DNA of 64,000 nucleotides from Tepidanaerobacter syntrophicus (lineage in GTDB: Bacteria; Bacillota; Thermosediminibacteria; Thermosediminibacterales; Tepidanaerobacteraceae). How positions within the stretch are numbered: the first letter of the stretch is position 1; the number at the start of each line of letters is the position of its first letter. The position numbers and the translations under genes are program-made. This document shows, one piece after another, positions 1 to 64,000 of the stretch. The DNA is taken from NCBI RefSeq assembly GCF_001485475.2, contig NZ_DF976995.1, positions 62,001 to 126,000 of the forward strand, in the 5' to 3' direction. Under the pieces are notes generated by a model. The model worked only from the letters and a program-made list of their open reading frames with translations. It did no database searches and was not told the origin of the DNA.

Positions 1-1800
1 AGCCCCGGACGCCGCCATCGGCGGTACACGTCAACTGGCGATTCTACAATTAAAGATTCTAGAAAAACATTACAAAGGCTATGGTCCTACCTTGGCCGCC
101 AAAAACTAGGGCTAATTACAGTTTTTTTGATGGTGCTTGCAAGCTCGGCGTTAAACCTTGCATCGCCGTATCTTTTAGGTCGAGGCATTGATGCAATGAA
201 CTTAGGAAAAGAAAAAGTGGATTTTGCAAGTCTTAAAGTCACAGTGTTTTTGCTAATTGGTGCATATTTATTAGGGACCCTGACAACTGCCGTGCAAACA
301 TATATAATGGCGTCAGTTGCCCAAAACACTGTAAGGGATTTAAGAAGAGATCTATTTGCTAAAATACAGACACTTCCTATACGCTTTTTTGACACCAGAT
401 CCCGCGGCGAAATAATGAGCAGGTCTACTAATGATATAGATAATATAAACCAAATTTTAAACCAAAGCATTATTCAGATATTCTCAAGCATACTTATGGT
501 TGCAGGCTCTCTTTTTATGATGTTTTGGATAAGCCCGCTTCTTACATTTCTAAATTTGATAATTGCACCTGTTGGATTTTTACTAACAAGAAAAATAGCC
601 GCTTTTACCCATCAACAATTTGAATTGCAGCAGGAAGCCTTAGGTGACTTAAATGGTTACATCGAAGAGACAGTAACCGGCCAAAAGGTTATAAAGGCCT
701 TTGGCCGTGAACAAAATGTGATTGAAAGCTTTAGAGAAATTAATAAACGCTACAGATCAGCCGCTGTACGAGCCCAAATTTTGTCAGGAATAGTTCCGCC
801 TTTAATGAATACCATGGGAAACTTAAGTTTTGCAACAGTGGCAGGCGTCGGCGGCTGGCTGGCTTTAAGGGGTATAGTAAGTGTTGGGAATATCGCAAGT
901 CTTTTAAACTACTCAAAACAGCTTAATCGCCCCCTAAACGAGATAGCAGATCAATTTAATATGATACAATCTGCTGTGGCCGGCGCAGAACGAGTTTTTG
1001 AAATAATGGATGAATCATCAGAGACAGACGATCCCCTAGAAATATACGCCCCTGAAAACTGGGAAGGAAATGTAGTTTTCGATGATATAACATTTGGATA
1101 TGAAAAAGATAAACCTGTCCTAAAAAATATAACAATACAAGCTCTGCCGGGACAAACTGTTGCACTTGTTGGCCCTACCGGAGCAGGCAAAACTACTGTG
1201 GTTAACTTGCTGATGAGATTTTATGATCCGGATTCTGGAAAAATTTGCGTAGACAACTACAACATTAGGCAAGTAAAAAAGGACAATATCCGAAAGGCTT
1301 CCAGCATGGTATTACAAGATACGCATTTATTTTCAGATACAGTAATGGAAAATATTCGTTATGGCCGCTTAGATGCCACAGATGAAGAAGTAATAAAGGC
1401 TGCCCAGATTGCAGGCGCACATTCCTTTATATCTCATTTACCTCAAGGATATAATACTCTCTTATCAAGGGATGGTGGAAATCTAAGCCAAGGACAAAGA
1501 CAAATGTTAGCTATTGCGCGGGCCGCTCTTGCTAATCCCACAATTTTAATATTAGATGAAGCCACAAGTAACGTAGATACAAGAACTGAAATCAAAATTC
1601 AAAAAGCTATGAAAATTCTTATGGAAGGACGCACGAGTTTTGTAATCGCTCATAGACTCAGCACTATTCGCGATGCTGATGAAATAGTTGTAATTAATGA
1701 GGGAAGAATAGTGGAAAGGGGCACTCATGAGCAGCTAATAGAAAAGAAAGGCTTCTATTACGGCCTGTGTAAAAGCCAGCAGCACGGATACCAAATTTAA
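1..1800 (+). CDS. ABC exporter, fused permease and ATPase (5' end outside window)
   Basis: This is a half-transporter of the lipid/multidrug exporter type. The reading frame is open from base 1, so the true start lies upstream; the first visible residues are a basic cytoplasmic tail (RLWSYLGRQK) leading into transmembrane helices. The permease domain fills roughly the first 320 visible residues. The ATPase follows with Walker A GPTGAGKTT, signature LSQGQRQ, Walker B ILILDEATS and the H-loop AHR. Heterodimeric exporters of this type are usually encoded as adjacent pairs, so a partner gene probably lies just upstream. The substrate cannot be told. Confidence in the family is very high. Confidence 0.95.
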   Translation, partial: SPGRRHRRYTSTGDSTIKDSRKTLQRLWSYLGRQKLGLITVFLMVLASSALNLASPYLLGRGIDAMNLGKEKVDFASLKVTVFLLIGAYLLGTLTTAVQTYIMASVAQNTVRDLRRDLFAKIQTLPIRFFDTRSRGEIMSRSTNDIDNINQILNQSIIQIFSSILMVAGSLFMMFWISPLLTFLNLIIAPVGFLLTRKIAAFTHQQFELQQEALGDLNGYIEETVTGQKVIKAFGREQNVIESFREINKRYRSAAVRAQILSGIVPPLMNTMGNLSFATVAGVGGWLALRGIVSVGNIASLLNYSKQLNRPLNEIADQFNMIQSAVAGAERVFEIMDESSETDDPLEIYAPENWEGNVVFDDITFGYEKDKPVLKNITIQALPGQTVALVGPTGAGKTTVVNLLMRFYDPDSGKICVDNYNIRQVKKDNIRKASSMVLQDTHLFSDTVMENIRYGRLDATDEEVIKAAQIAGAHSFISHLPQGYNTLLSRDGGNLSQGQRQMLAIARAALANPTILILDEATSNVDTRTEIKIQKAMKILMEGRTSFVIAHRLSTIRDADEIVVINEGRIVERGTHEQLIEKKGFYYGLCKSQQHGYQI

Positions 1801-1869
1801 AGTTATTGTGAAATCCGGTGCTTGCAAATACATAGACAAGTGTGTTAATATGATGATACAAATTAATAT

Positions 1870-2085
1870 TTTAGCGATGAATGAGCAAAGTAGCAGTTTT
1901 AGGTCACAGTTTCAAGAGAGCAATCCGGACGGTGGAAGGGTGCGTGCCAAAACAAGCAAATTACACTCAGGAGTTTTTTTAGCTACGCTGCAGATAATGA
2001 GGCATTTACAGTTACGGCTGAATGCGAATTAAGGTGGTACCGCGAGCTTCCTCGTCCTTAAAAGACTTGGAAGCTTTTTAATTAG
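1870..2085 (+). promoter_or_regulatory. T-box leader of tyrS
   Basis: The canonical T-box sequence AAGGTGGTACCGCGA lies at 2031-2045. It is followed directly by a terminator hairpin (AGCTTCC 2045-2051 pairing with GGAAGCT 2069-2075, then a T run). Upstream, AGAGAGC and GGTGGAAGGGTG match the stem I region, and a TAC triplet at 1962-1964 is the likely tyrosine specifier. By the known T-box mechanism, uncharged tRNA-Tyr would favour the antiterminator and raise tyrS expression. The specifier position is inferred by eye rather than folded. Confidence 0.93.
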
Positions 2086-2110
2086 ACAAAATTAGGAGGA
2101 AAATTGCAAC

Positions 2111-3340
2111 ATGGAAAATGCATACGATATTTTAAAAGAGAGAGGATTTATTGAGCAAGCGACACATGAAGAAGAAATTCGCGAACTTTTGGAGCGTGAG
2201 AAAGTAGTTTTTTATGTAGGTTTTGATCCTACTGCCGACAGCTTACATGTAGGTCACCTGCTCCCGATGATGGCAATGGCTCATATGCAAAGGGCCGGAC
2301 ATACCCCTATAGCTTTGCTGGGAGGGGGCACTGCTATGGTGGGAGATCCATCAGGGAGAACCGATATGAGGAAAATGCTTACAAGAGAGCAAATAGATTA
2401 TAATGCAAGCAGATTTAAAGAGCAGTTTAAAAGACTTTTGGATTTTTCTGATAACAAGGCTTATATGCTGAACAATGCAGATTGGCTGCTTGAGCTTAAA
2501 TATATAGATTTTTTACGGGAAATCGGCAGCCACTTTTCGGTGAACAGAATGCTTGCAGCTGAGTGTTACAAGCAGAGACTGGAGAGCGGACTGACGTTTT
2601 TGGAATTTAATTATATGGTTATGCAGTCCTATGATTTTCTCTATTTATATAGAAATTATGGGTGCAAGCTGCAAATGGGCGGAAATGATCAGTGGTCTAA
2701 TATTATCAGCGGAGCAGATCTTATTCGTAGGGTGGAGGGTGGTTCTGCTTATGGGATGACCTTTACACTTCTTACAACAAGCGAAGGCATAAAAATGGGC
2801 AAAACTCAGGCAGGCGCCCTATGGCTTGACCCTGAAAAGGTTTCGCCTTATGATTTCTACCAGTATTGGCGAAATGTAGATGATAGGGATGTGGAGAAAT
2901 GCCTTAAACTTTTGACATTCCTCCCAATGGAAGAAATTAAGCGCCTAAGCTCCTTAGAGGGCGCAGAAATAAATAAAGCAAAGGAAGTTTTGGCTTTTGA
3001 GATAACGAGCATGATCCATGGGAAAGAAGAAGCAGAAAAAGCACAAGAAGCGGCTAGGGCTCTTTTTAAAGACGGGACCGATACATCAGCAGTTCCTTAT
3101 ACAGAAATAGATTCTCAAAAATTTGCAGAAGGCATGGATATAACAGAGCTTTTACTACTTACCGGCCTTGTTTCGTCAAAAAGCGAAGGGAGAAGGTTGA
3201 TTCAGCAGGGAGGTATTTATATAGGAGAGAGCAGGGTTGATGATATAGGTTTAAAAATTACCATGAAAGATTTCGATTCAGATAAAACTTTATTGCTTCG
3301 AAAAGGTAAAAAAGTCTATCATATTGTAAAACTGATTTAA
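2111..3340 (+). CDS. tyrS: Tyrosyl-tRNA synthetase
   Basis: Charges tRNA-Tyr with tyrosine in the cytoplasm. The 409-residue protein is full length for bacterial TyrRS. The class I HIGH-type motif is HVGH at residues 46-49, the KMSKS-type loop is KMGKT near residue 226, and an S4-like RNA-binding domain ([15 protein letters not shown]) ends the protein. The ATG has AGGAGG 9 bases upstream. The preceding tyrosine T-box supports the amino-acid assignment. Confidence 0.98.
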
Positions 3341-3373
3341 GGGAATTAGATTTTACAGAGGGAGGAATTTAGA

Positions 3374-3892
3374 ATAGAACCGGTCGTATACTGGGGATTT
3401 TTCCTTTGGGATGATGTTAAGATGCATTTAGCAGTCAGCGAAAAAGGTCTGTGCTATATATTGTGGCCTAATAAGCAGTTTAAAATATTAGAAGAATGGA
3501 CCACAAAATATTTTTCCAAAAGCACATTAATTTATAACCAGAGAAAAATAGAACCTTACAAAGCCCAAATTGAAGAATATTTTAAAGGCCAGCGGCGCGT
3601 TTTCGATATTCCACTGGATCTTAAAGGTACAGATTTTCAAATTTCGGTATGGGAGGCTTTGCTTAATATACCTTACGGAACAACTAAGACCTATTCTCAA
3701 GTAGCAGCGGAAATAGGCCGTCCTAAAGCAACTAGAGCAGTAGGAGGCGCTATTGGCGCAAATCCTGTGTCGATAGTTGTTCCCTGCCACCGGGTTATTG
3801 GCAAAGATGGGTCACTTACCGGTTTTGGAGGTGGATTGGAGATAAAGAAAAAGCTTTTAAAACTTGAAGGAATAAGTAGTAATAAGCATTAA
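3374..3892 (+). CDS. ogt: Methylated-DNA--cysteine S-methyltransferase
   Basis: Suicide repair protein that moves alkyl groups from O6-alkylguanine to its own cysteine. The active-site PCHRV and the preceding helix region (GTTKTYSQVAAEIGRPKATRAVGGA) are intact. The first ATG in frame (3422) would give 156 residues. Upstream, the frame stays open and encodes VVYWGFFLW, which looks like the missing N-terminal strand of the family. An AGGGAGG site at 3359-3365 sits 8 bases before an in-frame ATA at 3374. I therefore propose the rare ATA start. If wrong, the start is ATG 3422. Confidence 0.9.
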   Translation: MEPVVYWGFFLWDDVKMHLAVSEKGLCYILWPNKQFKILEEWTTKYFSKSTLIYNQRKIEPYKAQIEEYFKGQRRVFDIPLDLKGTDFQISVWEALLNIPYGTTKTYSQVAAEIGRPKATRAVGGAIGANPVSIVVPCHRVIGKDGSLTGFGGGLEIKKKLLKLEGISSNKH

Positions 3893-3939
3893 TTTAAATT
3901 GGCTGTAATAAATTAAAACAATACTTTACAGAAAGACGT

Positions 3940-4998
3940 GTGACTATGACTATTACTTTAGGAGAATTTTTATCAGAGCTAACCTCGAATTTTCCATTAG
4001 CCATTACTGTGTTGTTAACGTTGGGAACCATCTTAGTTAATGGATGGACAGATGCTCCGAATGCTATAGCTACTTGCATATCAACCAGATCCATGAAACC
4101 TCAGTCTGCTATTATCATGGCTGCAATTTTTAATTTTTTTGGGGCATTATTTATGACAATGGTAAATGCAAAAGTTGCTGAAACGATATACAATATGGTA
4201 GATTTTAGAGGAGATGCTCATGAAGCTTTAATCGCTTTGTGTGCGGCCCTGTTTGCAATTGTTATATGGGCTACAACAGCATCCTGGTTTGGTATACCGA
4301 CTAGTGAAAGCCATGCATTGATAGCAGGAATCAGCGGTGCAGCAATAGCTTTACAAGGAGGAATAAGCGGTATCAATCCTCATGAATGGGTCAAAGTTAT
4401 ATACGGTTTAGCTCTTTCGATGTTTTTGGGTTTTTTTTCCGGGTGGGTAACTGTCAAATTAATAGAAGTTATTTTTAGAAGAGTTGACCGCAGGAAAACT
4501 TATAATTTGTTTAGATATGCTCAAATTGTAAGTGCTGCCGGTATGGCATTTATGCATGGCGCTCAAGATGGCCAAAAATTTATGAGTGTATTCATGCTAG
4601 GTGTATTTCTTGCGCGCGGCCAGGCTTATACTACCGAATTTGTTATTCCTATATGGCTTATAGCCCTGTGTTCCATTGTAATGGCTTTAGGCACATCTAT
4701 CGGAGGCATGCGTATAATCAAGTCCGTAGGAATGGAAATGGTAAAATTCGAACTATATCAAGGATTTTCCGCAGATCTTGCAGGAGTGTTTTGCCTTTTA
4801 GTAGCTTCCGTATTTGGACTTCCCGTAAGTACAACACATACAAAAACTACTGCCATAATAGGCGTAGGAGCCGAAGAAAGAATGTCGTCGGTTAACTGGG
4901 GAGTTGTCAAAGAAATGGTGCGCGCCTGGGTACTAACTTTTCCGGGATGCGGTCTTATTAGCTATATACTAGCCTTGATATTCATAAATATTTTCTAA
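3940..4998 (+). CDS. PiT-family inorganic phosphate transporter
   Basis: Integral membrane phosphate permease with about ten hydrophobic segments over 352 residues. It has the PiT signature repeated in the two halves: GWTDAPNAIAT near residue 35 and GLPVSTTHTKT near residue 295. The start is GTG 3940 or ATG 3946. The DUF47/PhoU-like gene directly downstream (25-base gap) is the usual partner, and the pair probably forms one transcript. Substrate is phosphate by family rule; cation coupling is not visible. Confidence 0.93.
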   Translation: MTMTITLGEFLSELTSNFPLAITVLLTLGTILVNGWTDAPNAIATCISTRSMKPQSAIIMAAIFNFFGALFMTMVNAKVAETIYNMVDFRGDAHEALIALCAALFAIVIWATTASWFGIPTSESHALIAGISGAAIALQGGISGINPHEWVKVIYGLALSMFLGFFSGWVTVKLIEVIFRRVDRRKTYNLFRYAQIVSAAGMAFMHGAQDGQKFMSVFMLGVFLARGQAYTTEFVIPIWLIALCSIVMALGTSIGGMRIIKSVGMEMVKFELYQGFSADLAGVFCLLVASVFGLPVSTTHTKTTAIIGVGAEERMSSVNWGVVKEMVRAWVLTFPGCGLISYILALIFINIF

Positions 4999-5023
4999 AA
5001 TAAAAGATAAGGAAGGCAATAGT

Positions 5024-5641
5024 ATGAGAAAAGATAATTATTATTATGAGACCTTTCAAAAGCTTGTTGACTACTCGTGCCAAGCTGCTGAATTACTACA
5101 TAAAATTGTGACGGACTATAATACAAAAGAACTGGACAATAAAATTAAGGAGATGCATGCCATAGAACATACGGCAGATGGCGCAAGACATGAAATGATG
5201 CAGAACTTATTAAAGGAATTCATAACCCCAATTGAAAGGGAAGATATTGTAACACTTGCAGACTATATTGATACAGTTACAGATACTATAGAAGATGTGT
5301 TGTTGAGACTTTATATGTATAATATCCAAGAAATTACAGAATATGCTCAAGACATGACACAGATTATCATAAAGTGCTGCGATTTACTAAGATCTGCTTT
5401 TGAAGAGTTTCCGAATTTTAGAAAATCTAAGAAACTGCATGAGCTAATCGTAAGAATAAATGAACTGGAAGAAGAAGGAGACGCCCTCTATACTAAAGCG
5501 ATAAGAGCTCTGTACCTCAGCGATGTAAGTTGCAAAGAAATAGTAGGATGGGATAATACATATCATTATCTTGAAAAATGCTGTGATGCATGTGAAAACG
5601 TGGCAGAGGTAATAGAAGATGTTATTATGAAAAATACTTAA
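5024..5641 (+). CDS. DUF47 family (PhoU-like) phosphate-transport accessory protein
   Basis: 205-residue, highly helical protein with PhoU-like acidic helices (EHTADGARHEMM, DYIDTVTDTIEDVLLRLY). Such proteins accompany PiT transporters and are thought to control their activity. The neighbouring PiT gene supports the assignment. AGGAAGG precedes the ATG. No membrane segment is seen, so it acts in the cytoplasm. Confidence 0.92.
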   Translation: MRKDNYYYETFQKLVDYSCQAAELLHKIVTDYNTKELDNKIKEMHAIEHTADGARHEMMQNLLKEFITPIEREDIVTLADYIDTVTDTIEDVLLRLYMYNIQEITEYAQDMTQIIIKCCDLLRSAFEEFPNFRKSKKLHELIVRINELEEEGDALYTKAIRALYLSDVSCKEIVGWDNTYHYLEKCCDACENVAEVIEDVIMKNT

Positions 5642-5647
5642 ACTATT

Positions 5648-5989
5648 TTGCAAGGAATCTTCCAAGCAAAGTCAAATATTTGTGATATCAATGTTATTGG
5701 AGGACTGGCCCAAAGCGATGTTATACTGCACTTACTGGCAGATATATATGGCGTAAAAGTGCGTAAACTTAATTATCTTGAAGAAGCTACATCCATAGGC
5801 GCGGCAGTTGCGGCCGGTGTTGGAAGCGGCCTATTAGAAGATTTTAGTGAAGTTAATAAATTCATCAGGATAAAAGAAGAAATAATGCCTAATATGGCAA
5901 ACCATGGCGAATATGAAAAAGTTAAAAAAGTATTCGATAAAAGCTATTATGCTTTATTGGATATATATGAGGAATTAAGCAAAATATAG
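5648..5989 (+). pseudogene. Remnant of an FGGY-family carbohydrate kinase (C-terminal piece)
   Basis: The 113 residues match only the C-terminal ATP-binding end of xylulokinase/FGGY kinases: NVIGGLAQSDVILHLLADIYGVKV followed by EEATSIGAAVAAGVG. The N-terminal sugar-binding domain and catalytic aspartate, which need about 350 more residues, are absent. The frame opens only seven bases after the previous stop codon and has no proper ribosome binding site. A deletion that removed the 5' two thirds of the gene is the simplest reading. Confidence 0.82.
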
Positions 5990-6003
5990 AAAGGGACATT
6001 AAT

Positions 6004-6690
6004 ATGAACTTAACAGTAAATGAATTGGCAAGCATGATCGATCATACATTGCTAAAACCTAATATTTCAAACAAGGATTTGTTTCAGCTTTGCCAAGATG
6101 CTATGAAATACAGCTTCAAAACAGTTGCTATAAACAATGCGGCAATTCCGTTTTGCAAAAAGACATTAGAAGGAAGCGGCGTTTTGTGCGATGCTGCCGT
6201 TGGATTTCCCCTGGGACAGTCTACTATCGAAACGAAGGTCTTTGAAACTATAGATGCTATCGAAAAAGGCGCAGGCGAAGTTGATTATGTAGTCAACATT
6301 TTAGAGATAAAAAACGACAATTGGAAGTATGTCGAAGAAGAAATGCAAAGAATCGTAGAAGCCTGCAATGAGAAAAAAATAGTTTCAAAGGTAATCTTTG
6401 AAAACTGCTATCTGACTGATGATGAAAAGAAAAAACTTTGTGAAGTTGCTTTAAAAGTAAAGCCGACATTTATAAAGACTTCTACAGGCTTTGGCACCGG
6501 CGGCGCTACTCTTGAAGACGTTAAGTTGATGAAAGCCTGCGTTAAAGACGAAATCAAGATTAAGGCAGCCGGAGGAATAAGAGATATACAGTCGGTATTG
6601 GCCTTTATAGAGGCTGGAGCCAATAGAATCGGTACTAGCAGTGGCGTAAAGATTGTAGAAGAATACAAGAAAATGGTTTCAAATCAGTAA
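6004..6690 (+). CDS. deoC: Deoxyribose-phosphate aldolase
   Basis: Class I aldolase that splits 2-deoxyribose-5-phosphate to acetaldehyde and glyceraldehyde-3-phosphate. At 228 residues it is full length. The Schiff-base lysine lies in KTSTGFGTGGAT and the other key motifs DHTLLKP, VDYVVNI and KAAGGIRD are present. AGAAAGGGA precedes the ATG. It sits next to a sugar-kinase remnant, perhaps the remains of a pentose or nucleoside catabolic cluster. Confidence 0.97.
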   Translation: MNLTVNELASMIDHTLLKPNISNKDLFQLCQDAMKYSFKTVAINNAAIPFCKKTLEGSGVLCDAAVGFPLGQSTIETKVFETIDAIEKGAGEVDYVVNILEIKNDNWKYVEEEMQRIVEACNEKKIVSKVIFENCYLTDDEKKKLCEVALKVKPTFIKTSTGFGTGGATLEDVKLMKACVKDEIKIKAAGGIRDIQSVLAFIEAGANRIGTSSGVKIVEEYKKMVSNQ

Positions 6691-6692
6691 AA

Positions 6693-7076
6693 ATGGATGA
6701 AAAAATGATTTTCAGTCATATCACAGGCCTTCAGCATATAGGAATACCCACAAAGTCAATTGACTCCTCGGTCGGCTTTTATAAAAAACTCGGCTTTAAA
6801 GTATGCTTTAAATCTGATATCGCAGTGTTTATGGAGTTAAACAGCCTCCTTATAGAGCTGTATAGCAGCGAAAATGCCACAGAAAAAACAGGAGCAATAG
6901 ACCATATCGCTCTAAATTCAGACAACATACAATTATCCTTTGAATACTGCAAATCTATAGGTTTTAAAATGCTCGACAAAGAAATCAATTATCTTCCGTT
7001 TTTTGAAAACGGGGTTAAGTTTTTTGCTATTGAAGGAGTAAACGGAGAAAAGATTGAATTTAATCAAATTTTATGA
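6693..7076 (+). CDS. VOC (glyoxalase/bleomycin-resistance fold) protein
   Basis: 127-residue single-unit VOC protein: the LQHIGIPTKSIDSSVGFYKKLGF opening and a second half IDHIALNSDNI...INGEKIEF-type ending are typical of metal-dependent VOC folds, with His and Glu as possible ligands. It follows deoC by two bases, so the two are co-transcribed. The substrate cannot be inferred. The terminator at 7091 ends the unit. Confidence 0.85.
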   Translation: MDEKMIFSHITGLQHIGIPTKSIDSSVGFYKKLGFKVCFKSDIAVFMELNSLLIELYSSENATEKTGAIDHIALNSDNIQLSFEYCKSIGFKMLDKEINYLPFFENGVKFFAIEGVNGEKIEFNQIL

Positions 7077-7090
7077 AGAAAACTAAAAAC

Positions 7091-7130
7091 CGGTCTAAGG
7101 AAAGCAAATATCTGCCTTAGGCCGATTTTT
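7091..7130 (+). terminator. Rho-independent terminator after the deoC unit
   Basis: CGGTCTAAGG (7091-7100) pairs with CCTTAGGCCG (7115-7124), 10 bp with one wobble, followed by a T run. Confidence 0.88.
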
Positions 7131-7224
7131 CATTATACCTTGTGAGCGCAGGCTAATTGCTGTATTATGTTACTATATACTAAAATTATGTTGTAAAATA
7201 GAACTAAACAAGAGGGTGCGGTAC

Positions 7225-7896
7225 ATGAAATATAAAGCAATTATTTTTGATTTAGATGGTACTCTACTTTATACTTTGGAAGACTTGGCAAATTCCATGA
7301 ATAATGTGCTGAAAAGCCAAGGACTGCCTGTCCATGAAATTGAAGAATATAAATATCTTGTAGGTAAGGGGATGTACAACTTAGCCCAGAAAGCTCTTCC
7401 ACCGGAAAAAAGAGAAGAGTCTTTTATAAAATACTGTCAGCAGCTAATGCAGGAGGAATACGGTAAAAGGTGGGCAGATACCACACAACCTTATGATGGC
7501 ATTCCTGAACTATTGGATAAACTTACAGCCTTAAGATATAAATTGGCAGTTCTTTCCAATAAGCCCCATGAGTTTACTATACAAATAGTGGAAAAATTGT
7601 TGGGACGATGGAAATTTGATGCAGTGTTTGGAGAAAGAGAAGGAATACCAAGAAAGCCTGATCCAACTGCAGCCCTTGAAATAGCAAAACTTTTAAATAT
7701 TGCTCCTGAAAAATTCGTATATGTAGGCGACAGCGGAGTTGATATGAAAACCGCAAAATCTGCCGGCATGTATGCAGTTGGAGCTCTTTGGGGCTTTAGG
7801 GAAGCTGATGAACTTTTGGAAAACGGTGCTGATGTGTTGATAGAAAAGCCTCTTGAGCTTCTTGAAATTCTAAAAGACACTTCATGTGGTGAGTAA
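7225..7896 (+). CDS. HAD-family phosphatase (phosphoglycolate phosphatase-like)
   Basis: Haloacid-dehalogenase hydrolase with motif I DLDGTLLYT, motif II VLSNK, a lysine before PDP (RKPDPTAA) and motif IV YVGDSGVDMKTAKSAG. The 223 residues include a helical cap between motifs I and II. This layout fits the Gph/PpaX group, but the substrate is not certain. ATG 7225 is preferred over GTG 7216 because AGAGGGTG lies at a good distance. The gene lies just before the eut locus but is not clearly part of it. Confidence 0.9.
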   Translation: MKYKAIIFDLDGTLLYTLEDLANSMNNVLKSQGLPVHEIEEYKYLVGKGMYNLAQKALPPEKREESFIKYCQQLMQEEYGKRWADTTQPYDGIPELLDKLTALRYKLAVLSNKPHEFTIQIVEKLLGRWKFDAVFGEREGIPRKPDPTAALEIAKLLNIAPEKFVYVGDSGVDMKTAKSAGMYAVGALWGFREADELLENGADVLIEKPLELLEILKDTSCGE

Positions 7897-8040
7897 CTTA
7901 TTTTCGAGCTCCTATACATTTATAAATTATCTTGGGCAGCAGGCTGTTTCTTGATTTCTCAAGAGTAAAAATACGCTTACATAGAAATCTATACAATAAC
8001 AGTATTATCATAGAATAAGTACAATTATGTAAAGATTAAA

Positions 8041-8069
8041 TTGACTTTTAATTTCAACTGTGATAGACT
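8041..8069 (+). promoter_or_regulatory. Sigma-A-type promoter for the eut leader
   Basis: TTGACT (8041-8046) and TAGACT (8064-8069) are separated by 17 bases. The start of transcription would be about 10-15 bases before the paired hairpins of the leader. Confidence 0.7.
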
Positions 8070-8087
8070 GAAAAAAATAGTTAGCAA

Positions 8088-8160
8088 AGGACGAAGCTGT
8101 CCTAATATGGCAAAGAGGCCACCTATTCTTGCATTTTTATATGCAAAAAGGTGGTCTCTT
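8088..8160 (+). promoter_or_regulatory. EutV (ANTAR)-responsive antiterminator/terminator leader 1
   Basis: Two small hairpins precede a terminator. P1 is AGGAC (8088-8092), loop GAAGCT, GTCCT (8099-8103). P2 is GGC (8109-8111), loop AAAGAG, GCC (8118-8120). P2 overlaps the left arm of a terminator stem GGCCACCT/AGGTGGTC (8117-8156). This is the known ANTAR layout, where protein binding to P1-P2 blocks the terminator. The P1 loop starts with G rather than the usual A. The T tract is weak. Confidence 0.72.
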
Positions 8161-8263
8161 GTGATTTTAGATCATGTTAAACTTATCACCGTTATTAAAC
8201 TTTTATTAAACTTTGTAGAACGAGAAAATATAAAAATTAATTTGCGAAGGGAGACTTGTATTT

Positions 8264-8707
8264 ATGGAGTTGAATAAAGAACTTATAGAGGAAATTGTAA
8301 GGAAAGTGGCAAGTGAATTACAGTTAGGCTGCTTTAATTTCAAGGAAACAGACATTAGCGGGATTACAGTGGTACATAAAGACAGATTGGGTGAATTTGA
8401 CAAATTCGACACAGGAAAACCGAATGATGAAGTGTACATTAAAGACTTGTTTGACACTAAAGAAAGTCCAAGACTTGCAGCGGGATACATGAAGATGTGT
8501 CACTCGCGCTTTCAATGGACATTAAATTACGATGAAATGGACTATGTAATTGAAGGAACGTTAGAGATAATAGTTAATGGTAAAAAGCTAGCCGGCTCCA
8601 AGGGGGATTGCATTTTTATCCCAATGGGAAGCACAATAGAATTTTCTGCACCGGAATATGCTGAATTCTTCTATGTGACCTATCCTGCTAATTGGTCGGA
8701 ACTGTAA
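8264..8707 (+). CDS. eutQ: EutQ-like cupin protein (C-terminal EutQ domain only)
   Basis: 147 residues. Residues 1-20 form an amphipathic helix (NKELIEEIVRKVASELQ) like microcompartment encapsulation peptides. The rest is a cupin fold (MDYVIEGTLEIIVNGKKLAGSKGDCIFIPMGSTIEF) matching the C-terminal half of EutQ. EutQ of enterics is longer and begins with a KLIT/ITPEAR-type domain; a similar domain is encoded separately at 23953-24243. EutQ has been linked to acetate kinase activity and to compartment assembly. The gene has its own EutV-type leader and is the first of the locus. Confidence 0.8.
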   Translation: MELNKELIEEIVRKVASELQLGCFNFKETDISGITVVHKDRLGEFDKFDTGKPNDEVYIKDLFDTKESPRLAAGYMKMCHSRFQWTLNYDEMDYVIEGTLEIIVNGKKLAGSKGDCIFIPMGSTIEFSAPEYAEFFYVTYPANWSEL

Positions 8708-8715
8708 ACAGTAAG

Positions 8716-8804
8716 CAGCACAAGGCAGGAGCACACAGAGGGACAGTTCTTTTGTGTTGTTCGAACAACACAAAAGAACCGTCCCTCTGTGTGCTCCAGT
8801 GCTG
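8716..8804. repeat. Long near-perfect palindrome (REP-like hairpin)
   Basis: An 89-base structure. The outer arms CAGCAC/GTGCTG enclose a 70-base palindrome (8728-8797) with arms containing GAGGGACAGTTCTTTTGTG and the tip TTCGAA. Only one mismatch is seen in the 35-bp arms (A against C near the GGAC/GTCC). It lies between eutQ and the eutS promoter and would end or stabilise transcripts from either side. Similar GGGACGGTTCTTTTGTG palindromes recur in clostridial genomes as dispersed repeats, to my knowledge. Confidence 0.85.
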
Positions 8805-8841
8805 ACTTAAAAAAAGTAAGATGCTAAAAATCAGTAATATA

Positions 8842-8870
8842 TTGAAAAATTAAATGCATTGTTGTATAAT
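8842..8870 (+). promoter_or_regulatory. Sigma-A-type promoter of the eutS leader
   Basis: TTGAAA (8842-8847), 17-base spacer, TATAAT (8865-8870). A transcript would begin just before the ANTAR hairpins at 8902. Confidence 0.82.
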
Positions 8871-8901
8871 AGAAGAAACTTAGCATAAAACGCAGAGATG
8901 C

Positions 8902-8995
8902 AGAAAGACAATGGCGTCTTTCTAACAAATGGCAGTGTAGCCACGTCACAACGCAAGAAGAAAAATTTGCGCAAAGAGGACGTGGTTTGTTTTAC
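8902..8995 (+). promoter_or_regulatory. EutV (ANTAR)-responsive leader 2, upstream of eutS
   Basis: P1 is an 8-bp stem AGAAAGAC/GTCTTTCT (8902-8923) with loop AATGGC. P2 (about 8922-8940) shows the same six-base loop AATGGC at 8928-8933 on a weaker bulged stem. Both loops have A at position 1 and G at position 4, as required by ANTAR proteins. P2 runs straight into a terminator: CCACGTC (8941-8947) with GACGTGG (8979-8985) and a T-rich tail. Controls eutS-eutW-eutV and possibly readthrough beyond. Confidence 0.88.
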
Positions 8996-9085
8996 CTTAC
9001 GTTAAATAATTATCAGCTTTTACACTTCATATTAATGATGTTCAGTTTAGATTTAATCTCACATCAAAATTAAGGCGGTGAAGAT

Positions 9086-9433
9086 GTGGACAGTCACGAA
9101 ACAAAGCAGCGAATCATACAGGAATATGTCCCCGGAAAGCAGATTACATTAGCACATCTTATCGCCAGCCCAGATAGTTCGCTTTATCAAAAATTAGGCA
9201 TAGAGAAATCAGGAGCAATAGGGATTATGACCATTACTCCAAGCGAGGGAGCCATTATAGCGGCTGATATAGCCACAAAGGCCGCAGGCGTGAACATAGG
9301 GTTTCTTGACAGATTCAGCGGTTCTTTAGTAATCACAGGGGATGTATCATCTGTAGAGACCTCCCTTAAACAGGTTACATATGTACTAAAAGAAGTTCTT
9401 GATTTTTCTCCGGCTCCAATAACCCGTTCCTGA
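9086..9433 (+). CDS. eutS: Microcompartment shell protein EutS (circularly permuted BMC)
   Basis: 115-residue hexameric shell protein. The N-terminal stretch [21 protein letters not shown] is the EutS/PduU signature that forms the small beta-barrel cap, and the permuted BMC fold follows ([49 protein letters not shown]). The start is GTG 9086 with AAGGCGGTGA close upstream. It is the first gene after leader RNA 2. Function by family: forms part of the facet of the Eut compartment. Confidence 0.95.
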
Positions 9434-9443
9434 GGTGAACTAC

Positions 9444-10913
9444 ATGTCAATCACAACAAAGGATGTTAGTGAAATTTGCTGGCAATATGCAGATCTGCAA
9501 GCCGACGATATAAAAATAATACAAGAAATTTCCGATATGTTACAAATTATGGCAGACCTTACTCAAGCAGATATTTTTGTAGATTGTGTAACAAAAGATC
9601 CTGACGCTGCAATTGTGGTAGCAGAAGCCAAACCAAGAACTGCCCGTTCCTTGTATAGGTTTCCAGTTGCCGGCCAGCTGGCTCTTAGAAAAAACGAGCC
9701 TGCAGTTTTAAGAACAATGCAGACGGGCTTACCCACCATAGGTATGAGGGGTATCAGCCAAGAGGGGGTGCCAATAAAGCAAAGCGTAGTTCCCATCAAA
9801 AATAAAAATTCCAGGACAATTGGCGTTCTAATTATGGAACAGGACATCACTGAGCAAGTCACACAAGAGAAAAAAGTAAAAGACTTAATGGAAACAGCAG
9901 AACATCTTTCAGAGACACTTTTTAAAGTAGCTTTTGCGGAAGGCAAGGTATCGAACATTCTTCCTGATGGATTGTTGATACTTGACAAAAATGGCGAAAT
10001 TACTTATCACAATATTGCCGCACGAGATATATTCGATAGAATAGGATTCAGAGGCAAGGAGATTAAAGGTAAAAAAATAGTCGATATACTACCTGAGCTG
10101 GATTTCAGATATGATGTGCTGGCAGAGCAAATGTACATAGAATCTCAACTTGCCGGATTAAACCTTGTTTTTACGTCTGTTCCGCTAAAAAGCTCAGATG
10201 AAATGGCAGCAGGGGCTTTAATGCTAATTAGGGATATTACGGAGATACGCATTAAAGAAAAAGAGTTAATGCTTCAAACAGTTGTTATAAAGGAAATTCA
10301 TCATCGGATAAAAAATAATTTGCAAACCGTTGCAAGCCTTTTACGCCTTCAAGCCCGGAGAGCGGACTCTGATCAGACAAAAAAAGCTCTGCAAGACAGC
10401 ATAAACCGAATTATGAGCATAGCAGTAGTTCATGAAGTCCTTTCTAAAGAAGGAATGGATATTGTCGATGTAAAGAGTGCTGTAACACAGATGCTTGATA
10501 TGATAACCCACAGCATGTTAGATCATGAAAAAGATATAAAAGTTAATCTGACATGTGATTCTTTTACCCTTATTTCTCGGCAGGCAACGTCGCTTATATT
10601 AATTATTAACGAGCTTTTGCATAATGCATTGGAACATGCCTTTGTCGGCAGAGATTCTGGCACTGTGAGTATTAGCGTGAGCCGACAAAACAATGATGTA
10701 CTTCTTGTTGTAGAAGATGATGGTATAGGCTGCAGCAAGGAAGATCTTAATAAAACAAACAGTCTGGGCCTAAATATTATAAAAACATTAGTTGAAGAGG
10801 ACCTTAAAGGAATAATAAATTTTACTGAAAGCGACGGTACCAGGGTGGAAGTCAAATTTCCTTTTTCATTTACAGAGGAGGTATGGCATGCGAGTTTTGG
10901 TGGTGGACGATGA
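9444..10913 (+). CDS. eutW: Ethanolamine-sensing histidine kinase EutW
   Basis: Cytoplasmic sensor kinase, 489 residues. An N-terminal sensor region (about 1-140) is followed by a short coiled coil, a PAS-like segment (GKVSNILPDGLLILDKNGEITYHN) and a HisKA_2 kinase domain with EIHHRIKNNLQTVASLLRLQ and ATPase N box NELLHNALEHAF. In EutVW systems the kinase responds to ethanolamine and phosphorylates EutV. No membrane segments are seen. ATG 9444 is preferred to GTG 9435 because AGGTGA lies just upstream. It overlaps eutV by 26 bases, implying translational coupling. Confidence 0.94.
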   Translation: MSITTKDVSEICWQYADLQADDIKIIQEISDMLQIMADLTQADIFVDCVTKDPDAAIVVAEAKPRTARSLYRFPVAGQLALRKNEPAVLRTMQTGLPTIGMRGISQEGVPIKQSVVPIKNKNSRTIGVLIMEQDITEQVTQEKKVKDLMETAEHLSETLFKVAFAEGKVSNILPDGLLILDKNGEITYHNIAARDIFDRIGFRGKEIKGKKIVDILPELDFRYDVLAEQMYIESQLAGLNLVFTSVPLKSSDEMAAGALMLIRDITEIRIKEKELMLQTVVIKEIHHRIKNNLQTVASLLRLQARRADSDQTKKALQDSINRIMSIAVVHEVLSKEGMDIVDVKSAVTQMLDMITHSMLDHEKDIKVNLTCDSFTLISRQATSLILIINELLHNALEHAFVGRDSGTVSISVSRQNNDVLLVVEDDGIGCSKEDLNKTNSLGLNIIKTLVEEDLKGIINFTESDGTRVEVKFPFSFTEEVWHASFGGGR

Positions 10914-11466
10914 ACCGATAATTAGGATGGATTTGGTGGAAATTCTCCTTGATAAGAATTGCACTGTTGTTGCCGAAGCTTCAGATGGTAAAACAGCGGT
11001 AAATTTAGCGCGTTCAATCATACCGGATGTAGTGCTTATGGATATAAAGATGCCGGGAGACATAGACGGCATGCAGGCGGCAAAAATCCTTATTGAAGAG
11101 GAAATTTGCCCGGTAGTTCTCCTTACCGCATATCATCATGCAGAGCTTATTGAGGCTTCAACTGCTATAGGTGTTTTTGGATATCTGGTTAAACCTATAA
11201 AAGAAGACGAACTTTATCCTGCTTTAAGAGTGGCTGTGTCTAAATGGGAAGGAATGCAAAAACTCAAAGAAGAAAATGTTGACCTTAAGAATAAACTTGA
11301 AAAGCGAAAGATAATCGAAAAAGCCAAGGGCGTTCTTATGGATAAATATGATATGAAAGAAAAAGACGCTTATAGAAAAATTCAAAAGATGAGCATGGAA
11401 AAGCGCACAGATATGATTGAAATAGCAAAAAGTATAATTTTAAGTAGTGAACTTATAAGCTTATAA
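10888..11466 (+). CDS. eutV: ANTAR-domain response regulator EutV
   Basis: Antitermination regulator, 192 residues: a receiver domain with DDE at residues 7-9 and the phosphoacceptor Asp in VVLMDIKMPG, followed by an ANTAR RNA-binding domain with AKGVLMDKYDMKEKDAYRKIQKMSMEKRT. Phosphorylated EutV dimers bind paired hairpins with AnnGnn loops and prevent terminator formation. Three such targets are present in this window (8088, 8902, 11507), so the regulon can be read directly from the sequence. Confidence 0.97.
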   Translation: MRVLVVDDEPIIRMDLVEILLDKNCTVVAEASDGKTAVNLARSIIPDVVLMDIKMPGDIDGMQAAKILIEEEICPVVLLTAYHHAELIEASTAIGVFGYLVKPIKEDELYPALRVAVSKWEGMQKLKEENVDLKNKLEKRKIIEKAKGVLMDKYDMKEKDAYRKIQKMSMEKRTDMIEIAKSIILSSELISL

Positions 11467-11506
11467 CTGAAATATATATAACTATATTAAAAAGTTAAAA
11501 AATATC

Positions 11507-11587
11507 GAAAGACAAAGGAGTCTTTCTTCGGGCAAAGGAGCCCTGTCTCATATATGGTTTATTCATGTATGGGACAGGGCTTTTATT
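11507..11587 (+). promoter_or_regulatory. EutV (ANTAR)-responsive leader 3, upstream of eutA
   Basis: P1: GAAAGAC/GTCTTTC, 7 bp (11507-11526) with loop AAAGGA. P2: GGGC/GCCC (11530-11543) with the identical loop AAAGGA. The 3' arm of P2 is also the 5' arm of a strong terminator: AGCCCTGTC (11539-11547) pairs with GACAGGGCT (11573-11581), followed by TTTTATT. This is a textbook ANTAR switch controlling the long eutA-to-eutH operon. Confidence 0.94.
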
Positions 11588-11631
11588 ATCCGCATAATAT
11601 TTCCTCCACGAAGAAAGCGAAGGTGAAATGC

Positions 11632-13071
11632 ATGAGCAAAGTCGAAGAAATATTCAGCGCCGGCATTGATATCGGAACATCAACCACCACCGTTGTTATA
11701 AGCAAGTTAAAAATTAAAAATGTGGCATCAGGTTTTGTGGTGCCAAAAATAGAGATTATAGATAAAGCGGTTATCTATAGGAGCGATGTATATTTTACAC
11801 CGCTGCTGGATGAAACTACTATCGACTTTAAAGGTATAGAGGAGATAGTAAAGAAGGAATATGAGAGAGCAAAAGTAAGTCCCGATGAAATTAAAACAGG
11901 CGCAGTTATAATAACGGGCGATACGGCTAGAAAAGAAAATGCCCAAAATGTCCTAGAAGCCATATCAAAAATGGCAGGTTCCTTTGTTGTAGCGACGGCA
12001 GGACCACACCTGGAAGCATATATTGCAGGTTTGGGTTCAGGAGCTGCAACTTACTCCAATGAAAAACATGTTTCAGTGTCCAATGCTGATGTGGGAGGCG
12101 GAACGAGCAATATCGCTGTTTTCGATGATGGAAAGCTAAAAGCTACTTTATGCGCTGATATAGGCGGAAGACTAATACGTTTTGAACCATGGACTTACAA
12201 AGTGCAAAGTTTTATCCGAGGTGGTGAAGTTACAGCAAATTATTTAGGCATTAAATTGGAAAAAGGCAAAAACCTCTTAAAGACGGAAATTTTTGCCATT
12301 GCCGAAGCGCTATCACAGGCTCTAATCTCAATAATTTTAGGAAATCCAAACGAACTTGCCCAAAAACTTGCAATCGGAGACCTAAGTCAGTGCATTGTGC
12401 CCAAATGTATTATGTTTTCCGGAGGAGTGGGGCGGCTTATATATGAAGAAGAACCGGATACTGAGGAAGGAAGTATAACAAGATTTGGGGATTTAGGGCC
12501 GGCGCTTGCCGAAGAAATAAAAAATGCTGTTAAAGATACTTCGATGAAGCTGGTAAAACCGGCGGAGACAATTTATGCAACGGTAATTGGAGCCGGTATA
12601 CATACTACGGAGCTCAGTGGTTCCACTATATACGTTTCTGATCCTGAAGTTCTTCCCTTTAGAGACTTGCCGGCGATATATCTTACAGCAAGCGATGACT
12701 TGGATAAAATCTCGACGGAAATAGTATCAAAGGCGGAAAAGTTCTCGGTTCAAGATTCAAAAATCCTTCCCGCTATAGTTATTCCGAAAGCTTTTGGCAA
12801 TTCTTTTGCAAAGATAAAAGAGCTGACACAAGCTATCGAAAATGCCGCGAGAAGGGTTGCCCCCAAAAGCCCTATAGTTGTTATATGTGAAGATGACATA
12901 GGTAAAGCGGTAGGTAATCTTCTAAGAAACAACTTGAGCAAGCCGAGACCCGTTATTTCTATAGATCAGCTTACTATGAAGGAGGGGGATTATATCGATA
13001 TAGGCAAACCGCTCTATGACGGCGGCGTAGTTCCTGTAGTTATCAAAACACTAGTATTTTCTAACAGCTAA
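11632..13071 (+). CDS. eutA: Ethanolamine ammonia-lyase reactivating factor EutA
   Basis: Actin/Hsp70-fold ATPase that swaps damaged cobalamin out of ethanolamine ammonia-lyase. It has AGIDIGTSTTTVV (phosphate 1 loop) at the N-terminus and a second nucleotide loop DVGGGTSNIAVFDDGK near residue 155. ATG 11632 (AAGGTGA upstream) is chosen; an earlier ATG at 11554 lies inside the terminator and would add 26 non-homologous residues. 479 residues is the usual size. Sits just before eutBC as in most Eut loci. Confidence 0.95.
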   Translation: MSKVEEIFSAGIDIGTSTTTVVISKLKIKNVASGFVVPKIEIIDKAVIYRSDVYFTPLLDETTIDFKGIEEIVKKEYERAKVSPDEIKTGAVIITGDTARKENAQNVLEAISKMAGSFVVATAGPHLEAYIAGLGSGAATYSNEKHVSVSNADVGGGTSNIAVFDDGKLKATLCADIGGRLIRFEPWTYKVQSFIRGGEVTANYLGIKLEKGKNLLKTEIFAIAEALSQALISIILGNPNELAQKLAIGDLSQCIVPKCIMFSGGVGRLIYEEEPDTEEGSITRFGDLGPALAEEIKNAVKDTSMKLVKPAETIYATVIGAGIHTTELSGSTIYVSDPEVLPFRDLPAIYLTASDDLDKISTEIVSKAEKFSVQDSKILPAIVIPKAFGNSFAKIKELTQAIENAARRVAPKSPIVVICEDDIGKAVGNLLRNNLSKPRPVISIDQLTMKEGDYIDIGKPLYDGGVVPVVIKTLVFSNS

Positions 13072-13084
13072 GGAGGAGGTATAA

Positions 13085-14449
13085 TTGATTCTCAAAACCA
13101 GTATTAGAGGAAGAGTATACAAATTCAAGGATGTAAAAGAGGTCCTCGCAAAGGCTAATGATGAAAGATCAGGCGATATCTTGGCCGGAGTTGCTGCTGA
13201 ATCTGATGAAGAAAGAGTTGCAGCAAAACAGGTTCTGGCAAATATGTGTCTGGAAGACTTGCGAAACAATCCAGTGGTTCCTTATGAAGAAGATGAAGTT
13301 ACAAGAGTCATACAAGATCAAGTAAATGAGAATGCTTACAGGAAAATTAAGAGCTGGACAGTAGGCCAGCTAAAGGAATTTATTCATGATGATAAAACGA
13401 CTTTCGACGACATAGATTGGGTAAGCAAGGGGCTTACAAGCGAAATGGTTGCAGGTGTAGCAAAACTGAGCTCTACCATGGATCTGGTATCAGGTGCAGC
13501 AAAAATCAGAAGAGTTACACACGCCAATACAACAGTAGGATTACCCGGCACTCTCGCTTCAAGACTTCAGCCAAATCATCCCACAGATGATGTGGAAGCA
13601 ATAATAGCTCAAACTTATGAAGGTCTAAGCTATGGAATAGGAGACGCTGTGCTGGGTATTAACCCCGTAATTGACGATCCAGAAAATGTCTCTCGGCTTT
13701 TAAATACTCTTTACGACATAATAGTAAAATGGAATATACCAACTCAGCATGCGGTTTTGGCCCATGTTACTACTCAAATGGAGTGCATAAGACGGGGAGC
13801 ACCCATAGGCCTTGTTTTTCAGAGCGTTGCAGGAAGCCAGAAAGGCAATGAGGCATTCGGAATTTCCGTAGAAATGTTAGACGAAGCTTATGAATTGGTG
13901 AAGAAATATAGCATTAACCGCGGCCCGAACTTTTTCTACTTTGAAACCGGTCAAGGCTCAGAACTTTCGTCTAATTCACACCATGGAGCAGATCAGGTTA
14001 CAATGGAGGCGCGCTGCTACGGGCTTGCAAAAAGATACAGCCCTCTTATAGTCAACACAGTTGTCGGTTTTATAGGCCCGGAATATCTTTACAACAGTAA
14101 ACAAGTAATAAGAGCCGGCCTAGAAGACCACTTCATGGGCAAGCTTACCGGAATCTCCATGGGAGTCGATGTGTGTTATACGAACCACATGAAAGCTGAT
14201 CAAGATGATATTGAAAATCTAGCTGTGCTTTTAGCTGCTGCAGGTACTAACTATTTTATCGGCGTTCCTATGGGTGATGATATAATGCTTAACTATCAAT
14301 GCGGAAGTTTCCATGATATAGCTACAATAAGGCAGACTTTTGGATTCAGACCAAGCCCTGAATTTGAGCCCTGGCTTGAAAAAATGGGGATTATGAAAGA
14401 CGGCAAATTGACTGAAATAGCCGGCGATCCTACTATTTTCTTGACGTAA
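13085..14449 (+). CDS. eutB: Ethanolamine ammonia-lyase large subunit, copy 1 (canonical)
   Basis: Catalytic subunit of the B12-dependent lyase that turns ethanolamine into acetaldehyde and ammonia. The 454 residues align without gaps to my recollection of E. coli EutB through residue 370. The substrate-binding residues are all present: Arg160 and Gln162 (SRLQPN), Asn193 (GINPV), Glu287 (YFETGQG) and Asp362 (SMGVDVCYTNH). The start is TTG 13085 with AAGGAGGAGG upstream. It pairs with eutC at 14463. This is the copy expected to be the true ethanolamine enzyme. Confidence 0.97.
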   Translation: MILKTSIRGRVYKFKDVKEVLAKANDERSGDILAGVAAESDEERVAAKQVLANMCLEDLRNNPVVPYEEDEVTRVIQDQVNENAYRKIKSWTVGQLKEFIHDDKTTFDDIDWVSKGLTSEMVAGVAKLSSTMDLVSGAAKIRRVTHANTTVGLPGTLASRLQPNHPTDDVEAIIAQTYEGLSYGIGDAVLGINPVIDDPENVSRLLNTLYDIIVKWNIPTQHAVLAHVTTQMECIRRGAPIGLVFQSVAGSQKGNEAFGISVEMLDEAYELVKKYSINRGPNFFYFETGQGSELSSNSHHGADQVTMEARCYGLAKRYSPLIVNTVVGFIGPEYLYNSKQVIRAGLEDHFMGKLTGISMGVDVCYTNHMKADQDDIENLAVLLAAAGTNYFIGVPMGDDIMLNYQCGSFHDIATIRQTFGFRPSPEFEPWLEKMGIMKDGKLTEIAGDPTIFLT

Positions 14450-14462
14450 GGAGGTAGAAAGA

Positions 14463-15368
14463 ATGATATCTGAAAAAGATATTCGTGAATTGGTTGAAAG
14501 TGTAATCAAAGAACTTAGCGCAAGTGAAAAAAAGGAGAGCGCTTCTGCCCCAACAACTTGCAAACCCTGCGTAGAAGCTGAAAAAGCCCAGGAGGACGCC
14601 GGTGAAGAAATGCTCCCTGATTTAGGACTTAGGGATCTTACTACATGGACCGAAATACCCAATCCCAAAGATCCGGAAGGACTTGCAAGACTGAAACGTA
14701 CTTCTCCTGCCCGCATAGGCATCTGGAGAGCTGGCACCAGGTTTAAGGTTGACCCATGGTTAAGGTTTAGAATGGATGTTGCGGCAGCGAAAGATGCTGT
14801 TACTAAAGAAGTAGATCCGGAATTTATAGAAAAACTCGGACTTTTTACAGTACAGACCGTTGTAAAAGACAAAGATGAATATCTTACACGGCCGGATTTG
14901 GGCAGAAAACTGTCTGATGAGGCAAAAGAGAAAATCTTGAAAGAATGCCCCAAAGCCCCTGATGTGCAATTAGTTGTCTGTGACGGCTTAAGCTCTACTG
15001 CTATCGAGGCAAATGCCGCAGATTTTATTCCCGCATTTGAAGCCGCGATCAAGAATTATGGACTAAAGATGGGTAAGCCTTTCTTTGTAAAATACGCAAG
15101 GGTGGCTGTAATGGACGAAATCGGTGAAATTTTACAGCCAGAAGTTATAGTTGAACTTATCGGCGAAAGACCGGGCCTTGTAACAGCTAAAAGCATGAGC
15201 GCCTATATGTGCTATAAGCCGAATAAAAATACCATCGAATCTGATCGCACCCTTGTTTCGAACATTCATGACGGAGGCCTTCCACCAATAGAAGCCGGAG
15301 CCCATGTCGCAAGCATAGCTAAAAAGATATATGATGCAAAAGCCAGCGGCTTAAAATTAAATAAGTAA
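14463..15368 (+). CDS. eutC: Ethanolamine ammonia-lyase small subunit, copy 1
   Basis: 301 residues. Helps bind adenosylcobalamin at the EutB interface. Residues 1-20 (ISEKDIRELVESVIKELSA) form an amphipathic helix followed by an Ala/Lys/Glu linker, the layout of an encapsulation peptide that targets the lyase to the compartment. The core begins around residue 80 with RLKRTSPARIGIWRAGTRFKVDPWLRFR and includes QTVVKDKDEYLTRPDLG, VVCDGLSSTAIEANA and VELIGERPGL. AAGGAGG precedes the ATG. Confidence 0.96.
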   Translation: MISEKDIRELVESVIKELSASEKKESASAPTTCKPCVEAEKAQEDAGEEMLPDLGLRDLTTWTEIPNPKDPEGLARLKRTSPARIGIWRAGTRFKVDPWLRFRMDVAAAKDAVTKEVDPEFIEKLGLFTVQTVVKDKDEYLTRPDLGRKLSDEAKEKILKECPKAPDVQLVVCDGLSSTAIEANAADFIPAFEAAIKNYGLKMGKPFFVKYARVAVMDEIGEILQPEVIVELIGERPGLVTAKSMSAYMCYKPNKNTIESDRTLVSNIHDGGLPPIEAGAHVASIAKKIYDAKASGLKLNK

Positions 15369-15383
15369 AAGGAGGTAAAAGGA

Positions 15384-16040
15384 ATGTATGGATTCAAACC
15401 TATAAAGGCTGATGTACTTGCTATAAAGCTCATTCCTAATGTTAATGATTATTTAAAGAAAGAGCTAAACCTCAAACCAGAGCACAGAAGTATTGGCATG
15501 CTTACTATGAACATTGATGATGTAGGTTATACAGTCATCGATGAAGCTACGAAAAAAGCTGATGTTGAAGTTGTGTATGCAAGATCATTTTATGCAGGCG
15601 CAGCTCATGCTTCAGGCCCGCTATCCGGTGAGTTTATCGGAATTCTTGCCGGCCCAAATCCTGCCGAGGTAAAAAGCGGCATTAATGCAGCAGTGGATTT
15701 TGCCGAAAACGAAGCTTGTTTCTGGGCAGCAGATCCGGAAGGCCAAATTGCCTTTTATGCCCAGTGCATATCTAGAACAGGAAGTTATCTCTCGCAGATA
15801 AATAATATAAAAGAAGGGGAACCTCTGGCATATTTAATCGCTCCTCCTATTGAAGCTGTATATGCATTAGATGCTGCCATAAAAGCAGCAGAAGTGAGAA
15901 TGACGTCATTTTTTGCACCGCCTTCTGAAACCAACTTTTCCGGAGGCCATTTGACAGGTTCTCAGTCGGCGTGTAAAGCCGCATGCGATGCTTTTGCCGC
16001 TGCAGTTATGGAAGTTGCTGCATATCCTAAGAGATATTAA
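15384..16040 (+). CDS. eutL: Microcompartment shell protein EutL (tandem BMC, pore)
   Basis: 218 residues in two fused permuted BMC domains that make a trimer with a gated pore. Typical EutL segments are present: KPEHRSIGMLTMNIDDVGYTVIDEATKKADVEVVYARSFYAGA, and AKGP-type SGPLSGEFIGILAGPNPAEVKSG. Lies between eutC and the EutK-like gene as in other Firmicutes loci. AAAGGAGGT upstream. Confidence 0.96.
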   Translation: MYGFKPIKADVLAIKLIPNVNDYLKKELNLKPEHRSIGMLTMNIDDVGYTVIDEATKKADVEVVYARSFYAGAAHASGPLSGEFIGILAGPNPAEVKSGINAAVDFAENEACFWAADPEGQIAFYAQCISRTGSYLSQINNIKEGEPLAYLIAPPIEAVYALDAAIKAAEVRMTSFFAPPSETNFSGGHLTGSQSACKAACDAFAAAVMEVAAYPKRY

Positions 16041-16053
16041 GTGAGTGATACTT

Positions 16054-16683
16054 ATGAGCAAAGATGCCTTGGGCCTCATTGAAACTCGAGGCTTGGTAGC
16101 TGCGATAGAGGCATTGGATGCAAGCCTCAAAGCGGCAAATGTAGAGTTTGCATCATACCGCTTTACAACCGGTGGCCTTATCTGCGTAATTGTAACAGGA
16201 GAAGTAGGAGCTGTCAGAGCTGCGGTGGACGCAGGGTCAGCTGCCGCTGCCAGAGTCGGCGAGCTTATAGCAACCCACGTTATACCACGCCCGGCCGATG
16301 ATACTATAGCTATTATCGATGAAATAAGAGGTAAAAAACCAGTTTCTAAGAAAAAACCTGATACAGCCGAGCCTGATGAAAATGTAATTAACATAGAAAA
16401 CGAAACGCCAAATGAAATTACACCTTACACAGAAGAGGAATTAAAGAAAGCTGTAGAAATTTTAAGAGAATTTCTAAAAAATACTGAGGGAGAATCACTT
16501 CTTCCCGAGGACAAACGGCTGGACGAGTATGGTGTGAGAACTTTGCGAAAAGTTATGAAAGCTTTACCGCTTGCAGAAACCATAAAATCTCAGATCTATA
16601 CCATGAGAAAACAAGAAATCATAGAAACCCTGATGGAATTTGCAAAGAAGGAGGGGAGGGATGAGTTAGATGATGAATATTGA
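16054..16683 (+). CDS. eutK: Shell protein with C-terminal extension (EutK/EutM-like)
   Basis: 209 residues. The first 90 are a standard BMC domain ([58 protein letters not shown]) close to EutM. A Lys/Glu-rich linker follows, then a helical domain of about 90 residues (YTEEELKKAVEILREFLKN ... TIKSQIYTMRKQEIIETLMEFAKKEG). EutK of enterics also carries an extra C-terminal helical, nucleic-acid-binding-like domain; whether the two are homologous is uncertain. It overlaps eutE by 14 bases. ATG 16054 preferred to GTG 16045. Confidence 0.8.
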   Translation: MSKDALGLIETRGLVAAIEALDASLKAANVEFASYRFTTGGLICVIVTGEVGAVRAAVDAGSAAAARVGELIATHVIPRPADDTIAIIDEIRGKKPVSKKKPDTAEPDENVINIENETPNEITPYTEEELKKAVEILREFLKNTEGESLLPEDKRLDEYGVRTLRKVMKALPLAETIKSQIYTMRKQEIIETLMEFAKKEGRDELDDEY

Positions 16684-18127
16684 TAAAGACTTATTAGCAA
16701 TACAAGAAGTTAGGAACCTTGTAAAAAAAGCTAAAGAAGCCCAGAGAATCTTGGCGACTTTTAGCCAAGAAGAAATCGACAGGATTGTGCAAGCAATGGC
16801 TGAAGAAGGAATAAAGGCATCTCGATGGCTGGCAAAGGTAGCTGTTGAAGAAACTGAAATAGGAAAATATGAGGATAAAATAATAAAAAATCTTTTTTCC
16901 ACAAAAAAGGTCTACGACAGCATAAAAAACCTTAAAACCGTTGGCATTATCTATGAAGAAAAAGAAAAGCGCGTATATCATATAGCGGAGCCGGTTGGAG
17001 TAATAGCGGCGCTTACACCTACTACAAATCCAACATCTACTGCATTTTTCAAATCACTTATATCTATAAAGTCGCGCAATGCCGTGATTTTCAGCCCACA
17101 TCCGAGAGCTGTAGACTGCACATGCCAAGCTGCCGAAATTATGCATAAAGCTGCAGTTCACGCAGGAGCTCCAGAAGGTATAATCGGATGCATTCACTAT
17201 CCGACTTTAGACGCCACAAACCAACTTATGACACATCCTGACATAAGTGTAATACTTGCAACCGGCGGCAGTGGCATGGTAAAGGCGGCATATAGTTCCG
17301 GTAAACCTGCTTTTGGAGTAGGTCCCGGCAATGTGCCGGCATATATTGAAAGAAGCGCCAATGCTAAAAAAGCAGTAAAAGCAATTTTTGACAGCAAAAC
17401 CTTCGACTATGGCACGATTTGCTCTTCAGAGCAATCTCTAATATGTGAAAAGCTAAATGCCAACGAAGTACGGGAGGCTATTAAAGAACAAGGCGGCGTG
17501 TTTTTAAATGAAGAAGAAATTCATAAACTGGAACGCTTTGCTTTCCGCTGCGATGGCAGTCTGAGCCCTGCTATTGTAGGAAAATCAGCTGCAGCTATTG
17601 CTCAAAGTGCCGGATTTAAAGTAGATCCTAACACAAGAGTGCTGCTTGCAGAACTTAGCGGTGTGGGAATGGAATATCCGCTTTCTCGTGAGAAACTAAG
17701 CCCCGTTCTTGCCTACTATGAAGTTGAGAATTGGCAGGAAGCTTGTGAACTTTCAAAGAGATTGTTGGCACTTGGAGGCATGGGACACACCCTTTCTATC
17801 CACTCAGAGGATAAAGAGGTAATTACTCGCTTTGCCCTTGAAAAACCCGCATCAAGAATTGTAGTAAATACACCTTCGTGTTTAGGCGCTATAGGCGGAA
17901 CAACCGGGCTTACCCCGTCGCTGACACTGGGCTGTGGCTCATTTGGAGGCAACTCGACTTCAGATAACATAGGCCCAATGAATCTTCTAAATATAAAAAG
18001 GCTCGCATATGAAATAAAGAGTCCTGAAGAGCTTACAACAGAACTTCTTGCTGCAGAAGCAGATGGTGATTCCGAAGAAGAGCTTGTTAAAAAGATTGTA
18101 AAAGAAGTACTGAAAAAGATTTCTTGA
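16670..18127 (+). CDS. eutE: CoA-acylating acetaldehyde dehydrogenase EutE
   Basis: Converts acetaldehyde and CoA to acetyl-CoA with NAD+ inside the compartment. Aldehyde dehydrogenase fold of 485 residues: AEPVGVIAALTPTTNPTSTAFFKSL, the glycine motif TGGSGMVKAAYSSGKPAFGVGPGN, and the catalytic Cys in FDYGTICSSEQSL. The first 18 residues (NIDKDLLAIQEVRNLVKKAKEAQ) look like an encapsulation helix. Overlaps the upstream shell gene. No alcohol dehydrogenase (eutG) is found in this locus to dispose of NADH. Confidence 0.96.
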   Translation: MMNIDKDLLAIQEVRNLVKKAKEAQRILATFSQEEIDRIVQAMAEEGIKASRWLAKVAVEETEIGKYEDKIIKNLFSTKKVYDSIKNLKTVGIIYEEKEKRVYHIAEPVGVIAALTPTTNPTSTAFFKSLISIKSRNAVIFSPHPRAVDCTCQAAEIMHKAAVHAGAPEGIIGCIHYPTLDATNQLMTHPDISVILATGGSGMVKAAYSSGKPAFGVGPGNVPAYIERSANAKKAVKAIFDSKTFDYGTICSSEQSLICEKLNANEVREAIKEQGGVFLNEEEIHKLERFAFRCDGSLSPAIVGKSAAAIAQSAGFKVDPNTRVLLAELSGVGMEYPLSREKLSPVLAYYEVENWQEACELSKRLLALGGMGHTLSIHSEDKEVITRFALEKPASRIVVNTPSCLGAIGGTTGLTPSLTLGCGSFGGNSTSDNIGPMNLLNIKRLAYEIKSPEELTTELLAAEADGDSEEELVKKIVKEVLKKIS

Positions 18128-18152
18128 CAAATTTTGAGGAGGTTAGATAAAA

Positions 18153-18446
18153 ATGGCAGATGGTCAAATTGCATTAGGAATGATAGAAACAAGAGGATTA
18201 GTAGCATCAATTGAAGCAGCAGATGCTATGGTAAAGGCTGCAAATGTTTATCTTATTGGTAAGGAGCATGTAGGTGGAGGACTTGTTACAGTTATGGTAA
18301 GAGGCGATGTAGGAGCCGTTAAGGCGGCTACCGATGCCGGTGCTGCAGCGGCCGCAAGAGTAGGAGAACTTATTTCTGTTCACGTAATACCAAGACCCCA
18401 TGGAGATGTAGAATATATTCTACCCCACATAGACAGGAACGAATAA
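18153..18446 (+). CDS. eutM: Major hexameric shell protein EutM
   Basis: 97-residue single BMC domain: [81 protein letters not shown]. This is the canonical facet hexamer. GAGGAGG precedes the ATG by 9 bases. It ends the first stretch of tightly packed genes; a gap of about 200 bases with a hairpin follows. Confidence 0.97.
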
Positions 18447-18527
18447 AGAAGCAGAGCATCTATGAATTAAAAAAGTAGAATGTATTTTATACATCAAGAA
18501 AAAGTTGTAAGAACATACTTTACAAGA

Positions 18528-18590
18528 GGCCGTCAGGTAATGCCAAAAGGTTTCTTGCCTGATGCAGTCTGTTTATATTATCTGGCGGTC
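18528..18590 (+). other. Hairpin in the eutM-eutT gap
   Basis: GGCCGTCAG (18528-18536) pairs with CTGGCGGTC (18582-18590), 9 bp with two wobbles, around an inner AGG/CCT hairpin. There is no T tract, so it is not a plain terminator. It may be an RNA-processing or stability element placed after the abundant EutM message. Confidence 0.45.
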
Positions 18591-18652
18591 GCTTACTAAT
18601 TAAGGAAGTAATACCTCTTACAATATTTCAAGCCGTGGGGAGGGTGAACTAT

Positions 18653-19432
18653 GTGAAAGTCTTAACAGAAATTGATCTACGTTCGAACCTTAAAAATTTA
18701 GATTCTATTAAAACGTACAAAGTACCGTCAGGCACTATTCTTACACCCGCCGCCCGCAGTTTTCTTACAGAAAACAAGATAGACATAGTCTTTGCCGATG
18801 ACGAAAAAGAAGAGATAAAAGAAAATCCCAAAGAGTCCAAATCTAATATTGAAGCAGAAAAAAGAGAAGAAGGTTCAAAAAAACCTCGGTATTTTCTTAT
18901 AGGAGCCGGAATAAGAACAGATGAAAAACCTGAGGCCTACACTCATTTATATGCTAATAATCTTGTTCCAAAATGCCATCCCAGAATAAAATTTCGAGGG
19001 AAAATAGATTCGCTGGAAGCCTGCATAATCTGTACCCAAGTCAAAGCTAAAACATTAAAAATGGATAATGTAGCAGAGGATTTAAACGATATCTTGACAC
19101 TTGCAAGAAACATACTAAGAGCCGAGGTGCTTTCGGAGCCTCTTGAGGATTTCCTCTTATTAGGTCTGTCGGAACAGGATATTAGAGAAATTTCCCATAA
19201 TCCCCAAAAAACCCTTGGCATATCCCACTTTATTCCCTCCTATGAAATGGGAGAAATGATGGCAGAATTAAATTATGTAAGGACCCAAATAAGAGAAACT
19301 GAGATTGCAGGAGTAGAAGCTTTTCTTGATGTGGCAGAAGGCTTAAAAAGAGAGGACATCATAAAGGCTTTAAATCGCATGAGCAGTGCCGTTTATGTAA
19401 TGATGTGCCGCCTAAAGGCCGGAAAATATTAA
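18653..19432 (+). CDS. eutT: EutT-type corrinoid adenosyltransferase
   Basis: Makes adenosylcobalamin, the EutBC cofactor, from ATP and cob(I)alamin. 259 residues from GTG 18653 (GGGAGGGTGA upstream). The N-terminal 35 residues hold a TILTPAARSFLTENKIDIVF module shared with other Eut proteins here. The core has the EutT/PduO-like IGAGIRTDEKPEAYTHLYAN, a CHPRIKFRGKIDSLEACIIC stretch with a Cys-x-x-Cys pair that may bind metal, and C-terminal adenosyltransferase helices (LNYVRTQIRETEI). AAAGG-type coupling to pduL. Confidence 0.88.
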   Translation: MKVLTEIDLRSNLKNLDSIKTYKVPSGTILTPAARSFLTENKIDIVFADDEKEEIKENPKESKSNIEAEKREEGSKKPRYFLIGAGIRTDEKPEAYTHLYANNLVPKCHPRIKFRGKIDSLEACIICTQVKAKTLKMDNVAEDLNDILTLARNILRAEVLSEPLEDFLLLGLSEQDIREISHNPQKTLGISHFIPSYEMGEMMAELNYVRTQIRETEIAGVEAFLDVAEGLKREDIIKALNRMSSAVYVMMCRLKAGKY

Positions 19433-19458
19433 AGAATATTAAAGTTAGGAGTCCAGCC

Positions 19459-20094
19459 ATGGAAAAGGATGAAATAGTAAAATTAGTTGCTCAAGAAATT
19501 ATTGCAAGAGAAATGAGAGTTCCTATTCCGGTAACCGTTTCCAACAGGCATGTCCATGTCGATGAAAGTGCCAGGAAGATTCTTTTTGGCGATGCTCCTT
19601 TAAGAGTCAAAAAATTTTTAGGCCAGCCGGGAGAATTTGCCGCTGAAGAAACGGTTATGGTGATAGGGCCAAAAGGCCATTTTGATTCTGTAAGAATAGT
19701 AGGACCCGAGCGCAAAGCGTGTCAGATGGAGATATCTGTAGGAGATTGCTATCATCTTGGCGTAAGGCCTGTTGTCAGGGATTCTGGAGATATTGACGGA
19801 ACACCGGGTGTATACCTTGTAGGACCCTGTGGGATGGTGCAAATGCAGCAGGGCGTAATAGTTGCAAAAAGACATATTCATATGGTGCCTCAAGATGCCG
19901 AAAAATACGGTGTTAAAAATAAGCAATTGGTTCGGATAAGATATGATACAGGGATGCGCAAAGGCATACTTGGAGATGTATTGGTAAGAGTAAATGAAAA
20001 CTATGCCCTTGAATGCCATCTTGATATCGAAGAAGCCAATGCATTGTGCATAAAAAACAATGACACGGTATATATGGAGATTGGGGAAATATAA
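19459..20094 (+). CDS. pduL: PduL-type phosphotransacylase
   Basis: Turns acetyl-CoA into acetyl-phosphate and recycles CoA in the lumen. It fills the role of EutD. 212 residues with two related half-domains, each with zinc-ligand histidines: VSNRHVHVDES near residue 30 and VAKRHIHMVPQDAEKYG near residue 140. The N-terminal helix EKDEIVKLVAQEIIARE resembles an encapsulation peptide. ATG 19459 follows GTTAGGAGT; the longer frame overlapping eutT has no site. Confidence 0.95.
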   Translation: MEKDEIVKLVAQEIIAREMRVPIPVTVSNRHVHVDESARKILFGDAPLRVKKFLGQPGEFAAEETVMVIGPKGHFDSVRIVGPERKACQMEISVGDCYHLGVRPVVRDSGDIDGTPGVYLVGPCGMVQMQQGVIVAKRHIHMVPQDAEKYGVKNKQLVRIRYDTGMRKGILGDVLVRVNENYALECHLDIEEANALCIKNNDTVYMEIGEI

Positions 20095-20096
20095 TC

Positions 20097-20954
20097 ATGT
20101 TTACAATGGAGAAAGTCAATAAAGCTATTGCACGCCTCGAAAAATGTATGATAAATCCTGAAAATGCAATCGGTGACTTATATACCGGCATTGATTTGGG
20201 AACAGCGTATACTGTACTTACTGTAATAGACTCTGAAGGAAACCCTGTGGCCGTAACCTATCGCTTTGCACAAGTGGTACGCGACGGTGTGGTAGTAGAC
20301 TTTACTGGTGCCACGCGTATACTGAGAGAGCTGAAGGCGGAGCTAGAGGAAAAATTAAATAGGGAACTTGAAAAAGCTGCCGGTGCGTTTCCGCCTGATA
20401 CGGGCAACAGCACTGTAAAAGCGCATTTTTATGTGTGCGAAGGCGCTGGATTTGAAGTCATAAACATGGTGGATGAACCAACTGCCGCAAACAATGTGCT
20501 CAACATTGAAAACGGTGCTGTTGTAGATATCGGCGGAGGAACTACAGGAATTGCAATTATCCAGGACGGCAAGGTGGTCTACACTGCTGATGAGCCAACT
20601 GGCGGCACACATTTTTCGCTGGTTATAGCAGGTGCAAGGCATATTAGCTTTGAAGAGGCGGAAGATTTTAAGAAGCGACCTGAGAATCAAAAAGAAGTCA
20701 TGCTCATGGTAAAGCCTGTAGTTCAAAAAGTTGCAAGCATAATTAAAAGTAAAATTCGTGGGTATGATGTGAAAAGCATTTACTTGGTTGGTGGAACATG
20801 TTGCCTTGAAGGCATAGAAAAGGTTATAGAAAACGAACTGCACATTCCCACATTTAAACCGACAGATCCCCTGCTGGTAACGCCTTTGGGTATTGCATTG
20901 AGCTGTTTGGAGGTGAATGGGATTGAATCAAGAGATGTTGAAGCCTATCATTGA
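20097..20954 (+). CDS. eutJ: EutJ, actin/Hsp70-like chaperone protein
   Basis: 285-residue ATPase of the DnaK/ParM superfamily. It has TGIDLGTAYTVLTVIDSEG (phosphate 1), the adenosine motif AVVDIGGGTTGIAIIQDGKVVYTADEPTGGTHF and IYLVGGTCCLEGIEKVI. Its exact role is unknown; it is proposed to act as a chaperone. It overlaps the next gene by 38 bases. Confidence 0.93.
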   Translation: MFTMEKVNKAIARLEKCMINPENAIGDLYTGIDLGTAYTVLTVIDSEGNPVAVTYRFAQVVRDGVVVDFTGATRILRELKAELEEKLNRELEKAAGAFPPDTGNSTVKAHFYVCEGAGFEVINMVDEPTAANNVLNIENGAVVDIGGGTTGIAIIQDGKVVYTADEPTGGTHFSLVIAGARHISFEEAEDFKKRPENQKEVMLMVKPVVQKVASIIKSKIRGYDVKSIYLVGGTCCLEGIEKVIENELHIPTFKPTDPLLVTPLGIALSCLEVNGIESRDVEAYH

Positions 20955-21771
20955 AGCTGTTGTCCGAGAAGTAATGAAAAAAATGGAAGGCGCAGCAGGC
21001 ACAGCAGAAATTAAGAAAGAAGAAAGTCAAAAAGAAAAAATATTGTTGGTTTTTACCGGCGGAACCGGAAACCTGGATATGGTTTTAGAACAGCTAAAGC
21101 TGCTTTCTGAGAAATTTGACTTTATTGCACTTTTTAGCAAATCTGCGGAAAAAGCCGTAGGTAAACAAAGAATACGAGAAGCTATAGAATTTGAGGATGC
21201 AATAGAAGAAAATCTTTATGATGCTCTTTCTGCTGTAGATAAGATAATATTTCCAACCCTTACCCAAAATACAGCTGCAAAAGCTGCTGTAGGAATAAGA
21301 GATTCTGTTGCAAGTGAAGCACTGGCCTGCGGCCTTTTGCTAAAGAAAAAAGTTATTGCCATAACAGACTCGATTCCGTTAAAATCAATGCCGGCAGCAT
21401 ATGCTCGTATGGTTGGCGAAGTGCTAAAAAGGGTGGAGCAACTAGGTGTTGACATGTGTAAAGCTGAAGAGCTGGCAAATAAAGTCCTTTACATTAAAAA
21501 AGACACAGGAATAAAGACTGTGCCTGCCGGCACGGAATGCAAAATTGAAACTGCTCCAGAACCGTTAAAACCTAAGCCGCCGGAAAATGCCCAGGAAAAG
21601 CAAAATGTTTTAACACTGGAAAGCAAGGCCCCGGTTACTGCGGAAGTAGTTAATAATGCCATACTCAAAGGCTTTAACAAGATAATCTTGCCACCGCGCA
21701 CTATACTGACGCCCCTTGCAAAAGATGCGGCCAAGGATAATAAAGTAGATGTTGAATGGGCGGTGGAATAG
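20917..21771 (+). CDS. Microcompartment-associated flavoprotein-like protein
   Basis: 284 residues. The first 20 (NQEMLKPIIEAVVREVMKKME) are a strong amphipathic encapsulation-type helix. The middle resembles the Flavoprotein/decarboxylase-like fold: KILLVFTGGTGNLDMVLEQL, FPTLTQNTAAKAAVGIRDSVASEALACGLLLKKKVIAI. The last 40 residues hold a TILTPLAKDAAKDNKVDVEW module, like that at the EutT N-terminus. Such proteins occur in several compartment loci with no settled role; reduction of flavin or cobalamin would fit next to the PduS-like gene. Confidence 0.72.
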   Translation: MGLNQEMLKPIIEAVVREVMKKMEGAAGTAEIKKEESQKEKILLVFTGGTGNLDMVLEQLKLLSEKFDFIALFSKSAEKAVGKQRIREAIEFEDAIEENLYDALSAVDKIIFPTLTQNTAAKAAVGIRDSVASEALACGLLLKKKVIAITDSIPLKSMPAAYARMVGEVLKRVEQLGVDMCKAEELANKVLYIKKDTGIKTVPAGTECKIETAPEPLKPKPPENAQEKQNVLTLESKAPVTAEVVNNAILKGFNKIILPPRTILTPLAKDAAKDNKVDVEWAVE

Positions 21772-22044
21772 GTGCATATATGCAAAGTCAAAGGCAATGT
21801 CTGGGCAACCCGCAAGGAAGAGAGCCTGAAGGGTCAGAAATTTTTAATAGTTGTAAATGTGGATGAGCGTCAAAGAGAAATTGGGACACCTTATGTGGCG
21901 ATTGATAATATAGGGGCCGGCGTAGGTGAACTGGTAATAGTCGCTTCCGGCAGTTCTGCCAGAAAAGTATCCGACGAATCAATGCCGGTAGATGCAGCAA
22001 TTGTAGGAATTATTGATTCGATGGAAATAGATTCAGGCAGCTAG
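21772..22044 (+). CDS. eutN: Shell vertex protein EutN (BMC pentamer)
   Basis: 90-residue CcmL/EutN fold: CKVKGNVWATRKEESLKGQKFLIVV, DNIGAGVGELVIVASGSSARKV and DAAIVGIIDSMEI. Forms pentamers capping compartment vertices. Start is GTG 21772, which immediately follows the upstream stop codon. Confidence 0.96.
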   Translation: MHICKVKGNVWATRKEESLKGQKFLIVVNVDERQREIGTPYVAIDNIGAGVGELVIVASGSSARKVSDESMPVDAAIVGIIDSMEIDSGS

Positions 22045-22056
22045 GAGATGGTGTAA

Positions 22057-23388
22057 TTGCAAGTAAATGAAAAATTAAAAGAAATGGGTGTAGTAGGTGC
22101 CGGTGGTGCAGGATTTCCAACATACGCAAAGCTCAAGCAAGGCGGTATAGACTACTACATAGCAAACGGAGCTGAATGTGAGCCGCTGCTTGATGTAAGC
22201 AAAGAAATAATGGCAAGGTTTCCCGGCAAAGTCATAAAAGGACTAAATCATCTTGCAAAATACACCGGAGCGGCGAAAACGGTTATAGCTTTAAAAGGAA
22301 AGTATAAGCAAGCTATAAAAGCGTTACGAGAAGAGCTTACAACTGAAGCCGAAAACAATATTGAAATTTTTGAAATGGGAGATTTTTTCCCGGCAGGCGA
22401 CGAACAAGTGCTTGTTTATGAAATAACAGGCCGAGTTGTGCCGGAAGGCGGTATACCGCTTTTGGTAGGAGCGGTAGTAAACAATATTGAAACTTTATAC
22501 AACGTGTACAATGCCATTGAAGAAGATACGCCGGTGATTGATAAGTATATTACCATCGGAGGAGATGTAAAAGATCCTATAACATTAAAAGTTCCGGTAG
22601 GAACTAATATAGGATGGTTGTTGGATTTTCTCGGAATAGAATACAAAGATAAAGTTATAATCGACGGTGGACCCATGATGGGAAATATTACAAACCCTGA
22701 TATGCCTATCGTAAAAACAACAGGAGGCCTCCTGCTTTTCCCCAACGACCATCCTGCTGTGACTGTAAAAACATCCAGCATGGATTATATATTAAAAATG
22801 GCCAAGATTTCCTGTATACAGTGCCGCTATTGCACCGAGCAGTGCCCTCGCTATCTTTTAGGACACGACTTACAACCATCGAAAATTATGTTGACCGTTG
22901 GATTTAGACTTACAAGCGATTATATTAAGCAAGCACTTTTGTGCTGCGAATGTGGTCTTTGCGAAGCATACTCATGCCCCCAGCAGCTTTCACCACGTCG
23001 AGTCAACCAAGCCTTAAAAAAGGAACTTGCAGCTGCCGGAGTAAAGTATACCTCCCACAAAACCACCTTCAAACCTCGGGAAGCCAGAGAATGGCGAAAG
23101 GTGCCTACAAGCCGCCTAAAAGCACGATTAAATCTTACAGAGTTTGAGCGGCATGCTTCTTTAGTAGATGGAAATTTTGTAAAGCCGCCCAAAGTTTTTA
23201 TTCCGACTAAACAGCATACGGGCGTTCCTGCAACTCCAATAGTAAATGTAGGCGATAGAGTAGCAAGGGGTCAAGTGATAGGTACTGTGCCTGAAGATAA
23301 ACTAGGCTGTTACATTCATGCCAGTATAGACGGAATCGTCGAGCAAAGCGATAAGGATAAAATTGTTATCCGGGGGGAGGAATCATAA
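22057..23388 (+). CDS. pduS: PduS-like (RnfC-like) flavin/iron-sulfur cobalamin reductase
   Basis: Electron-transfer protein of 443 residues. The glycine-rich loop VVGAGGAGFPTYAKL near residue 10 and the NGAECEPLL motif fit the NADH/FMN region of RnfC/NuoF relatives. Two 4Fe-4S sites follow: CIQCRYCTEQCP near 250 and CCECGLCEAYSCP near 290. In Pdu systems this protein reduces cobalamin for the adenosyltransferase. The tail after residue 340 is a SLBB/barrel-sandwich-like domain. The start is TTG 22057 and the gene overlaps pduT by one base. Confidence 0.9.
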   Translation: MQVNEKLKEMGVVGAGGAGFPTYAKLKQGGIDYYIANGAECEPLLDVSKEIMARFPGKVIKGLNHLAKYTGAAKTVIALKGKYKQAIKALREELTTEAENNIEIFEMGDFFPAGDEQVLVYEITGRVVPEGGIPLLVGAVVNNIETLYNVYNAIEEDTPVIDKYITIGGDVKDPITLKVPVGTNIGWLLDFLGIEYKDKVIIDGGPMMGNITNPDMPIVKTTGGLLLFPNDHPAVTVKTSSMDYILKMAKISCIQCRYCTEQCPRYLLGHDLQPSKIMLTVGFRLTSDYIKQALLCCECGLCEAYSCPQQLSPRRVNQALKKELAAAGVKYTSHKTTFKPREAREWRKVPTSRLKARLNLTEFERHASLVDGNFVKPPKVFIPTKQHTGVPATPIVNVGDRVARGQVIGTVPEDKLGCYIHASIDGIVEQSDKDKIVIRGEES

Positions 23389-23948
23389 TGGAAAAAGCCA
23401 TAGGTATCATCGAAACAATAAGCATTGCAGGAGGAATTAAAGCAGCTGATGCTATGGTTAAAATGGCTCCGGTTAAGCTGTTTTTAGCACGGCCAATATG
23501 CCCCGGGAAATTTTTAGTTCTTATTGGCGGTGATGTGGCAGCCGTGAAGAGTTCTTTAGATGCAGGCAAGAGCACAGTAGAACATTATTTAGCAGATTCG
23601 ATATTGATTTCAAGTGTTCACGATGATGTTTTTCCTGCTCTTGAAGCTGCTGTTGCAATAGAGGAAAGTGATGAATCACTAAGGGCTTTAGGAGTTATAG
23701 AGACTTTTTCCGTAGCGTCATGTGTTATTGCGGCGGATGCGGCGGCAAAAAGCGGTGGTGTAAAGCTAATTGAAATACGTCCGGCTATGGGCCTTGGAGG
23801 TAAGGCTTTTGTGACTATGATAGGAGATGTGAGCGCCGTAGAATCGGCAGTTAGCGCAGGTCGGCAACAGGCAGAACCGGAAGGAATGTTAGTAAACAGC
23901 ATTATTATACCTTCTGTGGCGAAGGATGTTTTGAAAGCACTGCTTTAA
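23388..23948 (+). CDS. pduT: PduT-like tandem BMC shell protein with Fe-S site
   Basis: 186 residues, two BMC domains (KAIGIIETISIAGGIKAADAMVK and RALGVIETFSVASCVIAADAAAK) forming a pseudohexameric trimer. The CPGK motif in RPICPGKFLVLIGG is the Cys that binds a 4Fe-4S cluster at the trimer pore in PduT. This fits an electron conduit working with the PduS-like reductase encoded one base upstream. Confidence 0.93.
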   Translation: MEKAIGIIETISIAGGIKAADAMVKMAPVKLFLARPICPGKFLVLIGGDVAAVKSSLDAGKSTVEHYLADSILISSVHDDVFPALEAAVAIEESDESLRALGVIETFSVASCVIAADAAAKSGGVKLIEIRPAMGLGGKAFVTMIGDVSAVESAVSAGRQQAEPEGMLVNSIIIPSVAKDVLKALL

Positions 23949-23952
23949 GGGG

Positions 23953-24243
23953 GTGAGTGTTATAAACAAAAAACTTATTACAAAGCAGGATGTGGACAAA
24001 TGGTATTTTGAAGGCATAAAAGAAATCTATGTAGATGACAATACTATGATTTTACCCGGAGCAAAGGATGCACTCATGGCTGCAGGAATAACAGTAAAAA
24101 CTAAAAAAGATTGTTCTGAGTTAGAACAAATTAGAAAAGTAGTAGATGAATACTGTAAAGAAAAAAACATAGACGGTGAGGAGAAAGAAAAGATTATAAA
24201 GAGCGTTATAGCCAAGTGCAGCATAAATCTTGGGGGTGAATAA
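23953..24243 (+). CDS. EutQ N-terminal-domain-like protein
   Basis: 96 residues. The opening NKKLITKQDVDKWYFEGIKEIYV and MILPGAKDALMAAGITV recall the N-terminal domain of EutQ (KKLIT..D... ITPEA). The EutQ cupin half is encoded alone at 8264-8707. The C-terminal 40 residues are a charged helix (LEQIRKVVDEYCKEKNI). GTG 23953 follows AAGGGGG almost without a spacer, so the exact start is unsure. Placed between pduT and the second eutB. Function unknown. Confidence 0.62.
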   Translation: MSVINKKLITKQDVDKWYFEGIKEIYVDDNTMILPGAKDALMAAGITVKTKKDCSELEQIRKVVDEYCKEKNIDGEEKEKIIKSVIAKCSINLGGE

Positions 24244-24246
24244 ATT

Positions 24247-25632
24247 ATGCCTTGGTCAACTAGATTGTTTGGAAAAAATTACACATTCTTTAGCATAAAA
24301 GAAATTCTTGCTAAAGCAAGCGAGGAAAAATCAGGAGATATTTTTGCCGGAATTGCTGCTGAAAATAATGCCGAGCGCGTGGCGGCAAAAAGAGTTCTTG
24401 CAGAACTTACCTTAAAAGATCTTAGAGAAAATCCAGTTATTCCTTATGAGGAAGATGAGGTTACGAGAGTAATTGACGACGGTCTTTCTCAGGGAATTTA
24501 TAAGAGCATATGCTCAATGACAGTTGCTGAACTTCGTGAATGGATTTTAAGCCATGACACAACATGTGAAGATATTCACCGTGTGTCTGCCGGTTTAACT
24601 GCAGAAATGGTTTCAGCAGTTGCAAAACTGATGTCAAACATGGATTTGGTGTATGCAGCGTCAAAAATCCATGTGGTTACTAAAAACAGAACAGAAATCG
24701 GTCTTCCTGGGACACTTTCATATCGTATTCAGCCCAATCACCCTAACGACAGTGTTGAAGGAATACTGGCATCTGTAATGGAAGGCCTTACTTATGGTTC
24801 CGGTGATGCAGTTATCGGCATCAACCCCAATGAAGATACAGTAGAAAATACTGTAAAGTTAATGAACGCATCTTTTGACTTTATGATGGACTGGGCTATA
24901 CCTACACAAAACTGTGTTCTATCCCACATAACCACTCAGATGAAAGCGGTAGAAGCAGGTGCCAGGGTATGCGCCTTCTTCCAGAGCATATCAGGCAGCG
25001 AAACCTGCAATAAGGTTTTTGGTATAAGCGCTAAAATGTTGGATGAAGCATTTGACATGATTAAGAAAAAGGGTTTTGCACCAGGACCGAATTTTATGTA
25101 TTTTGAGACAGGTCAAGGTTCAGAACTTTCCCTCGATGCCCACCACGGAGCCGATATGCAGACCCTTGAAGCTAGAACATATGGGTTTGGTAGAAGATAT
25201 ATGCCATTTATGGTGAACAACGTATCAGGCTTTATCGGACCTGAAACATTATATGATGGAAAACAAATAACAAGAGCGAGCTTGGAAGATCACTTTATGG
25301 GCAAACTTTTAGGTCTACCAATGGGAATGGCACCATGCTATACAAACCATGTAAAAGTTGATCAAAACGACCAAGAAGGCGCAATTATGCTGCTAGCTAT
25401 GGCAGGAGCCAACTATTATATGGGAGTTCCGGGAAGCGATGATTGCATGCTTAGCTACCAAGATACCAGCTATCATGATGATGCAACCCTTCGAGAACTG
25501 CTGGGACGCCGTCCTGCTCCGGAATTTGAAAAGTGGCTTGAAAAAATGGGAATTATGAAAGACGGCAGGCTGACGCCAATAGCTGGCGATCCATCAATTT
25601 TTGCTACTATGACTCCGTTAGGAAGAAGGTGA
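24247..25632 (+). CDS. eutB: Ethanolamine ammonia-lyase large subunit paralogue, copy 2 (Asp362 lost)
   Basis: 461 residues, gap-free against copy 1 through residue 370. It keeps Arg160 and Gln162 (YRIQPN), Asn193 (GINPN) and Glu287 (YFETGQG). The amine-binding Asp362 is replaced by Ala (PMGMAPCYTNH; codon GCA at 25330-25332). Nearby changes set it apart too: Thr325 to Asn, Val327 to Ser (VNNVSGF), and an Asn to Ser in DDCMLSYQ. It carries its own eutC. The frame is clean and strongly conserved, so it is an active gene. Its substrate may differ from ethanolamine. Confidence 0.92.
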   Translation: MPWSTRLFGKNYTFFSIKEILAKASEEKSGDIFAGIAAENNAERVAAKRVLAELTLKDLRENPVIPYEEDEVTRVIDDGLSQGIYKSICSMTVAELREWILSHDTTCEDIHRVSAGLTAEMVSAVAKLMSNMDLVYAASKIHVVTKNRTEIGLPGTLSYRIQPNHPNDSVEGILASVMEGLTYGSGDAVIGINPNEDTVENTVKLMNASFDFMMDWAIPTQNCVLSHITTQMKAVEAGARVCAFFQSISGSETCNKVFGISAKMLDEAFDMIKKKGFAPGPNFMYFETGQGSELSLDAHHGADMQTLEARTYGFGRRYMPFMVNNVSGFIGPETLYDGKQITRASLEDHFMGKLLGLPMGMAPCYTNHVKVDQNDQEGAIMLLAMAGANYYMGVPGSDDCMLSYQDTSYHDDATLRELLGRRPAPEFEKWLEKMGIMKDGRLTPIAGDPSIFATMTPLGRR

Positions 25633-25636
25633 AGAA

Positions 25637-26527
25637 ATGACACTTTTTAAAGACGATGAAATTAATACTATAGTACAAAAAGTGTTAGAAGAATTGAAGG
25701 ATAAGGCAGATCCTGACAAGGCCTGCAAAACAGGGGAAAACGTCCAACCCAATGGCGAAAAAGTCATAGAATTTTCAGATATAACTGAATACAGTTTACT
25801 CGAGAAAGTTTTTGTAAAAAATCCTATGGACGAAGAATTTCTTTTAAGGATTAAAAAAACAACACCTGCTCGAATCTGTATAGGTAGAACCGGTCCGCGC
25901 TACCTTACGATACCATGGCTTCGATTTAGAGCTGATCACGCCTCAGCTATGGACGCAGTTTTTAGCGATGTATCAGAAGAATTTTTAAACAAGATGGGAT
26001 TATTCAGTGTGCAGACGGTAGTTAAAGATAAAGATGAATATCTTACACGCCCGGATCTTGGGAAAATTCTTTCCGAAGAAGCTAAAGAAGAGATAAAAAA
26101 ACGGTGCAAAATGCAGCCGCAGATTCAGGTTATTGTAGTCGACGGTTTAAGCTCTAAAGCTATCGAAGCTAATGTGCCTGATTTTCTGCCCGCACTTTTA
26201 GAGGGACTTAAAACCAATGGTCTTGATGTAGGAACCCCGTTTTTCATAAAATATGGCAGAGTGCCGGTAATGGATGACGTAAATGAAGTAATAAAGGCTG
26301 ATGTTGTAGTTGAGCTTATAGGCGAAAGACCCGGACTTGGGACAGCTACAAGTATGAGCGCATATCTTTGCTGGAGACCTAAACGAGGCACTGTTGAATC
26401 TGATAGAAACGTGGTCTCCAATATTCATGCAGGCGGAATGCCGCCAGTAGAAGCAGGGGCACATGTAGCCTCTCTTGCTAAGAAAATTTTTGACAAACAA
26501 GGCAGCGGCGTAAATGTAGGTATTTAA
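25637..26527 (+). CDS. eutC: Ethanolamine ammonia-lyase small subunit paralogue, copy 2
   Basis: 296 residues, clearly homologous to copy 1 from RIKKTTPARICIGRTGPRYLTIPWLRFR onward (QTVVKDKDEYLTRPDLG, VVDGLSSKAIEANV, VELIGERPGLGTATSMSAYL are shared). It too has an N-terminal amphipathic helix (KDDEINTIVQKVLEELKDKA) and a charged linker, so it should be targeted to the same compartment. Only four bases separate it from eutB copy 2, so the pair moves and is expressed together. Confidence 0.94.
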   Translation: MTLFKDDEINTIVQKVLEELKDKADPDKACKTGENVQPNGEKVIEFSDITEYSLLEKVFVKNPMDEEFLLRIKKTTPARICIGRTGPRYLTIPWLRFRADHASAMDAVFSDVSEEFLNKMGLFSVQTVVKDKDEYLTRPDLGKILSEEAKEEIKKRCKMQPQIQVIVVDGLSSKAIEANVPDFLPALLEGLKTNGLDVGTPFFIKYGRVPVMDDVNEVIKADVVVELIGERPGLGTATSMSAYLCWRPKRGTVESDRNVVSNIHAGGMPPVEAGAHVASLAKKIFDKQGSGVNVGI

Positions 26528-26568
26528 TTTATATTGCACAAATTTATAACGAAGAGGGGTGTATAGAG

Positions 26569-27648
26569 TTGAGCATTAATCAAATTATCGTTGATATTAT
26601 GGTTGTATTTATGGTTTTAGGCGCTATTGATAGGATTTTAGGCAATAAATACGGATTAGGCGAGCAGTTTGAAGCAGGATTTAATGCCATGGGTTCTTTA
26701 GCACTTGCAATGCTCGGAGTTGTATCCCTGGCACCGGTTTTGGCTAAAGTATTAGAACCTGTAGTGGTACCTATTTATTCAGCCCTAGGTGCAGACCCTG
26801 CTATGTTTGCAACAACCCTTCTTGCATGCGATATGGGCGGATTTCCTTTAGCTATGGCAATGGCTAAAACTAAAGAAGCAGGTCTTTTTGCCGGCATAAT
26901 TTTAGGTTCTATGATGGGACCGACAATTGTGTTCTCCATTCCTGTGGCATTGGGAATAATCCAAAAAGAAGATCATAAAGCATTAGCTACCGGTATCTTA
27001 GCAGGTATGATAACCATACCTATCGGATGCTTCTTCGGTGGTTTAGTAGCCGGCTATGAGCTGGGGATGATAGTCAGCAATCTTGTTCCTATAATTATTG
27101 TGGCAGCACTAATTGCAATCGGACTTTGGAGAATACCTGATAAGATGATAAACGGATTTAATGTATTTGGAAAAATAGTTGTAATAGTTATAACGATTGG
27201 TCTTGCTGCAATTATAGTCGAAACCTTGACAGGAATTGTTGTAATTCCCGGAATGGCACCTATCAGTGATGGCATACAAATAATCGGAAGTATTGCAATT
27301 GTCTTGGCAGGGGCATTTCCAATGGTGACAGTTATTACAAAAGTATTTAAGAAACCGTTGATGTCTATGGGCAAGGCCCTAGGCATGAACGACATAGCAG
27401 CTGCCGGTTTGGTTGCCACGCTTGCAAACAATATTCCGATGTTTCAAATGATGCACGACATGGATTATCGCGGAAAAGTTCTTAATGTGGCATTTGCAGT
27501 CAGCGCTGCGTTTACCTTTGGCGATCACTTAGGATTTACAGCAGGCGTTGCAAAGGAAATGATATTCCCGATGATAGTCGGAAAACTTATCGCAGGCGTC
27601 ACAGCTATAATGGTGGCAAGCTTTTTTGCCCCGAAAAGCGCAAGCTAG
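26569..27648 (+). CDS. eutH: Ethanolamine permease EutH
   Basis: 359-residue membrane protein with about ten hydrophobic segments and the EutH features LACDMGGFPLAMAMAKT and GFTAGVAKEMIFPMIVGKL. Imports ethanolamine, mainly needed at low pH or low substrate. Start is TTG 26569 after GAGGGGTG. It closes the main operon and is followed by a strong terminator. Confidence 0.96.
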   Translation: MSINQIIVDIMVVFMVLGAIDRILGNKYGLGEQFEAGFNAMGSLALAMLGVVSLAPVLAKVLEPVVVPIYSALGADPAMFATTLLACDMGGFPLAMAMAKTKEAGLFAGIILGSMMGPTIVFSIPVALGIIQKEDHKALATGILAGMITIPIGCFFGGLVAGYELGMIVSNLVPIIIVAALIAIGLWRIPDKMINGFNVFGKIVVIVITIGLAAIIVETLTGIVVIPGMAPISDGIQIIGSIAIVLAGAFPMVTVITKVFKKPLMSMGKALGMNDIAAAGLVATLANNIPMFQMMHDMDYRGKVLNVAFAVSAAFTFGDHLGFTAGVAKEMIFPMIVGKLIAGVTAIMVASFFAPKSAS

Positions 27649-27693
27649 TTTTTATCTGCCAGCCTAAATAAGAATTGAATAATCCAGGTTTAC

Positions 27694-27747
27694 ATATATC
27701 CCCTCGGCACTTTTAAGGATTCTGCTTTGAGGGGATATATTAGTTTT
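27694..27747 (+). terminator. Terminator of the main eut operon
   Basis: ATATATCCCCTC (27694-27705) pairs perfectly with GAGGGGATATAT (27729-27740), followed by TAGTTTT. Confidence 0.9.
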
Positions 27748-27821
27748 ACTGCAATTAAAATAGTATATAATAAATATATAGTGTATAACAGATACATAAA
27801 TAGCAACTGAGGTGAAAAAAA

Positions 27822-28253
27822 TTGCAGAAAAAAATCATGTTTATTGGCGCTTCCGGATCAGGTAAATCTACTCTCATAAAAACACTGAGGGGATGTGGAG
27901 AAGCAGTAAAAACCCAGGCAGTGACTTTTGAAGACGGATATATAGATATTCCAGGTGAATATATGGACATAAGACGGCTAAATTATGCAGTTATAACAAC
28001 GGCTATGGATGCTGATGCTATATTTGTGGTTCAAGACTCTACTTCATCAAAACCCACCACACCGCCGGGCTTTGCAGGAATGTTTAATATTCCCGTCTAT
28101 GGAGTCGTAAGCAAAATAGACCTGCCAACAGCTGATATAAAAAGAGCGAGTAAGTATCTTGAAATGTGCGGCGTAAAAGGAAAATACTATCCCGTCTCAG
28201 CGGTAACAGGAGAGGGAATAGAAGAATTAAGAGAATTAATTGAAAATTTGTGA
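27822..28253 (+). CDS. eutP: EutP, P-loop GTPase-like protein (proposed acetate kinase)
   Basis: 143 residues with Walker A GASGSGKSTLI at residues 8-18 and a TKLD-like SKIDLP motif near residue 104. EutP/PduV proteins have been tied to acetate kinase activity or compartment positioning. It lies after the operon terminator and has TATAAT at 27766-27771, so it is probably transcribed separately. The start is TTG 27822 after GAGGTGA. Confidence 0.9.
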   Translation: MQKKIMFIGASGSGKSTLIKTLRGCGEAVKTQAVTFEDGYIDIPGEYMDIRRLNYAVITTAMDADAIFVVQDSTSSKPTTPPGFAGMFNIPVYGVVSKIDLPTADIKRASKYLEMCGVKGKYYPVSAVTGEGIEELRELIENL

Positions 28254-28373
28254 AGCTGGACATGCTAAAATGTTTTGCTTTATCTAATTTTACAATTTTT
28301 CATTGACAAAGCCATATTTATCCGCATATACTTAAAGAAAGAATGTACTTAGAAAATTTTAAGGAGATGTAAT

Positions 28374-28925
28374 ATGCAGATAAAACCTGAAGATATCATG
28401 AAACAGGCTTTAGAATTGGGAGTGACAAATGCTGTTGTAGTTGATGTAAATAATATAGAGTTTTCGCAAGAATTTCGAGAACTGTGCGAGAAAAATACCT
28501 GCCGACAGTACAATATGAACTGGATGTGTCCGCCGGCAGTTGGTCCTTTAGAAGTCTTAGAAAAGAGGGTGCGCCAGTATAAGCAAGGAGTGCTGCTGCA
28601 GACAGTTCAAAAACTGCGCAGTTGTTTTGACTATCCGGGGATGGTTGAAGGGGAAGAAAGGCATACGAAGATAATACGAAAGCTGGTAGATAAACTTAAA
28701 GAGGAGTATAAAGGTATTGATTTTCTTCCGCTTAATGTGGGACCCTGCACCTACTGCCCCCGCTGCACATATCCCGAAGGAAAGCCCTGCAGGTTTCCGG
28801 AGAAAGCAATGGCGTCAGTTGAGGCATACGGTATAAATGTAATGTCGCTTACAAGAAAATGCGATATCCCTTACTATAACGGTGAAAATACGGTATCTTA
28901 TGTAGCGCTGATTTTATTTAATTAA
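28374..28925 (+). CDS. DUF2284 metal-binding protein
   Basis: 183 residues with the DUF2284 cysteine pattern: CEKNTCRQYNMNWMCPPAVGP near residue 40 and CTYCPRCTYPEGKPCRFP near residue 125, probably an Fe-S site. A promoter TTGACA-18-TATACT lies upstream and AAGGAGATG precedes the ATG. Its own terminator follows. Biochemical role unknown. Confidence 0.85.
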   Translation: MQIKPEDIMKQALELGVTNAVVVDVNNIEFSQEFRELCEKNTCRQYNMNWMCPPAVGPLEVLEKRVRQYKQGVLLQTVQKLRSCFDYPGMVEGEERHTKIIRKLVDKLKEEYKGIDFLPLNVGPCTYCPRCTYPEGKPCRFPEKAMASVEAYGINVMSLTRKCDIPYYNGENTVSYVALILFN

Positions 28926-28949
28926 AATAAATATAGAATAACAGTTCGC

Positions 28950-28983
28950 AAGACCTGATAAATTTCCTTATCAGGTCTTTACT
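28950..28983 (+). terminator. Terminator after the DUF2284 gene
   Basis: AAGACCTGATAA (28950-28961) pairs with TTATCAGGTCTT (28968-28979), 12 bp, then T residues. Confidence 0.9.
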
Positions 28984-29015
28984 TTGTACTCGGCTTCAAT
29001 ATAGGAATTTACTAC

Positions 29016-29068
29016 TTGACACGTAATACGTTATGCGATATAGTGTCCATATACTACGTAAAACGTAA
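29016..29068 (+). promoter_or_regulatory. PadR-gene promoter with two ACGTAA-type operators
   Basis: TTGACA (29016-29021), 17-base spacer, TATAGT (29039-29044). ACGTAATACGTTA at 29021-29033 sits between the boxes and ACGTAAAACGTAA at 29056-29068 lies downstream. Their placement suggests binding by the PadR protein itself (autorepression). Confidence 0.75.
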
Positions 29069-29087
29069 TAATCGGAGGTGTGTTATT

Positions 29088-29432
29088 TTGCCAAAAGTGC
29101 AAGAATCTCCTTTGACAGAAACTGCATTTCTTATCCTTCTTGCCATGTATAAACCGAATCATGGTTATGGGGTTATGCAATTTGTGATGGAAAAAACTAA
29201 GGGAAGGGTCGTATTTGGTCCCGGAACTCTTTACGGCGCAATAAATAATCTTGCCAAAAAAGGCTGGATTAAGGCTCTGCCGGCCGAAAGCGGTGAGAGG
29301 AAAAAAGAATATATCATTACAGATTTGGGCAGACTGCAAGTTGAAGCAGAAATGAAAAGGCTCAGAGAAGTATATAGAATAGGCGAGGAGATCCTTAAAA
29401 ATAAAGGAGTTGAAATCGATGAGAAAATTTAA
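29088..29432 (+). CDS. PadR-family transcriptional repressor
   Basis: 114-residue winged-helix repressor: LTETAFLILLAMYKPNHGYGVMQFVMEKTKGRVVFGPGTLYGAINNLAKKGWI is the PadR signature, followed by a C-terminal dimerisation helix. The start is TTG 29088 with CGGAGGTG 8 bases upstream; the longer frame runs back into the promoter. It overlaps the DUF2812 gene by 14 bases, a common PadR partner that it probably regulates. Confidence 0.93.
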   Translation: MPKVQESPLTETAFLILLAMYKPNHGYGVMQFVMEKTKGRVVFGPGTLYGAINNLAKKGWIKALPAESGERKKEYIITDLGRLQVEAEMKRLREVYRIGEEILKNKGVEIDEKI

Positions 29433-30075
29433 GCTCTTTCTTGACCCTATTGAAGAACAGACGGTTTGGCTAAATAAACAAGCCGAAAAAGGCCGTAAGC
29501 TTGCAAAAGTCGGGAAACTTTTCTACGAATTCGAACCTTGCAAGCAAGGGGAATATCAGTATGCGGTTATTTATATCGGTAATAAGTCTAATCAGGAAAG
29601 GCTCGAGTATGAAAGATTTTTGAAAGAAATGAATATAACATTCTATGAAAAGGCTGTAGACTTAGGACACTTTTCAATAGGCAAAATAAAATATAGGCCC
29701 TTTGCTGACAAAGGTGGAAAATTTGCAACATCAGGCGGCATGATAAACCGGGAGCTTTTGATTCTTGAAAAAAAGAACGATGGAAAACCCTTCACAATTT
29801 ATAACAGCATCTTGGACAAGGCAGAAGCATTAAAAGAATATAGAAAACCTTATAGCTACTATCTGGTTTTCCTATTAGTTTTTAATATATATTTTTATCT
29901 TACGTCGAAATCAGGTTTTTCGTTTGCAAGCTTTACCAGCCTCAGCGGTGATTGGGGGAAGATTTTGTCTGCGTTAATACTTTTTATTGCCTTAGGCACT
30001 ATACCGCTTATACGGTGGATAGCGCTTACATCAAAGATTGCAAGACTTGAAAAAGAGGCAGAAGTCCATGAATAG
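29419..30075 (+). CDS. DUF2812 membrane protein
   Basis: 218 residues. The first 130 are the soluble DUF2812 domain (FKLFLDPIEEQTVWLNKQAEKGRKLAKVGKLFYEFE). Two membrane helices follow (SYYLVFLLVFNIYFYL and ILSALILFIALGTIPLI). Nearly always encoded next to PadR regulators; function unknown. ATG 29419 has AAAGGAG upstream. Confidence 0.87.
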   Translation: MRKFKLFLDPIEEQTVWLNKQAEKGRKLAKVGKLFYEFEPCKQGEYQYAVIYIGNKSNQERLEYERFLKEMNITFYEKAVDLGHFSIGKIKYRPFADKGGKFATSGGMINRELLILEKKNDGKPFTIYNSILDKAEALKEYRKPYSYYLVFLLVFNIYFYLTSKSGFSFASFTSLSGDWGKILSALILFIALGTIPLIRWIALTSKIARLEKEAEVHE

Positions 30076-30079
30076 TTGA

Positions 30080-30134
30080 TTGACAATTACCTACTAAAGT
30101 TTTATAATGTACTCACATACACCCCCGAGGGGGT
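30080..30134 (+). promoter_or_regulatory. copA promoter and CsoR-type operator
   Basis: TTGACA (30080-30085), 17-base spacer, TATAAT (30103-30108), a near-ideal promoter. The perfect inverted repeat ACCCCC-GA-GGGGGT (30121-30134) lies at the transcription start. G/C-tract palindromes of this kind are bound by CsoR, which is encoded downstream at 32769. Confidence 0.88.
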
Positions 30135-30155
30135 ATTAGAAAGTGAGGCTCGGTA

Positions 30156-32765
30156 ATGTACGTAGAAAAGGATTTTAACGTAACTGGCATGACTTGTGCT
30201 GCTTGTTCAGCTGCGGTAGAACGTAGTGTAAAGAAATTACCCGGTGTCAAATCTGTCACAGTAAATCTTTTAACAAACAGCATGCGTGTCGAATATAATG
30301 ATGAAACAATTTTTCCCGAGGAGATAATAAAAGCAGTAGAAGATGCAGGATATGGCGCATCTTTGAAAGAAAAAAGCAGAGCAAAGCAGGAGACACAAAA
30401 AGCTCAAGGAAAAACTTCAGCAGACAGAGAAATTGAGGATATGAAACTCCGTCTTAAGGTTTCTATTCTGTTTATCATACCATTAATGTATATATCGATG
30501 GGACATATGTTGGGCTTGCCTCTTCCGCCTTTCTTATCCGGCGTGGAAAATGCCGTCTCTTTTGCTTTTGCCCAATTTTTATTAGTGCTACCGATTGCGT
30601 TCATTAATCGTAAATTTTATACAGTAGGTTTTAAAACTTTATTTAAGGGCCATCCTAACATGGATTCCCTTATAGCCATTGGTTCAGGCTCGGCTCTTAT
30701 ATACGGCGTTTTTGCTATTTTTAGAATGAGTTATGGTTTAGGCGCCGGTAACTTTGAATTAGTTCACAGATACTATCATGATCTTTATTTTGAATCGGCG
30801 GCCATGATTTTAACCCTTATTACAGTGGGGAAATTCTTAGAGGCCAGAGCAAAAGGGAAAACTACGGATGCAATTAAAAAATTAATGGACCTTGCTCCTA
30901 AAACCGCTAGAGTAGAAAAGAACGGCATAGAAGAAGAGGTTCCCGTAGAATCAGTCAAAGTAGGAGACATAATAGTAATTCGACCCGGTGAATCAATTCC
31001 GGTAGATGGTGTGGTAATCGAGGGACAATCTGCTGTAGATGAGTCTGCGCTGACCGGCGAAAGTATGCCTGTAGAAAAACGACCAACAGATAAAGTAAGC
31101 GCAGGCACCATAAATAAGACAGGAGCTTTTAAATTTAGAGCAACTCAAGTAGGAGAAGATACGACACTGGCAAAAATAATAGCACTGGTAGAAGACGCAA
31201 ATGCTACAAAAGCGCCAATAGCAAAACTTGCAGACAAGATAAGCGCTGTCTTTGTTCCTACGGTAATAGGTATCGCGCTCGTCACAACTGTAGGATGGCT
31301 TTTAGCAGGTTACAGCTTCGAATTTGCCTTATCGATGGGAATATCAGTTTTGGTTATATCCTGCCCTTGCGCATTAGGACTTGCAACACCTGTTGCAATA
31401 ATGGTTGGAACAGGAAAGGGCGCAGAGCATGGCATATTGATAAAATCAGCGGAGGCTTTAGAGGCGCTTTGCAGTATAGATACTGTTGTAATGGATAAAA
31501 CCGGCACTCTCACTCAGGGCAAGCCTCAGGTAACGGATATTGCCCTTTATAAAGCAAAGTCGGAGGAAGAACTTTTGAAAATTGCTCAGGCATTAGAAAA
31601 GAACTCAGAACATCCTCTGGCAGACGCTATTTTAAAATATTGCAGAGAAAAAGAAACTCCACTGATTGAAATTAATGAATTCAAATCTATTCCCGGCAAA
31701 GGCGTGGAAGGATATATTGATGGGATACCATATTTTGCAGGAAACGAGCAGTTTATGAAAGAAAAGAAAATTGACACAGCGATTGCTGAGCAGCTTTCGG
31801 CTCGCCTTTCAAAAGAAGGCAAAACTCCCCTTTATTTTGGAGAAAATAATGCCTTGTTGGGGATTATTGCCGTAGCTGATGTGATAAAACCTACCAGCCG
31901 CCAAGCGGTTCAGCGTTTTAAACAGATGGGTATTAAGGTAGTTATGCTTACAGGAGATAACCCAAACACAGCAGAAGCCATAAGACGCCAACTAGATATT
32001 GATGAAGCAATAGCAGGGGTACTGCCTCATGAAAAGGATAAAAAAATCCAAGAGCTTAAAAACAAAGGACAAAAAGTTGCTATGATAGGCGACGGAATAA
32101 ATGATGCGCCCGCTTTGGCAAGAGCTGATGTAGGTATAGCCATAGGCGCCGGAACGGATGTAGCCATCGAATCTGCAGATATTGTGCTAATAAGAAGCGA
32201 TTTAATGGATGCTGTTACAGCAGTAGAGCTTTCAAAAGCTACAATCAGGAATATAAAGCAGAATCTTTTCTGGGCATTTTTCTATAATATCTTAGGCATT
32301 CCAATTGCTGCCGGGGTTTTATATCCTGCTTACCATATAAAACTTACTCCAATGATTGGCGCAGCTGCCATGAGTATGAGCTCAGTTTTTGTCGTGACAA
32401 ATGCATTAAGGCTTCGCAAATTTAAACCTTCTGCCTTGCCTATATCGCAGTGTGATAATCTGTGTGATGTCAGAGGGCAGGTATCAGTAATTAGAATTTC
32501 GGAAAACAATTTGCTACAAAATAAAAGTGAAGAAAAGGAGATTGAAAAAATGAAAAAGGTTTTAGAAATTAAAGGTATGATGTGTGAGCACTGCAAGATG
32601 CGAGTAGAAAAGGCTTTAAACGCAATAGACGGAGTTAAAGCGACAGTGAATTTGGATGGCGGACTTGCTGAGGTTGAATCCTCGAATCCGGTGGCTGACG
32701 AGGCTCTAAAACATGCAGTAGAAGAAGCCGGATATGAAGTAGTATCCATAAAAGAGGCGGTATGA
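30156..32765 (+). CDS. copA: Copper-exporting P1B ATPase with C-terminal CopZ-like domain
   Basis: 869 residues. An N-terminal heavy-metal domain ([14 protein letters not shown]), eight membrane helices with the metal motif SCPCALG, the phosphorylation site DKTGTLT, the TGES loop, [16 protein letters not shown], and then an unusual tail. After the last membrane helices a linker of about 40 residues leads to a second heavy-metal domain ([17 protein letters not shown]) that looks like a whole CopZ chaperone. Expels Cu(I) from the cytoplasm; controlled by the CsoR operator upstream. Confidence 0.96.
32550..32765 (+). CDS. copZ: Possible CopZ copper chaperone from an internal start in copA
   Basis: Inside the copA frame, AAAAGGAG (32533-32540) lies 9 bases before ATG 32550. 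Initiation there gives a 71-residue protein starting [15 protein letters not shown], exactly the size and shape of a free CopZ. The site is much better than needed by chance inside a coding region. Both a fused domain and a free chaperone may therefore be made. Confidence 0.55.
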
Positions 32766-32768
32766 AAT

Positions 32769-33041
32769 TTGAGAGCTGACAGGGAAAGAGTTTTAAAAAA
32801 GTTAAAAACCGTAAGAGGGCAGATAGACGGTATTATAAAGATGGTAGAAGATGATCGCTACTGTATTGATATTTCAAATCAACTTATGGCGTCTATAGCA
32901 ATTTTAAAGAATATAAATCAAGAGGTGCTTGATGCCCATCTGAAACATTGTGTAACCGAGGTTTTTGATTCAGATGAAACATCAGATAAAAAGCAAAAGA
33001 TTGATGAGATAATCAAGATAATAGACAAACTTTCTAAATAA
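32769..33041 (+). CDS. csoR: Copper-sensing repressor CsoR
   Basis: 90-residue all-helical tetrameric repressor. It shows the Cu(I) ligands Cys in DRYCIDI and the His/Cys pair in LDAHLKHCVTEVF. RADRERVLKKLKTVRGQIDGIIKMVE is the DNA-contact region. The start is TTG 32769, three bases after copA. Expected to bind the ACCCCC/GGGGGT operator ahead of copA and release it with copper. Confidence 0.94.
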   Translation: MRADRERVLKKLKTVRGQIDGIIKMVEDDRYCIDISNQLMASIAILKNINQEVLDAHLKHCVTEVFDSDETSDKKQKIDEIIKIIDKLSK

Positions 33042-33142
33042 AAGTTGTTCATTATTATTTTAGAGGAATTGTTCACATTATGCCGAATAACTATATATAG
33101 ACTTTGCAGCATATCCAGAAATTTAGGAGGCACACAGTATAA

Positions 33143-33775
33143 ATGAGAGAACCGGTCAATACATGGACGCATTTTATTACATTTTTAGCAGGAATCGCAG
33201 GACTTGTCTATTTAATTATATTTTCCTATGGCGATCTTGCAAAGCTTGCGACAATGGGAATTTACGGAGCAAGCATTGTAATTCTTTACGGAGCCAGCAC
33301 AGCCTACCATTGGGCAAACACTACACCTGAAAAGCAGCTTATACTGAGAAAATTCGATCATATATCGATTTTTATCTTAATTGCAGGCACATATACGCCT
33401 GTCCTCTATTATGGTCTCGAAGGAACATGGAGATGGGCCATGCTTGCGGCTATTTGGGGACTTTCGCTAGTAGGCATAATAATAAAGATATTTTTTTTGG
33501 GGATTCAACGTTGGGTTTCAACAATGTTTTATATCATCCTCGGTTGGATGGCTATCATTCCAATGTCCCGCTTAATCCAGGCTTATCCAAAAGAAGCCAT
33601 GCTGCTTCTGTTTTTAGGAGGCCTATCTTACACCATCGGGGGAATAATATATGCTACGAAGATTTTCAACTTTATTCCCAATAAATTTGGTTTTCACGAG
33701 GTTTTTCATATATTTATTTCTATAGGCTCACTGCTGCACTTTGTAATGATCGCAAAATTCATATTACCTATGTAA
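33143..33775 (+). CDS. Hemolysin III family (PAQR-like) membrane protein
   Basis: 210 residues, seven hydrophobic segments. Signature residues: EPVNTWTHFITFLAGIAG, YGASTAYHWAN, FDHISIFILIAGTYTP and FHEVFHIFISIGSLLHF, which supply the conserved His and Asp of the family (a metal site in PAQR receptors). Often called YplQ/YqfA. True haemolytic activity should not be assumed. Confidence 0.92.
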   Translation: MREPVNTWTHFITFLAGIAGLVYLIIFSYGDLAKLATMGIYGASIVILYGASTAYHWANTTPEKQLILRKFDHISIFILIAGTYTPVLYYGLEGTWRWAMLAAIWGLSLVGIIIKIFFLGIQRWVSTMFYIILGWMAIIPMSRLIQAYPKEAMLLLFLGGLSYTIGGIIYATKIFNFIPNKFGFHEVFHIFISIGSLLHFVMIAKFILPM

Positions 33776-33808
33776 AAGATTATATACTTTGAAATCGGAG
33801 GTCTGCCC

Positions 33809-34840
33809 ATGCAAAAGGAATTAGAGGAGCATATAAAGAGCATCCATGAAAATTTTACTATAGTAGATGCACATTTGGATTTGCTTTGGGATGTTGAAAA
33901 AAGGAGAAGAAAAGGCGAAAAACAGATAATAGAGACATATCATCTGCCGGATTTTAAGGAAGGCGGAGCAAATATCATAGTTTCATCAATATATATCACC
34001 GAAGATTATCTTCCGGAACTTGGGCTTAGAAAGGCATTAGATCAAATTAGCGCTTTTTACTCAGAGCTTGATGAATCAGGGGATAAGATCAAATTTATAA
34101 AAAGCTATGCTGATGTAAAAGATGCATTAGATAACAAAATGATAGGGATCCTTTTATTTTTTGAAGGAGTAGATCCCTTGATGAATGATATAGGCCTTCT
34201 AAGACTTTTTTATGAACTTGGAGTAAGAGGCGTTGGAATTACTTGGTCAAGGCGAAACTTCGCAGGGGACGGATGTAGTTTTTCTAAAATAGAAGATAAA
34301 AAAAACGGCCTTTCAAAATTTGGCGAAGAAGTTGTAACAGAAGCGGAAAAACTTGGTATGATAATAGATGTAAGCCATTTAAACGAGGCGGGATTTTGGG
34401 ATGTTATGAAAATCACAACAAAACCTGTGATAGCATCTCATTCCAATTGCCGAGCCCTCCACAAAATAATGAGAAACTTAAGCGATGAACAAATAAAAGC
34501 CATTGCTAAAACAGATGGTGTAATAGGTATCAACAGTGTAAGCTCAATAGTTGCAGAAGGCCATGCGGATATAAAAGCCTTGGCAGACCATATAGATCAT
34601 TTGAAAAACATAGCCGGAATAAACCACATTGGCCTTGGATTCGACTTTTGCGATAAAATATTTGGACATAATACGGGTCCAAAGAGCAAAAAAGAAGACG
34701 AGGATTATGATGTAGTAAATGGATATCCTGATATTTACAGGCTTACAGAAGAACTTATAGCAAGAGGATATTCCGATAATGAAATCAAGCTTATTTATGG
34801 AGGAAATTTTTTAAGAGTTTATGAAAATATCTTAAAGTAG
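33809..34840 (+). CDS. Membrane dipeptidase (peptidase M19)
   Basis: 343-residue zinc dipeptidase of the renal dipeptidase family. Metal ligands are visible: VDAHLDLLWD (His-x-Asp), FFEGVDPL (bridging Glu), DVSHLNEAGFWDV (His) and IASHSNCRAL (His). The end IYGGNFLRVYENIL matches the family. No signal peptide is seen, so it is probably cytoplasmic. AATCGGAGG upstream. Confidence 0.94.
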   Translation: MQKELEEHIKSIHENFTIVDAHLDLLWDVEKRRRKGEKQIIETYHLPDFKEGGANIIVSSIYITEDYLPELGLRKALDQISAFYSELDESGDKIKFIKSYADVKDALDNKMIGILLFFEGVDPLMNDIGLLRLFYELGVRGVGITWSRRNFAGDGCSFSKIEDKKNGLSKFGEEVVTEAEKLGMIIDVSHLNEAGFWDVMKITTKPVIASHSNCRALHKIMRNLSDEQIKAIAKTDGVIGINSVSSIVAEGHADIKALADHIDHLKNIAGINHIGLGFDFCDKIFGHNTGPKSKKEDEDYDVVNGYPDIYRLTEELIARGYSDNEIKLIYGGNFLRVYENILK

Positions 34841-34853
34841 AGGAGGATTAATT

Positions 34854-35321
34854 ATGCAGTACAAAAAGGCGGACCTGTTTAAAAGATTTATTGCCTTGCT
34901 AATTGACGATATCGTTGCAAGCCTTCTCGTCTATATTCCTATACTGGGAGCCTTGGTAAGCGCAGTTTATCTCTTAACTAAGGATGCAATAGCTTTTGAA
35001 ATAACGAAGAATCCGGACTTCAAAAACCGCAGTTTGGGCAAAAAAGTTATGGGACTTGAAGTGGTTTCCTTTGACGGTAGTGATATTGATTGGACAATAT
35101 CACTAAAAAGAAATCTGCCCCTTGCTATAGGCAGTGCTTTTGGCATAGTTCCTATTATAGGCTGGGTTGTAGGAGGAATTATCGGATTTGTAATGGTAAT
35201 AGTTGAAGCCTTACTTGTTATAAGCGATGACAAGGGCAGAAGGCTTGGGGACAGATGGGCAAACACCCAAGTAGTAGAAAGCCGGGATATTATAAATCAA
35301 GACGATGTAATAGATATATAA
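34854..35321 (+). CDS. RDD-family membrane protein
   Basis: 155 residues. The N-terminal KRFIALLIDDIVASLLVYIPILGAL and the second part SLGKKVMGLEVVS are RDD features; three hydrophobic segments are seen. AGAGGAGG precedes the ATG. Role unknown; some relatives are ion exchangers. Confidence 0.85.
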   Translation: MQYKKADLFKRFIALLIDDIVASLLVYIPILGALVSAVYLLTKDAIAFEITKNPDFKNRSLGKKVMGLEVVSFDGSDIDWTISLKRNLPLAIGSAFGIVPIIGWVVGGIIGFVMVIVEALLVISDDKGRRLGDRWANTQVVESRDIINQDDVIDI

Positions 35322-35361
35322 AACACTTGCAAATTTTACTTAAAAGGATTGAGCGTAATAA

Positions 35362-36186
35362 ATGTCGATAAAATATAAACTTGTTGTATGTGATTTAGAT
35401 GGAACACTTTTAAACTCGGCTGAAGAGATAAGCCAAGAAAATAAAAAAGCCGTTAATATGCTAAAAGATGCAGGTATAGAGTTTGCAATAGCTACAGGAA
35501 GACATGATCTTATTGCGGCAAAATATATTTATGATCTTGACATTAAGACACCTTTGATAGCTTGTAATGGTGCCCTTATAAAAGATGTCCGCCAAAAAAG
35601 AGTCCTCTACGAAAAATTAATACCATCGGATATAACTGCAAGAGTTATAAATTACTGTAAGACCAACTATTTCGACTATCTGGTATATACCCCCGATGCA
35701 ATATATTATAGCGAAGATTCACAGCGGGTAAACGTAGTGATGAACTACAATAAAAGTGTAAAAGAAGAATTGCGTGCCAAAACACTTAATGTAAAAGAGC
35801 TGGATGTTGTTAGAGATAAAATAATAAAAATATTAATTGCAAGCCAAGAAGATAAAATTATAGAAAAATTAGATAATGACATAAATCAAGATAACAGCTT
35901 AACTATAGTAAGTTCCGGCAAAGGACTGATTGATATTATGCGAAGCGGTGCATCAAAAGGAAACGCCCTTTTGATTTTATGCGATAAGCTCGGTATTTTG
36001 CCTAAAGAAACTGTTGTTTTTGGAGACAGCCATAACGATATTAGCATGTTTGAAGTTGCCGGCCTTGCCATTGCGCCGGAAAATGCAGAAGAGGAAGTTA
36101 AAAAAGCAGCGGATTATGTGACACTTTCAAATGACATGTCGGGAGTCGCCCACGCAATAATGAGTATTATTGAAAAGGCAATTTAA
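35362..36186 (+). CDS. Cof-type HAD phosphatase
   Basis: 274-residue sugar-phosphate or flavin-phosphatase-like HAD (type IIB cap). Motif I DLDGTLLNS, motif II ATGRHD, Lys in GASKGNALLIL, and motif IV FGDSHNDISMFEVAG, with the Cof end MSGVAHAIM. The substrate cannot be inferred. Confidence 0.93.
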   Translation: MSIKYKLVVCDLDGTLLNSAEEISQENKKAVNMLKDAGIEFAIATGRHDLIAAKYIYDLDIKTPLIACNGALIKDVRQKRVLYEKLIPSDITARVINYCKTNYFDYLVYTPDAIYYSEDSQRVNVVMNYNKSVKEELRAKTLNVKELDVVRDKIIKILIASQEDKIIEKLDNDINQDNSLTIVSSGKGLIDIMRSGASKGNALLILCDKLGILPKETVVFGDSHNDISMFEVAGLAIAPENAEEEVKKAADYVTLSNDMSGVAHAIMSIIEKAI

Positions 36187-36215
36187 GAATAACTTGCTAA
36201 AAGGGGTATTTTTGC

Positions 36216-36650
36216 ATGAATAAAAAAGATTGTATCGAAATTGTAAAAGAATATTTTATAAATCGAGAAGATATTTCTACTGTTTATTTATTTGGTTCTG
36301 TTGCAAAAAACAGGGCAACGAAAGGCAGTGATGTAGATATTGCTATATTGTTTACCGAAGGCTTACCCCTATTAGACCGCTTTGAGCGAAAACTAGAAAT
36401 TGCCAATGATTTAGAAGATCTATTAAAATTAAAAATTGATGTCGTAGATTTAGAAACTGCTGATCCATATTTTATACATCAAGTAATGCTTGGCAAGGAA
36501 ATAATTTTAGATAAGAATACAGAAAGGCGCGTATCTTTTGAAGTTAAAAAACGGGAAGAGTATTTTGACAGAAAATATTTCTATGATCTGTATTACAATC
36601 AGGCGCTAAAAAGATTAGAAGAGAAAGGGAGAAAATATCACAATGGTTGA
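36216..36650 (+). CDS. mntA: MntA-type nucleotidyltransferase antitoxin
   Basis: 144 residues, minimal nucleotidyltransferase fold with the motif GSVAKNRATKGSDVDIAI (GSx10SDxD). MntA adds AMP to the HepT toxin and neutralises it. It overlaps hepT by eight bases, the standard pairing. Lies outside the mobile element, on its left. Confidence 0.9.
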   Translation: MNKKDCIEIVKEYFINREDISTVYLFGSVAKNRATKGSDVDIAILFTEGLPLLDRFERKLEIANDLEDLLKLKIDVVDLETADPYFIHQVMLGKEIILDKNTERRVSFEVKKREEYFDRKYFYDLYYNQALKRLEEKGRKYHNG

Positions 36651-37062
36651 GAAAGAAACGATAGTGAGGCGACTAGCGTTTCTCGAAGAATATTGTAGAG
36701 ATTTAGACGAAGCCAGGCAAACTATAACCTTTGATACCTTTACAAGAGACAAGATAGTCCGCAGATATATTGAACGAACGTTGCATATGGCAGTTGAAGC
36801 ATGTTTAGATATTGCAAACCACATTATTTCTTATGAAGGTTATAGAGAGCCTCTTGATAATAAAGATATTTTTCAAGTCCTCTTCGAACAAGAAATAATA
36901 GACGAAAAATTAAAGGAAAGCCTTAAAAAAATGGCCCAATTTCGCAATGTAATTGTTCATGATTATGTCCGGATTCAACCTGAAATTGTTTATAATATTC
37001 TTCAAAAAAATCTAGGCGATATTTATGATTTTGCAAATATTGTAAAAAACAAGTTTTTATAA
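36643..37062 (+). CDS. hepT: HepT-type HEPN toxin
   Basis: 139-residue helical HEPN protein. The catalytic RNase motif Rx4HxY is intact (RNVIVHDY near residue 104). With mntA it forms a type VII toxin-antitoxin module in which the tyrosine is AMPylated. ATG 36643 follows AAAGGGAG. Confidence 0.9.
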   Translation: MVEKETIVRRLAFLEEYCRDLDEARQTITFDTFTRDKIVRRYIERTLHMAVEACLDIANHIISYEGYREPLDNKDIFQVLFEQEIIDEKLKESLKKMAQFRNVIVHDYVRIQPEIVYNILQKNLGDIYDFANIVKNKFL

Positions 37063-37124
37063 TTGTTTAAAGTTTAAGCAAAAACATCTAAGCTTGCAAA
37101 ATCCATAAAAGAAGGAGGGTCACT

Positions 37125-37760
37125 ATGAGGATTGTAGATCTTTCCCAGGGCTATAAAGTTGGTATGCCGCTTTTCCCCGGAACTGCGCCTATTGCAATTA
37201 AGCAAATCGCACAGATAGACAATGGAGGCTTTAGGATTACAGAATTTCATGCAGGCGTTCATGTTGGCACGCACTGTGATGCCCCGGCCCACTGCATAAA
37301 GGGGGCGAAAACCTTAGATGAAATTCCGTTGGATACTTTTGTAGGTGATGCAGTTATTGTAAATGCTCCGGTAGAAAGAAAAGAGCCGATTGGAAAAGAG
37401 GTGCTAAAAAATTGTGAAATAAAAAGAGGAGATATAGTCCTCTTAAAAACCGGGTATTCCAAATACTGGGGCAACCCAAAGTATATCGATGATTCGCCTT
37501 ATCTTTCACAGGAACTGGCGCAAGCCTTAGTAAAACTTGGCATTAAAGCGCTAGGTATTGATTTTATTTCTCCGGATCCCGTTGAAAGCACAGAGGCACC
37601 TGTTCATAAAATATTGATGGGAAACGGAATACCTATAATAGAAAATCTTAATAATCTTGATAAAATAGATAGGCCGCGGGTATTTTTCTCTGCAGCCCCT
37701 CTTCTCATAGATAAATCTGACGGCGGCTTTACCCGCGCATATGCTGTATTGGAGAGATAA
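37125..37760 (+). CDS. Cyclase family protein (kynurenine formamidase-like)
   Basis: 211-residue metal hydrolase with the cyclase motif HVGTHCDAPAHC (HxGTHxDxPxH) near residue 46 and FPGTAP, DIVLLKTGY and GIDFISPDPVES. Relatives hydrolyse N-formylkynurenine or isatin. Paired with the amidohydrolase gene 28 bases downstream that the mobile element has split. GAAGGAGGG upstream. Confidence 0.9.
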   Translation: MRIVDLSQGYKVGMPLFPGTAPIAIKQIAQIDNGGFRITEFHAGVHVGTHCDAPAHCIKGAKTLDEIPLDTFVGDAVIVNAPVERKEPIGKEVLKNCEIKRGDIVLLKTGYSKYWGNPKYIDDSPYLSQELAQALVKLGIKALGIDFISPDPVESTEAPVHKILMGNGIPIIENLNNLDKIDRPRVFFSAAPLLIDKSDGGFTRAYAVLER

Positions 37761-37787
37761 TATATTATACCAAAGGAGAATTTATAA

Positions 37788-38200
37788 ATGGATTATCTAA
37801 AAAGAGCAATGGAAATAAAAGAAGAAATAATTGCAAATCGCAGGTATTTACATCAAATTCCTGAACTTGGAATGGAACTTCCGAAAACCAGTGCTTTTGT
37901 GGTTGAAAAACTTAAGGAAATGGGCTATGAACCCAAATTGATAAGCGGTTACGGGGTAACGGCTACTGTAGGCAAGAAAACAGATGGCAAAGTAATACTG
38001 CTTCGAGCCGATATGGATGCCCTTCCCATGGAGGAAGAAAGCGGCCTACCATTTGCGGCTCGCGGCAAATGCGCCCATACCTGCGGCCATGATTTACATA
38101 CGGCCATACTTCTCGGTGCGGCTAAGATGCTGAAAGAATCTGAAGAAGAATTAGAGGGCATCGTTAAGCTGGTTTTCCAGCCCGGTGAAGAGCCACCAAC
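37788..38200 (+). pseudogene. M20 amidohydrolase, 5' part, interrupted by the element
   Basis: Metallo-amidohydrolase of the hippurate/indole-acetyl-amino-acid hydrolase group. The first 138 residues are normal: RYLHQIPELGMELPKTSAFV, RADMDALPMEE, the metal motif CAHTCGHDLHTA and KLVFQPGEEPP. Then a TAG stop appears at 38202-38204 inside foreign DNA. The rest of the gene resumes at 63893. The catalytic Glu pair and metal ligands of the second half are cut off, so this piece should be inactive. Confidence 0.95.
38198..38200. other. attL core (shared AAC)
   Basis: AAC at 38198-38200 is shared with AAC at 63892-63894. Joining the left flank up to AAC with the right flank after AAC gives codons CCA CCA ACT CTT GAA GGT, restoring EPPTLEGAK in the amidohydrolase. 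Only three bases are common, as usual for large serine recombinases. Confidence 0.75.
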
Positions 38201-38294
38201 ATAGGTTTTGCTAACAATAAATTTAAGAAGTACTTAAGGGCAATATTGCTTGTAAACGTCGTTAAGGGTTAAGAACATAAATAGTAAATTGAAG

Positions 38295-38330
38295 AGGCCT
38301 TTGGTAATTTCCAAAGGTCTTTTTTATTTT
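38295..38330 (+). terminator. Terminator just inside the left end
   Basis: AGGCCTTTGG (38295-38304) pairs with CCAAAGGTCT (38311-38320), then TTTTTATTTTT. It would stop transcription entering from the amidohydrolase gene. Confidence 0.88.
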
Positions 38331-38382
38331 TGGTGAATACTTAAGTACATCCATATAATGCATTGTACATATGATAACGACA

Positions 38383-38445
38383 TACCCGTTAAGTTATCTT
38401 CGTTACCCGTTAGGTTCACCTACATACCCGTTAAATTATCTTCGT
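38383..38445. repeat. Three tandem 21-bp iteron-like repeats
   Basis: TACCCGTTAA/G starts at 38383, 38404 and 38425, an exact 21-bp period. Copies 1 and 3 also share TTATCTTCGT; copy 2 is diverged there. Two helical turns per repeat suits cooperative protein binding on one face of DNA. Located between the left end and the first gene. Confidence 0.85.
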
Positions 38446-38466
38446 AGGTACGATGTTTTCGTACAT

Positions 38467-38512
38467 ATAAGTATGCCTATTAGAAATATTAAAAGGAGGT
38501 AGGCATACTTAT
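38467..38512 (+). promoter_or_regulatory. Start-codon hairpin of the first element gene
   Basis: ATAAGTATGCCTA (38467-38479) is the perfect reverse complement of TAGGCATACTTAT (38500-38512). The 20-base loop contains the AAAAGGAGG site, and the right arm includes the first two bases of the ATG at 38511. As RNA it would hold the start codon in a 13-bp stem; as DNA it could be an operator. Confidence 0.75.
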
Positions 38513-39119
38513 GAAAAATTTGTTTGACAAGATGAATAAGATAATAGAGACAGAAAATGGGACCGAAGTAAGAGGGGCATTGTTTATTCGTGATGATTCA
38601 GGAAAAATGGAAATAGGTCTTATGGTTCGATCAATTTTGCATTTAGAGAATGGTAAAAGACGCAAAAAATACTCCGAGATTTTACGTTTAGATTTTGAAA
38701 ATTGTTTTGAAGAGAGCATTGAAGAAAAATTAAAACCTCTTAAAAGTTACGGATTTATCAATGAAAATGACATAAGAAAAATTGCAAGTTACATAATGAT
38801 TAATTGGAAAAACTTAAATAAAATAATTGACGATTATAAGATGGATTTCGTGAAAGTGTGCAAAGTTTTACTTGACAATAAGGATAAAGAGATAAGTTTT
38901 AATAACAGAACGTATATAACTATATTGACAGGCAAATTTGATGAAATAGCACTGGAGTGTGGTTGGATTCCTTTACATTTGAAAAAGCAATTAAATTTGA
39001 ACGGTGTGCTTTATAGGAATAGCGGTAGATATGATTATCATCGGCGTAAGGATGAACCAAGGGTCATTTGTATTGATAAAGAGCTTTTAGAAGGAGAGAT
39101 AAACGATGCTGAAATATAA
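38511..39119 (+). CDS. Element protein of unknown function
   Basis: 202 residues, charged and mainly helical, no signal peptide. The middle holds SYIMINWKNLNKIIDDYK, and the C-terminal part (TGKFDEIALECGWIPLHLKKQLNLNGVLYRNSGRYDYHRRKDEPRVICID) looks like a winged-helix-type or strand-rich nucleic-acid module, but I do not recognise a family. Its expression may be set by the hairpin over its start. It overlaps the methylase gene by 14 bases, so the two may work together. Confidence 0.8.
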   Translation: MKNLFDKMNKIIETENGTEVRGALFIRDDSGKMEIGLMVRSILHLENGKRRKKYSEILRLDFENCFEESIEEKLKPLKSYGFINENDIRKIASYIMINWKNLNKIIDDYKMDFVKVCKVLLDNKDKEISFNNRTYITILTGKFDEIALECGWIPLHLKKQLNLNGVLYRNSGRYDYHRRKDEPRVICIDKELLEGEINDAEI

Positions 39120-40044
39120 TTACTTTACATATTATGGCGGACAGTTTCAAAGTTTGTATGAGATAAATCTGCTAATTTTATCGGCATGTGAGGAAATTGT
39201 AAAAACAGAGAAAACAAATAATAATCGGGGGATTATAGATATAAAGGCATTTGAAGATATCGTTCTTATAGATTGTTTTGCGGGGGCTGGCAATATAATT
39301 ATAAATAGACCTCCTCTTTTTAAAAAAGCAATACTTAATGAATTGAACGAAGACATTTACTTATTGCACAAACTCATGAGCGATTCAACTAAAAATGAAG
39401 AACTAATAAGACGCTTATCAGTTATAGAATACAGTAAGGAGGTTTTTGAGGAGGCCAAGAGATTGAGAGAGACAGAATTCGATAGTTTGGACGAATTCCA
39501 AAAAGCAGAGGTCATGTTTACATTATTAAATCAGTCATTTAACGGGGCTATGGGCAGTTGGTCTAATACGGAAGTCCCTAAAAATTATAATGAAAGGCTA
39601 TATAGAACTTTACAAAAAATTAAACTAAGATATGAAGGCGTAGAAGTAAGGAATGATGACGGTTTGAGTTTGATTGAAGAATATAAAAATGAAAAACATG
39701 TGATTTTGTTTTTAGACCCGCCATATTTAGCAGAGACACGCTCGGCAAAAAATGTCTACGAGTTGGAATTTACTAAAGAACAGCACGAGAGGCTTTTATA
39801 TTTGGTAAAAGACGCGTTATGTAAGGTTATCTTAATGGGTTATAAAAACGACCTTTACGATGGTATTTTATTAAAAGGTGATAAAGGCTGGAGGTCATTT
39901 GCTTTACAGGAGACGTTTTTATCGTGTCAGTATGTAACTATAGGAGAGCAAAAAAGAAAAGTTTGTAAACATGTCTGGATTAATTTTGAGCCTAATGATT
40001 TAGCGAAATATAAAATAGTAGGGCTTAGAGAAAGTGAGGTATAG
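39106..40044 (+). CDS. D12-class DNA adenine N6-methyltransferase
   Basis: 312 residues. The cofactor motif is DCFAGAGNI near residue 52 and the catalytic motif is FLDPPYL near residue 204, followed by TKEQHERLLYLVKDALCKVILMGYKNDLY, the usual Dam/M.DpnIIA-like order. No restriction gene is adjacent, so it looks like an orphan methylase. Its likely uses are protection from host restriction or marking element DNA. FAGAGN replaces the common FxGGG form. Confidence 0.87.
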   Translation: MLKYNYFTYYGGQFQSLYEINLLILSACEEIVKTEKTNNNRGIIDIKAFEDIVLIDCFAGAGNIIINRPPLFKKAILNELNEDIYLLHKLMSDSTKNEELIRRLSVIEYSKEVFEEAKRLRETEFDSLDEFQKAEVMFTLLNQSFNGAMGSWSNTEVPKNYNERLYRTLQKIKLRYEGVEVRNDDGLSLIEEYKNEKHVILFLDPPYLAETRSAKNVYELEFTKEQHERLLYLVKDALCKVILMGYKNDLYDGILLKGDKGWRSFALQETFLSCQYVTIGEQKRKVCKHVWINFEPNDLAKYKIVGLRESEV

Positions 40045-40096
40045 CCTCACTTTTATTTTTGCGGTAAAATATACAAAAAATTTAGGAGGAAACTTT

Positions 40097-40453
40097 ATGA
40101 AGGTAATGAATACCTTGAATGTCTTTTGGGATAGTCCATTAGAAAAAATGGTGAGTCCTGAAATAGCTGAAAACATAAGATTGGCAATAGACAAAGTTTG
40201 TAAAAAAGAAAATTTGAGGATATCCGACATAGCAATAGGACCTGTCAACGATGAATTGGTTGTTACGTGCATTTTACGGCATGTAAATGACCGGGAGGAA
40301 ATTAGAGAAGGACTTTATTATGTTTATTCGTACTTCGTTGATAATCCTGATAAAAGTCATTTTGATTATGTTGCTACAAAAGAGATTGCAGAGGGGTTTG
40401 TATACAGGCCGTTTGAGGACCCGAATTTCATAGAAATTGGACGTGAGATATAA
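40097..40453 (+). CDS. Small element protein of unknown function
   Basis: 118 residues from ATG 40097, which has TTTAGGAGGAAA upstream; the longer frame from 40034 has none. Acidic, mixed helix/strand, no signal peptide. No family recognised. A terminator follows. Confidence 0.72.
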   Translation: MKVMNTLNVFWDSPLEKMVSPEIAENIRLAIDKVCKKENLRISDIAIGPVNDELVVTCILRHVNDREEIREGLYYVYSYFVDNPDKSHFDYVATKEIAEGFVYRPFEDPNFIEIGREI

Positions 40454-40465
40454 GTTAAATCCTTT

Positions 40466-40492
40466 AACCACACCGATTTGGTGTGGTTTTTC
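40466..40492 (+). terminator. Terminator ending the left-end operon
   Basis: AACCACACC (40466-40474) pairs with GGTGTGGTT (40480-40488) with loop GATTT, then TTTCT. Confidence 0.9.
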
Positions 40493-40502
40493 TACTTTGT
40501 AT

Positions 40503-40530
40503 ACTACTTAAAAAGTATAAAAAAGTAAAA
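40503..40530 (+). promoter_or_regulatory. Recurring element motif, copy a (CTACTT..AGTATA)
   Basis: ACTACTTAAAAAGTATAA lies about 30 bases before the small membrane gene. It matches motifs at 46153, 47767 and 51616 and is followed, as at 47767, by AAAATTTAAGGGG. Confidence 0.55.
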
Positions 40531-40550
40531 TTTAAGGGGAGGAATGTGCA

Positions 40551-40688
40551 ATGTTAGCTTTATTCTTCGCATACTCAATTTTACTTTTGGTGCTTTGGTT
40601 AATGAGGTTAGATTTTGAAATCAGAGAATGGACGAAATCAGAGGAATTCGAAAACAGGATAAAATATATAGTTTACAGGGTCGAATAG
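40551..40688 (+). CDS. Small membrane protein (45 residues)
   Basis: ATG 40551 follows AGGGGAGGAA at a good distance. The protein starts MLALFFAYSILLLVLWLMRL, one membrane helix, then a charged tail DFEIREWTKSEEFENRIKY. The tail sits in the cytoplasm by the positive-inside rule. Its own ribosome site and motif-type promoter argue that it is real. Function unknown. Confidence 0.68.
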   Translation: MLALFFAYSILLLVLWLMRLDFEIREWTKSEEFENRIKYIVYRVE

Positions 40689-40810
40689 ACATAGGGAGTA
40701 GGAAATGGCATATAAAAAATTTTTATGACATATTATGACATGTTGATATAAATATTGGCCGATAACTTATTTGCGACTACCTTAAAATTTAAAATTTTTC
40801 GACATTAGTC

Positions 40811-40839
40811 TTGACAAAAATTGTCTATTTTTGTATAAT
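40811..40839 (+). promoter_or_regulatory. Consensus sigma-A promoter
   Basis: TTGACA (40811-40816), 17-base spacer, TATAAT (40834-40839), a perfect match to consensus, ahead of an untranslated transcript. Confidence 0.88.
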
Positions 40840-40845
40840 TTAAGG

Positions 40846-40957
40846 GGGCGGGGAGATAAGAAGTCAGAGGACAAAAGCACAAAGGGCATAGAGACACGGC
40901 ATAAACAACATGAAAGGAAGAGGAGTGTTTAGAGGCTCCTCTTCGATGTTTTTATAA
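40846..40957 (+). ncRNA. Candidate leader RNA or small RNA ending in a terminator
   Basis: Transcription from 40811 would make about 110 bases of purine-rich RNA with no start codon backed by a strong site, ending in GAAGAGGAG (40917-40925) paired with CTCCTCTTC (40937-40945) and then a T-rich tail. The next gene begins 37 bases later. It is either a free small RNA or an attenuator for that gene. No known riboswitch class is recognised. Confidence 0.6.
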
Positions 40958-40993
40958 GGCCTTTGGGGCAGAGTAAACAGGGGGTTTGTTCAC

Positions 40994-41371
40994 ATGAAAG
41001 ATTTGAATGAAATGCTGTATGCGGTTAAGTGGATTACGTGTGGTCTTTTATATGACGGTGGGGAAGACAGAGAGCGGCTTCTAAGTCTCCTCAATTACTA
41101 TAGGGTCATCAACAACATACTTATTGATTTATTAAAACTCGCAGGAGATATAATTAAAGATAAAAAAGTTGATAACCATTTGGTAATGACATTGTTTGAT
41201 GGGTATTACACATACATAAAAGCGTTTAATACGCTTCTCTGTATGAGTAGTAAGCTTCCTGACCTAGATAAAGACCTAAAAAAGGAGTTGTTGACCATTA
41301 TTTCAAGGATGGAAGACGTAAGCGAATTTGATGAGGCTACAGATAGATTAAAGGGTTTAGGTTATAATTAA
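40994..41371 (+). CDS. Small helical element protein, unknown
   Basis: 125 residues, almost wholly helical (LNEMLYAVKWITCGLLYDGGEDRERLLSLLNYYRVINNILIDLLKLAGDII), no signal peptide. No family recognised. It is controlled through the leader RNA at 40846 and followed by a terminator, so it forms a single-gene unit. Confidence 0.7.
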   Translation: MKDLNEMLYAVKWITCGLLYDGGEDRERLLSLLNYYRVINNILIDLLKLAGDIIKDKKVDNHLVMTLFDGYYTYIKAFNTLLCMSSKLPDLDKDLKKELLTIISRMEDVSEFDEATDRLKGLGYN

Positions 41372-41404
41372 ATATTAAAGCTGCCCCATGGCCCTTTTAT
41401 TAGC

Positions 41405-41431
41405 AAAGACCATTATTGAGTGGTCTTTTTT
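41405..41431 (+). terminator. Terminator
   Basis: AAAGACCA (41405-41412) pairs with TGGTCTTT (41421-41428) around TTATTGAG, with a following T run. Confidence 0.87.
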
Positions 41432-41458
41432 GTTTATACGTTTGCACCTTAAAACCTT

Positions 41459-41487
41459 TTGTTCTTCTTTAGAGTAAATGGTATAAT
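41459..41487 (+). promoter_or_regulatory. Promoter of SLH gene 1
   Basis: TTGTTC (41459-41464), 17-base spacer, TATAAT (41482-41487). The ATG follows at 41534 after AAAGGATTAAGGG. Confidence 0.72.
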
Positions 41488-41533
41488 TTATATAGAAAAA
41501 AATACTTTGAAAAGAAAGGATTAAGGGATTCCC

Positions 41534-42592
41534 ATGTCAAGGATAAGCAAAGACATATTTATACTATTAGTAGCGTTTATTGTGCTCTTGTCAAATATCC
41601 AGATTACGTTAGCAACTGTAGAAACTGGTTTTAATGATATAAAACCCACCGATTGGTTTTATAATGACGTTATCGAAGCCCAAAGAGTAGGTCTTATTGC
41701 TGGCGTTGGCAATAACATGTTTGCTCCCAATAAAACAATCAGCTATGCTGAATACTTAACCATACTTACAAGGATTTTAGGTGCAGATACCAGCAACAAA
41801 GGCAACAGTAACCATTGGGCGGCCGGTAACATTGAGGCAGCAAAGAAGCTTGGAATCATTTCGGAAGGTGAAGTAACCAATTACGATGCAGGCATTCCAC
41901 GTGAGGTAATGGCCGTGTTTACTTGCAAAACTCTCGGAGTAAAACCTGGAGACGGTTCGCAAATCATCTTCGAGGATACGAGAAATGCCAGCCCAGAAAT
42001 TAGGGCTTACATCAACGCCGCTTATAACGAATACTTGACCGAAGGGGTAGGTCGGGATGATAGCGGTAAGCTTCAGTTTGGTTACGGTCAGACAGTTACA
42101 CGAGCCCAGCTGGCTACAATGGCATTAAGGATTAAAGACTATAAAGAGGACAAAGAAGCATACAAGCAATCCCGTGCAATAGCCCGCAACGCGGCGGAGG
42201 AAGAGTGGAAGAAACAGCATAATAGCGGAGGTAGCGGAGGTAGCGGTTCGAGTGGAAGCACTCAACAGCAGTATATTACGTGGAATGGGTATAAGTTCCC
42301 TGTAGGGTCGGTGTTCTATAACATGAATAAAGACGGGCATGACTATGGGTTAGACTTTGCAGCAGAAGTTAGATTTATAGCGTACCCAGAACGTTACGAT
42401 GAGTTATACAATATAATGGCGAGCAAGCTTGACCCTGCAACGGTTAAGGCAGCGATAGACTACGCAAAGACAAAGACGGATAAAAGTCAAGAGTTACCTT
42501 TGAAAACTTTCAAAACACCGAATGGGTATGAGATACAGGTGTGGAGCGTAAAATTTAGCTCAACGACTTCATTTAGTGTATTCAAGCCTTAA
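41534..42592 (+). CDS. S-layer-homology (SLH) surface protein 1
   Basis: 352 residues. Signal peptide about 1-27 (DIFILLVAFIVLLSNIQITLA). SLH-type repeats follow (FNDIKPTDWFYNDVIEAQRVGLIAGVGNNMFAPNKTISYAEYLTILTRIL, and later FGYGQTVTRAQLATMALRI), anchoring the protein to secondary cell-wall polymer. A KEDKEAYKQ helix and a Gly/Ser linker (GGSGGSGSSGS) lead to a unique 100-residue C-terminal domain. The SLH part is a close paralogue of the protein at 54639. Probably exported by Sec. Confidence 0.92.
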   Translation: MSRISKDIFILLVAFIVLLSNIQITLATVETGFNDIKPTDWFYNDVIEAQRVGLIAGVGNNMFAPNKTISYAEYLTILTRILGADTSNKGNSNHWAAGNIEAAKKLGIISEGEVTNYDAGIPREVMAVFTCKTLGVKPGDGSQIIFEDTRNASPEIRAYINAAYNEYLTEGVGRDDSGKLQFGYGQTVTRAQLATMALRIKDYKEDKEAYKQSRAIARNAAEEEWKKQHNSGGSGGSGSSGSTQQQYITWNGYKFPVGSVFYNMNKDGHDYGLDFAAEVRFIAYPERYDELYNIMASKLDPATVKAAIDYAKTKTDKSQELPLKTFKTPNGYEIQVWSVKFSSTTSFSVFKP

Positions 42593-42610
42593 GATAGGGG
42601 TGATGAGTAG

Positions 42611-43790
42611 GTGATTAAAGCACGTTTTAAGAAGTTGGTAAGCATATTAGTCATGGCAACAATACTCCTTGGAGTTTTTCCAGCGAGTCCTTCTGCTTCA
42701 GGGCTAACATCAGGGGATGTAGCTAAAGGTACTAATATAAAAGTGGAACCTGTATCCAGCATAGATGTAAAGTCATTTATCGATACGATGAACAAAGAAA
42801 TGGTCGAGATATACGGGATAAAGAATGGTGAGTTAGAGTTTCCAGAAGCAATAGCATCAGGAAAATTAAAAGTCAAAGTTTATACTGTTAGTGTGTATGT
42901 TGACGGCAAATGGGTGGAATTGGGGTATATATTCGCTTACGGGGACACATTCGGGTATACCAAAAACGACGTAGCGACTATAAACGGTAAGACAGTTTAT
43001 AGGTATATAGGCAAGGCAGGGTACGATGCTAATGACCCTGGATACGATTTCACTAACATAGAGTTTCCCTACGATGCTTACGTCGGTTGGACTTTTCCAG
43101 ATTTGCTTCCTGAAGCTAAATATGGTTCACCGATGATAAGTGAGCCTTGGCGTAACCCTGGCATTATTAAAAAGACTCTTAATCCGGATGCCAATAGAGT
43201 GCTCTACGAACAAGGTAACCAGGATGCCAAGCAAAAAATCATCGAACAAATCAAACTCGGCATCCAACTCATCCATCCAGAGCTTGTAGGTGATCCAGCA
43301 AAATTCAACCAAATTCCCTGGGAAAAATACGTTCACATTTATCAACCTCCAACCTACAGCTCCTGGGGAATGGGCTGCATCTGGCACAAGGATGCAGACG
43401 ATGGGCAGTTATGGTATAAGACCATTCCTATTGCACCTTACCAGTTAGTTGAGTCCAAATACGGTATAATTACCTTAGGTTTCCTCGATGATGGTAAGGT
43501 AGGCACTATAGATATACTCGAGTCGGTAGATAGCAAGAACCAGGAAAGACTGTTAAAAACAATCAGTGAGGATGTAGTGGTACAGTTGTCAAGTTTCTGG
43601 GAGCAGTTTTTACAGGTACATGGTCTCCAATTATGGTAAGGACCCATACAATGTAAGCGACGAGGAATTTGATAATGCATTTGATGAGTTCTACAATTCA
43701 TACTCCGAAAAAGAAGCATTAGCCACAGCATACTCAGACGTTTATTGGTATCAATCGACCCCTTCAAATAGACCTAAAGAGCGAGAATGA
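42611..43790 (+). CDS. Secreted element protein, frame broken near 43605
   Basis: Signal peptide (LVSILVMATILLGVFPASPSAS) and a large extracellular domain of unknown family. The first frame stops at 43637-43639. From about 43600 the +1 frame is open to a TGA at 43788-43790 and encodes a natural-looking acidic end (NVSDEEFDNAFDEFYNSYSEKEAL). Removing one T from the TTTTT at 43605-43609 joins both frames into about 393 residues. Either a recent frameshift, an assembly error or frameshift-controlled synthesis. Confidence 0.78.
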
Positions 43791-43984
43791 AGATAGGATT
43801 TGCCGTTGTTTAATTACCAAATTACCAAAAATTTTAGTCCTTACATAAGTAAGTAAAAAAGGCGGGTCATTATCAACTATGAATTAGCATTATCAAATAT
43901 GGAGACAGCATTACAAATTCATCGTGATACAAAATTCCCACCAATTTTACCTATTTTAACGACCTGAAAATCGGCATGAATCGC

Positions 43985-44240
43985 ATATATAAGTGCGTAT
44001 ATAAGTGGGGACGCACATAGATAGCCCCGCACAAGATAGACTAATGTGGAACTAACCAAGCAGGTAGGTGTCGATAAGGTCAACAGGCAAGTTTGGGAGC
44101 AAAGCATGGTACTTGGGCAAGGCTGACAGCTGTTAAAAGCAGTATGCCTTTATCAGGGCATTGAGAATACCTCGTGATGTTTAAAAACGACATGTGATTA
44201 AAATCGCCGCACCAGGAATCTGCTCCCAAATCAAAAAGTG
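43985..44240 (+). ncRNA. Candidate structured RNA
   Basis: This part of the 1.2-kb noncoding gap (43791-45021) is visibly richer in G and C than its surroundings and has no long open frame. TTTGGGAGCA (44092-44101) pairs perfectly with TGCTCCCAAA (44221-44230), closing a domain of about 120 bases with smaller hairpins. Before it, GTGGGG (44005-44010) pairs with CCCC-G-CAC (44025-44032). No known RNA class is recognised. Confidence 0.5.
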
Positions 44241-44319
44241 GTTACAATTTGATTGTTTTCAATTATCTTGGATTTTTACCTTTGGAATTTATGGTTACAT
44301 CAATTGTTAAATAAGCAAT

Positions 44320-44372
44320 AAAGCCTGCAAACAGCCAGTCTCAATGACCAGGCAGTTTGCAGGCTTTTTTAG
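44320..44372. terminator. Bidirectional terminator-type hairpin
   Basis: AAAGCCTGCAAAC (44320-44332) pairs perfectly with GTTTGCAGGCTTT (44355-44367), T run after. It lies about 90 bases past the candidate structured RNA and could define its 3' end. Confidence 0.87.
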
Positions 44373-44555
44373 TTGTTTTTCATATTGACGTAAAAAGCTC
44401 ACAAGCGCTGTCTCAAATGGGTATTTGAAACGCTTGGCATTTAATCATAATTGATGACTTACTTCAAGTGGTAAACCACCAATCATTAGCAGTTTAACAA
44501 GCATCTATAAAATTTCAGGAAATACAAGGCTTTTAGGTTTGTAGGCTTTTAATAA

Positions 44556-44780
44556 TTTCCCACTTTTAGTTTAAATATGTATACTACAATTTTAAACTCA
44601 ATACATGTGTGAAAAATTTAGAGTCTTGAGGTCAATTTTATAACATTTAGTCTTAAAAAAGGCACTACAAAATGAAACTCTGAATACCAAGTCTTTCCCA
44701 CTTTTATATGAAAAATGGAGACTACAATTTTAAACTCGTAACGATTAAAAAATTTTCGAACTCATGAGGTCAATTTTAAT
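44556..44780. repeat. Imperfect direct repeat, two copies of about 86 bp
   Basis: Copies at about 44556-44643 and 44694-44780. Shared blocks are TTTCCCACTTTTA, ACTACAATTTTAAACTC and TGAGGTCAATTTTA. A third partial match to the middle block (ACTACAAAATGAAACTC) is at about 44664. Rest of the gap to 45021 shows nothing else clear. Confidence 0.7.
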
Positions 44781-45021
44781 AAGCTTTTTGAGTAGAGTGT
44801 TAGAACCATGACCAAAGCAGACCACCAGATACAAAAGCGGCAATAACCGATGAGAGATTATGTCCTATCGTATCGAATCTCATTCGAGTGCAAGGCGTTT
44901 GCATGACCTCACATTATACAAATTTTTACGTCTTTTAATTTCATCAAATAACAATAATTTTAAACCTGAAAATAGGCGTTATATGAATGTAAAGTAAGTA
45001 AAGAAAAAGGAGGTTTGACAA

Positions 45022-45471
45022 ATGAATTTTAACACTAACATTAATGAAGTTTTAATAAATTATCTTGAGTCAAGTATAAACGAAAGCTACTTGACCAAAT
45101 ATATGGAATGTGTTGGAAGTACCATTTATAAACAGATAAAAGACCCAATGAAAGTTACAGGTTTTTTGTGGTATGTAACGAACGAGTTGATAAAGGAAAA
45201 TGCAAGTTTAAGGGAGGAAAAACAACGTCTGGAGGCAGAAAAAAAGCATCTGGAAGAAGTAATAAGTCATTACAATAGGAATTATTTACAACGAGCAAGG
45301 CTCAAAGCGGGAATTAAAATTGCTTATAAAAAGAATGTAACAATAGAAAAAATACTGGAGTTAAAAAAGAAGGGGTTAACTTTAGACGAAATAGCAAATA
45401 CATTAGGAGTTTGTAAAACGACCATCTGGAGGCGCCTTAAAGAATTTCAGAAAACACAAGTAACCTTTTAA
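45022..45471 (+). CDS. Coiled-coil helix-turn-helix regulator
   Basis: 149 residues. A helical N-terminus, a coiled coil (LIKENASLREEKQRLEAEKKHLEEVISHYN) for dimerisation, and a C-terminal resolvase-type helix-turn-helix (IEKILELKKKGLTLDEIANTLGVCKTTIWRRLKEF). A typical DNA-binding protein; target unknown. AAAAGGAGG precedes the ATG. Lone gene between two large noncoding blocks, which may hold its binding sites. Confidence 0.82.
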   Translation: MNFNTNINEVLINYLESSINESYLTKYMECVGSTIYKQIKDPMKVTGFLWYVTNELIKENASLREEKQRLEAEKKHLEEVISHYNRNYLQRARLKAGIKIAYKKNVTIEKILELKKKGLTLDEIANTLGVCKTTIWRRLKEFQKTQVTF

Positions 45472-46208
45472 GCCAATGGGAAGCTGGGCGTGGCAGGAAG
45501 GTTAGGCGTGGTTGAGCAGTATAGGGCACTTGGCAGGCATAGCAGGCGGGCATAGCAGGCATAGCAGGTGGGCATAGCGGGCAGGTTGTTTAGGTGTAGC
45601 CATTTAGGTGGACTTTGAAGTTTAGCAGTTTAGCCGAAGCTCTCTATTTGAATAAATTGGTAATATGGAAAATTTTGGCACAGCTCCACCGAGCCCTGCT
45701 TTCTCAGGCTCACCCAGTTTCGCAGCATGGGCGGCAGGGCAGTAGGGAGGCATCATCAGTCAAGTGCCATCTGACGATTTGGCGGTTTTGAGGGCTCTGC
45801 CAGTTTTGAGATTTATCAGTTCTGCCTGTTTTACCAGATTTAAAGACTTGGAATCACAGTTAGGTGGGATTTCACCTGCTTTTAGGCTGGCTTTGAGTCG
45901 TTTGGTTTGTGAGGACGACTATCTTTAGATTTACAAGGACGACTATCTTTAAATTTGCTGGTTTTGTGTTTTTATAGTATCGCTATATCACAGGCTTTTA
46001 AGTTTATGCAGAATAACCAAGCAAGTAGTATATCCAGCTTTACAAGATTTAAGTTTACAGAGGTTTAGAAGAATAGTGTGATAAATGAGATTTAATAAAC
46101 TTTAGATTTAAGTGTGATTATCCATTATTTTTGTTGCAATGAACCAGCATAGCTACTTGTAATCAAAATAAATGTGAGTAAAGAGTTTAAATGGAAGGAG
46201 GATGGCTC
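45472..46208. other. G-rich noncoding block with short repeats
   Basis: No credible open frame. 45480-45610 is a G-rich stretch with repeated GGCATAGCAGG-type units. 45690-45760 has C-rich/G-rich complementary segments. GGACGACTATCTTTA occurs at 45913-45927 and again at 45937-45951 (24-bp period). Towards the end CTACTTGT (46153-46160) matches the recurring promoter-like motif and probably serves the gene at 46209. Composition is unlike the rest of the window. Confidence 0.55.
46153..46180 (+). promoter_or_regulatory. Recurring element motif, copy b
   Basis: CTACTTGT followed by AATCAAAATAAA, weaker in the second half than copies a, c and d. Located about 50 bases before the regulator operon at 46209. 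Confidence 0.4.
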
Positions 46209-46649
46209 ATGCCAAGAAAGAAAGCAGGTGAAGCAGTCTTTATTGAAATTGGAAAGCCGCGTGAGCTGACAGATGAGGAAAGAGATAAAGCATACATTGA
46301 AGAGCTTAAAAGAAGTGATGATTTAGAAGCGAACATCGAATTAATCCTAAGGCATTTGGGGCTGTTTACAGGACTTGTAGCCAGGAGAGCATTGAGAGAA
46401 AGATGGCCTATAAGCCGCATAACAAAGTTTTATAACGTGACCGAGGAAGAGGTCCAAGATATGATAGATGCGATGGCTTATGAAAGCTATCGAAAATACA
46501 ATTTACAAAAGGAACTAGGTCTTATCAATGCCGATGAAGACGTTTACGAGCGGATGGCAGACGAAATAGATTTCTTGAGGATTTCGAAAAAGGAATTGCG
46601 TCAAAGAGTTGAGAGATACCTGAAAAAGCATTCGGAAGAAGAGAGGTGA
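46209..46649 (+). CDS. Small putative DNA-binding element protein
   Basis: 146 residues from ATG 46209 (AAGGAGG upstream; ATG 46191 would overlap that site). Charged and helical. The segment RALRERWPISRITKFYNVTEEEVQDMIDAMAYESY looks like a helix-turn-helix. The C-terminus is a charged helix. It ends four bases before the sigma-like gene, so the two form a regulatory operon; it may be a partner of that protein. Confidence 0.68.
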   Translation: MPRKKAGEAVFIEIGKPRELTDEERDKAYIEELKRSDDLEANIELILRHLGLFTGLVARRALRERWPISRITKFYNVTEEEVQDMIDAMAYESYRKYNLQKELGLINADEDVYERMADEIDFLRISKKELRQRVERYLKKHSEEER

Positions 46650-46653
46650 AGGT

Positions 46654-47346
46654 GTGATAAAACCTATTATATTTGAAGGAGATGACTCCTCTTATGGCTG
46701 GGATAAACTAACAATAAGCTTTGCATTCGAAAATAAGCCCAAGTTGTTAGCATTGATAAACAAAGAGCTTATGAAATACGGATTAGCTGGCAGAATAGAG
46801 GCTTTAGAGGTTTATCAGGAGCTTTTATTATATCTTGCAAGTACCAAAGATTTTGATGCCACTCGTGGAAGAGGGAATCTGGAAAGTTATGTTGTGGTTT
46901 GCCTTAAGAACATTGTGAAAAGGGCGGTATCATCTTATTATAAATACGTTAGCCAGTTGGTTTACGACACGGTGTGTGATGATGAGGAATTATCAGCTAT
47001 CGATCTGATGCCAGATGATGGGAAAATGCCAGATTACATAGATATAGAGGACGAGGTTAGAAGTGCAGAATGTTTGAGGTATAAGTACGGTGTAGACATA
47101 CCATTACTAGTTTACTTGAGGTTTTTATGCGATGACGATGAGACTTATAGGGGATTGGTTGAGCTGTTATTGGGGATTAAATACGTCTCGGAATTTAGGG
47201 CATTGGAGAAGAAGGTGAGGCAAGATGAGGTGTTTATAGCGTTTATAAGTGCATTAAGCAGTTTGGATAAACAAGACGCCTTGAAAGCACTGAAGAAGAT
47301 AGTTTATGGTGCGGAGAGCATAGAAAGGGCATTGCAAGGTCATTAG
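46654..47346 (+). CDS. Sigma-70-region-2-like regulator
   Basis: 230 residues, start GTG 46654. Residues 45-95 (RIEALEVYQELLLYLASTKDFDATRGRGNLESYVVVCLKNIVKRAVSSYYKY) follow the pattern of sigma region 2, including the FDxxRG-xxx-Y turn and the basic helix that melts the -10 element. An acidic linker (DDEELSAIDLMPDDGKMPDYIDIEDE) follows. A clear region 4 is not visible; the C-terminal half is helical. It could be an element-encoded sigma factor that drives the surface-protein operons just downstream. The assignment is by pattern only. Confidence 0.6.
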   Translation: MIKPIIFEGDDSSYGWDKLTISFAFENKPKLLALINKELMKYGLAGRIEALEVYQELLLYLASTKDFDATRGRGNLESYVVVCLKNIVKRAVSSYYKYVSQLVYDTVCDDEELSAIDLMPDDGKMPDYIDIEDEVRSAECLRYKYGVDIPLLVYLRFLCDDDETYRGLVELLLGIKYVSEFRALEKKVRQDEVFIAFISALSSLDKQDALKALKKIVYGAESIERALQGH

Positions 47347-47766
47347 GTTCACAGGTTTTCTGGAAACATCTGGGAGGTCAAATTTGGGTTTCAAGAGGGT
47401 TTTTATGGGGTTAAGGGTTATTCTATTAGGGTGGTTCGAAAAGAGGCTGTAAAAGGGATTTTTGCAAGTTTCAGAAGGTTTTATTAGGAGGCGGTAGTGG
47501 TTGTGGAAAGTAGTTTAAAGAGGGTTTATTTGATGATTGTTAGAGGTTTTGGCGGGTCTAAAATTTGCACGCTTCAAGCCAATAGGCTTTTGTCCATTTT
47601 ACACCTTCCCTCATTGGGGACTGCAAATTAAATTTGCAGTCCTTTTCTTTTTGTTTGAAGGCGTGCCAAAGTATTTCGGAGACTTCAAATAAGCGTAAGG
47701 TTTAACAGGAAAGCTTTAAGGGATTTGCAGGTAAGCATAAAATTTTTGGTTTATCTACCGAGAAAT
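47347..47766. other. Noncoding gap with terminator
   Basis: About 420 bases, G-rich in its first half (runs such as GAGGGTTTTTATGGGG), with no credible gene. A near-perfect palindromic terminator occupies 47618-47655: GGACTGCAAATT/AATTTGCAGTCC then TTTTCTTTTT. It should end the regulator transcript before the surface operon promoter. Confidence 0.6.
47618..47655. terminator. Terminator before the surface operon
   Basis: 12-bp perfect stem GGACTGCAAATT/AATTTGCAGTCC with a single-base centre, followed by a T-rich tail. Confidence 0.9.
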
Positions 47767-47791
47767 CTACTTGTTAAAAAGTATAAAGTAG
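47767..47791 (+). promoter_or_regulatory. Recurring element motif, copy c, before surface operon 1
   Basis: CTACTTGTT, then AAAAAGTATA, closed by AAGTAG, so CTACTT and AAGTAG form an inverted repeat about a 13-base centre. Lies about 30 bases ahead of the first ribosome site. Could be a -35/-10 pair for a dedicated sigma factor or an operator. Confidence 0.6.
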
Positions 47792-47867
47792 AAAATTTAA
47801 GGGGGAAGGAGGTGTTTTTATGGGTTATCTCAACCTTACAAATACTACAAGGAAAGGAGATATGTTT

Positions 47868-48416
47868 ATGCGTAGGAGATTTTTATCCCTCATTTTGGTT
47901 TTGACCTTAGCCCTTGCAGGTTTGCCGTCTGTAGCAAGTGCAGAAAGTACCGATGGAGCAACTGTAACCATTGAAGGAACGATAAATCCTGCGACAGTTA
48001 CCATTTCAGCTCCTTTAACGGTTAGTTTTAGCATTGACCCTAACGCAGAAGAGAGCCAAAGGTTCGTGTCAGCTCCTTTTACAGTCATTAATAACTCCAA
48101 TGCTCCAGTAATTGTGAAGATGAATCGTATAAGAAAAACTCAAACAGGCACTATGACGGTAGTAGCTCCTGATGAATATCAAAACTGGTCAGACCTTAGC
48201 AGTGCAGAGTCCGAAACTAAAATAGCATTAGGTATAAACGATGGGACGAAGGACATCTGGTCACCTGCAGAAGAAAACTCTGTAGATAACGCTGAAGGGA
48301 CTCAGTTTATCGGTAACGAAAGTAAGGAGTTTCACTTAATCGCCAAGCATGGTTTAGCGTTCTCTAAGGCTTTTGTAACAACATTTGAGTTGATACTGTC
48401 TTGTGAACTCTACTAA
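47868..48416 (+). CDS. Secreted beta-rich protein, candidate fibre or layer subunit
   Basis: 182 residues. Signal peptide RRRFLSLILVLTLALAGLPSVASA, then a single domain of about 150 residues: TVTISAPLTVSFSIDPN...FTVINNSNAPVIVKMNRI ... KHGLAFSKAFVTTFELILSCELY. The same domain ends the LRR protein at 49000. It is alternately hydrophobic, as in a beta sandwich. ATG 47868 has AAAGGAG upstream; ATG 47820, also with a good site, would add 16 residues before the signal peptide. No sortase or LPxTG motif. Confidence 0.82.
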   Translation: MRRRFLSLILVLTLALAGLPSVASAESTDGATVTIEGTINPATVTISAPLTVSFSIDPNAEESQRFVSAPFTVINNSNAPVIVKMNRIRKTQTGTMTVVAPDEYQNWSDLSSAESETKIALGINDGTKDIWSPAEENSVDNAEGTQFIGNESKEFHLIAKHGLAFSKAFVTTFELILSCELY

Positions 48417-48421
48417 TAGGG

Positions 48422-48460
48422 TGAGGCTTAGCATCCTTTAAGGGGTGCCAAGCCCCCTAA
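48422..48460 (+). other. Intercistronic hairpin
   Basis: GAGGCTTAGCATCC pairs, with one mismatch and one wobble, with GGGTGCCAAGCC. It lies directly after the small secreted gene and lacks a T run, so it may protect that mRNA or partly reduce downstream expression. Confidence 0.6.
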
Positions 48461-48481
48461 CTTAAGAGAGGAGGGTAATCA

Positions 48482-48985
48482 ATGAAAGACAAGAAAATTA
48501 GGTTTATTGTAGTTTTACTGTTGATTTTGGCCGTAGGCATAGCGGGCTATATGCTTTATAAGCATAAAAACGTTCAAGAGCAGGTGCCGCAAGCTCCGGT
48601 TTTTGGGGAAGGAGAGTTAAAAGATGGGTATATACCCCACATGCCTGTTGAGGACAGGGAGCGCTTAGCCAAGCAGAAGATGGATGCAACCATGTTTACC
48701 TCATCGGCAGATGCGGCAGGCTATGTAAAGAATGGTTTAGACGTAAGTTATAATATTTCGAACGTGCCACAAAACAAATTTCCGTTTTATTTCACGGTTA
48801 GCGTTGATGGAAAGGAATACTATAGGTCGCCGCTAATACCGCCTGGAAAGAGGATGGACAGCTTTAAGTTGGAGGAACCCTTAAAGCCTGGAGTTTACAG
48901 GGCTTCAGTTATGTTGAATGTCTTGGATGAAAACAATAATCCGGTTGGAGCACGTGAGTTAATCATCAAATTAGTTTCCGAGTAA
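48482..48985 (+). CDS. Membrane-anchored surface protein of the operon
   Basis: 167 residues. One N-terminal membrane helix (RFIVVLLLILAVGIAGYML) followed by KHKN, so the rest is outside the cell. The outer part (NGLDVSYNISNVPQNKFPFYFTVSVDGKEYYRSPLIPPGKRMDSFKLEEPLKPGVYRASVMLNVLD) reads as an Ig-like beta domain. Lies between the two genes sharing the beta-rich domain, suggesting an anchor or assembly role. GAGGAGGG upstream. Confidence 0.78.
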   Translation: MKDKKIRFIVVLLLILAVGIAGYMLYKHKNVQEQVPQAPVFGEGELKDGYIPHMPVEDRERLAKQKMDATMFTSSADAAGYVKNGLDVSYNISNVPQNKFPFYFTVSVDGKEYYRSPLIPPGKRMDSFKLEEPLKPGVYRASVMLNVLDENNNPVGARELIIKLVSE

Positions 48986-48999
48986 AGGAGGAAAAGAGC

Positions 49000-51531
49000 A
49001 TGAAAAGAAAGGCTTTATCGGTTTTGCTTGTTTTGGCGTTAGTAATTGGTTCAATGACAGTTAATGTAGACAGGGTTTATGCGGAGATTTCAGTTGATGG
49101 GAATTGGGAATACGAGGTTGTAAATGGTGAAGCATATATTACAGGATATATGGGTATGGCAGGTGAGACATTTATAGTACCTTCTGAAATCGACGGCATT
49201 CCAGTTAGAGGTATACTGTGGTTTAGGTGGTTTGACTCATGGAAGGAAAATGTAAAGACTGTAATTATTTCTGAAGGTATTAAGGAGATAGGACGACCAG
49301 GATCTAGTTCGACACCTTTTGGCGGTTGGACAAATTTGGAGAATGTAGTAATACCAAGTTCTGTTGAATATATTGGGGGCTGGGCATTTCAAGGTTGTGT
49401 TAGTCTAACTAATATAAACCTTCCAGGTGTAGTAGAGATATCAGGTGGTGCATTTGAAGATTGTACCTCGTTGCAAACAGTAAGCTTATCAAGCGCAATA
49501 AGAAGTATTGGGTCTTCGGCTTTTGAGGGTTGCAGTAATTTGCAAAATATAACGCTACCTGAAGGTTTAGAGGAGATAGGCGCTCGGGCATTTAAGGATT
49601 GTACTTCATTAGTGTCAGTAGTCATACCAAGTACAGTCAGTTATATAGGTTCTGGGGCTTTTGCAACATGTAACAATCTAACAGAAATTACCGTTTTAAA
49701 TCCTAATACTACGATTTATAATGATTCATCTACATTCCCTTCGCAAGCAGTTATAGTCGGCTATGACCCATCAACAGCAAAGGAATATGCTGTGCAATTT
49801 GGTAGAACATTCAGAGTTTACGGGAGCAGTTCAGGTGGGGAAGAACCGCCAGGTGGGGAAGAACCGCCAAGCGGTGAAGAACCTCCAAGTGGTGAAGATT
49901 TGATTGAGGGTGATTGGCAATACCGAGTGGAGAATGGAGAAGCAATAATAACGATATATTTCGGACCTGGCGGTGAAGTAGTGATACCTTCAACGTTAGG
50001 TGGATACCCTGTAAAAGAAATTGCAATGATTGGACTAATGCATCAAGGAGAAATAAAGAGCATTGTTATTCCTGAAGGAGTAGAACGTATAGGGGATTTT
50101 GCTTTCAACATGCTTTATTATATGGAGAGTATTGTGATACCTAATACAGTCAGGGAGATTGGGTATAATGCCTTCGACGAGTGCTATAGTCTTAAAAGCG
50201 TAAGCCTCCCTGAGGGACTCACAGTTATTAGTTCGAGCTTGTTTGAAGGTTGTACATCTTTACAAAGCGTGTATATTCCGAGTTCAGTCACAACTATCCA
50301 TGGCAGTGCTTTCCGTGGGTGTAGCAGTTTAACAGGTGTAAATATCCCGAATAACGTTACTTATATAGGCAGTAACGCATTCGAGGGGTGTACCAGCTTA
50401 ACGGAAATAGTAATACCGAGCAGCGTTACAACTATCGGGTACGATGTATTTAAAGGATGCACAGGGTTGACAAGCATTACATTTGAAAATGCGTATACAA
50501 ACATTGGTAATAGTCCAGATACCATTCCTGCAGGAGCAGTAATCAAGGGTTATACAGGGTCTACAGCGGAACAATATGCTAATACTTATGGAAGGACATT
50601 TATAGCTATAGACCAACCTCCAAGTCAACCACCTCTAAACTTCACTTACACGATTGAGAATGGTGAAGTTACCATTACAGGCTATATTGACTCTGACGAT
50701 AGTGTGGTAAATATTCCTGAATCCATAGAAGGTTATCCCGTAACTAAGATAGATACCTATGCTTTTGTTGGGTGTAGAGCAACCACCATCAATTTACCGA
50801 GTACGTTGGAGATTATAGACTTTGGTGCATTTGATTATTGTCGAAATTTAACTAGCATAACGATACCGAGCAGCGTGGTCACGATTAAGGACTATGCATT
50901 TAACGCATGTGAAAGTTTAACCGAAGTCATCATACTAAATCCAAATGCTTACATTGGTGATTGTGCCGAGACTTTCCCAGAACAAGCAAAGATTGTGGGC
51001 TATGACCCCTCAACTGCTAAGGACTATGCCATTAAATATGGTAGGACATTCGAAGTTTACGGTGGAGGACAGTCCGGTGGGGAAGAAGACACAGGAGATG
51101 GGAGTAATATTCAAATAATAGGTGAGGTAGGAGCCAGTACGATAACAATTACCGCACCTTTGGTGGTATCGTTCAGCATAGACCCTAATAATAAAGAGCG
51201 TCCTCTTGTAACTGAGGACTTGGTCTTAACAAATAATGGTAATGCATCAGTTAATGTTTATGTGAAATCCGTTGAGAGTCAGGATATGCAAATAATTCCA
51301 AGTGATTCATACACGGTAGATGGTTGGAAGCGTTTAAGTAAGTTTGAAACCGAGCGGAAGCTAGCATTATTACTAGGCGGTAAAGACCTTGCAAATGCGG
51401 ATAACTTATTTTTGGTAACTTTGAAAGGTAAAGAGACCAAGTCATTACCGGTTGACGTAAAACACGGTTTGGCATTTCCAATGGCTAAATCGTGTTCGAT
51501 ACAGGTAGTACTTAGTTATAGCTTAAATTAG
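49000..51531 (+). CDS. Secreted BspA-type leucine-rich-repeat protein
   Basis: 843 residues. Signal peptide about 1-28. Three LRR_5 blocks (for example SSAFEGCSNLQNITLPEGLEEIGARAFKDC), each opened by a short beta module (GNWEYEVVNGEAYITGYMG; GDWQYRVENGEAIITIY; FTYTIENGEVTITGYID). A GGEEPPGGEEPPSGEEPP linker lies near residue 280. The last 140 residues repeat the beta-rich domain of the 47868 protein (ITITAPLVVSFSIDPNN ... KHGLAFPMAKSCSIQVVLSYSLN). BspA-like proteins bind host or extracellular partners. Likely a surface adhesin held by its C-terminal domain. Confidence 0.92.
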   Translation: MKRKALSVLLVLALVIGSMTVNVDRVYAEISVDGNWEYEVVNGEAYITGYMGMAGETFIVPSEIDGIPVRGILWFRWFDSWKENVKTVIISEGIKEIGRPGSSSTPFGGWTNLENVVIPSSVEYIGGWAFQGCVSLTNINLPGVVEISGGAFEDCTSLQTVSLSSAIRSIGSSAFEGCSNLQNITLPEGLEEIGARAFKDCTSLVSVVIPSTVSYIGSGAFATCNNLTEITVLNPNTTIYNDSSTFPSQAVIVGYDPSTAKEYAVQFGRTFRVYGSSSGGEEPPGGEEPPSGEEPPSGEDLIEGDWQYRVENGEAIITIYFGPGGEVVIPSTLGGYPVKEIAMIGLMHQGEIKSIVIPEGVERIGDFAFNMLYYMESIVIPNTVREIGYNAFDECYSLKSVSLPEGLTVISSSLFEGCTSLQSVYIPSSVTTIHGSAFRGCSSLTGVNIPNNVTYIGSNAFEGCTSLTEIVIPSSVTTIGYDVFKGCTGLTSITFENAYTNIGNSPDTIPAGAVIKGYTGSTAEQYANTYGRTFIAIDQPPSQPPLNFTYTIENGEVTITGYIDSDDSVVNIPESIEGYPVTKIDTYAFVGCRATTINLPSTLEIIDFGAFDYCRNLTSITIPSSVVTIKDYAFNACESLTEVIILNPNAYIGDCAETFPEQAKIVGYDPSTAKDYAIKYGRTFEVYGGGQSGGEEDTGDGSNIQIIGEVGASTITITAPLVVSFSIDPNNKERPLVTEDLVLTNNGNASVNVYVKSVESQDMQIIPSDSYTVDGWKRLSKFETERKLALLLGGKDLANADNLFLVTLKGKETKSLPVDVKHGLAFPMAKSCSIQVVLSYSLN

Positions 51532-51555
51532 TTTATAAGGTGCATATAAAAAGTA

Positions 51556-51600
51556 TATGCCTCTCTCTAAGAAATTGAGGGAGGCATAAATTTTTTATTT
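51556..51600 (+). terminator. Terminator of surface operon 1
   Basis: TATGCCTCTCTC (51556-51567) pairs with GAGGGAGGCATA (51577-51588) with one wobble, followed by TTTTTTATTTTTT. Confidence 0.9.
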
Positions 51601-51615
51601 TTTGTACCTGAAAAA

Positions 51616-51640
51616 CTACTTGTTTGTAAATAAAGTATAG
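51616..51640 (+). promoter_or_regulatory. Recurring element motif, copy d, before surface operon 2
   Basis: CTACTTGTTT at 51616 and AAAGTATAG ending at 51640, about 25 bases before the next ribosome site. Same arrangement as copy c, with the two halves a few bases further apart. Confidence 0.55.
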
Positions 51641-51669
51641 AAAAAGGAATTAAAGGGAGGATGATTTTC

Positions 51670-51984
51670 ATGACCAGAACCGAAGTGTTAAGGAAAATTA
51701 AAGAAAAACAGCGTGAGGTGGCAATTCAAGTTGCCCAAGAAGCTTTAAAAGAGCTTGGAATTGAGCCAGGCAAGCTTAGTGTTGATGAGACGTCGTCAAA
51801 TGTTAGGAGGGACGTAAGCGATTACGAAATAGGACTATTATATTTTCTTGGCTACAGTACTTATAGGATTGCATCAAGGTTGGGTTTATCCGCTGCTGGA
51901 GTTAAGTACCGCCTAGAGAAGATGGGAATATATGAGTATGCGAACGATTTGACAATGTATATCAATGGAAATACAGTGGAATAA
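51670..51984 (+). CDS. Small helix-turn-helix element protein
   Basis: 104 residues. N-terminal charged helix, then a helix-turn-helix (SDYEIGLLYFLGYSTYRIASRLGLSAAGVKYRLEKMGIYEY). ATG 51670 is chosen; ATG 51661 touches the GGGAGG site. First gene of the long surface operon 2, so it may be its regulator. Confidence 0.75.
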   Translation: MTRTEVLRKIKEKQREVAIQVAQEALKELGIEPGKLSVDETSSNVRRDVSDYEIGLLYFLGYSTYRIASRLGLSAAGVKYRLEKMGIYEYANDLTMYINGNTVE

Positions 51985-51995
51985 GGAGAGTGACT

Positions 51996-52547
51996 ATGAG
52001 TAGTATAAAAGAGGCATTCATAGAGAAGATAAAATACTTACGAAGTTTGGAACGGACGATAGTAGGAAATGGTGTCATCATTGGCAATGGAGACACCAGG
52101 ATATATTACGATTTTATAACAGGTAGGGTTCCAACAGTTATCTATAATAGGACTTGGGGTTGGAAGATAAGGAATGATAATAGTGAGCATATTGAAAAAG
52201 GTTACTTTAGGAGAAGTGTTCCAGGCATAAATATGAAAGTTTTGAGTCATCATGTAGCTTGTGTAGCTCTAGGATTATTCGATGATGACAATAATTTGGG
52301 TCTTGTAGTAAATCATAAAAATTACAATAAGCTAGATAATCGACCTCATAATCTGGAATTATGCACACCAAGAGAAAACAGATACCATGAAGAACTGAGA
52401 AGAACTCTCATAAAACACGGCGTTTGGAGGGATGGATTGGCTTTCGAGGCGAAGTTTGCAAGGCAAGCAATACTTGAGTCAAAAGGAGATACCTTAACTT
52501 TGTTAAGGATGGTCGACAATTATTTGAGAAGTCACGGATATTTCTAA
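51996..52547 (+). CDS. HNH endonuclease, copy 1
   Basis: 183 residues. The HNH_3-type core is HHVACVALGLFDDDNNLGLVVNHKNYNKLDNRPHNLELCTPRENRYHEE, with the central NHKN, a paired Asn (NRPHNLE) and a final His. The N-terminal 70 residues are a strand-rich recognition part. ATG 51996 has AAGGAGAG upstream. A paralogue is at 53806. Free-standing HNH genes between structural genes behave as homing endonucleases in phages. Confidence 0.85.
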   Translation: MSSIKEAFIEKIKYLRSLERTIVGNGVIIGNGDTRIYYDFITGRVPTVIYNRTWGWKIRNDNSEHIEKGYFRRSVPGINMKVLSHHVACVALGLFDDDNNLGLVVNHKNYNKLDNRPHNLELCTPRENRYHEELRRTLIKHGVWRDGLAFEAKFARQAILESKGDTLTLLRMVDNYLRSHGYF

Positions 52548-52573
52548 ATATTAACGTAAAGGAGTGGATTTGT

Positions 52574-53788
52574 ATGAGCAGGAAGGTAACTTTACTTGTA
52601 AGTTTATTGGTCGTTTTAGCATTTGTGTTTTCAACAGTTCCCACAAATGGAGTGGCTATGGGAAGTGGAGTTGTACCTGAAGGATTTACTCCAATATACA
52701 CGGTAGAAGATTTGAACAGCATTAGGGATAATCCTGTCGTGCCTGAAGGATTTACTCCAATCTACAGTGTAGAAGATTTAAACAGCATCAGGAATAATCC
52801 TTATGGGCAGTACATCTTAATGAACGACATAGACTTATCAGGATATGACTGGGAGCCAATCGATTATTACAATGAAGAGACAGGTGAGCATGAGCCATTT
52901 TACGGTGTATTTGACGGTAATGGACATAAAATAAAGAACTTGAGAATTAACAAACCTGACGAAGATATGGTAGGTTTGTTTGCATGTATAGGAAATCGCA
53001 ATGGGCCTGCAGTAATTAAAAATTTAATTTTAGAAAACGTTGATATAGTAGGAAGACATTCGGTAGGAGGGCTTGTTGGTAAAAACGCTTCAGGATATAT
53101 AGAAAATGTAAAGGTCATTGGTAATATAAAAGGCGATACATGCGTAGGGGGAATTGTGGGGACGGATATAGGAATTATAAGAAATTGCCATACCGATGGA
53201 GTAATAACTGGTAACGATTATACTAGTGAGATAGTAGGACATGGTATTCCAGGACCAAGCATTGAAGGTTGCAGTTCCACAGCAATAGTAAACGGGAAAA
53301 CAGGAACTTTAACAGGGGGTTATGAAAAATATGGTACAACTTTTAATGGTGCTAGCGACTGGTATGGTTTTTGGGTTAGCTTCAAATATGATAAAGTAGA
53401 AATTTACGATTATACGGGAACTCCAGATAGAGAACATGTTGTAATTCCATCACACATTTTTGGCTGGCCTGTGACTGAGTTACATGGTGCGTTTAGTTGT
53501 GCTGAATATGTTAAGTCGGTTGTAATACCGGATACAGTTGAGAGATTGATAAATGCATTTGATTATTGTAGGAATCTACACACAGTGGTCGTGCCAGAGT
53601 CAGTAAAGTTAGTACAAGGGTCTTTTGGGACTAATACTAGAGAAGGACTTGGTGTCAAGGAGGTTATTTTTGAAGGTATGGATACGGAGATAGACGGAAT
53701 AGGTGACGTTTTGATTAAATGTAAGGCGGGCTCCAAAGCGCATGAATATGCGTTAAAATTTAATAAAGAATATGTTTTAATACCTTAA
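52574..53788 (+). CDS. Secreted GLUG/LRR protein with an N-terminal tandem duplication
   Basis: 404 residues. Signal peptide about 1-30. Residues 33-76 are two copies of a 22-residue unit (VVPEGFTPIYTVEDLNSIRD), encoded by a 66-bp duplication at 52670-52801. Then DIDLSGYDWEPI and GLUG-type repeats (VGGLVGKNASGYIENVKVIG; GGIVGTDIGIIRNCHTDG), and a short LRR_5-like end. Typical of extracellular adhesion or matrix proteins. GGAG upstream of the ATG. Confidence 0.85.
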   Translation: MSRKVTLLVSLLVVLAFVFSTVPTNGVAMGSGVVPEGFTPIYTVEDLNSIRDNPVVPEGFTPIYSVEDLNSIRNNPYGQYILMNDIDLSGYDWEPIDYYNEETGEHEPFYGVFDGNGHKIKNLRINKPDEDMVGLFACIGNRNGPAVIKNLILENVDIVGRHSVGGLVGKNASGYIENVKVIGNIKGDTCVGGIVGTDIGIIRNCHTDGVITGNDYTSEIVGHGIPGPSIEGCSSTAIVNGKTGTLTGGYEKYGTTFNGASDWYGFWVSFKYDKVEIYDYTGTPDREHVVIPSHIFGWPVTELHGAFSCAEYVKSVVIPDTVERLINAFDYCRNLHTVVVPESVKLVQGSFGTNTREGLGVKEVIFEGMDTEIDGIGDVLIKCKAGSKAHEYALKFNKEYVLIP

Positions 53789-53805
53789 GCAAGGAGGGGT
53801 TTACT

Positions 53806-54600
53806 ATGAATAAGAGAAGCTTAGAGGCTATAATGAGACGTGTGGTGAAATTAAGAAGCGTCAAAAGGTATTATGTGGACCGTATAATAAGATGTGGTAT
53901 TGGAGGTGGGGGTGCTCTTGCGGGCGATTTTATTGTAATAAGGGACGTGAAAGATTTTTCGAAAGAGTCTTATTTAAAAGATAGGAGAGACCAATTAGGT
54001 TATGTGTATGACTTAAATAATGGTTTAATACAATTTAGTCACAAAAGAAGGTATTTAATGGACGGAGATGCTCCTTTTGGTTGGGAAGAGGTTGCGCCAC
54101 GTATTTGTATTATAGGTCCAGAAAATCACAACAAAGAAAAAATAAAGCCCTTTATATTTGGGGATGGCGAGATTCCGGAACAATATATAGCTGCTGTGGC
54201 GTTAGGGTTTTATGACGACGACAATAATTTGGGATTGGTTGTCAATCATAAAAATTGGTGCAAAGATGATAATAGACCAGATAATTTAGAGCTTTGTACG
54301 TTAGATGAACAAAGATGCCATGAAGTTACAAAACAAATACTAGAAAAATATGGATTATTTGAACCGTGGATGGCGTTAAATGCTTTTATAGCGTATAACA
54401 TAGTCATGTCTGCTAAAGGAAATAAAGATTTGTTCGTAAATGAAGTGATGAGGGCAATTTATGCTTATCCTAAAATAGGCGTGGTATATACTCCCATACC
54501 ACGATATGAAGTCATGCCTATAGATTTCGGGAAAGATTTTGAAGAAGCATTCCAAGAGGCGAACAGGAAAGATTGGAATTATCGCCCACGGATGATTTAG
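53806..54600 (+). CDS. HNH endonuclease, copy 2
   Basis: 264 residues, paralogue of the 51996 protein: AAVALGFYDDDNNLGLVVNHKNWCKDDNRPDNLELCTLDEQRCHEV keeps all HNH residues. The N-terminal half is longer and different, so the DNA target is probably different. AAGGAGGGG upstream. It follows another exoprotein gene, repeating the pattern exoprotein-HNH. Confidence 0.84.
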   Translation: MNKRSLEAIMRRVVKLRSVKRYYVDRIIRCGIGGGGALAGDFIVIRDVKDFSKESYLKDRRDQLGYVYDLNNGLIQFSHKRRYLMDGDAPFGWEEVAPRICIIGPENHNKEKIKPFIFGDGEIPEQYIAAVALGFYDDDNNLGLVVNHKNWCKDDNRPDNLELCTLDEQRCHEVTKQILEKYGLFEPWMALNAFIAYNIVMSAKGNKDLFVNEVMRAIYAYPKIGVVYTPIPRYEVMPIDFGKDFEEAFQEANRKDWNYRPRMI

Positions 54601-54638
54601 AGAACATGAATTTAGAACAATCAAAGGAGGAGTTTACT

Positions 54639-55943
54639 ATGGATAAAAAGTTTTTAACTTTTAAGAAAATTGTTATACCGTTTTTAACAGCAATTATGCT
54701 TTTAATGCAGGTCAATATGGCATTTGCAGCGGATGTAAAGAACGTTTCGCAAGTAGCAGATAGCAAAATAGTTGTTGTAAGTCAAGTGGGTGGAGTCCTT
54801 GAAGAAGCGATGAAGAAAGGATTGGAACAACAAGCTAAATATGATGAGAAGTATTATGCAAAATTAGCGGAAGCTAAAGCGAAAGAGGTAGACTACAATT
54901 TCAACGATGTCCACCTAAACGATTGGTTTTATTACGATGTAATGAAAGCGCGTGAATTGGGTCTTATTGCCGGTGTTGGAAATAACCTCTATGCTCCAAA
55001 TAAGACAATCACTTATGCAGAATTCATCACTATTTTGGTGAGAGTGTTACATGTGGATGTAAGTAAATACGAAAAAGGCAAGCATTGGGCATCGCAAAAT
55101 ATCGAAGCGGCTAAGGACTTAGGCATTATTCAGGGGTTCGAAATCCTTAATATTGATGCGGGAATACCGAGAGAAGATATGGCGAAGTTCGTTTGCAGGG
55201 CTTTAGGTTTACAGCCTGTTAATGATGGTGAGGTCATCTTTGCTGATGTCGGGAAAAATGTAAGTGTAGAGGACAGAGCATATGTAAATACAGCGTTTAA
55301 GGAGTACCTGATTGAAGGTATAGGGCGTAGCAAACAAGGAGAGCGTTTATTTGGATATGGTCAAACCGTTAATCGTGCACAGCTGGCAACAATGGCTTTA
55401 AGGATTAAGGCTTATAAAGAGGATAAAGAAGCCTACAAACAGGAAAGAGCCGCATTAAGACAGCAGGAAGAGCTTATAGCCAAGGCCAATTTGACTTGGG
55501 AAGAGCTCGGCAAAAAGGGAGGTATAGTTAGCGAGAGTCAATTGACGCCTGAAATTATCGAGAAGATAAAGAGTATACCGACAGCTGATTATAGCGGGGT
55601 GCCTCATAAGATAGGGGACAATGATTTCTTTGAGTGGGGTAATCCTCCTGGAGATAAGGAAAATAGCGATTGGATTGGAGCTATTAAGCGGGCTTTTCCT
55701 GGTAAGACGGTTGTAACTTGTAAGGAGTTATGCTTTGGAGATGCGTCTAATTATACGTATTATTACAGAGTGATAGTTGACGGTAAGCAGTTATGGAGGG
55801 TAGATGTCGGTTATGGAACCAATGGAAAGCCAGACGTAGGTGAAGGCTTATTTGAGGACGACAATATCTTTGATAATAAGTACGACCCTTACGGTTACGA
55901 TATGATATGGCCAAAAGAGGGGGTTTATAGGTATGAAAAATAA
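54639..55943 (+). CDS. S-layer-homology (SLH) surface protein 2
   Basis: 434 residues from ATG 54639 (AAAGGAGGAG upstream; an in-frame TTG at 54573 overlaps the HNH gene). Signal peptide KIVIPFLTAIMLLMQVNMAFA. SLH repeats (FNDVHLNDWFYYDVMKARELGLIAGVGNNLYAPNKTITYAEFITILVRVL and FGYGQTVNRAQLATMALRIKAYKEDKEAYKQ) closely match SLH protein 1. The C-terminal 140 residues are unique. Anchors to the cell wall. It overlaps the next gene by 11 bases. Confidence 0.92.
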   Translation: MDKKFLTFKKIVIPFLTAIMLLMQVNMAFAADVKNVSQVADSKIVVVSQVGGVLEEAMKKGLEQQAKYDEKYYAKLAEAKAKEVDYNFNDVHLNDWFYYDVMKARELGLIAGVGNNLYAPNKTITYAEFITILVRVLHVDVSKYEKGKHWASQNIEAAKDLGIIQGFEILNIDAGIPREDMAKFVCRALGLQPVNDGEVIFADVGKNVSVEDRAYVNTAFKEYLIEGIGRSKQGERLFGYGQTVNRAQLATMALRIKAYKEDKEAYKQERAALRQQEELIAKANLTWEELGKKGGIVSESQLTPEIIEKIKSIPTADYSGVPHKIGDNDFFEWGNPPGDKENSDWIGAIKRAFPGKTVVTCKELCFGDASNYTYYYRVIVDGKQLWRVDVGYGTNGKPDVGEGLFEDDNIFDNKYDPYGYDMIWPKEGVYRYEK

Positions 55944-58920
55944 AATCATTGCATTGGCAGTGATGGTAGCATTTGTATTTTCCATTTTACCAGTAAAATA
56001 CGTTTATGCGGCTAACAAGCCGCTATTTCCATTTAATGTGGGAGAAATAACAGTTAATTGTCGTGGGCAAAGACCTATTAATGATGAGGATAGACCTGTA
56101 ATTAGGAGAGATGAGAACGGTAGATTAACACGATTAACACTTTGCGAACAATCCACCTATCAAGATAAACTACCCAATCATTATTATTACCGAACAGTCG
56201 GCTATATTATGGCGTTATTAAAAGAACCAAACGTAAAAGATGAAAGTATAATCACATCCAGCTATTACGATAACAATACTTTACGTTTAGAAGAAAATAG
56301 AAGGATGCGCGAGTTAATCAAAGAAACACCAGGATATGACTTTGGAAAACCTTATGTAACGTCTTATACCTTTTCACGTCAATTTTTTGACAATCTTTCT
56401 GGTAAAGACGTCGTAGACAAGGCAGATTGGCTTTTAAGGATAGGTTTAGTACAGTTTTATAAGACCGACAGTGAAGGTAATGAAGGGCCAGCATTGGGAA
56501 GTATGTATGCAGTTCATGAGGATATATTCAAAGACGTTACTCTTGCAATGCAGGACATGATAGCATATGGATTTGTCGTAGATGGTGCCTTTTATCCTTA
56601 TATTGATGATTTTGTGACAAGAACCAAATATATCAATTTACACACAGGTGAAGAACTTCCAGTTTTTAAGTTTAAGCAGGTCGACATAGTAGAAGATGAA
56701 GAAGGCAATATAGTAGATGTAAATATAAGTGATGCAGAATTAAAAGACAATAAAATTTTAATAAAGCCTTATGAAGGGGCCACAATGAAGGAATGGGTCC
56801 TTGTAAAAAATCCACCAGAGCCTATAAGTAACAATATCACCTGGAAAGACGCATCAAATTTACCTGGAAAAGTCCAAGCAGGAGGCCCAAAGGAAACACC
56901 TGAGATTACGTATTTAGCGAGTCATACAGTGTTTGTGAGATATACTTTAGGAGATAATGACGTAGACCAGCCAGGAGGTCAAATTGGCGGCTCCGAACAA
57001 GACATAAAAGGCGATTTAGTTTTATCGGAGAAGCGTATAACGAAGGTGTTCAACCTATCTCAGTTGGGACCCTTACCTAACCTGAAATTCACTTACCCAA
57101 CGGCGGGCGAGCATATGCATATAGACGCTGATGGAAATGTATACTATGTTGAGCGCAGTAAACCTATAGATAACATATATAAATACATTATAGAGCATAG
57201 CAATAACTTGAACAATTTGGCAGTAGCGATAAAAGGGGACAGGTTCACCACAAGGTTTAACGGCACAAACATTAAAGCAGGCACGGCTAAATGGTCTGGA
57301 GGTTCAGATACCGTAACGCCAAACCTATATTTCATGGTGTGGCGTGGAAAGGACATGCCTACACTAGCATCCTATAAAGAGCCTGCAAATCATCCATTAT
57401 TAGCTTTAGGATTAAAGCGAGGGCACGTGCCTCAGAATGATAGGAACTCAGCCGGCGGGTATCAAGACAGCTTAACATCGGACTCAAATCCTTTGGTGTT
57501 GGATAAGTCAAGCAATGGGGATTACAGCACAACATTTGCATGCTTGCAGTGTGGAAACAGTAAAACACAGACACATAGTATAAGGAATAAAGCAGCATAT
57601 AAGGCAACCATAGGCGTTCAGTCATTCATAGGAAGTCCGAATACAGGTAACGCTGTACCTGCAGACAGCACAGGTGGGTTTACTGCACGTGGTGTAACCT
57701 TCAACAAGGCAGCTGGGTTCGCGATACCTCATAGCACAATGATTAAATTCTATCCGTATGTACAGATGGGATATGACATCTTCAATGAGTCCGGAGACAA
57801 TGCAGGTTATACTACAATGGGAGTAAACGTGCTAGCACAGCATGTATCAGCCATAAAAGTTAACGATTACGTTGAGGTAGGTTGGTATAACCCAAATCCT
57901 TCAACGAGTTTAATAATCAATTCCAATCAGTGGTCAACTTATGTAAGAGCTGTCGAGGCATTTGGTAAAAACAGCGTTTTACCCGGTGGAGCCTTATATA
58001 GCTTAACAACAGGCAATAGCCCAACTAAAGTTGGCATTAGAACATGGCAGGTATACGTGCCCGATGACTTAAGGCAATATTTGGTAGAAGGACGGGAGTT
58101 TAGTTATGACAGAGCATTAAAGGCAGACAATGACTTTGCGGCTCAAGTGAAGAACACGTTAGATACATTGGATGTAGTTCAATACGTAAGTAACAATCCG
58201 AAAGCAGATAACGCTTTCGGAGGAGTAGAGATATTAGCAAAAGGCGGACAAAATGTTTACGGGAACACCACTTCAAGTTATGACAAGTACTGGCTGAAAC
58301 GTGGAACACCTCAAAACAGTAATTATGCCAATGAAGCCGATTTAGATGTGCTGGATGAGGATAAGGCGGTTACGTATTACAGAGTTAGGGCGGATGTTAA
58401 CGGTAATGTTTATATAGAGAAAAGCACTAATGGAAGTAGCTGGACGACATTAGATAAATTGAGCAAGACTGAAGGAGTTGGCGCATTGACAAACGCAGAA
58501 GCTAAAGGTTTAGATGAAAGAACCAAAATAATAACCAATTTCGTTCTTGCGTTAGACAGGAATAAAGGCAATGACCCATCAGTTTCAAATGGGCCAGGCT
58601 GGTACAACGAGGCATGGGATGGTATCTACGTTATGAGAGTAGACCGGGTATTCACAATAGGCTTTGGGTCACCGAAGGTAAGGAGCGTAGCACTTGACCC
58701 GAAATTGACACCACCTTCAGCAAGTATGGGTGATATATTTACACGGTATTACCTGAGCCAATTCAAGGTTAACGAGAAGTCTTATATCAGGGCAAACAAA
58801 CCGAACGGATATGTCGGGACGTTTAATGGTAGAGACGTGATACTGCCGAATATGGATTACATGTTTGTAAGTCGTAAGTTTTATATACCAAATGCGAACG
58901 TCATGGACCAAAAATACTAA
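55933..58920 (+). CDS. Large secreted protein, unknown family
   Basis: 995 residues, the largest element product. Signal peptide KIIALAVMVAFVFSILPVKYVYA. Long strand-rich body with a single Cys-x-x-Cys pair (FACLQCGNS near residue 535), which could bind metal. No LRR, SLH or catalytic motif is recognised and there is no C-terminal anchor. Translational coupling to SLH protein 2 suggests that the two assemble on the surface, the SLH protein serving as the wall tether. Confidence 0.85.
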   Translation: MKNKIIALAVMVAFVFSILPVKYVYAANKPLFPFNVGEITVNCRGQRPINDEDRPVIRRDENGRLTRLTLCEQSTYQDKLPNHYYYRTVGYIMALLKEPNVKDESIITSSYYDNNTLRLEENRRMRELIKETPGYDFGKPYVTSYTFSRQFFDNLSGKDVVDKADWLLRIGLVQFYKTDSEGNEGPALGSMYAVHEDIFKDVTLAMQDMIAYGFVVDGAFYPYIDDFVTRTKYINLHTGEELPVFKFKQVDIVEDEEGNIVDVNISDAELKDNKILIKPYEGATMKEWVLVKNPPEPISNNITWKDASNLPGKVQAGGPKETPEITYLASHTVFVRYTLGDNDVDQPGGQIGGSEQDIKGDLVLSEKRITKVFNLSQLGPLPNLKFTYPTAGEHMHIDADGNVYYVERSKPIDNIYKYIIEHSNNLNNLAVAIKGDRFTTRFNGTNIKAGTAKWSGGSDTVTPNLYFMVWRGKDMPTLASYKEPANHPLLALGLKRGHVPQNDRNSAGGYQDSLTSDSNPLVLDKSSNGDYSTTFACLQCGNSKTQTHSIRNKAAYKATIGVQSFIGSPNTGNAVPADSTGGFTARGVTFNKAAGFAIPHSTMIKFYPYVQMGYDIFNESGDNAGYTTMGVNVLAQHVSAIKVNDYVEVGWYNPNPSTSLIINSNQWSTYVRAVEAFGKNSVLPGGALYSLTTGNSPTKVGIRTWQVYVPDDLRQYLVEGREFSYDRALKADNDFAAQVKNTLDTLDVVQYVSNNPKADNAFGGVEILAKGGQNVYGNTTSSYDKYWLKRGTPQNSNYANEADLDVLDEDKAVTYYRVRADVNGNVYIEKSTNGSSWTTLDKLSKTEGVGALTNAEAKGLDERTKIITNFVLALDRNKGNDPSVSNGPGWYNEAWDGIYVMRVDRVFTIGFGSPKVRSVALDPKLTPPSASMGDIFTRYYLSQFKVNEKSYIRANKPNGYVGTFNGRDVILPNMDYMFVSRKFYIPNANVMDQKY

Positions 58921-58957
58921 CTGTCGTTAAAAAATGTATGAAATACAGTTATCAGAT

Positions 58958-58996
58958 AGAAAAACCACCACGTCTAAAGGGCGTGGTGGTTTTTCT
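58958..58996. terminator. Bidirectional terminator
   Basis: AGAAAAACCACCACG (58958-58972) pairs perfectly with CGTGGTGGTTTTTCT (58982-58996). Poly-A on one side and poly-T on the other let it serve both surface operon 2 and the reverse recombinase gene. Confidence 0.93.
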
Positions 58997-59192
58997 ATTG
59001 ATAAGCGTTTGTGAATTTTTAAGTGAAATTTTTAAGAAAAAATTTTGAGTTCTACGTTAACGATTTTTGGCTGTACATTAGCATTTTTTCAACTAGTACA
59101 TTGGGTATAGTTTTCAGCATTACTGACTATTCTTTTCTGAAACAGGTCAATTAAAGAATCCAAGTTAAAATATTTTTAACGTAAGAAAATAG

Positions 59193-60047
59193 TTAAAGCA
59201 GTTCCATTTTTGCCTTCAATTCTTGCAATGAGGTTTTTATATAAATTTGAGTCGTGGTTATTCTGGAATGACCAGCAAGGGCAGCCACTTCAACTATGTT
59301 AAAGCCTTTCTCTAGAGCGTTTTTACAAAAATAATGACGTAATTGGTGTGGGCTCACAGGTTCGATTTTAGCCAAGTGGCAGTAGTGTTTTATCATCTTA
59401 AATACGGTAGACCTATTTAATTTTCCTCGCTCGCCTATAAACAGATAGTCTAAATCGCTGTATTTGTATCTTGGTCTGGTAGAGAGCCAGTTATTTAAAG
59501 CTTCTTTAACGGTGTTATTTAGTGGAATAGCTCTTTGCTTGTGGCCTTTGCCGAATCGGATGATTAGAGTGTCTTTGATAATATCATTAAGTCTCAAGTT
59601 TACAAGTTCCGAGGTACGGATTCCAGTGTAGGCTAACGTATAAAAAATAGCAATATCCCTTGAGATTCCAAAATGGGCAATAGCTTCCTCAAGTCGGCGG
59701 AAGCTTTTAGTATCAAGTTTACAAGGCGAAATAACAGATTCCTGGACTTTAATAAAAAAGTCGTCGCTAACTGGATTAGACATTAAAATTCCTTTTTCAA
59801 TAAGAAAATTACAGTAGGATTTGATAGCTGACAGGTAATTGTTAATGGTTTTTGCATTTAATTTTTTAATTGTCATTAGATAGCTTTTGAAATTACGTAT
59901 GTGCAAAGGTAGAATCTTATTGTCGAAATCACGACCATATGTCTGGACATACCATTGGATAAAAGCCTCAATTTTTTGAGCGTATAAATTAATAGTACTT
60001 TGAGAGTAGGGAGAATTTTTCAAACTGAAAATATACTGGTTAAGAAT
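59193..60047 (-). CDS. Tyrosine recombinase (XerC/D-like integrase)
   Basis: Phage-integrase family. N-terminal core-binding SAM-like domain (PYSQSTINLYAQKIEAFIQWYVQ) and catalytic residues Arg in YTGIRTSELVNLRL, Lys in FGKGHKQRAIPL, HxxR in HQLRHYF, His in LAGHSRI and Tyr in TTQIYIK. GGAGGTGA (60061-60054) is followed six bases on by an in-frame ATT (60047-60045), and the eight extra residues (LNQYIFS) fit the family. The first standard codon is TTG 60023, too far from the site. It is the only reverse-strand gene of the element. Confidence 0.92.
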   Translation of the reverse strand: MLNQYIFSLKNSPYSQSTINLYAQKIEAFIQWYVQTYGRDFDNKILPLHIRNFKSYLMTIKKLNAKTINNYLSAIKSYCNFLIEKGILMSNPVSDDFFIKVQESVISPCKLDTKSFRRLEEAIAHFGISRDIAIFYTLAYTGIRTSELVNLRLNDIIKDTLIIRFGKGHKQRAIPLNNTVKEALNNWLSTRPRYKYSDLDYLFIGERGKLNRSTVFKMIKHYCHLAKIEPVSPHQLRHYFCKNALEKGFNIVEVAALAGHSRITTTQIYIKTSLQELKAKMELL

Positions 60048-60264
60048 TTTTGGTCACCTCCATTTTGATTTTGTTGCCAATTCTATCACATCTTTTGTTG
60101 CGAGTAAAGGGGTTTTTATTGATTTTTACCGCATTTTTTGAGAAAATACGAAACAAAATTATTATTTTGTTGCGTATTCAAGGAAAAAGTTTTGTGTTAT
60201 AATACCCAAGGGTTACTAGTTAAAAAAGAGTGAGGGCTGATAAAGTTTGGGGGAGGTGTTGAAT

Positions 60265-60555
60265 GTGAGTAAAGTTTTAGCAAAATTAACAGTCACGAAA
60301 GATACAGGTGAGCTTTATGCTAACTGCAAATGGGTAAAGGAATATATCAATAAAAAAGGTCATTTAAATCGTTCTGATGTCATGATTATTAAATCAAACA
60401 TAGAAAATGAAATGATGATAGCATTTCCAATATCTTTAAAGCTTTATCCAATTATTGTGAACAAGGATATTGCTAGGAGTTTTACCGATATTTTGATAAA
60501 GGATAAAGACAATGATAGTTTCGAGATAGACATAATTTCAAAGGCTAAGCATTAA
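60265..60555 (+). CDS. Small element protein, unknown
   Basis: 96 residues from GTG 60265 (GGGGGAGGTG upstream; the longer TTG frame overlaps that site). Mixed helix and strand: KVLAKLTVTKDTGELYANCKWVKEYINKKGHLNRSDVMIIKSNIENEMMIAFPI. No family recognised. TATAAT at about 60199 suggests its own promoter, and a terminator overlaps its stop codon. Confidence 0.7.
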   Translation: MSKVLAKLTVTKDTGELYANCKWVKEYINKKGHLNRSDVMIIKSNIENEMMIAFPISLKLYPIIVNKDIARSFTDILIKDKDNDSFEIDIISKAKH

Positions 60556-60595
60556 AATCTGTAAGGACTTATAGTTTTTACGGATTTTATTTTGC
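60553..60595 (+). terminator. Terminator overlapping the stop codon
   Basis: TAAAATCTGTAA (60553-60564) pairs with TTTACGGATTTTA (60577-60589), T-rich tail. Confidence 0.82.
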
Positions 60596-60953
60596 CTTTG
60601 AGACATAAATCTAATGCTTTATGACTTAAAATTATAAAATTTTTATCTTGCTCTCAATTTGTGTGTGATATTTTTCTTAGAGATGAGGCTAAACAAAACG
60701 AGAGGTGGATTTTTTGAGCTAAAAAAGTGTGGAAAACTGGGGTTTTCCGAAAAACAAAAGGATAGGAGTAGGAAGGTCAGCAAAGGGTTAATGGTTTATG
60801 AGGGCAGTTTTTGAAATGTAAAGGTTCTTTTGACCTAGGAGCCTCAGGCGACATAGATTGAATATGGTATCTGTACCTAAATAGAAAAAGTCTTTAAGCG
60901 TTAAATATTGTAGTGGTCTTGAAAATAGAGAATGTACATAAGTTAAGGTTGGT

Positions 60954-61105
60954 GGTGAAAATAGTTTTGATGGTGTCTTTTCAAGGGTAAAAATAGGTTC
61001 GGTTTTTACATTGAGTTGCTAATTGAACATTAAAAAACATTGTACGACTCTAAAAAGTAGGGGGTAAAAATAGTTTCAATAGCTACTTTTAGAGGGTAAA
61101 AATAG
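60954..61105. repeat. Four iteron-like repeats GGTAAAAATAG
   Basis: Copies at 60954 (GGTGAAAATAG), 60986, 61063 and 61095. They form two pairs, each with an exact 32-bp step, within two related blocks of about 52 bp. They lie in a noncoding stretch (60596-61559) without a credible gene. A binding array, possibly an origin of replication or transfer. Confidence 0.7.
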
Positions 61106-61559
61106 GTTTGAATTCGACTTTGTATGATTTTTGGTCCAAATGTAAAATTTTCAAGGCCTGCAAGGTCCAAAGGACGTTTATTTTGGTTTTGAATAAACTT
61201 GAAAGCAGGTTAAAAAGGAAATTTTATAGGTCTTTTCCATGACTGGTAAGGAGGTCTTGAGGCCTTATAGTTTGCGCTCATAGAATGAGATTGAGATAAA
61301 AAGATAAAGTTCAGCAGCAGTATATTTACATGTTTGATTTTGATGTTTTCCCTCAGTGAAGGACCTTTGGCTGTGGTGTGGACTTAAAAATTATGTGAGT
61401 CATGGTTTTTTCTTCGGTTGTCAAAAAGACGAGATAAAAGTAATAGTTTTTATGGCTTTTATACAACATGTTATTAACTGGGGATATTTTGTAAAAGAAA
61501 TTCTGTGGTGAGAAATTCTCAGCATTGGCTGCACAAGTTGAGAATTTAAAAGATACGTT

Positions 61560-61586
61560 AGCTCTTCATAGAAGGGCTTTTTATTT
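61560..61586 (+). terminator. Terminator inside the right noncoding block
   Basis: AGCTCTT (61560-61566) pairs with AAGGGCT (61572-61578), loop CATAG, then TTTTATTTT. It implies a transcript from within the 0.96-kb noncoding stretch upstream. Confidence 0.7.
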
Positions 61587-61694
61587 TGTGGTACGTTTGC
61601 TTTTTATAAAGCACGTTATTTTTTTAGTAAAGTACCTTTGCTTTTTGGTTGGGTACGTTTGATTTTGAGAAAGGAAGTTTGTTTCTGATTATAG

Positions 61695-61728
61695 ACGTTC
61701 CCTTAAGATGAGGGGACGTTTTCTTTTT
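61695..61728 (+). terminator. Terminator just before the interleaved repeat
   Basis: ACGTTCCCT (61695-61703) pairs with AGGGGACGT (61711-61719), one wobble, followed by TTTTCTTTTT. Confidence 0.75.
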
Positions 61729-61831
61729 GAGGCCTGTACCGTAATTAAGTACGTGTCTGTATTAGCCTAAAAAAGAGCAAGGAGGAAATCGAAAATGAAA
61801 AAAGTACAGGCCTCAGAGAAAGCTAATACAG
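61729..61831 (+). promoter_or_regulatory. Interleaved inverted repeats (pseudoknot order) over a start codon
   Basis: Arm a GAGGCCTGTAC (61729-61739) pairs with a' GTACAGGCCTC (61804-61814), 11 bp. Arm b CTGTATTAGC (61757-61766) pairs with b' GCTAATACAG (61822-61831), 10 bp. Order is a-b-a'-b', so as RNA they give a pseudoknot or two exclusive hairpins. The ribosome site AAGGAGG (61779-61785) and ATG 61795 lie between b and a'. Confidence 0.82.
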
Positions 61832-62103
61832 CATATTGGACAGGTGCGCCTAATAAAAATATTGTAGGAGTACCTGGAGGTATTTACATGGAAGACATAA
61901 TTATAGATGGGTGTGTTTATAGGTTGATTATAGAAGATGGCGTGCCTACATTGCTAAGATTTAATGAGCAGTACGGTGTTTGGGTAAAACTAAAATTTAA
62001 GGGCTCCAAAAAAGATTTCAATCTTGAGGATTACATCATAAACATTCTAAAGAATGAGTACTTGAGAAGGGTAAAAGCCGAATTAAGCAACCGGGGTTTT
62101 TAA
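61795..62103 (+). CDS. Small element protein, unknown, with structured start region
   Basis: 102 residues, no signal peptide: the first dozen residues (KKVQASEKANTAYW) are encoded by the right arms of the interleaved repeat. The rest is strand-rich and charged (GGIYMEDIIIDGCVYRLIIEDGVPTLLRFNEQYGVWVKLKFKG). No family recognised. It immediately precedes the serine recombinase (72-base gap), so it may be a recombination directionality factor or a regulator of it; this is a positional guess. Confidence 0.72.
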   Translation: MKKVQASEKANTAYWTGAPNKNIVGVPGGIYMEDIIIDGCVYRLIIEDGVPTLLRFNEQYGVWVKLKFKGSKKDFNLEDYIINILKNEYLRRVKAELSNRGF

Positions 62104-62175
62104 CTCCGGTTGTTTTTTAAGTTGTAAGCGTTATAATTTAAGTTAGTTAAATTAATGAAAATAGGAGGCATCATA

Positions 62176-63900
62176 ATGGAAAAAAAGAGAGTCGTATGCT
62201 TATATAGAGTATCTACGAAGATGCAGGTAGACCCGACTGGCGATATATCAATGCAGGAAAAAGCTTGCAGAGAATTTATAGCTCAAAGACCTGATTGGGA
62301 GTTTTTATACGATTATAGTGAGAAAGGAATATCTGGTTTTACTAAATCAGTTGATGAAAGAGAAATTTTACAGAAAATAAAAGAAGATGCATATAATAAA
62401 AAATTTGATGTTCTGTTAGTATTTATGTTTGACCGAATAGGCAGGAGAGAAATAGAAACTCTTTTGTTCGTAGAAGAGCTGACAAAGCTTGGCATAGAGA
62501 TTTGGTCGGCACAAGAAAAAGAACAATTAGATTTAATGAATCCCGAAGCGAGGTTGATTAGTTTTATCAAATATTGGAAGGCAGGTAGCGAAAGCAGTCA
62601 AACCTCAATGAGAGTGGCCGAAAAACATAGGCAGATGACTTTAGAAGGTCTATATCGGGGCGGGGAACCGCCTTATGGTTATAGGCTTGTGGATTCAGGT
62701 ATTGTAAATAAAAAAGGTAAACTTATAAAGAAATTAGCAATTAACGAAAAAGAAGTTGAGGTCGTTAAATTAATTTATGATTTAGCTTTAAACTATGGAA
62801 TGGGTGGGCATAGAATAGCAAAGTATTTGAATGAACACGGGATAAAACCTAGAAAGGGAGACGAGTGGAATTCAGCAGTAATTAATTATATGCTTAGGAA
62901 TCCAATTTATAAAGGCCACCTAACCTCTGGAAAAACAAAAAGAAAAGGAAGTAAGCATCGCAGGGTAAGTCCAAAGGAATGGGTTTTATCTGAAAAACCT
63001 TTGGAAGAGCTTATAATAATTCCTGAAGACATTTGGAATCAGGTGCAGCTCGTGAGAAATTCAAGGACTCCAGAAAAATATAGATTAGACAATTTAGATT
63101 ATAGCCAATACCCTCTGCAAACAAAGAGCCCATTATTGTTTACAGGATTTATATATTGTGGGAGCTGTGGCTCAAAATTATCAACGGGGTATGTTAAGCA
63201 TGAATGGACCACGAAGGATGGAAAGACTCATAAAAAATCACGGAACGTTTACAAATGTATAAGAAAGACGTCGGGCGGTACCAAATGTACCGGTAGGAGC
63301 ATCTATTATCCGGAGATGATTGAGGAGCCAGTAATGGATGAGATTTACAAGTACCTGGATACTTTGAAGGACTTAGATTTGTCCCAGGAGATTGATAGGA
63401 TTTCCAAGCAAAACTTACAAAGTAGCGAAAAACGCATCAAAGAGTTAAAAGAGACAATTGCGAAGAACGAAAAGTACCTCGCAGTGTTGAAAGAGGAGGT
63501 ACCAAAAAGCATTCTTGGGGAGAGCCAATTTTCGCCAGAAATACTTAATGAGTCCATTCGAGATACGGCTGATAAACTTGAAAAAGCATATAAAGAACTT
63601 GAGGAGGCTCAGAAAGAATATGAAAGATACAAATTAGAACTGGACGACATAATAAAAATGCAGAAAACAGTACCTTACTGGCGGGAGGAGCTCGAGAAGG
63701 CTCCAACCGAAGTTAAAAAGATGATTTTAAGTGAAATAATAGACAAGGTTGTTGTTTACAGCAATAAAGGAGAAAAAAATTGCTCAATAGAAATAGAATT
63801 GAACATAGAAATTGAGGCGTTTTTAAGACTCGCTGATGGAAGGAATAGAGAACCAAACGATTTACATGAGCAAAATATACTCAAACGTCGAAACTCTTGA
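62176..63900 (+). CDS. Large serine recombinase (element integrase)
   Basis: 574 residues from ATG 62176 (ATAGGAGGC upstream; ATG 62155 lies before that site). Resolvase domain with catalytic Ser in CLYRVSTKMQ and the Arg motif FDRIGRRE, a recombinase domain (GGEPPYGYRLV, MLRNPIYKGHL), a zinc ribbon (CGSCGSKL ... CIRKTSGGTKCTG) and a long coiled coil. Its last codons CGA AAC TCT TGA cross the right junction, so the final Ser and stop come from host DNA. Integrates and excises the element. Confidence 0.96.
   Translation: MEKKRVVCLYRVSTKMQVDPTGDISMQEKACREFIAQRPDWEFLYDYSEKGISGFTKSVDEREILQKIKEDAYNKKFDVLLVFMFDRIGRREIETLLFVEELTKLGIEIWSAQEKEQLDLMNPEARLISFIKYWKAGSESSQTSMRVAEKHRQMTLEGLYRGGEPPYGYRLVDSGIVNKKGKLIKKLAINEKEVEVVKLIYDLALNYGMGGHRIAKYLNEHGIKPRKGDEWNSAVINYMLRNPIYKGHLTSGKTKRKGSKHRRVSPKEWVLSEKPLEELIIIPEDIWNQVQLVRNSRTPEKYRLDNLDYSQYPLQTKSPLLFTGFIYCGSCGSKLSTGYVKHEWTTKDGKTHKKSRNVYKCIRKTSGGTKCTGRSIYYPEMIEEPVMDEIYKYLDTLKDLDLSQEIDRISKQNLQSSEKRIKELKETIAKNEKYLAVLKEEVPKSILGESQFSPEILNESIRDTADKLEKAYKELEEAQKEYERYKLELDDIIKMQKTVPYWREELEKAPTEVKKMILSEIIDKVVVYSNKGEKNCSIEIELNIEIEAFLRLADGRNREPNDLHEQNILKRRNS
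63892..63894. other. attR core (shared AAC)
   Basis: Second copy of the AAC core, inside the last codons of the recombinase gene. Everything from 63895 onward is amidohydrolase sequence in the restored frame. Confidence 0.75.
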
Positions 63901-64000
63901 AGGTGCAAAAGCCTTAATTAGAGATGGCATTCTCGAAAATCCAAAAGTAGATGCAGCAATGGCTGCCCATGTAATACCACTTCTGCCAACTGGATTTATA
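63893..64000 (+). pseudogene. M20 amidohydrolase, continuation after the element (window ends inside)
   Basis: 36 codons in frame: TLEGAKALIRDG, ILENPKVDAAM, AAHVIPLLPTGFI. This matches the segment that follows FQPGEE in M20 amidohydrolases, including the metal-ligand His of AAHV. The reading frame is the one expected from the left part at 37788, so the two halves were one gene. Confidence 0.93.

Follow-up and report, generated by a model that had tools for sequence, protein, structure and literature searches.

The second ethanolamine ammonia-lyase-like large subunit encoded in the 64,000-nucleotide stretch of Tepidanaerobacter syntrophicus DNA analysed here (the window) belongs to a distinct EutB type within the ethanolamine ammonia-lyase family and is probably a B12-dependent lyase acting on N-methylated ethanolamines. 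This protein, EutB2, has alanine in place of the aspartate at residue 362, and in every relative that shares this alanine an aspartate is found at residue 406. Genomes with eutB get read as those of ethanolamine users. If the assignment is true, a step leading from choline to acetaldehyde and methylamines has gone unrecognised in many anaerobes (Desulfosporosinus, Sporomusa, Alkaliphilus, Desulfobacterota, termite-gut bacteria and Synergistota) under the annotation 'ethanolamine ammonia-lyase', which would bear on trimethylamine formation, methane precursors and the loss of choline in guts and sediments. It would also provide an example of a radical enzyme that changes its substrate via one acid shifted across the pocket. 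Ala362, Asp406, Asn325, Ser327 and Thr334 together serve as a fingerprint for re-annotating the family.

Two lyase pairs around one microcompartment block

The window holds two lyase pairs, with all features described here on the + strand. EutB1 (13085..14449; NF011649, 679 bits) is a large subunit of the ordinary Asp362 type and is partnered by the small subunit EutC1 (14463..15368; NF003971, 296 bits). A microcompartment block common to both lyases follows (15384..23948), with ORFs for EutL, BMC-H, aldehyde dehydrogenase, EutT, PduL-like, EutJ, TIGR02536-like, PduS-like and BMC-T proteins; EutT is named by its match to NF011595 (152 bits), the TIGR02536 match is weak, and the rest are named by reading of the sequence and by the matching gene order of relatives. 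EutB2 (24247..25632) is 461 residues long and scores 642.6 bits on NCBIfam NF011649 (cut-off 554) and 668 bits on Pfam EutB PF06751 (cut-off 25). It is adjoined by its small subunit, EutC2 (25637..26527; NF003971, 302.4 bits, cut-off 230), and by an EutH-type permease (26569..27648; NF011666, 602 bits, cut-off 482), with an EutP/PduV-family small GTPase-like protein beyond (27822..28253; TIGR02528, 122 bits, just under the cut-off of 138). The two large subunits are 58.6% identical and the two small subunits 55.1%. Within positions 6000-36000, no Rfam match revealed a regulatory RNA that would tell the two EutB copies apart. A small uncalled ORF just upstream of EutB2 (23953-24240), with the motif LITKQDVDKWYFEGIKEIYVDDNTMILPGAKDALMAAGI, resembles short proteins at the same place in relatives.

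The first-pass annotation of this DNA had read alanine at residue 362 of EutB2, changes at residues 325 and 327, and retention of Arg160, Gln162, Asn193 and Glu287, all of which we confirm. Translation of positions 25321-25344 gives MGMAPCYT, in which the codon at 25330-25332 specifies Ala362; EutB1 has Asp at this number (codon from 14168), as does the E. coli EutB reference (L027), in CDCCYTNH. Asp362 of the E. coli enzyme is the residue that we take to contact the substrate amino group in the crystal structure. Here, the alanine forms part of an Ala362-Pro363 pair (25330..25335) that replaces Asp362-Cys363 of E. coli EutB. Just after barrel strand 6, Thr325 and Val327 are changed to Asn and Ser (25219..25227). 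Further correlated changes, absent from the earlier annotation, are Ala159 to Tyr beside Arg160 in barrel strand 1 (24721..24723), Tyr334 to Thr, and Thr406, the E. coli residue, to Asp (25462..25464), the last being the candidate for a relocated pocket acid.

The AlphaFold2 model of EutB2 (pLDDT 91) finds its best PDB match in 3abo_A, the E. coli ethanolamine ammonia-lyase with ethanolamine (TMq 0.95, rmsd 1.6). In this model, the clade-specific residues are predicted where barrel strands end on their C-terminal side, or just beyond: strand 1 for 159, strand 6 for 325 and 327, strand 7 for 362 and 363, and strand 8 for 406. The C-terminal strand ends are the active-site side of such a barrel. 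Asp406 is placed at this end in the loop after strand 8, which is poorly predicted (pLDDT <50 at 397-404).

The Ala362 clade and its spread

Relatives of EutB2 were sought in 101 genomes related to that of the window, where identity is 81-87% within the same family and order and then drops to 65% or less. A scan of named genomes gave 80 loci, 73 of which encode the Ala362 type, and these loci together with regions from whole genomes supplied 139 EutB copies, a few fetched twice by different routes so that not all are from different organisms: 85 with Ala362, 52 with Asp362 and 2 with Gly362. Every Ala362 copy (85 of 85) combines Asn325 with Ser or Thr at 327, Thr334, an aromatic residue at 159 (Phe in 63, Tyr in 22) and Asp406, and Pro363 is found in 84 of them; Arg160, Gln162, Asn193 and Glu287 are invariant throughout. 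In comparison, Asp362 is present in 53/53 other proteins, E. coli included, and these Asp362 proteins have Thr or Ser at 325, Val at 327, mostly Ala, Ser or Val at 159, and Cys, Thr or Ser at 406. Because the same residue set recurs in 85 of the 139 copies, and these 85 form one clade, chance or sequencing error can be ruled out. Fixation of the set across the 85 proteins likewise led us to reject decay of a duplicate gene.

A tree of the Ala362 proteins had been proposed by the first-pass annotation. The maximum-likelihood tree, computed from 78 thinned rows without the 15 most diagnostic columns, sets the Ala362 and Gly362 copies apart from all Asp362 copies as one clade with 99% SH-aLRT support. 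The clade ranges over Bacillota, Synergistota, Spirochaetota, Desulfobacterota, Chloroflexota, an actinomycete, and termite-gut bacteria filed as Myxococcota. Within an even sample of the window organism's phylum (n=398 genomes), the motif counts are 14 for Ala362 and 29 for Asp362, and the plasmid collection holds only ordinary EutB, at <60% identity.

Asp406 is present in all 85 Ala362 and both Gly362 proteins, in none of the 52 Asp362 copies, and not in E. coli EutB. This covariation suggests a relocation of the pocket acid from 362 to 406 and would favour a cationic amine substrate over a diol. The earlier annotation had pointed to the loss of the amine-binding aspartate and suggested that the enzyme acts on another small alcohol or amino alcohol. 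With an acid gained in every Ala362 and Gly362 protein, loss of amine binding is probably not what happened, and the amine half of the proposal gains support at the expense of the diol or plain alcohol. The same annotation had named another acid in the same pocket as a finding that would speak against it; judged from the covariation, Asp406 appears to be such an acid. The broader idea of an altered substrate is upheld by the separate conserved clade, the intact catalytic residues, the rebuilt pocket and the different gene neighbours.

Two further arrangements were seen within this set. A third EutB type, with Gly362 and Asp406, is nested in the Ala362 clade (L120:11970-13352 and L143:1-1152, genome G109); it has Thr325, Thr327 and Val334, and possibly acts on yet another substrate. 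In about ten loci (including L036, L037, L038, L039, L052, L065, L069, L077 and L085), an Asp362 and an Ala362 EutB stand in direct tandem with one shared EutC, an arrangement that suggests a single shell serving two substrates.

Genes beside the Ala362 lyases of relatives

Clustering of 1,253 ORFs around 73 Ala362 loci returned, along with the usual Eut and shell genes, a set of recurrent non-Eut families: an MttB-superfamily methyltransferase (PF06253), a phosphotransferase (APH), an EamA permease, HAD phosphatases, corrinoid proteins, a methyltetrahydrofolate:corrinoid methyltransferase and a PocR-type regulator. The sole PDB match of the EamA permease is the DMT permease LicB (E=7.6e-18), a choline transporter (PMC6620236), and the best PDB match of the kinase is choline kinase (E=1.3e-5). 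Some of the MttB genes contain an in-frame TAG followed by a homologous continuation, as pyrrolysine predicts, and the MttB of L088, when read through its TAG, reaches 758 bits against the trimethylamine methyltransferase model, whose cut-off is 525. In Desulfosporosinus, the gene order is EutB, EutC, EutA, regulator, corrinoid protein, kinase, MttB, corrinoid protein, methyltransferase II and HAD, while L144 has, nearly all on the same strand, pyrrolysine-type MttB, kinase, LicB-like permease, MttB, HAD phosphatase, EutB, EutC, EutA, EutL and shell genes. TAG-interrupted, pyrrolysine-type MttB genes were observed by bacterial eut-type microcompartment loci at L079, L088, L089, L098, L144, L146 and L147.

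To compare these neighbourhoods, a locus was counted as Asp362-only when it held an Asp362 EutB without any Ala362 copy. MttB lies within 10 kb of 24 of the 74 Ala362 loci and of none of the 30 Asp362-only loci (p=1.6e-4), many of the neighbour-rich Ala362 loci being close relatives (Desulfosporosinus); after thinning at 86% identity, the counts are 7/36 and 0/24 (p=0.035). A choline-kinase-like gene is likewise found within 10 kb of 18/74 Ala362 and 0/30 Asp362-only loci, and EutH is no different between the two (23/74 versus 7/30). Counted per genome, MttB is present in 12 of 14 Ala362 genomes and 6 of 21 Asp362-only genomes. The two recurrent HAD-type phosphatases are near 14 and 6 of the 85 Ala362 copies, compared with 2 and 0 of the 52 Asp362 copies, and both of these Asp362 copies come from one locus that also holds an Ala362 copy. 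At about two-thirds of the Ala362 loci, among them that of the window, no methylamine gene lies closer than 10 kb. The closest exception to the association is found in genome G094: its locus L119 is Asp362-only, but has EamA permeases in the vicinity and, at a distance of about 11 kb, an MttB of the pyrrolysine type.

The window organism itself lacks these partners. Its genome (G000) has no MttB and no homologue of the neighbouring choline-kinase-like protein. The EamA family is represented by a weak match only, and nothing reaches the TIGR04394 cut-off for CutC, the closest glycyl radical enzyme being distant (484 bits against a cut-off of 1050). With neither MttB nor a kinase homologue, demethylation cannot feed EutB2 here, and with CutC lacking too, EutB2 would act alone beside EutH. 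The adjoining EutH, a presumed ethanolamine permease, counts against an N-methylated substrate. The substrate that we propose for EutB2 in this organism, and its use, are thus inferred from its relatives.

The proposed reaction and its competitors

On this evidence, it is reasonably likely that EutB2-EutC2 is an adenosylcobalamin-dependent C-N lyase whose natural substrate is an N-methylated ethanolamine, either dimethylethanolamine or choline, with N-methylethanolamine less likely. In the mechanism we envisage, Glu287, Arg160 and Asn193 would hold the hydroxyl end of the substrate as in the parent enzyme, and the 5′-deoxyadenosyl radical would take a hydrogen from C1. The amine would then leave as dimethylamine or trimethylamine, yielding acetaldehyde that would pass to the shell-enclosed aldehyde dehydrogenase in the Eut microcompartment. 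Asp362 would crowd the N-methyl groups and Ala362 would make room for them, the positive charge being met instead by Asp406 and the aromatic residue 159.

Which methylated amine is used may be indicated by the neighbouring genes, and the two pointers they give differ. In Eubacterium limosum, choline is phosphorylated by MthK, and demethylation of the phosphocholine by MthB yields dimethylaminoethanol phosphate (PMC12155760). Where proteins of these kinds and a phosphatase lie beside an Ala362 EutB, they suggest dimethylethanolamine as the substrate, with dimethylamine and acetaldehyde as products. A pyrrolysine-type MttB as neighbour suggests in turn that choline is the substrate and that trimethylamine is probably released. 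Extended to the whole clade, this second pointer would make the Ala362 type a B12-dependent choline trimethylamine-lyase and give anaerobes a second way, independent of CutC, to turn choline into trimethylamine and acetaldehyde, a version that we put forward only tentatively. Growth on N,N-dimethylethanolamine and on trimethylamine is described for Sporomusa sphaeroides (PMC6315149), and other Sporomusa species fall within the Ala362 clade (L043, L070 and L078). DCMF converts choline to acetate and monomethylamine, for which its authors give a betaine route (PMC8163858); this physiology is neutral and does not decide the matter, because the betaine route explains DCMF equally well. In the open-access literature searched, we found no earlier suggestion of a B12-dependent lyase for choline or dimethylethanolamine.

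EutB2 could instead still be an ethanolamine ammonia-lyase in which Asp406 replaces Asp362, as an isoenzyme for another temperature, affinity or cobamide type. The acid count of the presumed pocket is unchanged, EutB2 lies in the same eut operon beside EutH, and several organisms have both EutB types in tandem with one shared EutC. We nonetheless rate this reading as unlikely: it explains neither the fixed changes at 159, 325, 327 and 334 nor why it is chiefly Ala362 loci that have MttB, choline-kinase-like and LicB-like genes, and a near-duplicate is not expected to be kept as a single clade over at least five phyla. Ordinary ethanolamine ammonia-lyase turns over 2-aminopropanol slowly, and without Asp362 there would be room for a larger substrate, both of which speak for a lyase of another small amino alcohol such as 2-amino-1-propanol, 1-amino-2-propanol or serinol. 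However, in the 1,253 clustered ORFs of the neighbourhoods we recognised no recurrent family as belonging to a pathway of this kind, and the recurrent non-Eut neighbours indicate choline and methylamines, making this substrate range improbable.

The remaining two readings are less probable again. A dehydratase of ethylene glycol, 1,2-propanediol or a plain alcohol derived from EutB would account for the disappearance of Asp362, thought to bind ammonium, and EutB2 shares its barrel fold with diol dehydratase (TMq 0.60). Yet the gain of Asp406 throughout the clade would fit poorly with a neutral substrate, EutB2 is only 16% identical to diol dehydratase, and no diol-specific genes recur nearby, so that we regard this origin as very improbable. 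A catalytically dead paralogue with a regulatory or structural role is hardly to be expected: EutB2 is a duplicate copy with one substrate-binding residue altered, but the protein is highly conserved, its catalytic residues Arg160, Gln162, Asn193 and Glu287 never vary among the 85 members, and in many loci the Ala362 EutB is the sole EutB seen, accompanied by a full microcompartment set.

Set against known systems, a lyase for N-methylated ethanolamines of the EutB2 type would be closest to EutBC (E. coli 3abo, Listeria 2qez), with which it shares its fold (TMq 0.95), length, Arg160, Gln162, Asn193 and Glu287, an EutC partner and the Eut microcompartment setting. Unlike the EutB2 clade, EutBC is without the fixed Ala362-Pro363, Asp406, Asn325, Ser327, Thr334 and aromatic residue 159, and the EutB2 type forms a separate clade with choline and methylamine neighbours in many relatives. 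PduCDE, the diol/glycerol dehydratase, is also an adenosylcobalamin barrel of related fold, but at the low identity given above it is not the closest family. The choline trimethylamine-lyase CutC resembles the proposed reaction in cleaving the C-N bond of a (methylated) 2-aminoethanol to give acetaldehyde in a microcompartment; in contrast to the cobalamin-type barrel of EutB2, it is a glycyl radical enzyme, unrelated in cofactor and protein family. MthKBCA of E. limosum matches the Desulfosporosinus and other Ala362 loci in its kinase, MttB-superfamily methyltransferase, corrinoid protein and methyltransferase II, a likeness of protein kind taken from the published description (PMC12155760). 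There, dimethylaminoethanol is the end product, whereas the Ala362 loci add a lyase and a HAD phosphatase. At one such locus, L146, a 666-residue ORF (L146:13394-15394) that by eye is alkaline phosphatase/phosphodiesterase-like lies between the Ala362 EutB cluster and the MttB genes, and might serve to release choline from phosphodiesters.

Follow-up and report, generated by a model that had tools for sequence, protein, structure and literature searches.

Serine integrases act in one direction only unless a directionality factor is present, and they have found wide use in genome engineering. The attP half-sites of these enzymes are 25 bp long with a central dinucleotide (PMC3783163). In the Myxococcus phage Mx8, attP lies inside int and integration gives the gene a new 3' end; the prophage integrase is reported to be still active, with altered specificity (PMC6070905). 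Archaeal integrases of the SSV1/pTN3 type also have attP inside the integrase gene, which is disrupted by integration (PMC5495485). In the integration-dependent immunity of mycobacteriophages, attP is located near the 3' end of the repressor gene, and the C-termini of the phage and prophage forms differ (PMC8092301, PMC9934374). For the int genes of SPbeta and LI/A118, we found no report of an internal attP in the literature examined. The principle is already known from Mx8; for a serine integrase, we found no example in the open-access literature searched.

Here we describe a 64,000-nucleotide stretch of Tepidanaerobacter syntrophicus DNA (assembly GCF_001485475.2, contig NZ_DF976995.1, positions 62,001 to 126,000), referred to below as the window, whose own coordinates are used throughout. 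In the reconstruction presented below, integration exchanges the last 26 amino acids of a large serine recombinase for two host-encoded ones.

An element within an M20 amidohydrolase gene

An element of ~25.7 kb (38192-63889 plus the GA core) interrupts an M20 amidohydrolase gene at its conserved PGEE codons. The gene is uninterrupted in two other genomes of the same genus, G011 and G012 (97% and 96% protein identity). The frame of the host 5' fragment reads into the element to a TAG at 38204, and the insertion should inactivate the amidohydrolase. No close relatives of the whole element were found among 26 genomes of the same class, nor by single-protein scans. The interval from 41534 to 58920 carries exported-looking genes, including those for an SLH-domain protein, a BspA-type leucine-rich repeat protein and a GLUG-motif protein, as well as a gene for a 995-aa protein without a Pfam match; no phage structural genes were recognised among the genes of this interval scanned with Pfam or PHROGs. 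A second recombinase, of the tyrosine type, is encoded on the minus strand at 59193-60023, ~2 kb upstream of the serine recombinase.

The large serine recombinase is found at the right end of the element, where its integrated frame spans 62176-63900 on the plus strand. Its ATG at 62176 is preceded by an AGGAGG-type ribosome site, and an alternative in-frame ATG is present at 62155. The protein has the expected domains of a large serine recombinase, comprising a Resolvase catalytic domain (PF00239), a Recombinase domain (PF07508), a zinc ribbon (Zn_ribbon_recom, PF13408) and a coiled coil, the latter modelled as long helices at residues 403-446 and 454-508, and all conserved domains are kept in one frame in the integrated form. 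It matches the PHROGs integrase family phrog_95 at 3.5e-96 and was the sole match in a search of its own genome at E 0.001. The element would be integrated into the PGEE codons by this enzyme.

The crossover and attP

The empty site in G011 and G012 (loci L002 and L003) reads CCTGGCGAAGAAACACTTGAAGG, and the uninterrupted amidohydrolase genes of these two genomes show it as GGCGAAGAAACACTTGAAGG. Host sequence extends through ...GAAGA at the left junction and resumes from GAAAC... at the right junction, the two overlapping solely in GA. Because the empty sites leave just this dinucleotide common to both junctions, we assign the crossover to GA. The first bases belonging to the element itself are GCCACCAACATAGG, and the joined circular junction would read CTCAAACGTC-GA-GCCACCAACATAGG.

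A perfect 7-bp inverted repeat is centred on GA and occupies positions 15-21 of each attP arm, where serine integrases contact attP, and the arms match at 8/12 positions in the zinc-domain interval (12-24; p=0.0017 by shuffling). The arms agree with the published 25-bp half-sites (PMC3783163), and the locus has the short shared core, central dinucleotide and pseudo-palindromic attP of ~50 bp that characterise serine-recombinase att sites. The features of the locus are collected in Table 1.

Table 1. Coordinates of the recombinase gene, att sites and host fragments in the window
Feature	Position	Strand	Basis
Host M20 amidohydrolase 5' fragment	37788..38191	+	Pfam Peptidase_M20; intact orthologue in L002/L003
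attL core dinucleotide GA (crossover)	38190..38191	+	Empty-site comparison; attP symmetry centre
P' arm of attP, TTTTGCT block, coding in the circular form	38192..38216	+	Inverted repeat about GA
Severed recombinase 3' end: 26 codons (ATNIGFANNKFKKYLRAILLVNVVKG) and TAA at 38270-38272	38192..38272	+	In-frame joining at GA
Intrinsic terminator, 14-bp stem and T run	38291..38324	+	z -3.2
Large serine recombinase, element-borne part up to the crossover	62176..63891	+	Pfam; phrog_95
P arm of attP, within recombinase coding sequence, AGCAAAA block	63865..63889	+	Inverted repeat in phase with GA
attR core dinucleotide GA (crossover)	63890..63891	+	Empty-site comparison; attP symmetry centre
Host M20 amidohydrolase 3' fragment (extends past the window end)	63890..64000	+	
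Final two codons (AAC TCT) and TGA stop of the integrated recombinase, contributed by the host	63892..63900	+	Frame; empty sites L002/L003

Two ends of one recombinase gene

In the integrated state the gene ends ...CTC AAA CGT CGA AAC TCT TGA (LKRR-NS stop), encoding 574 aa. In the reconstructed circle the frame continues as ...CTC AAA CGT CGA GCC ACC AAC ATA GGT ... GGT TAA (LKRR-ATNIGFANNKFKKYLRAILLVNVVKG stop), encoding 598 aa. attP thus lies within the integrase gene on the Mx8-like principle, and the prophage gene gains a new 3' end. A strong intrinsic terminator begins 18 bases past the TAA of the circular-form gene and would stop the int transcript in the circular form. On the simplest reading, the recombinase gene would natively end at 38192-38324, a stretch that integration splits off from the rest. 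The chance of 26 open codons in the window tail alone is ~0.09, which is unremarkable; the significance of the tail comes from the TAA-plus-terminator arrangement and from the relatives, not from its length alone.

The first-pass annotation had proposed that the recombinase frame reads across attR and is terminated by a host stop codon. This is what we find, except that the host contributes two residues (N and S) and not one. Its suggestion that the circular frame continues past the junction into the element's left end was likewise borne out, the frame stopping at the TAA at 38270-38272. Mapping the crossover to GA still alters the end of the recombinase, and the idea that integration edits the integrase C-terminus survives; the edit is evident from the sequence itself and is seen again in relatives, several of the near ones examined for the same overlap likewise running through attR.

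The exchanged residues are located ~20 residues past the last conserved strand, in predicted disorder, and the integrated form is modelled as disordered throughout after residue 546, the tail and linker being low-confidence parts of the structure models.

Relatives sharing the layout

A wider scan for the recombinase yielded 79 genome-contig loci and 33 viral-contig loci. The layout was found with both ends located in two relatives, G640 (Geobacillus, tRNA-Ala) and G232 (a Clostridia MAG, radC). The G640 element is 51.9 kb long; in the integrated state its recombinase frame crosses the tRNA in antisense orientation and continues for 48 codons, and in its circular form the frame is open for 19 codons beyond the core. 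The G232 recombinase is 39% identical and its frame enters radC (RadC match from profile position 53); the other radC half and the left end of the element are on a separate contig, and joining at GTCCA gives 21 more codons. The tRNA-linked loci of G388, G628, G645, G681 and G699, whose left-end junctions are decayed or unclear, were left out. Small recombinase loci between tRNA fragments occur in the related genomes G388, G485 and G628 (L009, L029 and L030) and may be minimal or domesticated elements; in G388 and G628 an entire tRNA-Val(gac) lies ~0.2 kb upstream.

Many of the clade's recombinases seem to run into recognisable host sequence, as judged from endings read by eye without empty-site mapping. 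By this means tRNA halves were seen at the recombinase ends of L081, L093, L028, L087, L083, L091, L075 and L099. A peptidoglycan-binding protein gene is present at the end of L076 and L098 by Pfam, and was assigned to L077-L080, L090 and L109 from their similar ends. The recombinases of L070, L074 and L122 end in a common gene with a DTLDYKG motif; Pfam gave no match for the host fragment behind L070 and L122, which is deacetylase-like by eye.

Elsewhere among the relatives (L016-L020; L095-L121) the gene ends at a stop of its own ahead of att, and the overlap is therefore not required for function. On the tree the read-through rows cluster, with 2 state changes against a shuffled mean of 10.2, and the own-stop clade L095-L121 is nested inside them, which argues that the overlap is old and changeable. 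In the nearest relative, L068 (52%), the stop precedes a GGGGGAG core; beyond the stop, a different frame encodes a tail-like peptide, SFVTNKTFEFMVWTEII, as though the tail had been lost through a frameshift.

Putative uncut forms and the circular tail

In the viral contigs L147/L148/L152, L149, L151, L153 and L159, the recombinase frame passes through a GGGAG core flanked by symmetric arms and stays open for another 20-33 codons. A complete tRNA follows the stop in L147/L148/L152, as at the G640 left end; the L149 frame ends just within such a tRNA. Judged on arm symmetry and the neighbouring tRNA, not on circular contigs, these five relatives look like uncut attP forms. A second viral-contig scan gave no further attP forms.

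The tRNA-targeting relatives carry their own complete tRNA near attP, at the far end: downstream of the recombinase in L147/L148/L152 and L149, and as a tRNA-Ala (ggc) at the G640 left end (49340-49413 of the joined region). It presumably replaces the disrupted host tRNA. In L147 and L159 the first ORF beyond attP specifies a small, free-standing protein that contains a zinc ribbon like that of recombinases (L147, MLFSSLIRCQSCNHTYKG...; L159, MSKPKKLFYKLIQCECGNNYRYQKD...VDKIYISKEEIRVEYK), which could be a directionality factor or a decoy.

Together with the three rebuilt circles (window, G232 and G640), the five viral forms make eight independent circular or attP forms. All eight are open for 19-33 codons past the core, against 3/16 of the other two frames reaching 19, a contrast (Fisher exact 165/735471, ~2e-4) that is inflated, as some forms were noticed by their long tails.

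Relatives that stop before att end in CKIIENTIYL-like peptides, and MAFFT aligned this tail motif unaided. We built a motif matrix from these relatives, with positions hand-anchored in the training set. Taken together, the circular tails matched it (combined p 8e-5), and eleven integrated tails failed to do so (p 0.90). Most of the group signal comes from L147/L152; individual values are 0.06-0.09 for G640, G232, L149 and L153, and about 0.15-0.18 for L151 and L159. The window's own tail did not match the matrix (p 0.52), and pairwise comparison with the other tails gave no match that survived correction. In an AlphaFold model of L152, the motif forms a strand at residues 567-575 (low confidence) past a disordered linker. 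These comparisons indicate that in this recombinase family the circular tail is a genuinely coding part of the protein, which leaves room for a regulatory role.

A possible role for the tail

We favour, at a probability of roughly 0.6, a reading in which attP lies inside the 3' end of int, the tail is functional before integration, and the prophage enzyme is tuned by losing it. In the circular form the gene would be complete, with 26 further codons, a TAA and a terminator, and integration would move the severed tail to the opposite end of the element, leaving the recombinase to end two codons into the host. Across the relatives, the att core falls in the flexible linker after the zinc-ribbon/coiled-coil region, with a short tail encoded beyond it. 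The tail would be a functional part of the full-length enzyme, related full-length forms having a short strand there, and by analogy with the integration-changed Mx8 integrase its removal would most likely lower unscheduled recombination. Since its catalytic and DNA-binding domains are intact, the prophage enzyme is expected to retain att-site binding and, given a directionality factor, to be able to excise the element; with the coiled-coil part also unchanged, an altered degree of activity is expected, not a dead enzyme. As the first-pass annotation proposed, the tail swap may alter activity or stability.

More tentatively, and here we lean against the proposal, a large clade of Bacillota and phage serine integrases may have a conserved post-core tail that yields two isoforms, loss of the tail helping to lock integration or to set dependence on the directionality factor. 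If true, an enzyme changed by integration would constitute a second layer of control in a clade. Any int gene of this clade that was cloned or annotated from a prophage would then be the cut form, and the phage form would need rebuilding from both element ends to assay the natural integration enzyme.

A serious rival, to which we give a little less than an even chance, is that the overlap is neutral: linkage of att to int is favoured, the disordered linker accepts any ending, and both forms behave alike. The junction does fall within predicted disorder, integrated tails range from 2 residues in the window to ~50 unrelated host-encoded ones, and the window tail on its own lacks conservation and is of a length that chance could supply. 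Neutrality accounts less readily for circular tails that all stay in frame for 19-33 codons, for a motif that these tails keep as a group and that non-overlap relatives also keep, or for a terminator sited for the circular gene. It is improbable that the circular form instead carries a C-terminal degradation signal lost on integration, a geometry that would resemble integration-dependent immunity, where attP lies in the repressor gene and an ssrA-like tag is often present (PMC8092301): the window tail ends -VVKG, 0/8 circular tails end in an ssrA-like -AA, and integration requires the long form. The crossover at AAC with a 23-residue addition, as first annotated, is very unlikely even though AAC is present at both junctions, since the empty sites, which give GA and 26 residues, lack the bases CCACCAAC, which must then belong to the element, and speak against the pre-insertion sequence GAAGAGCCACCAACTCTTGAAGG that it implies, and since an AAC-joined attP has no centre with more than 7 matches in the 12-24 interval against 8 for the GA centre. 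The shared AAC is a coincidence, element bases 38192-38200 happening to end in AAC.

Comparison with known systems

The closest precedent is Mx8, with which the window element has in common an attP inside the integrase gene and a new 3' end upon integration. The Mx8 integrase is a tyrosine recombinase, not a serine recombinase like that of the window, and the functional effect described for it is a measured one. Integration-dependent immunity also has attP in coding sequence near the 3' end and a C-terminus that differs between the two states; there, however, the repressor is cut and the phage form is often ssrA-like tagged, whereas in the window it is the integrase that is cut, without an -AA tag. 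An attP within the integrase gene is shared with the SSV1/pTN3-type enzymes as well, but these are split by integration into separate non-functional halves, whereas the window recombinase exchanges its C-terminal tail only. The SPbeta and LI/A118 integrases, whose structures are solved, have the same domain order as the window recombinase, which matches the SPbeta integrase by profile (8e-28) and by fold, and their attP sites, with 25-bp half-sites and a central dinucleotide, are like that of the window (PMC3783163).
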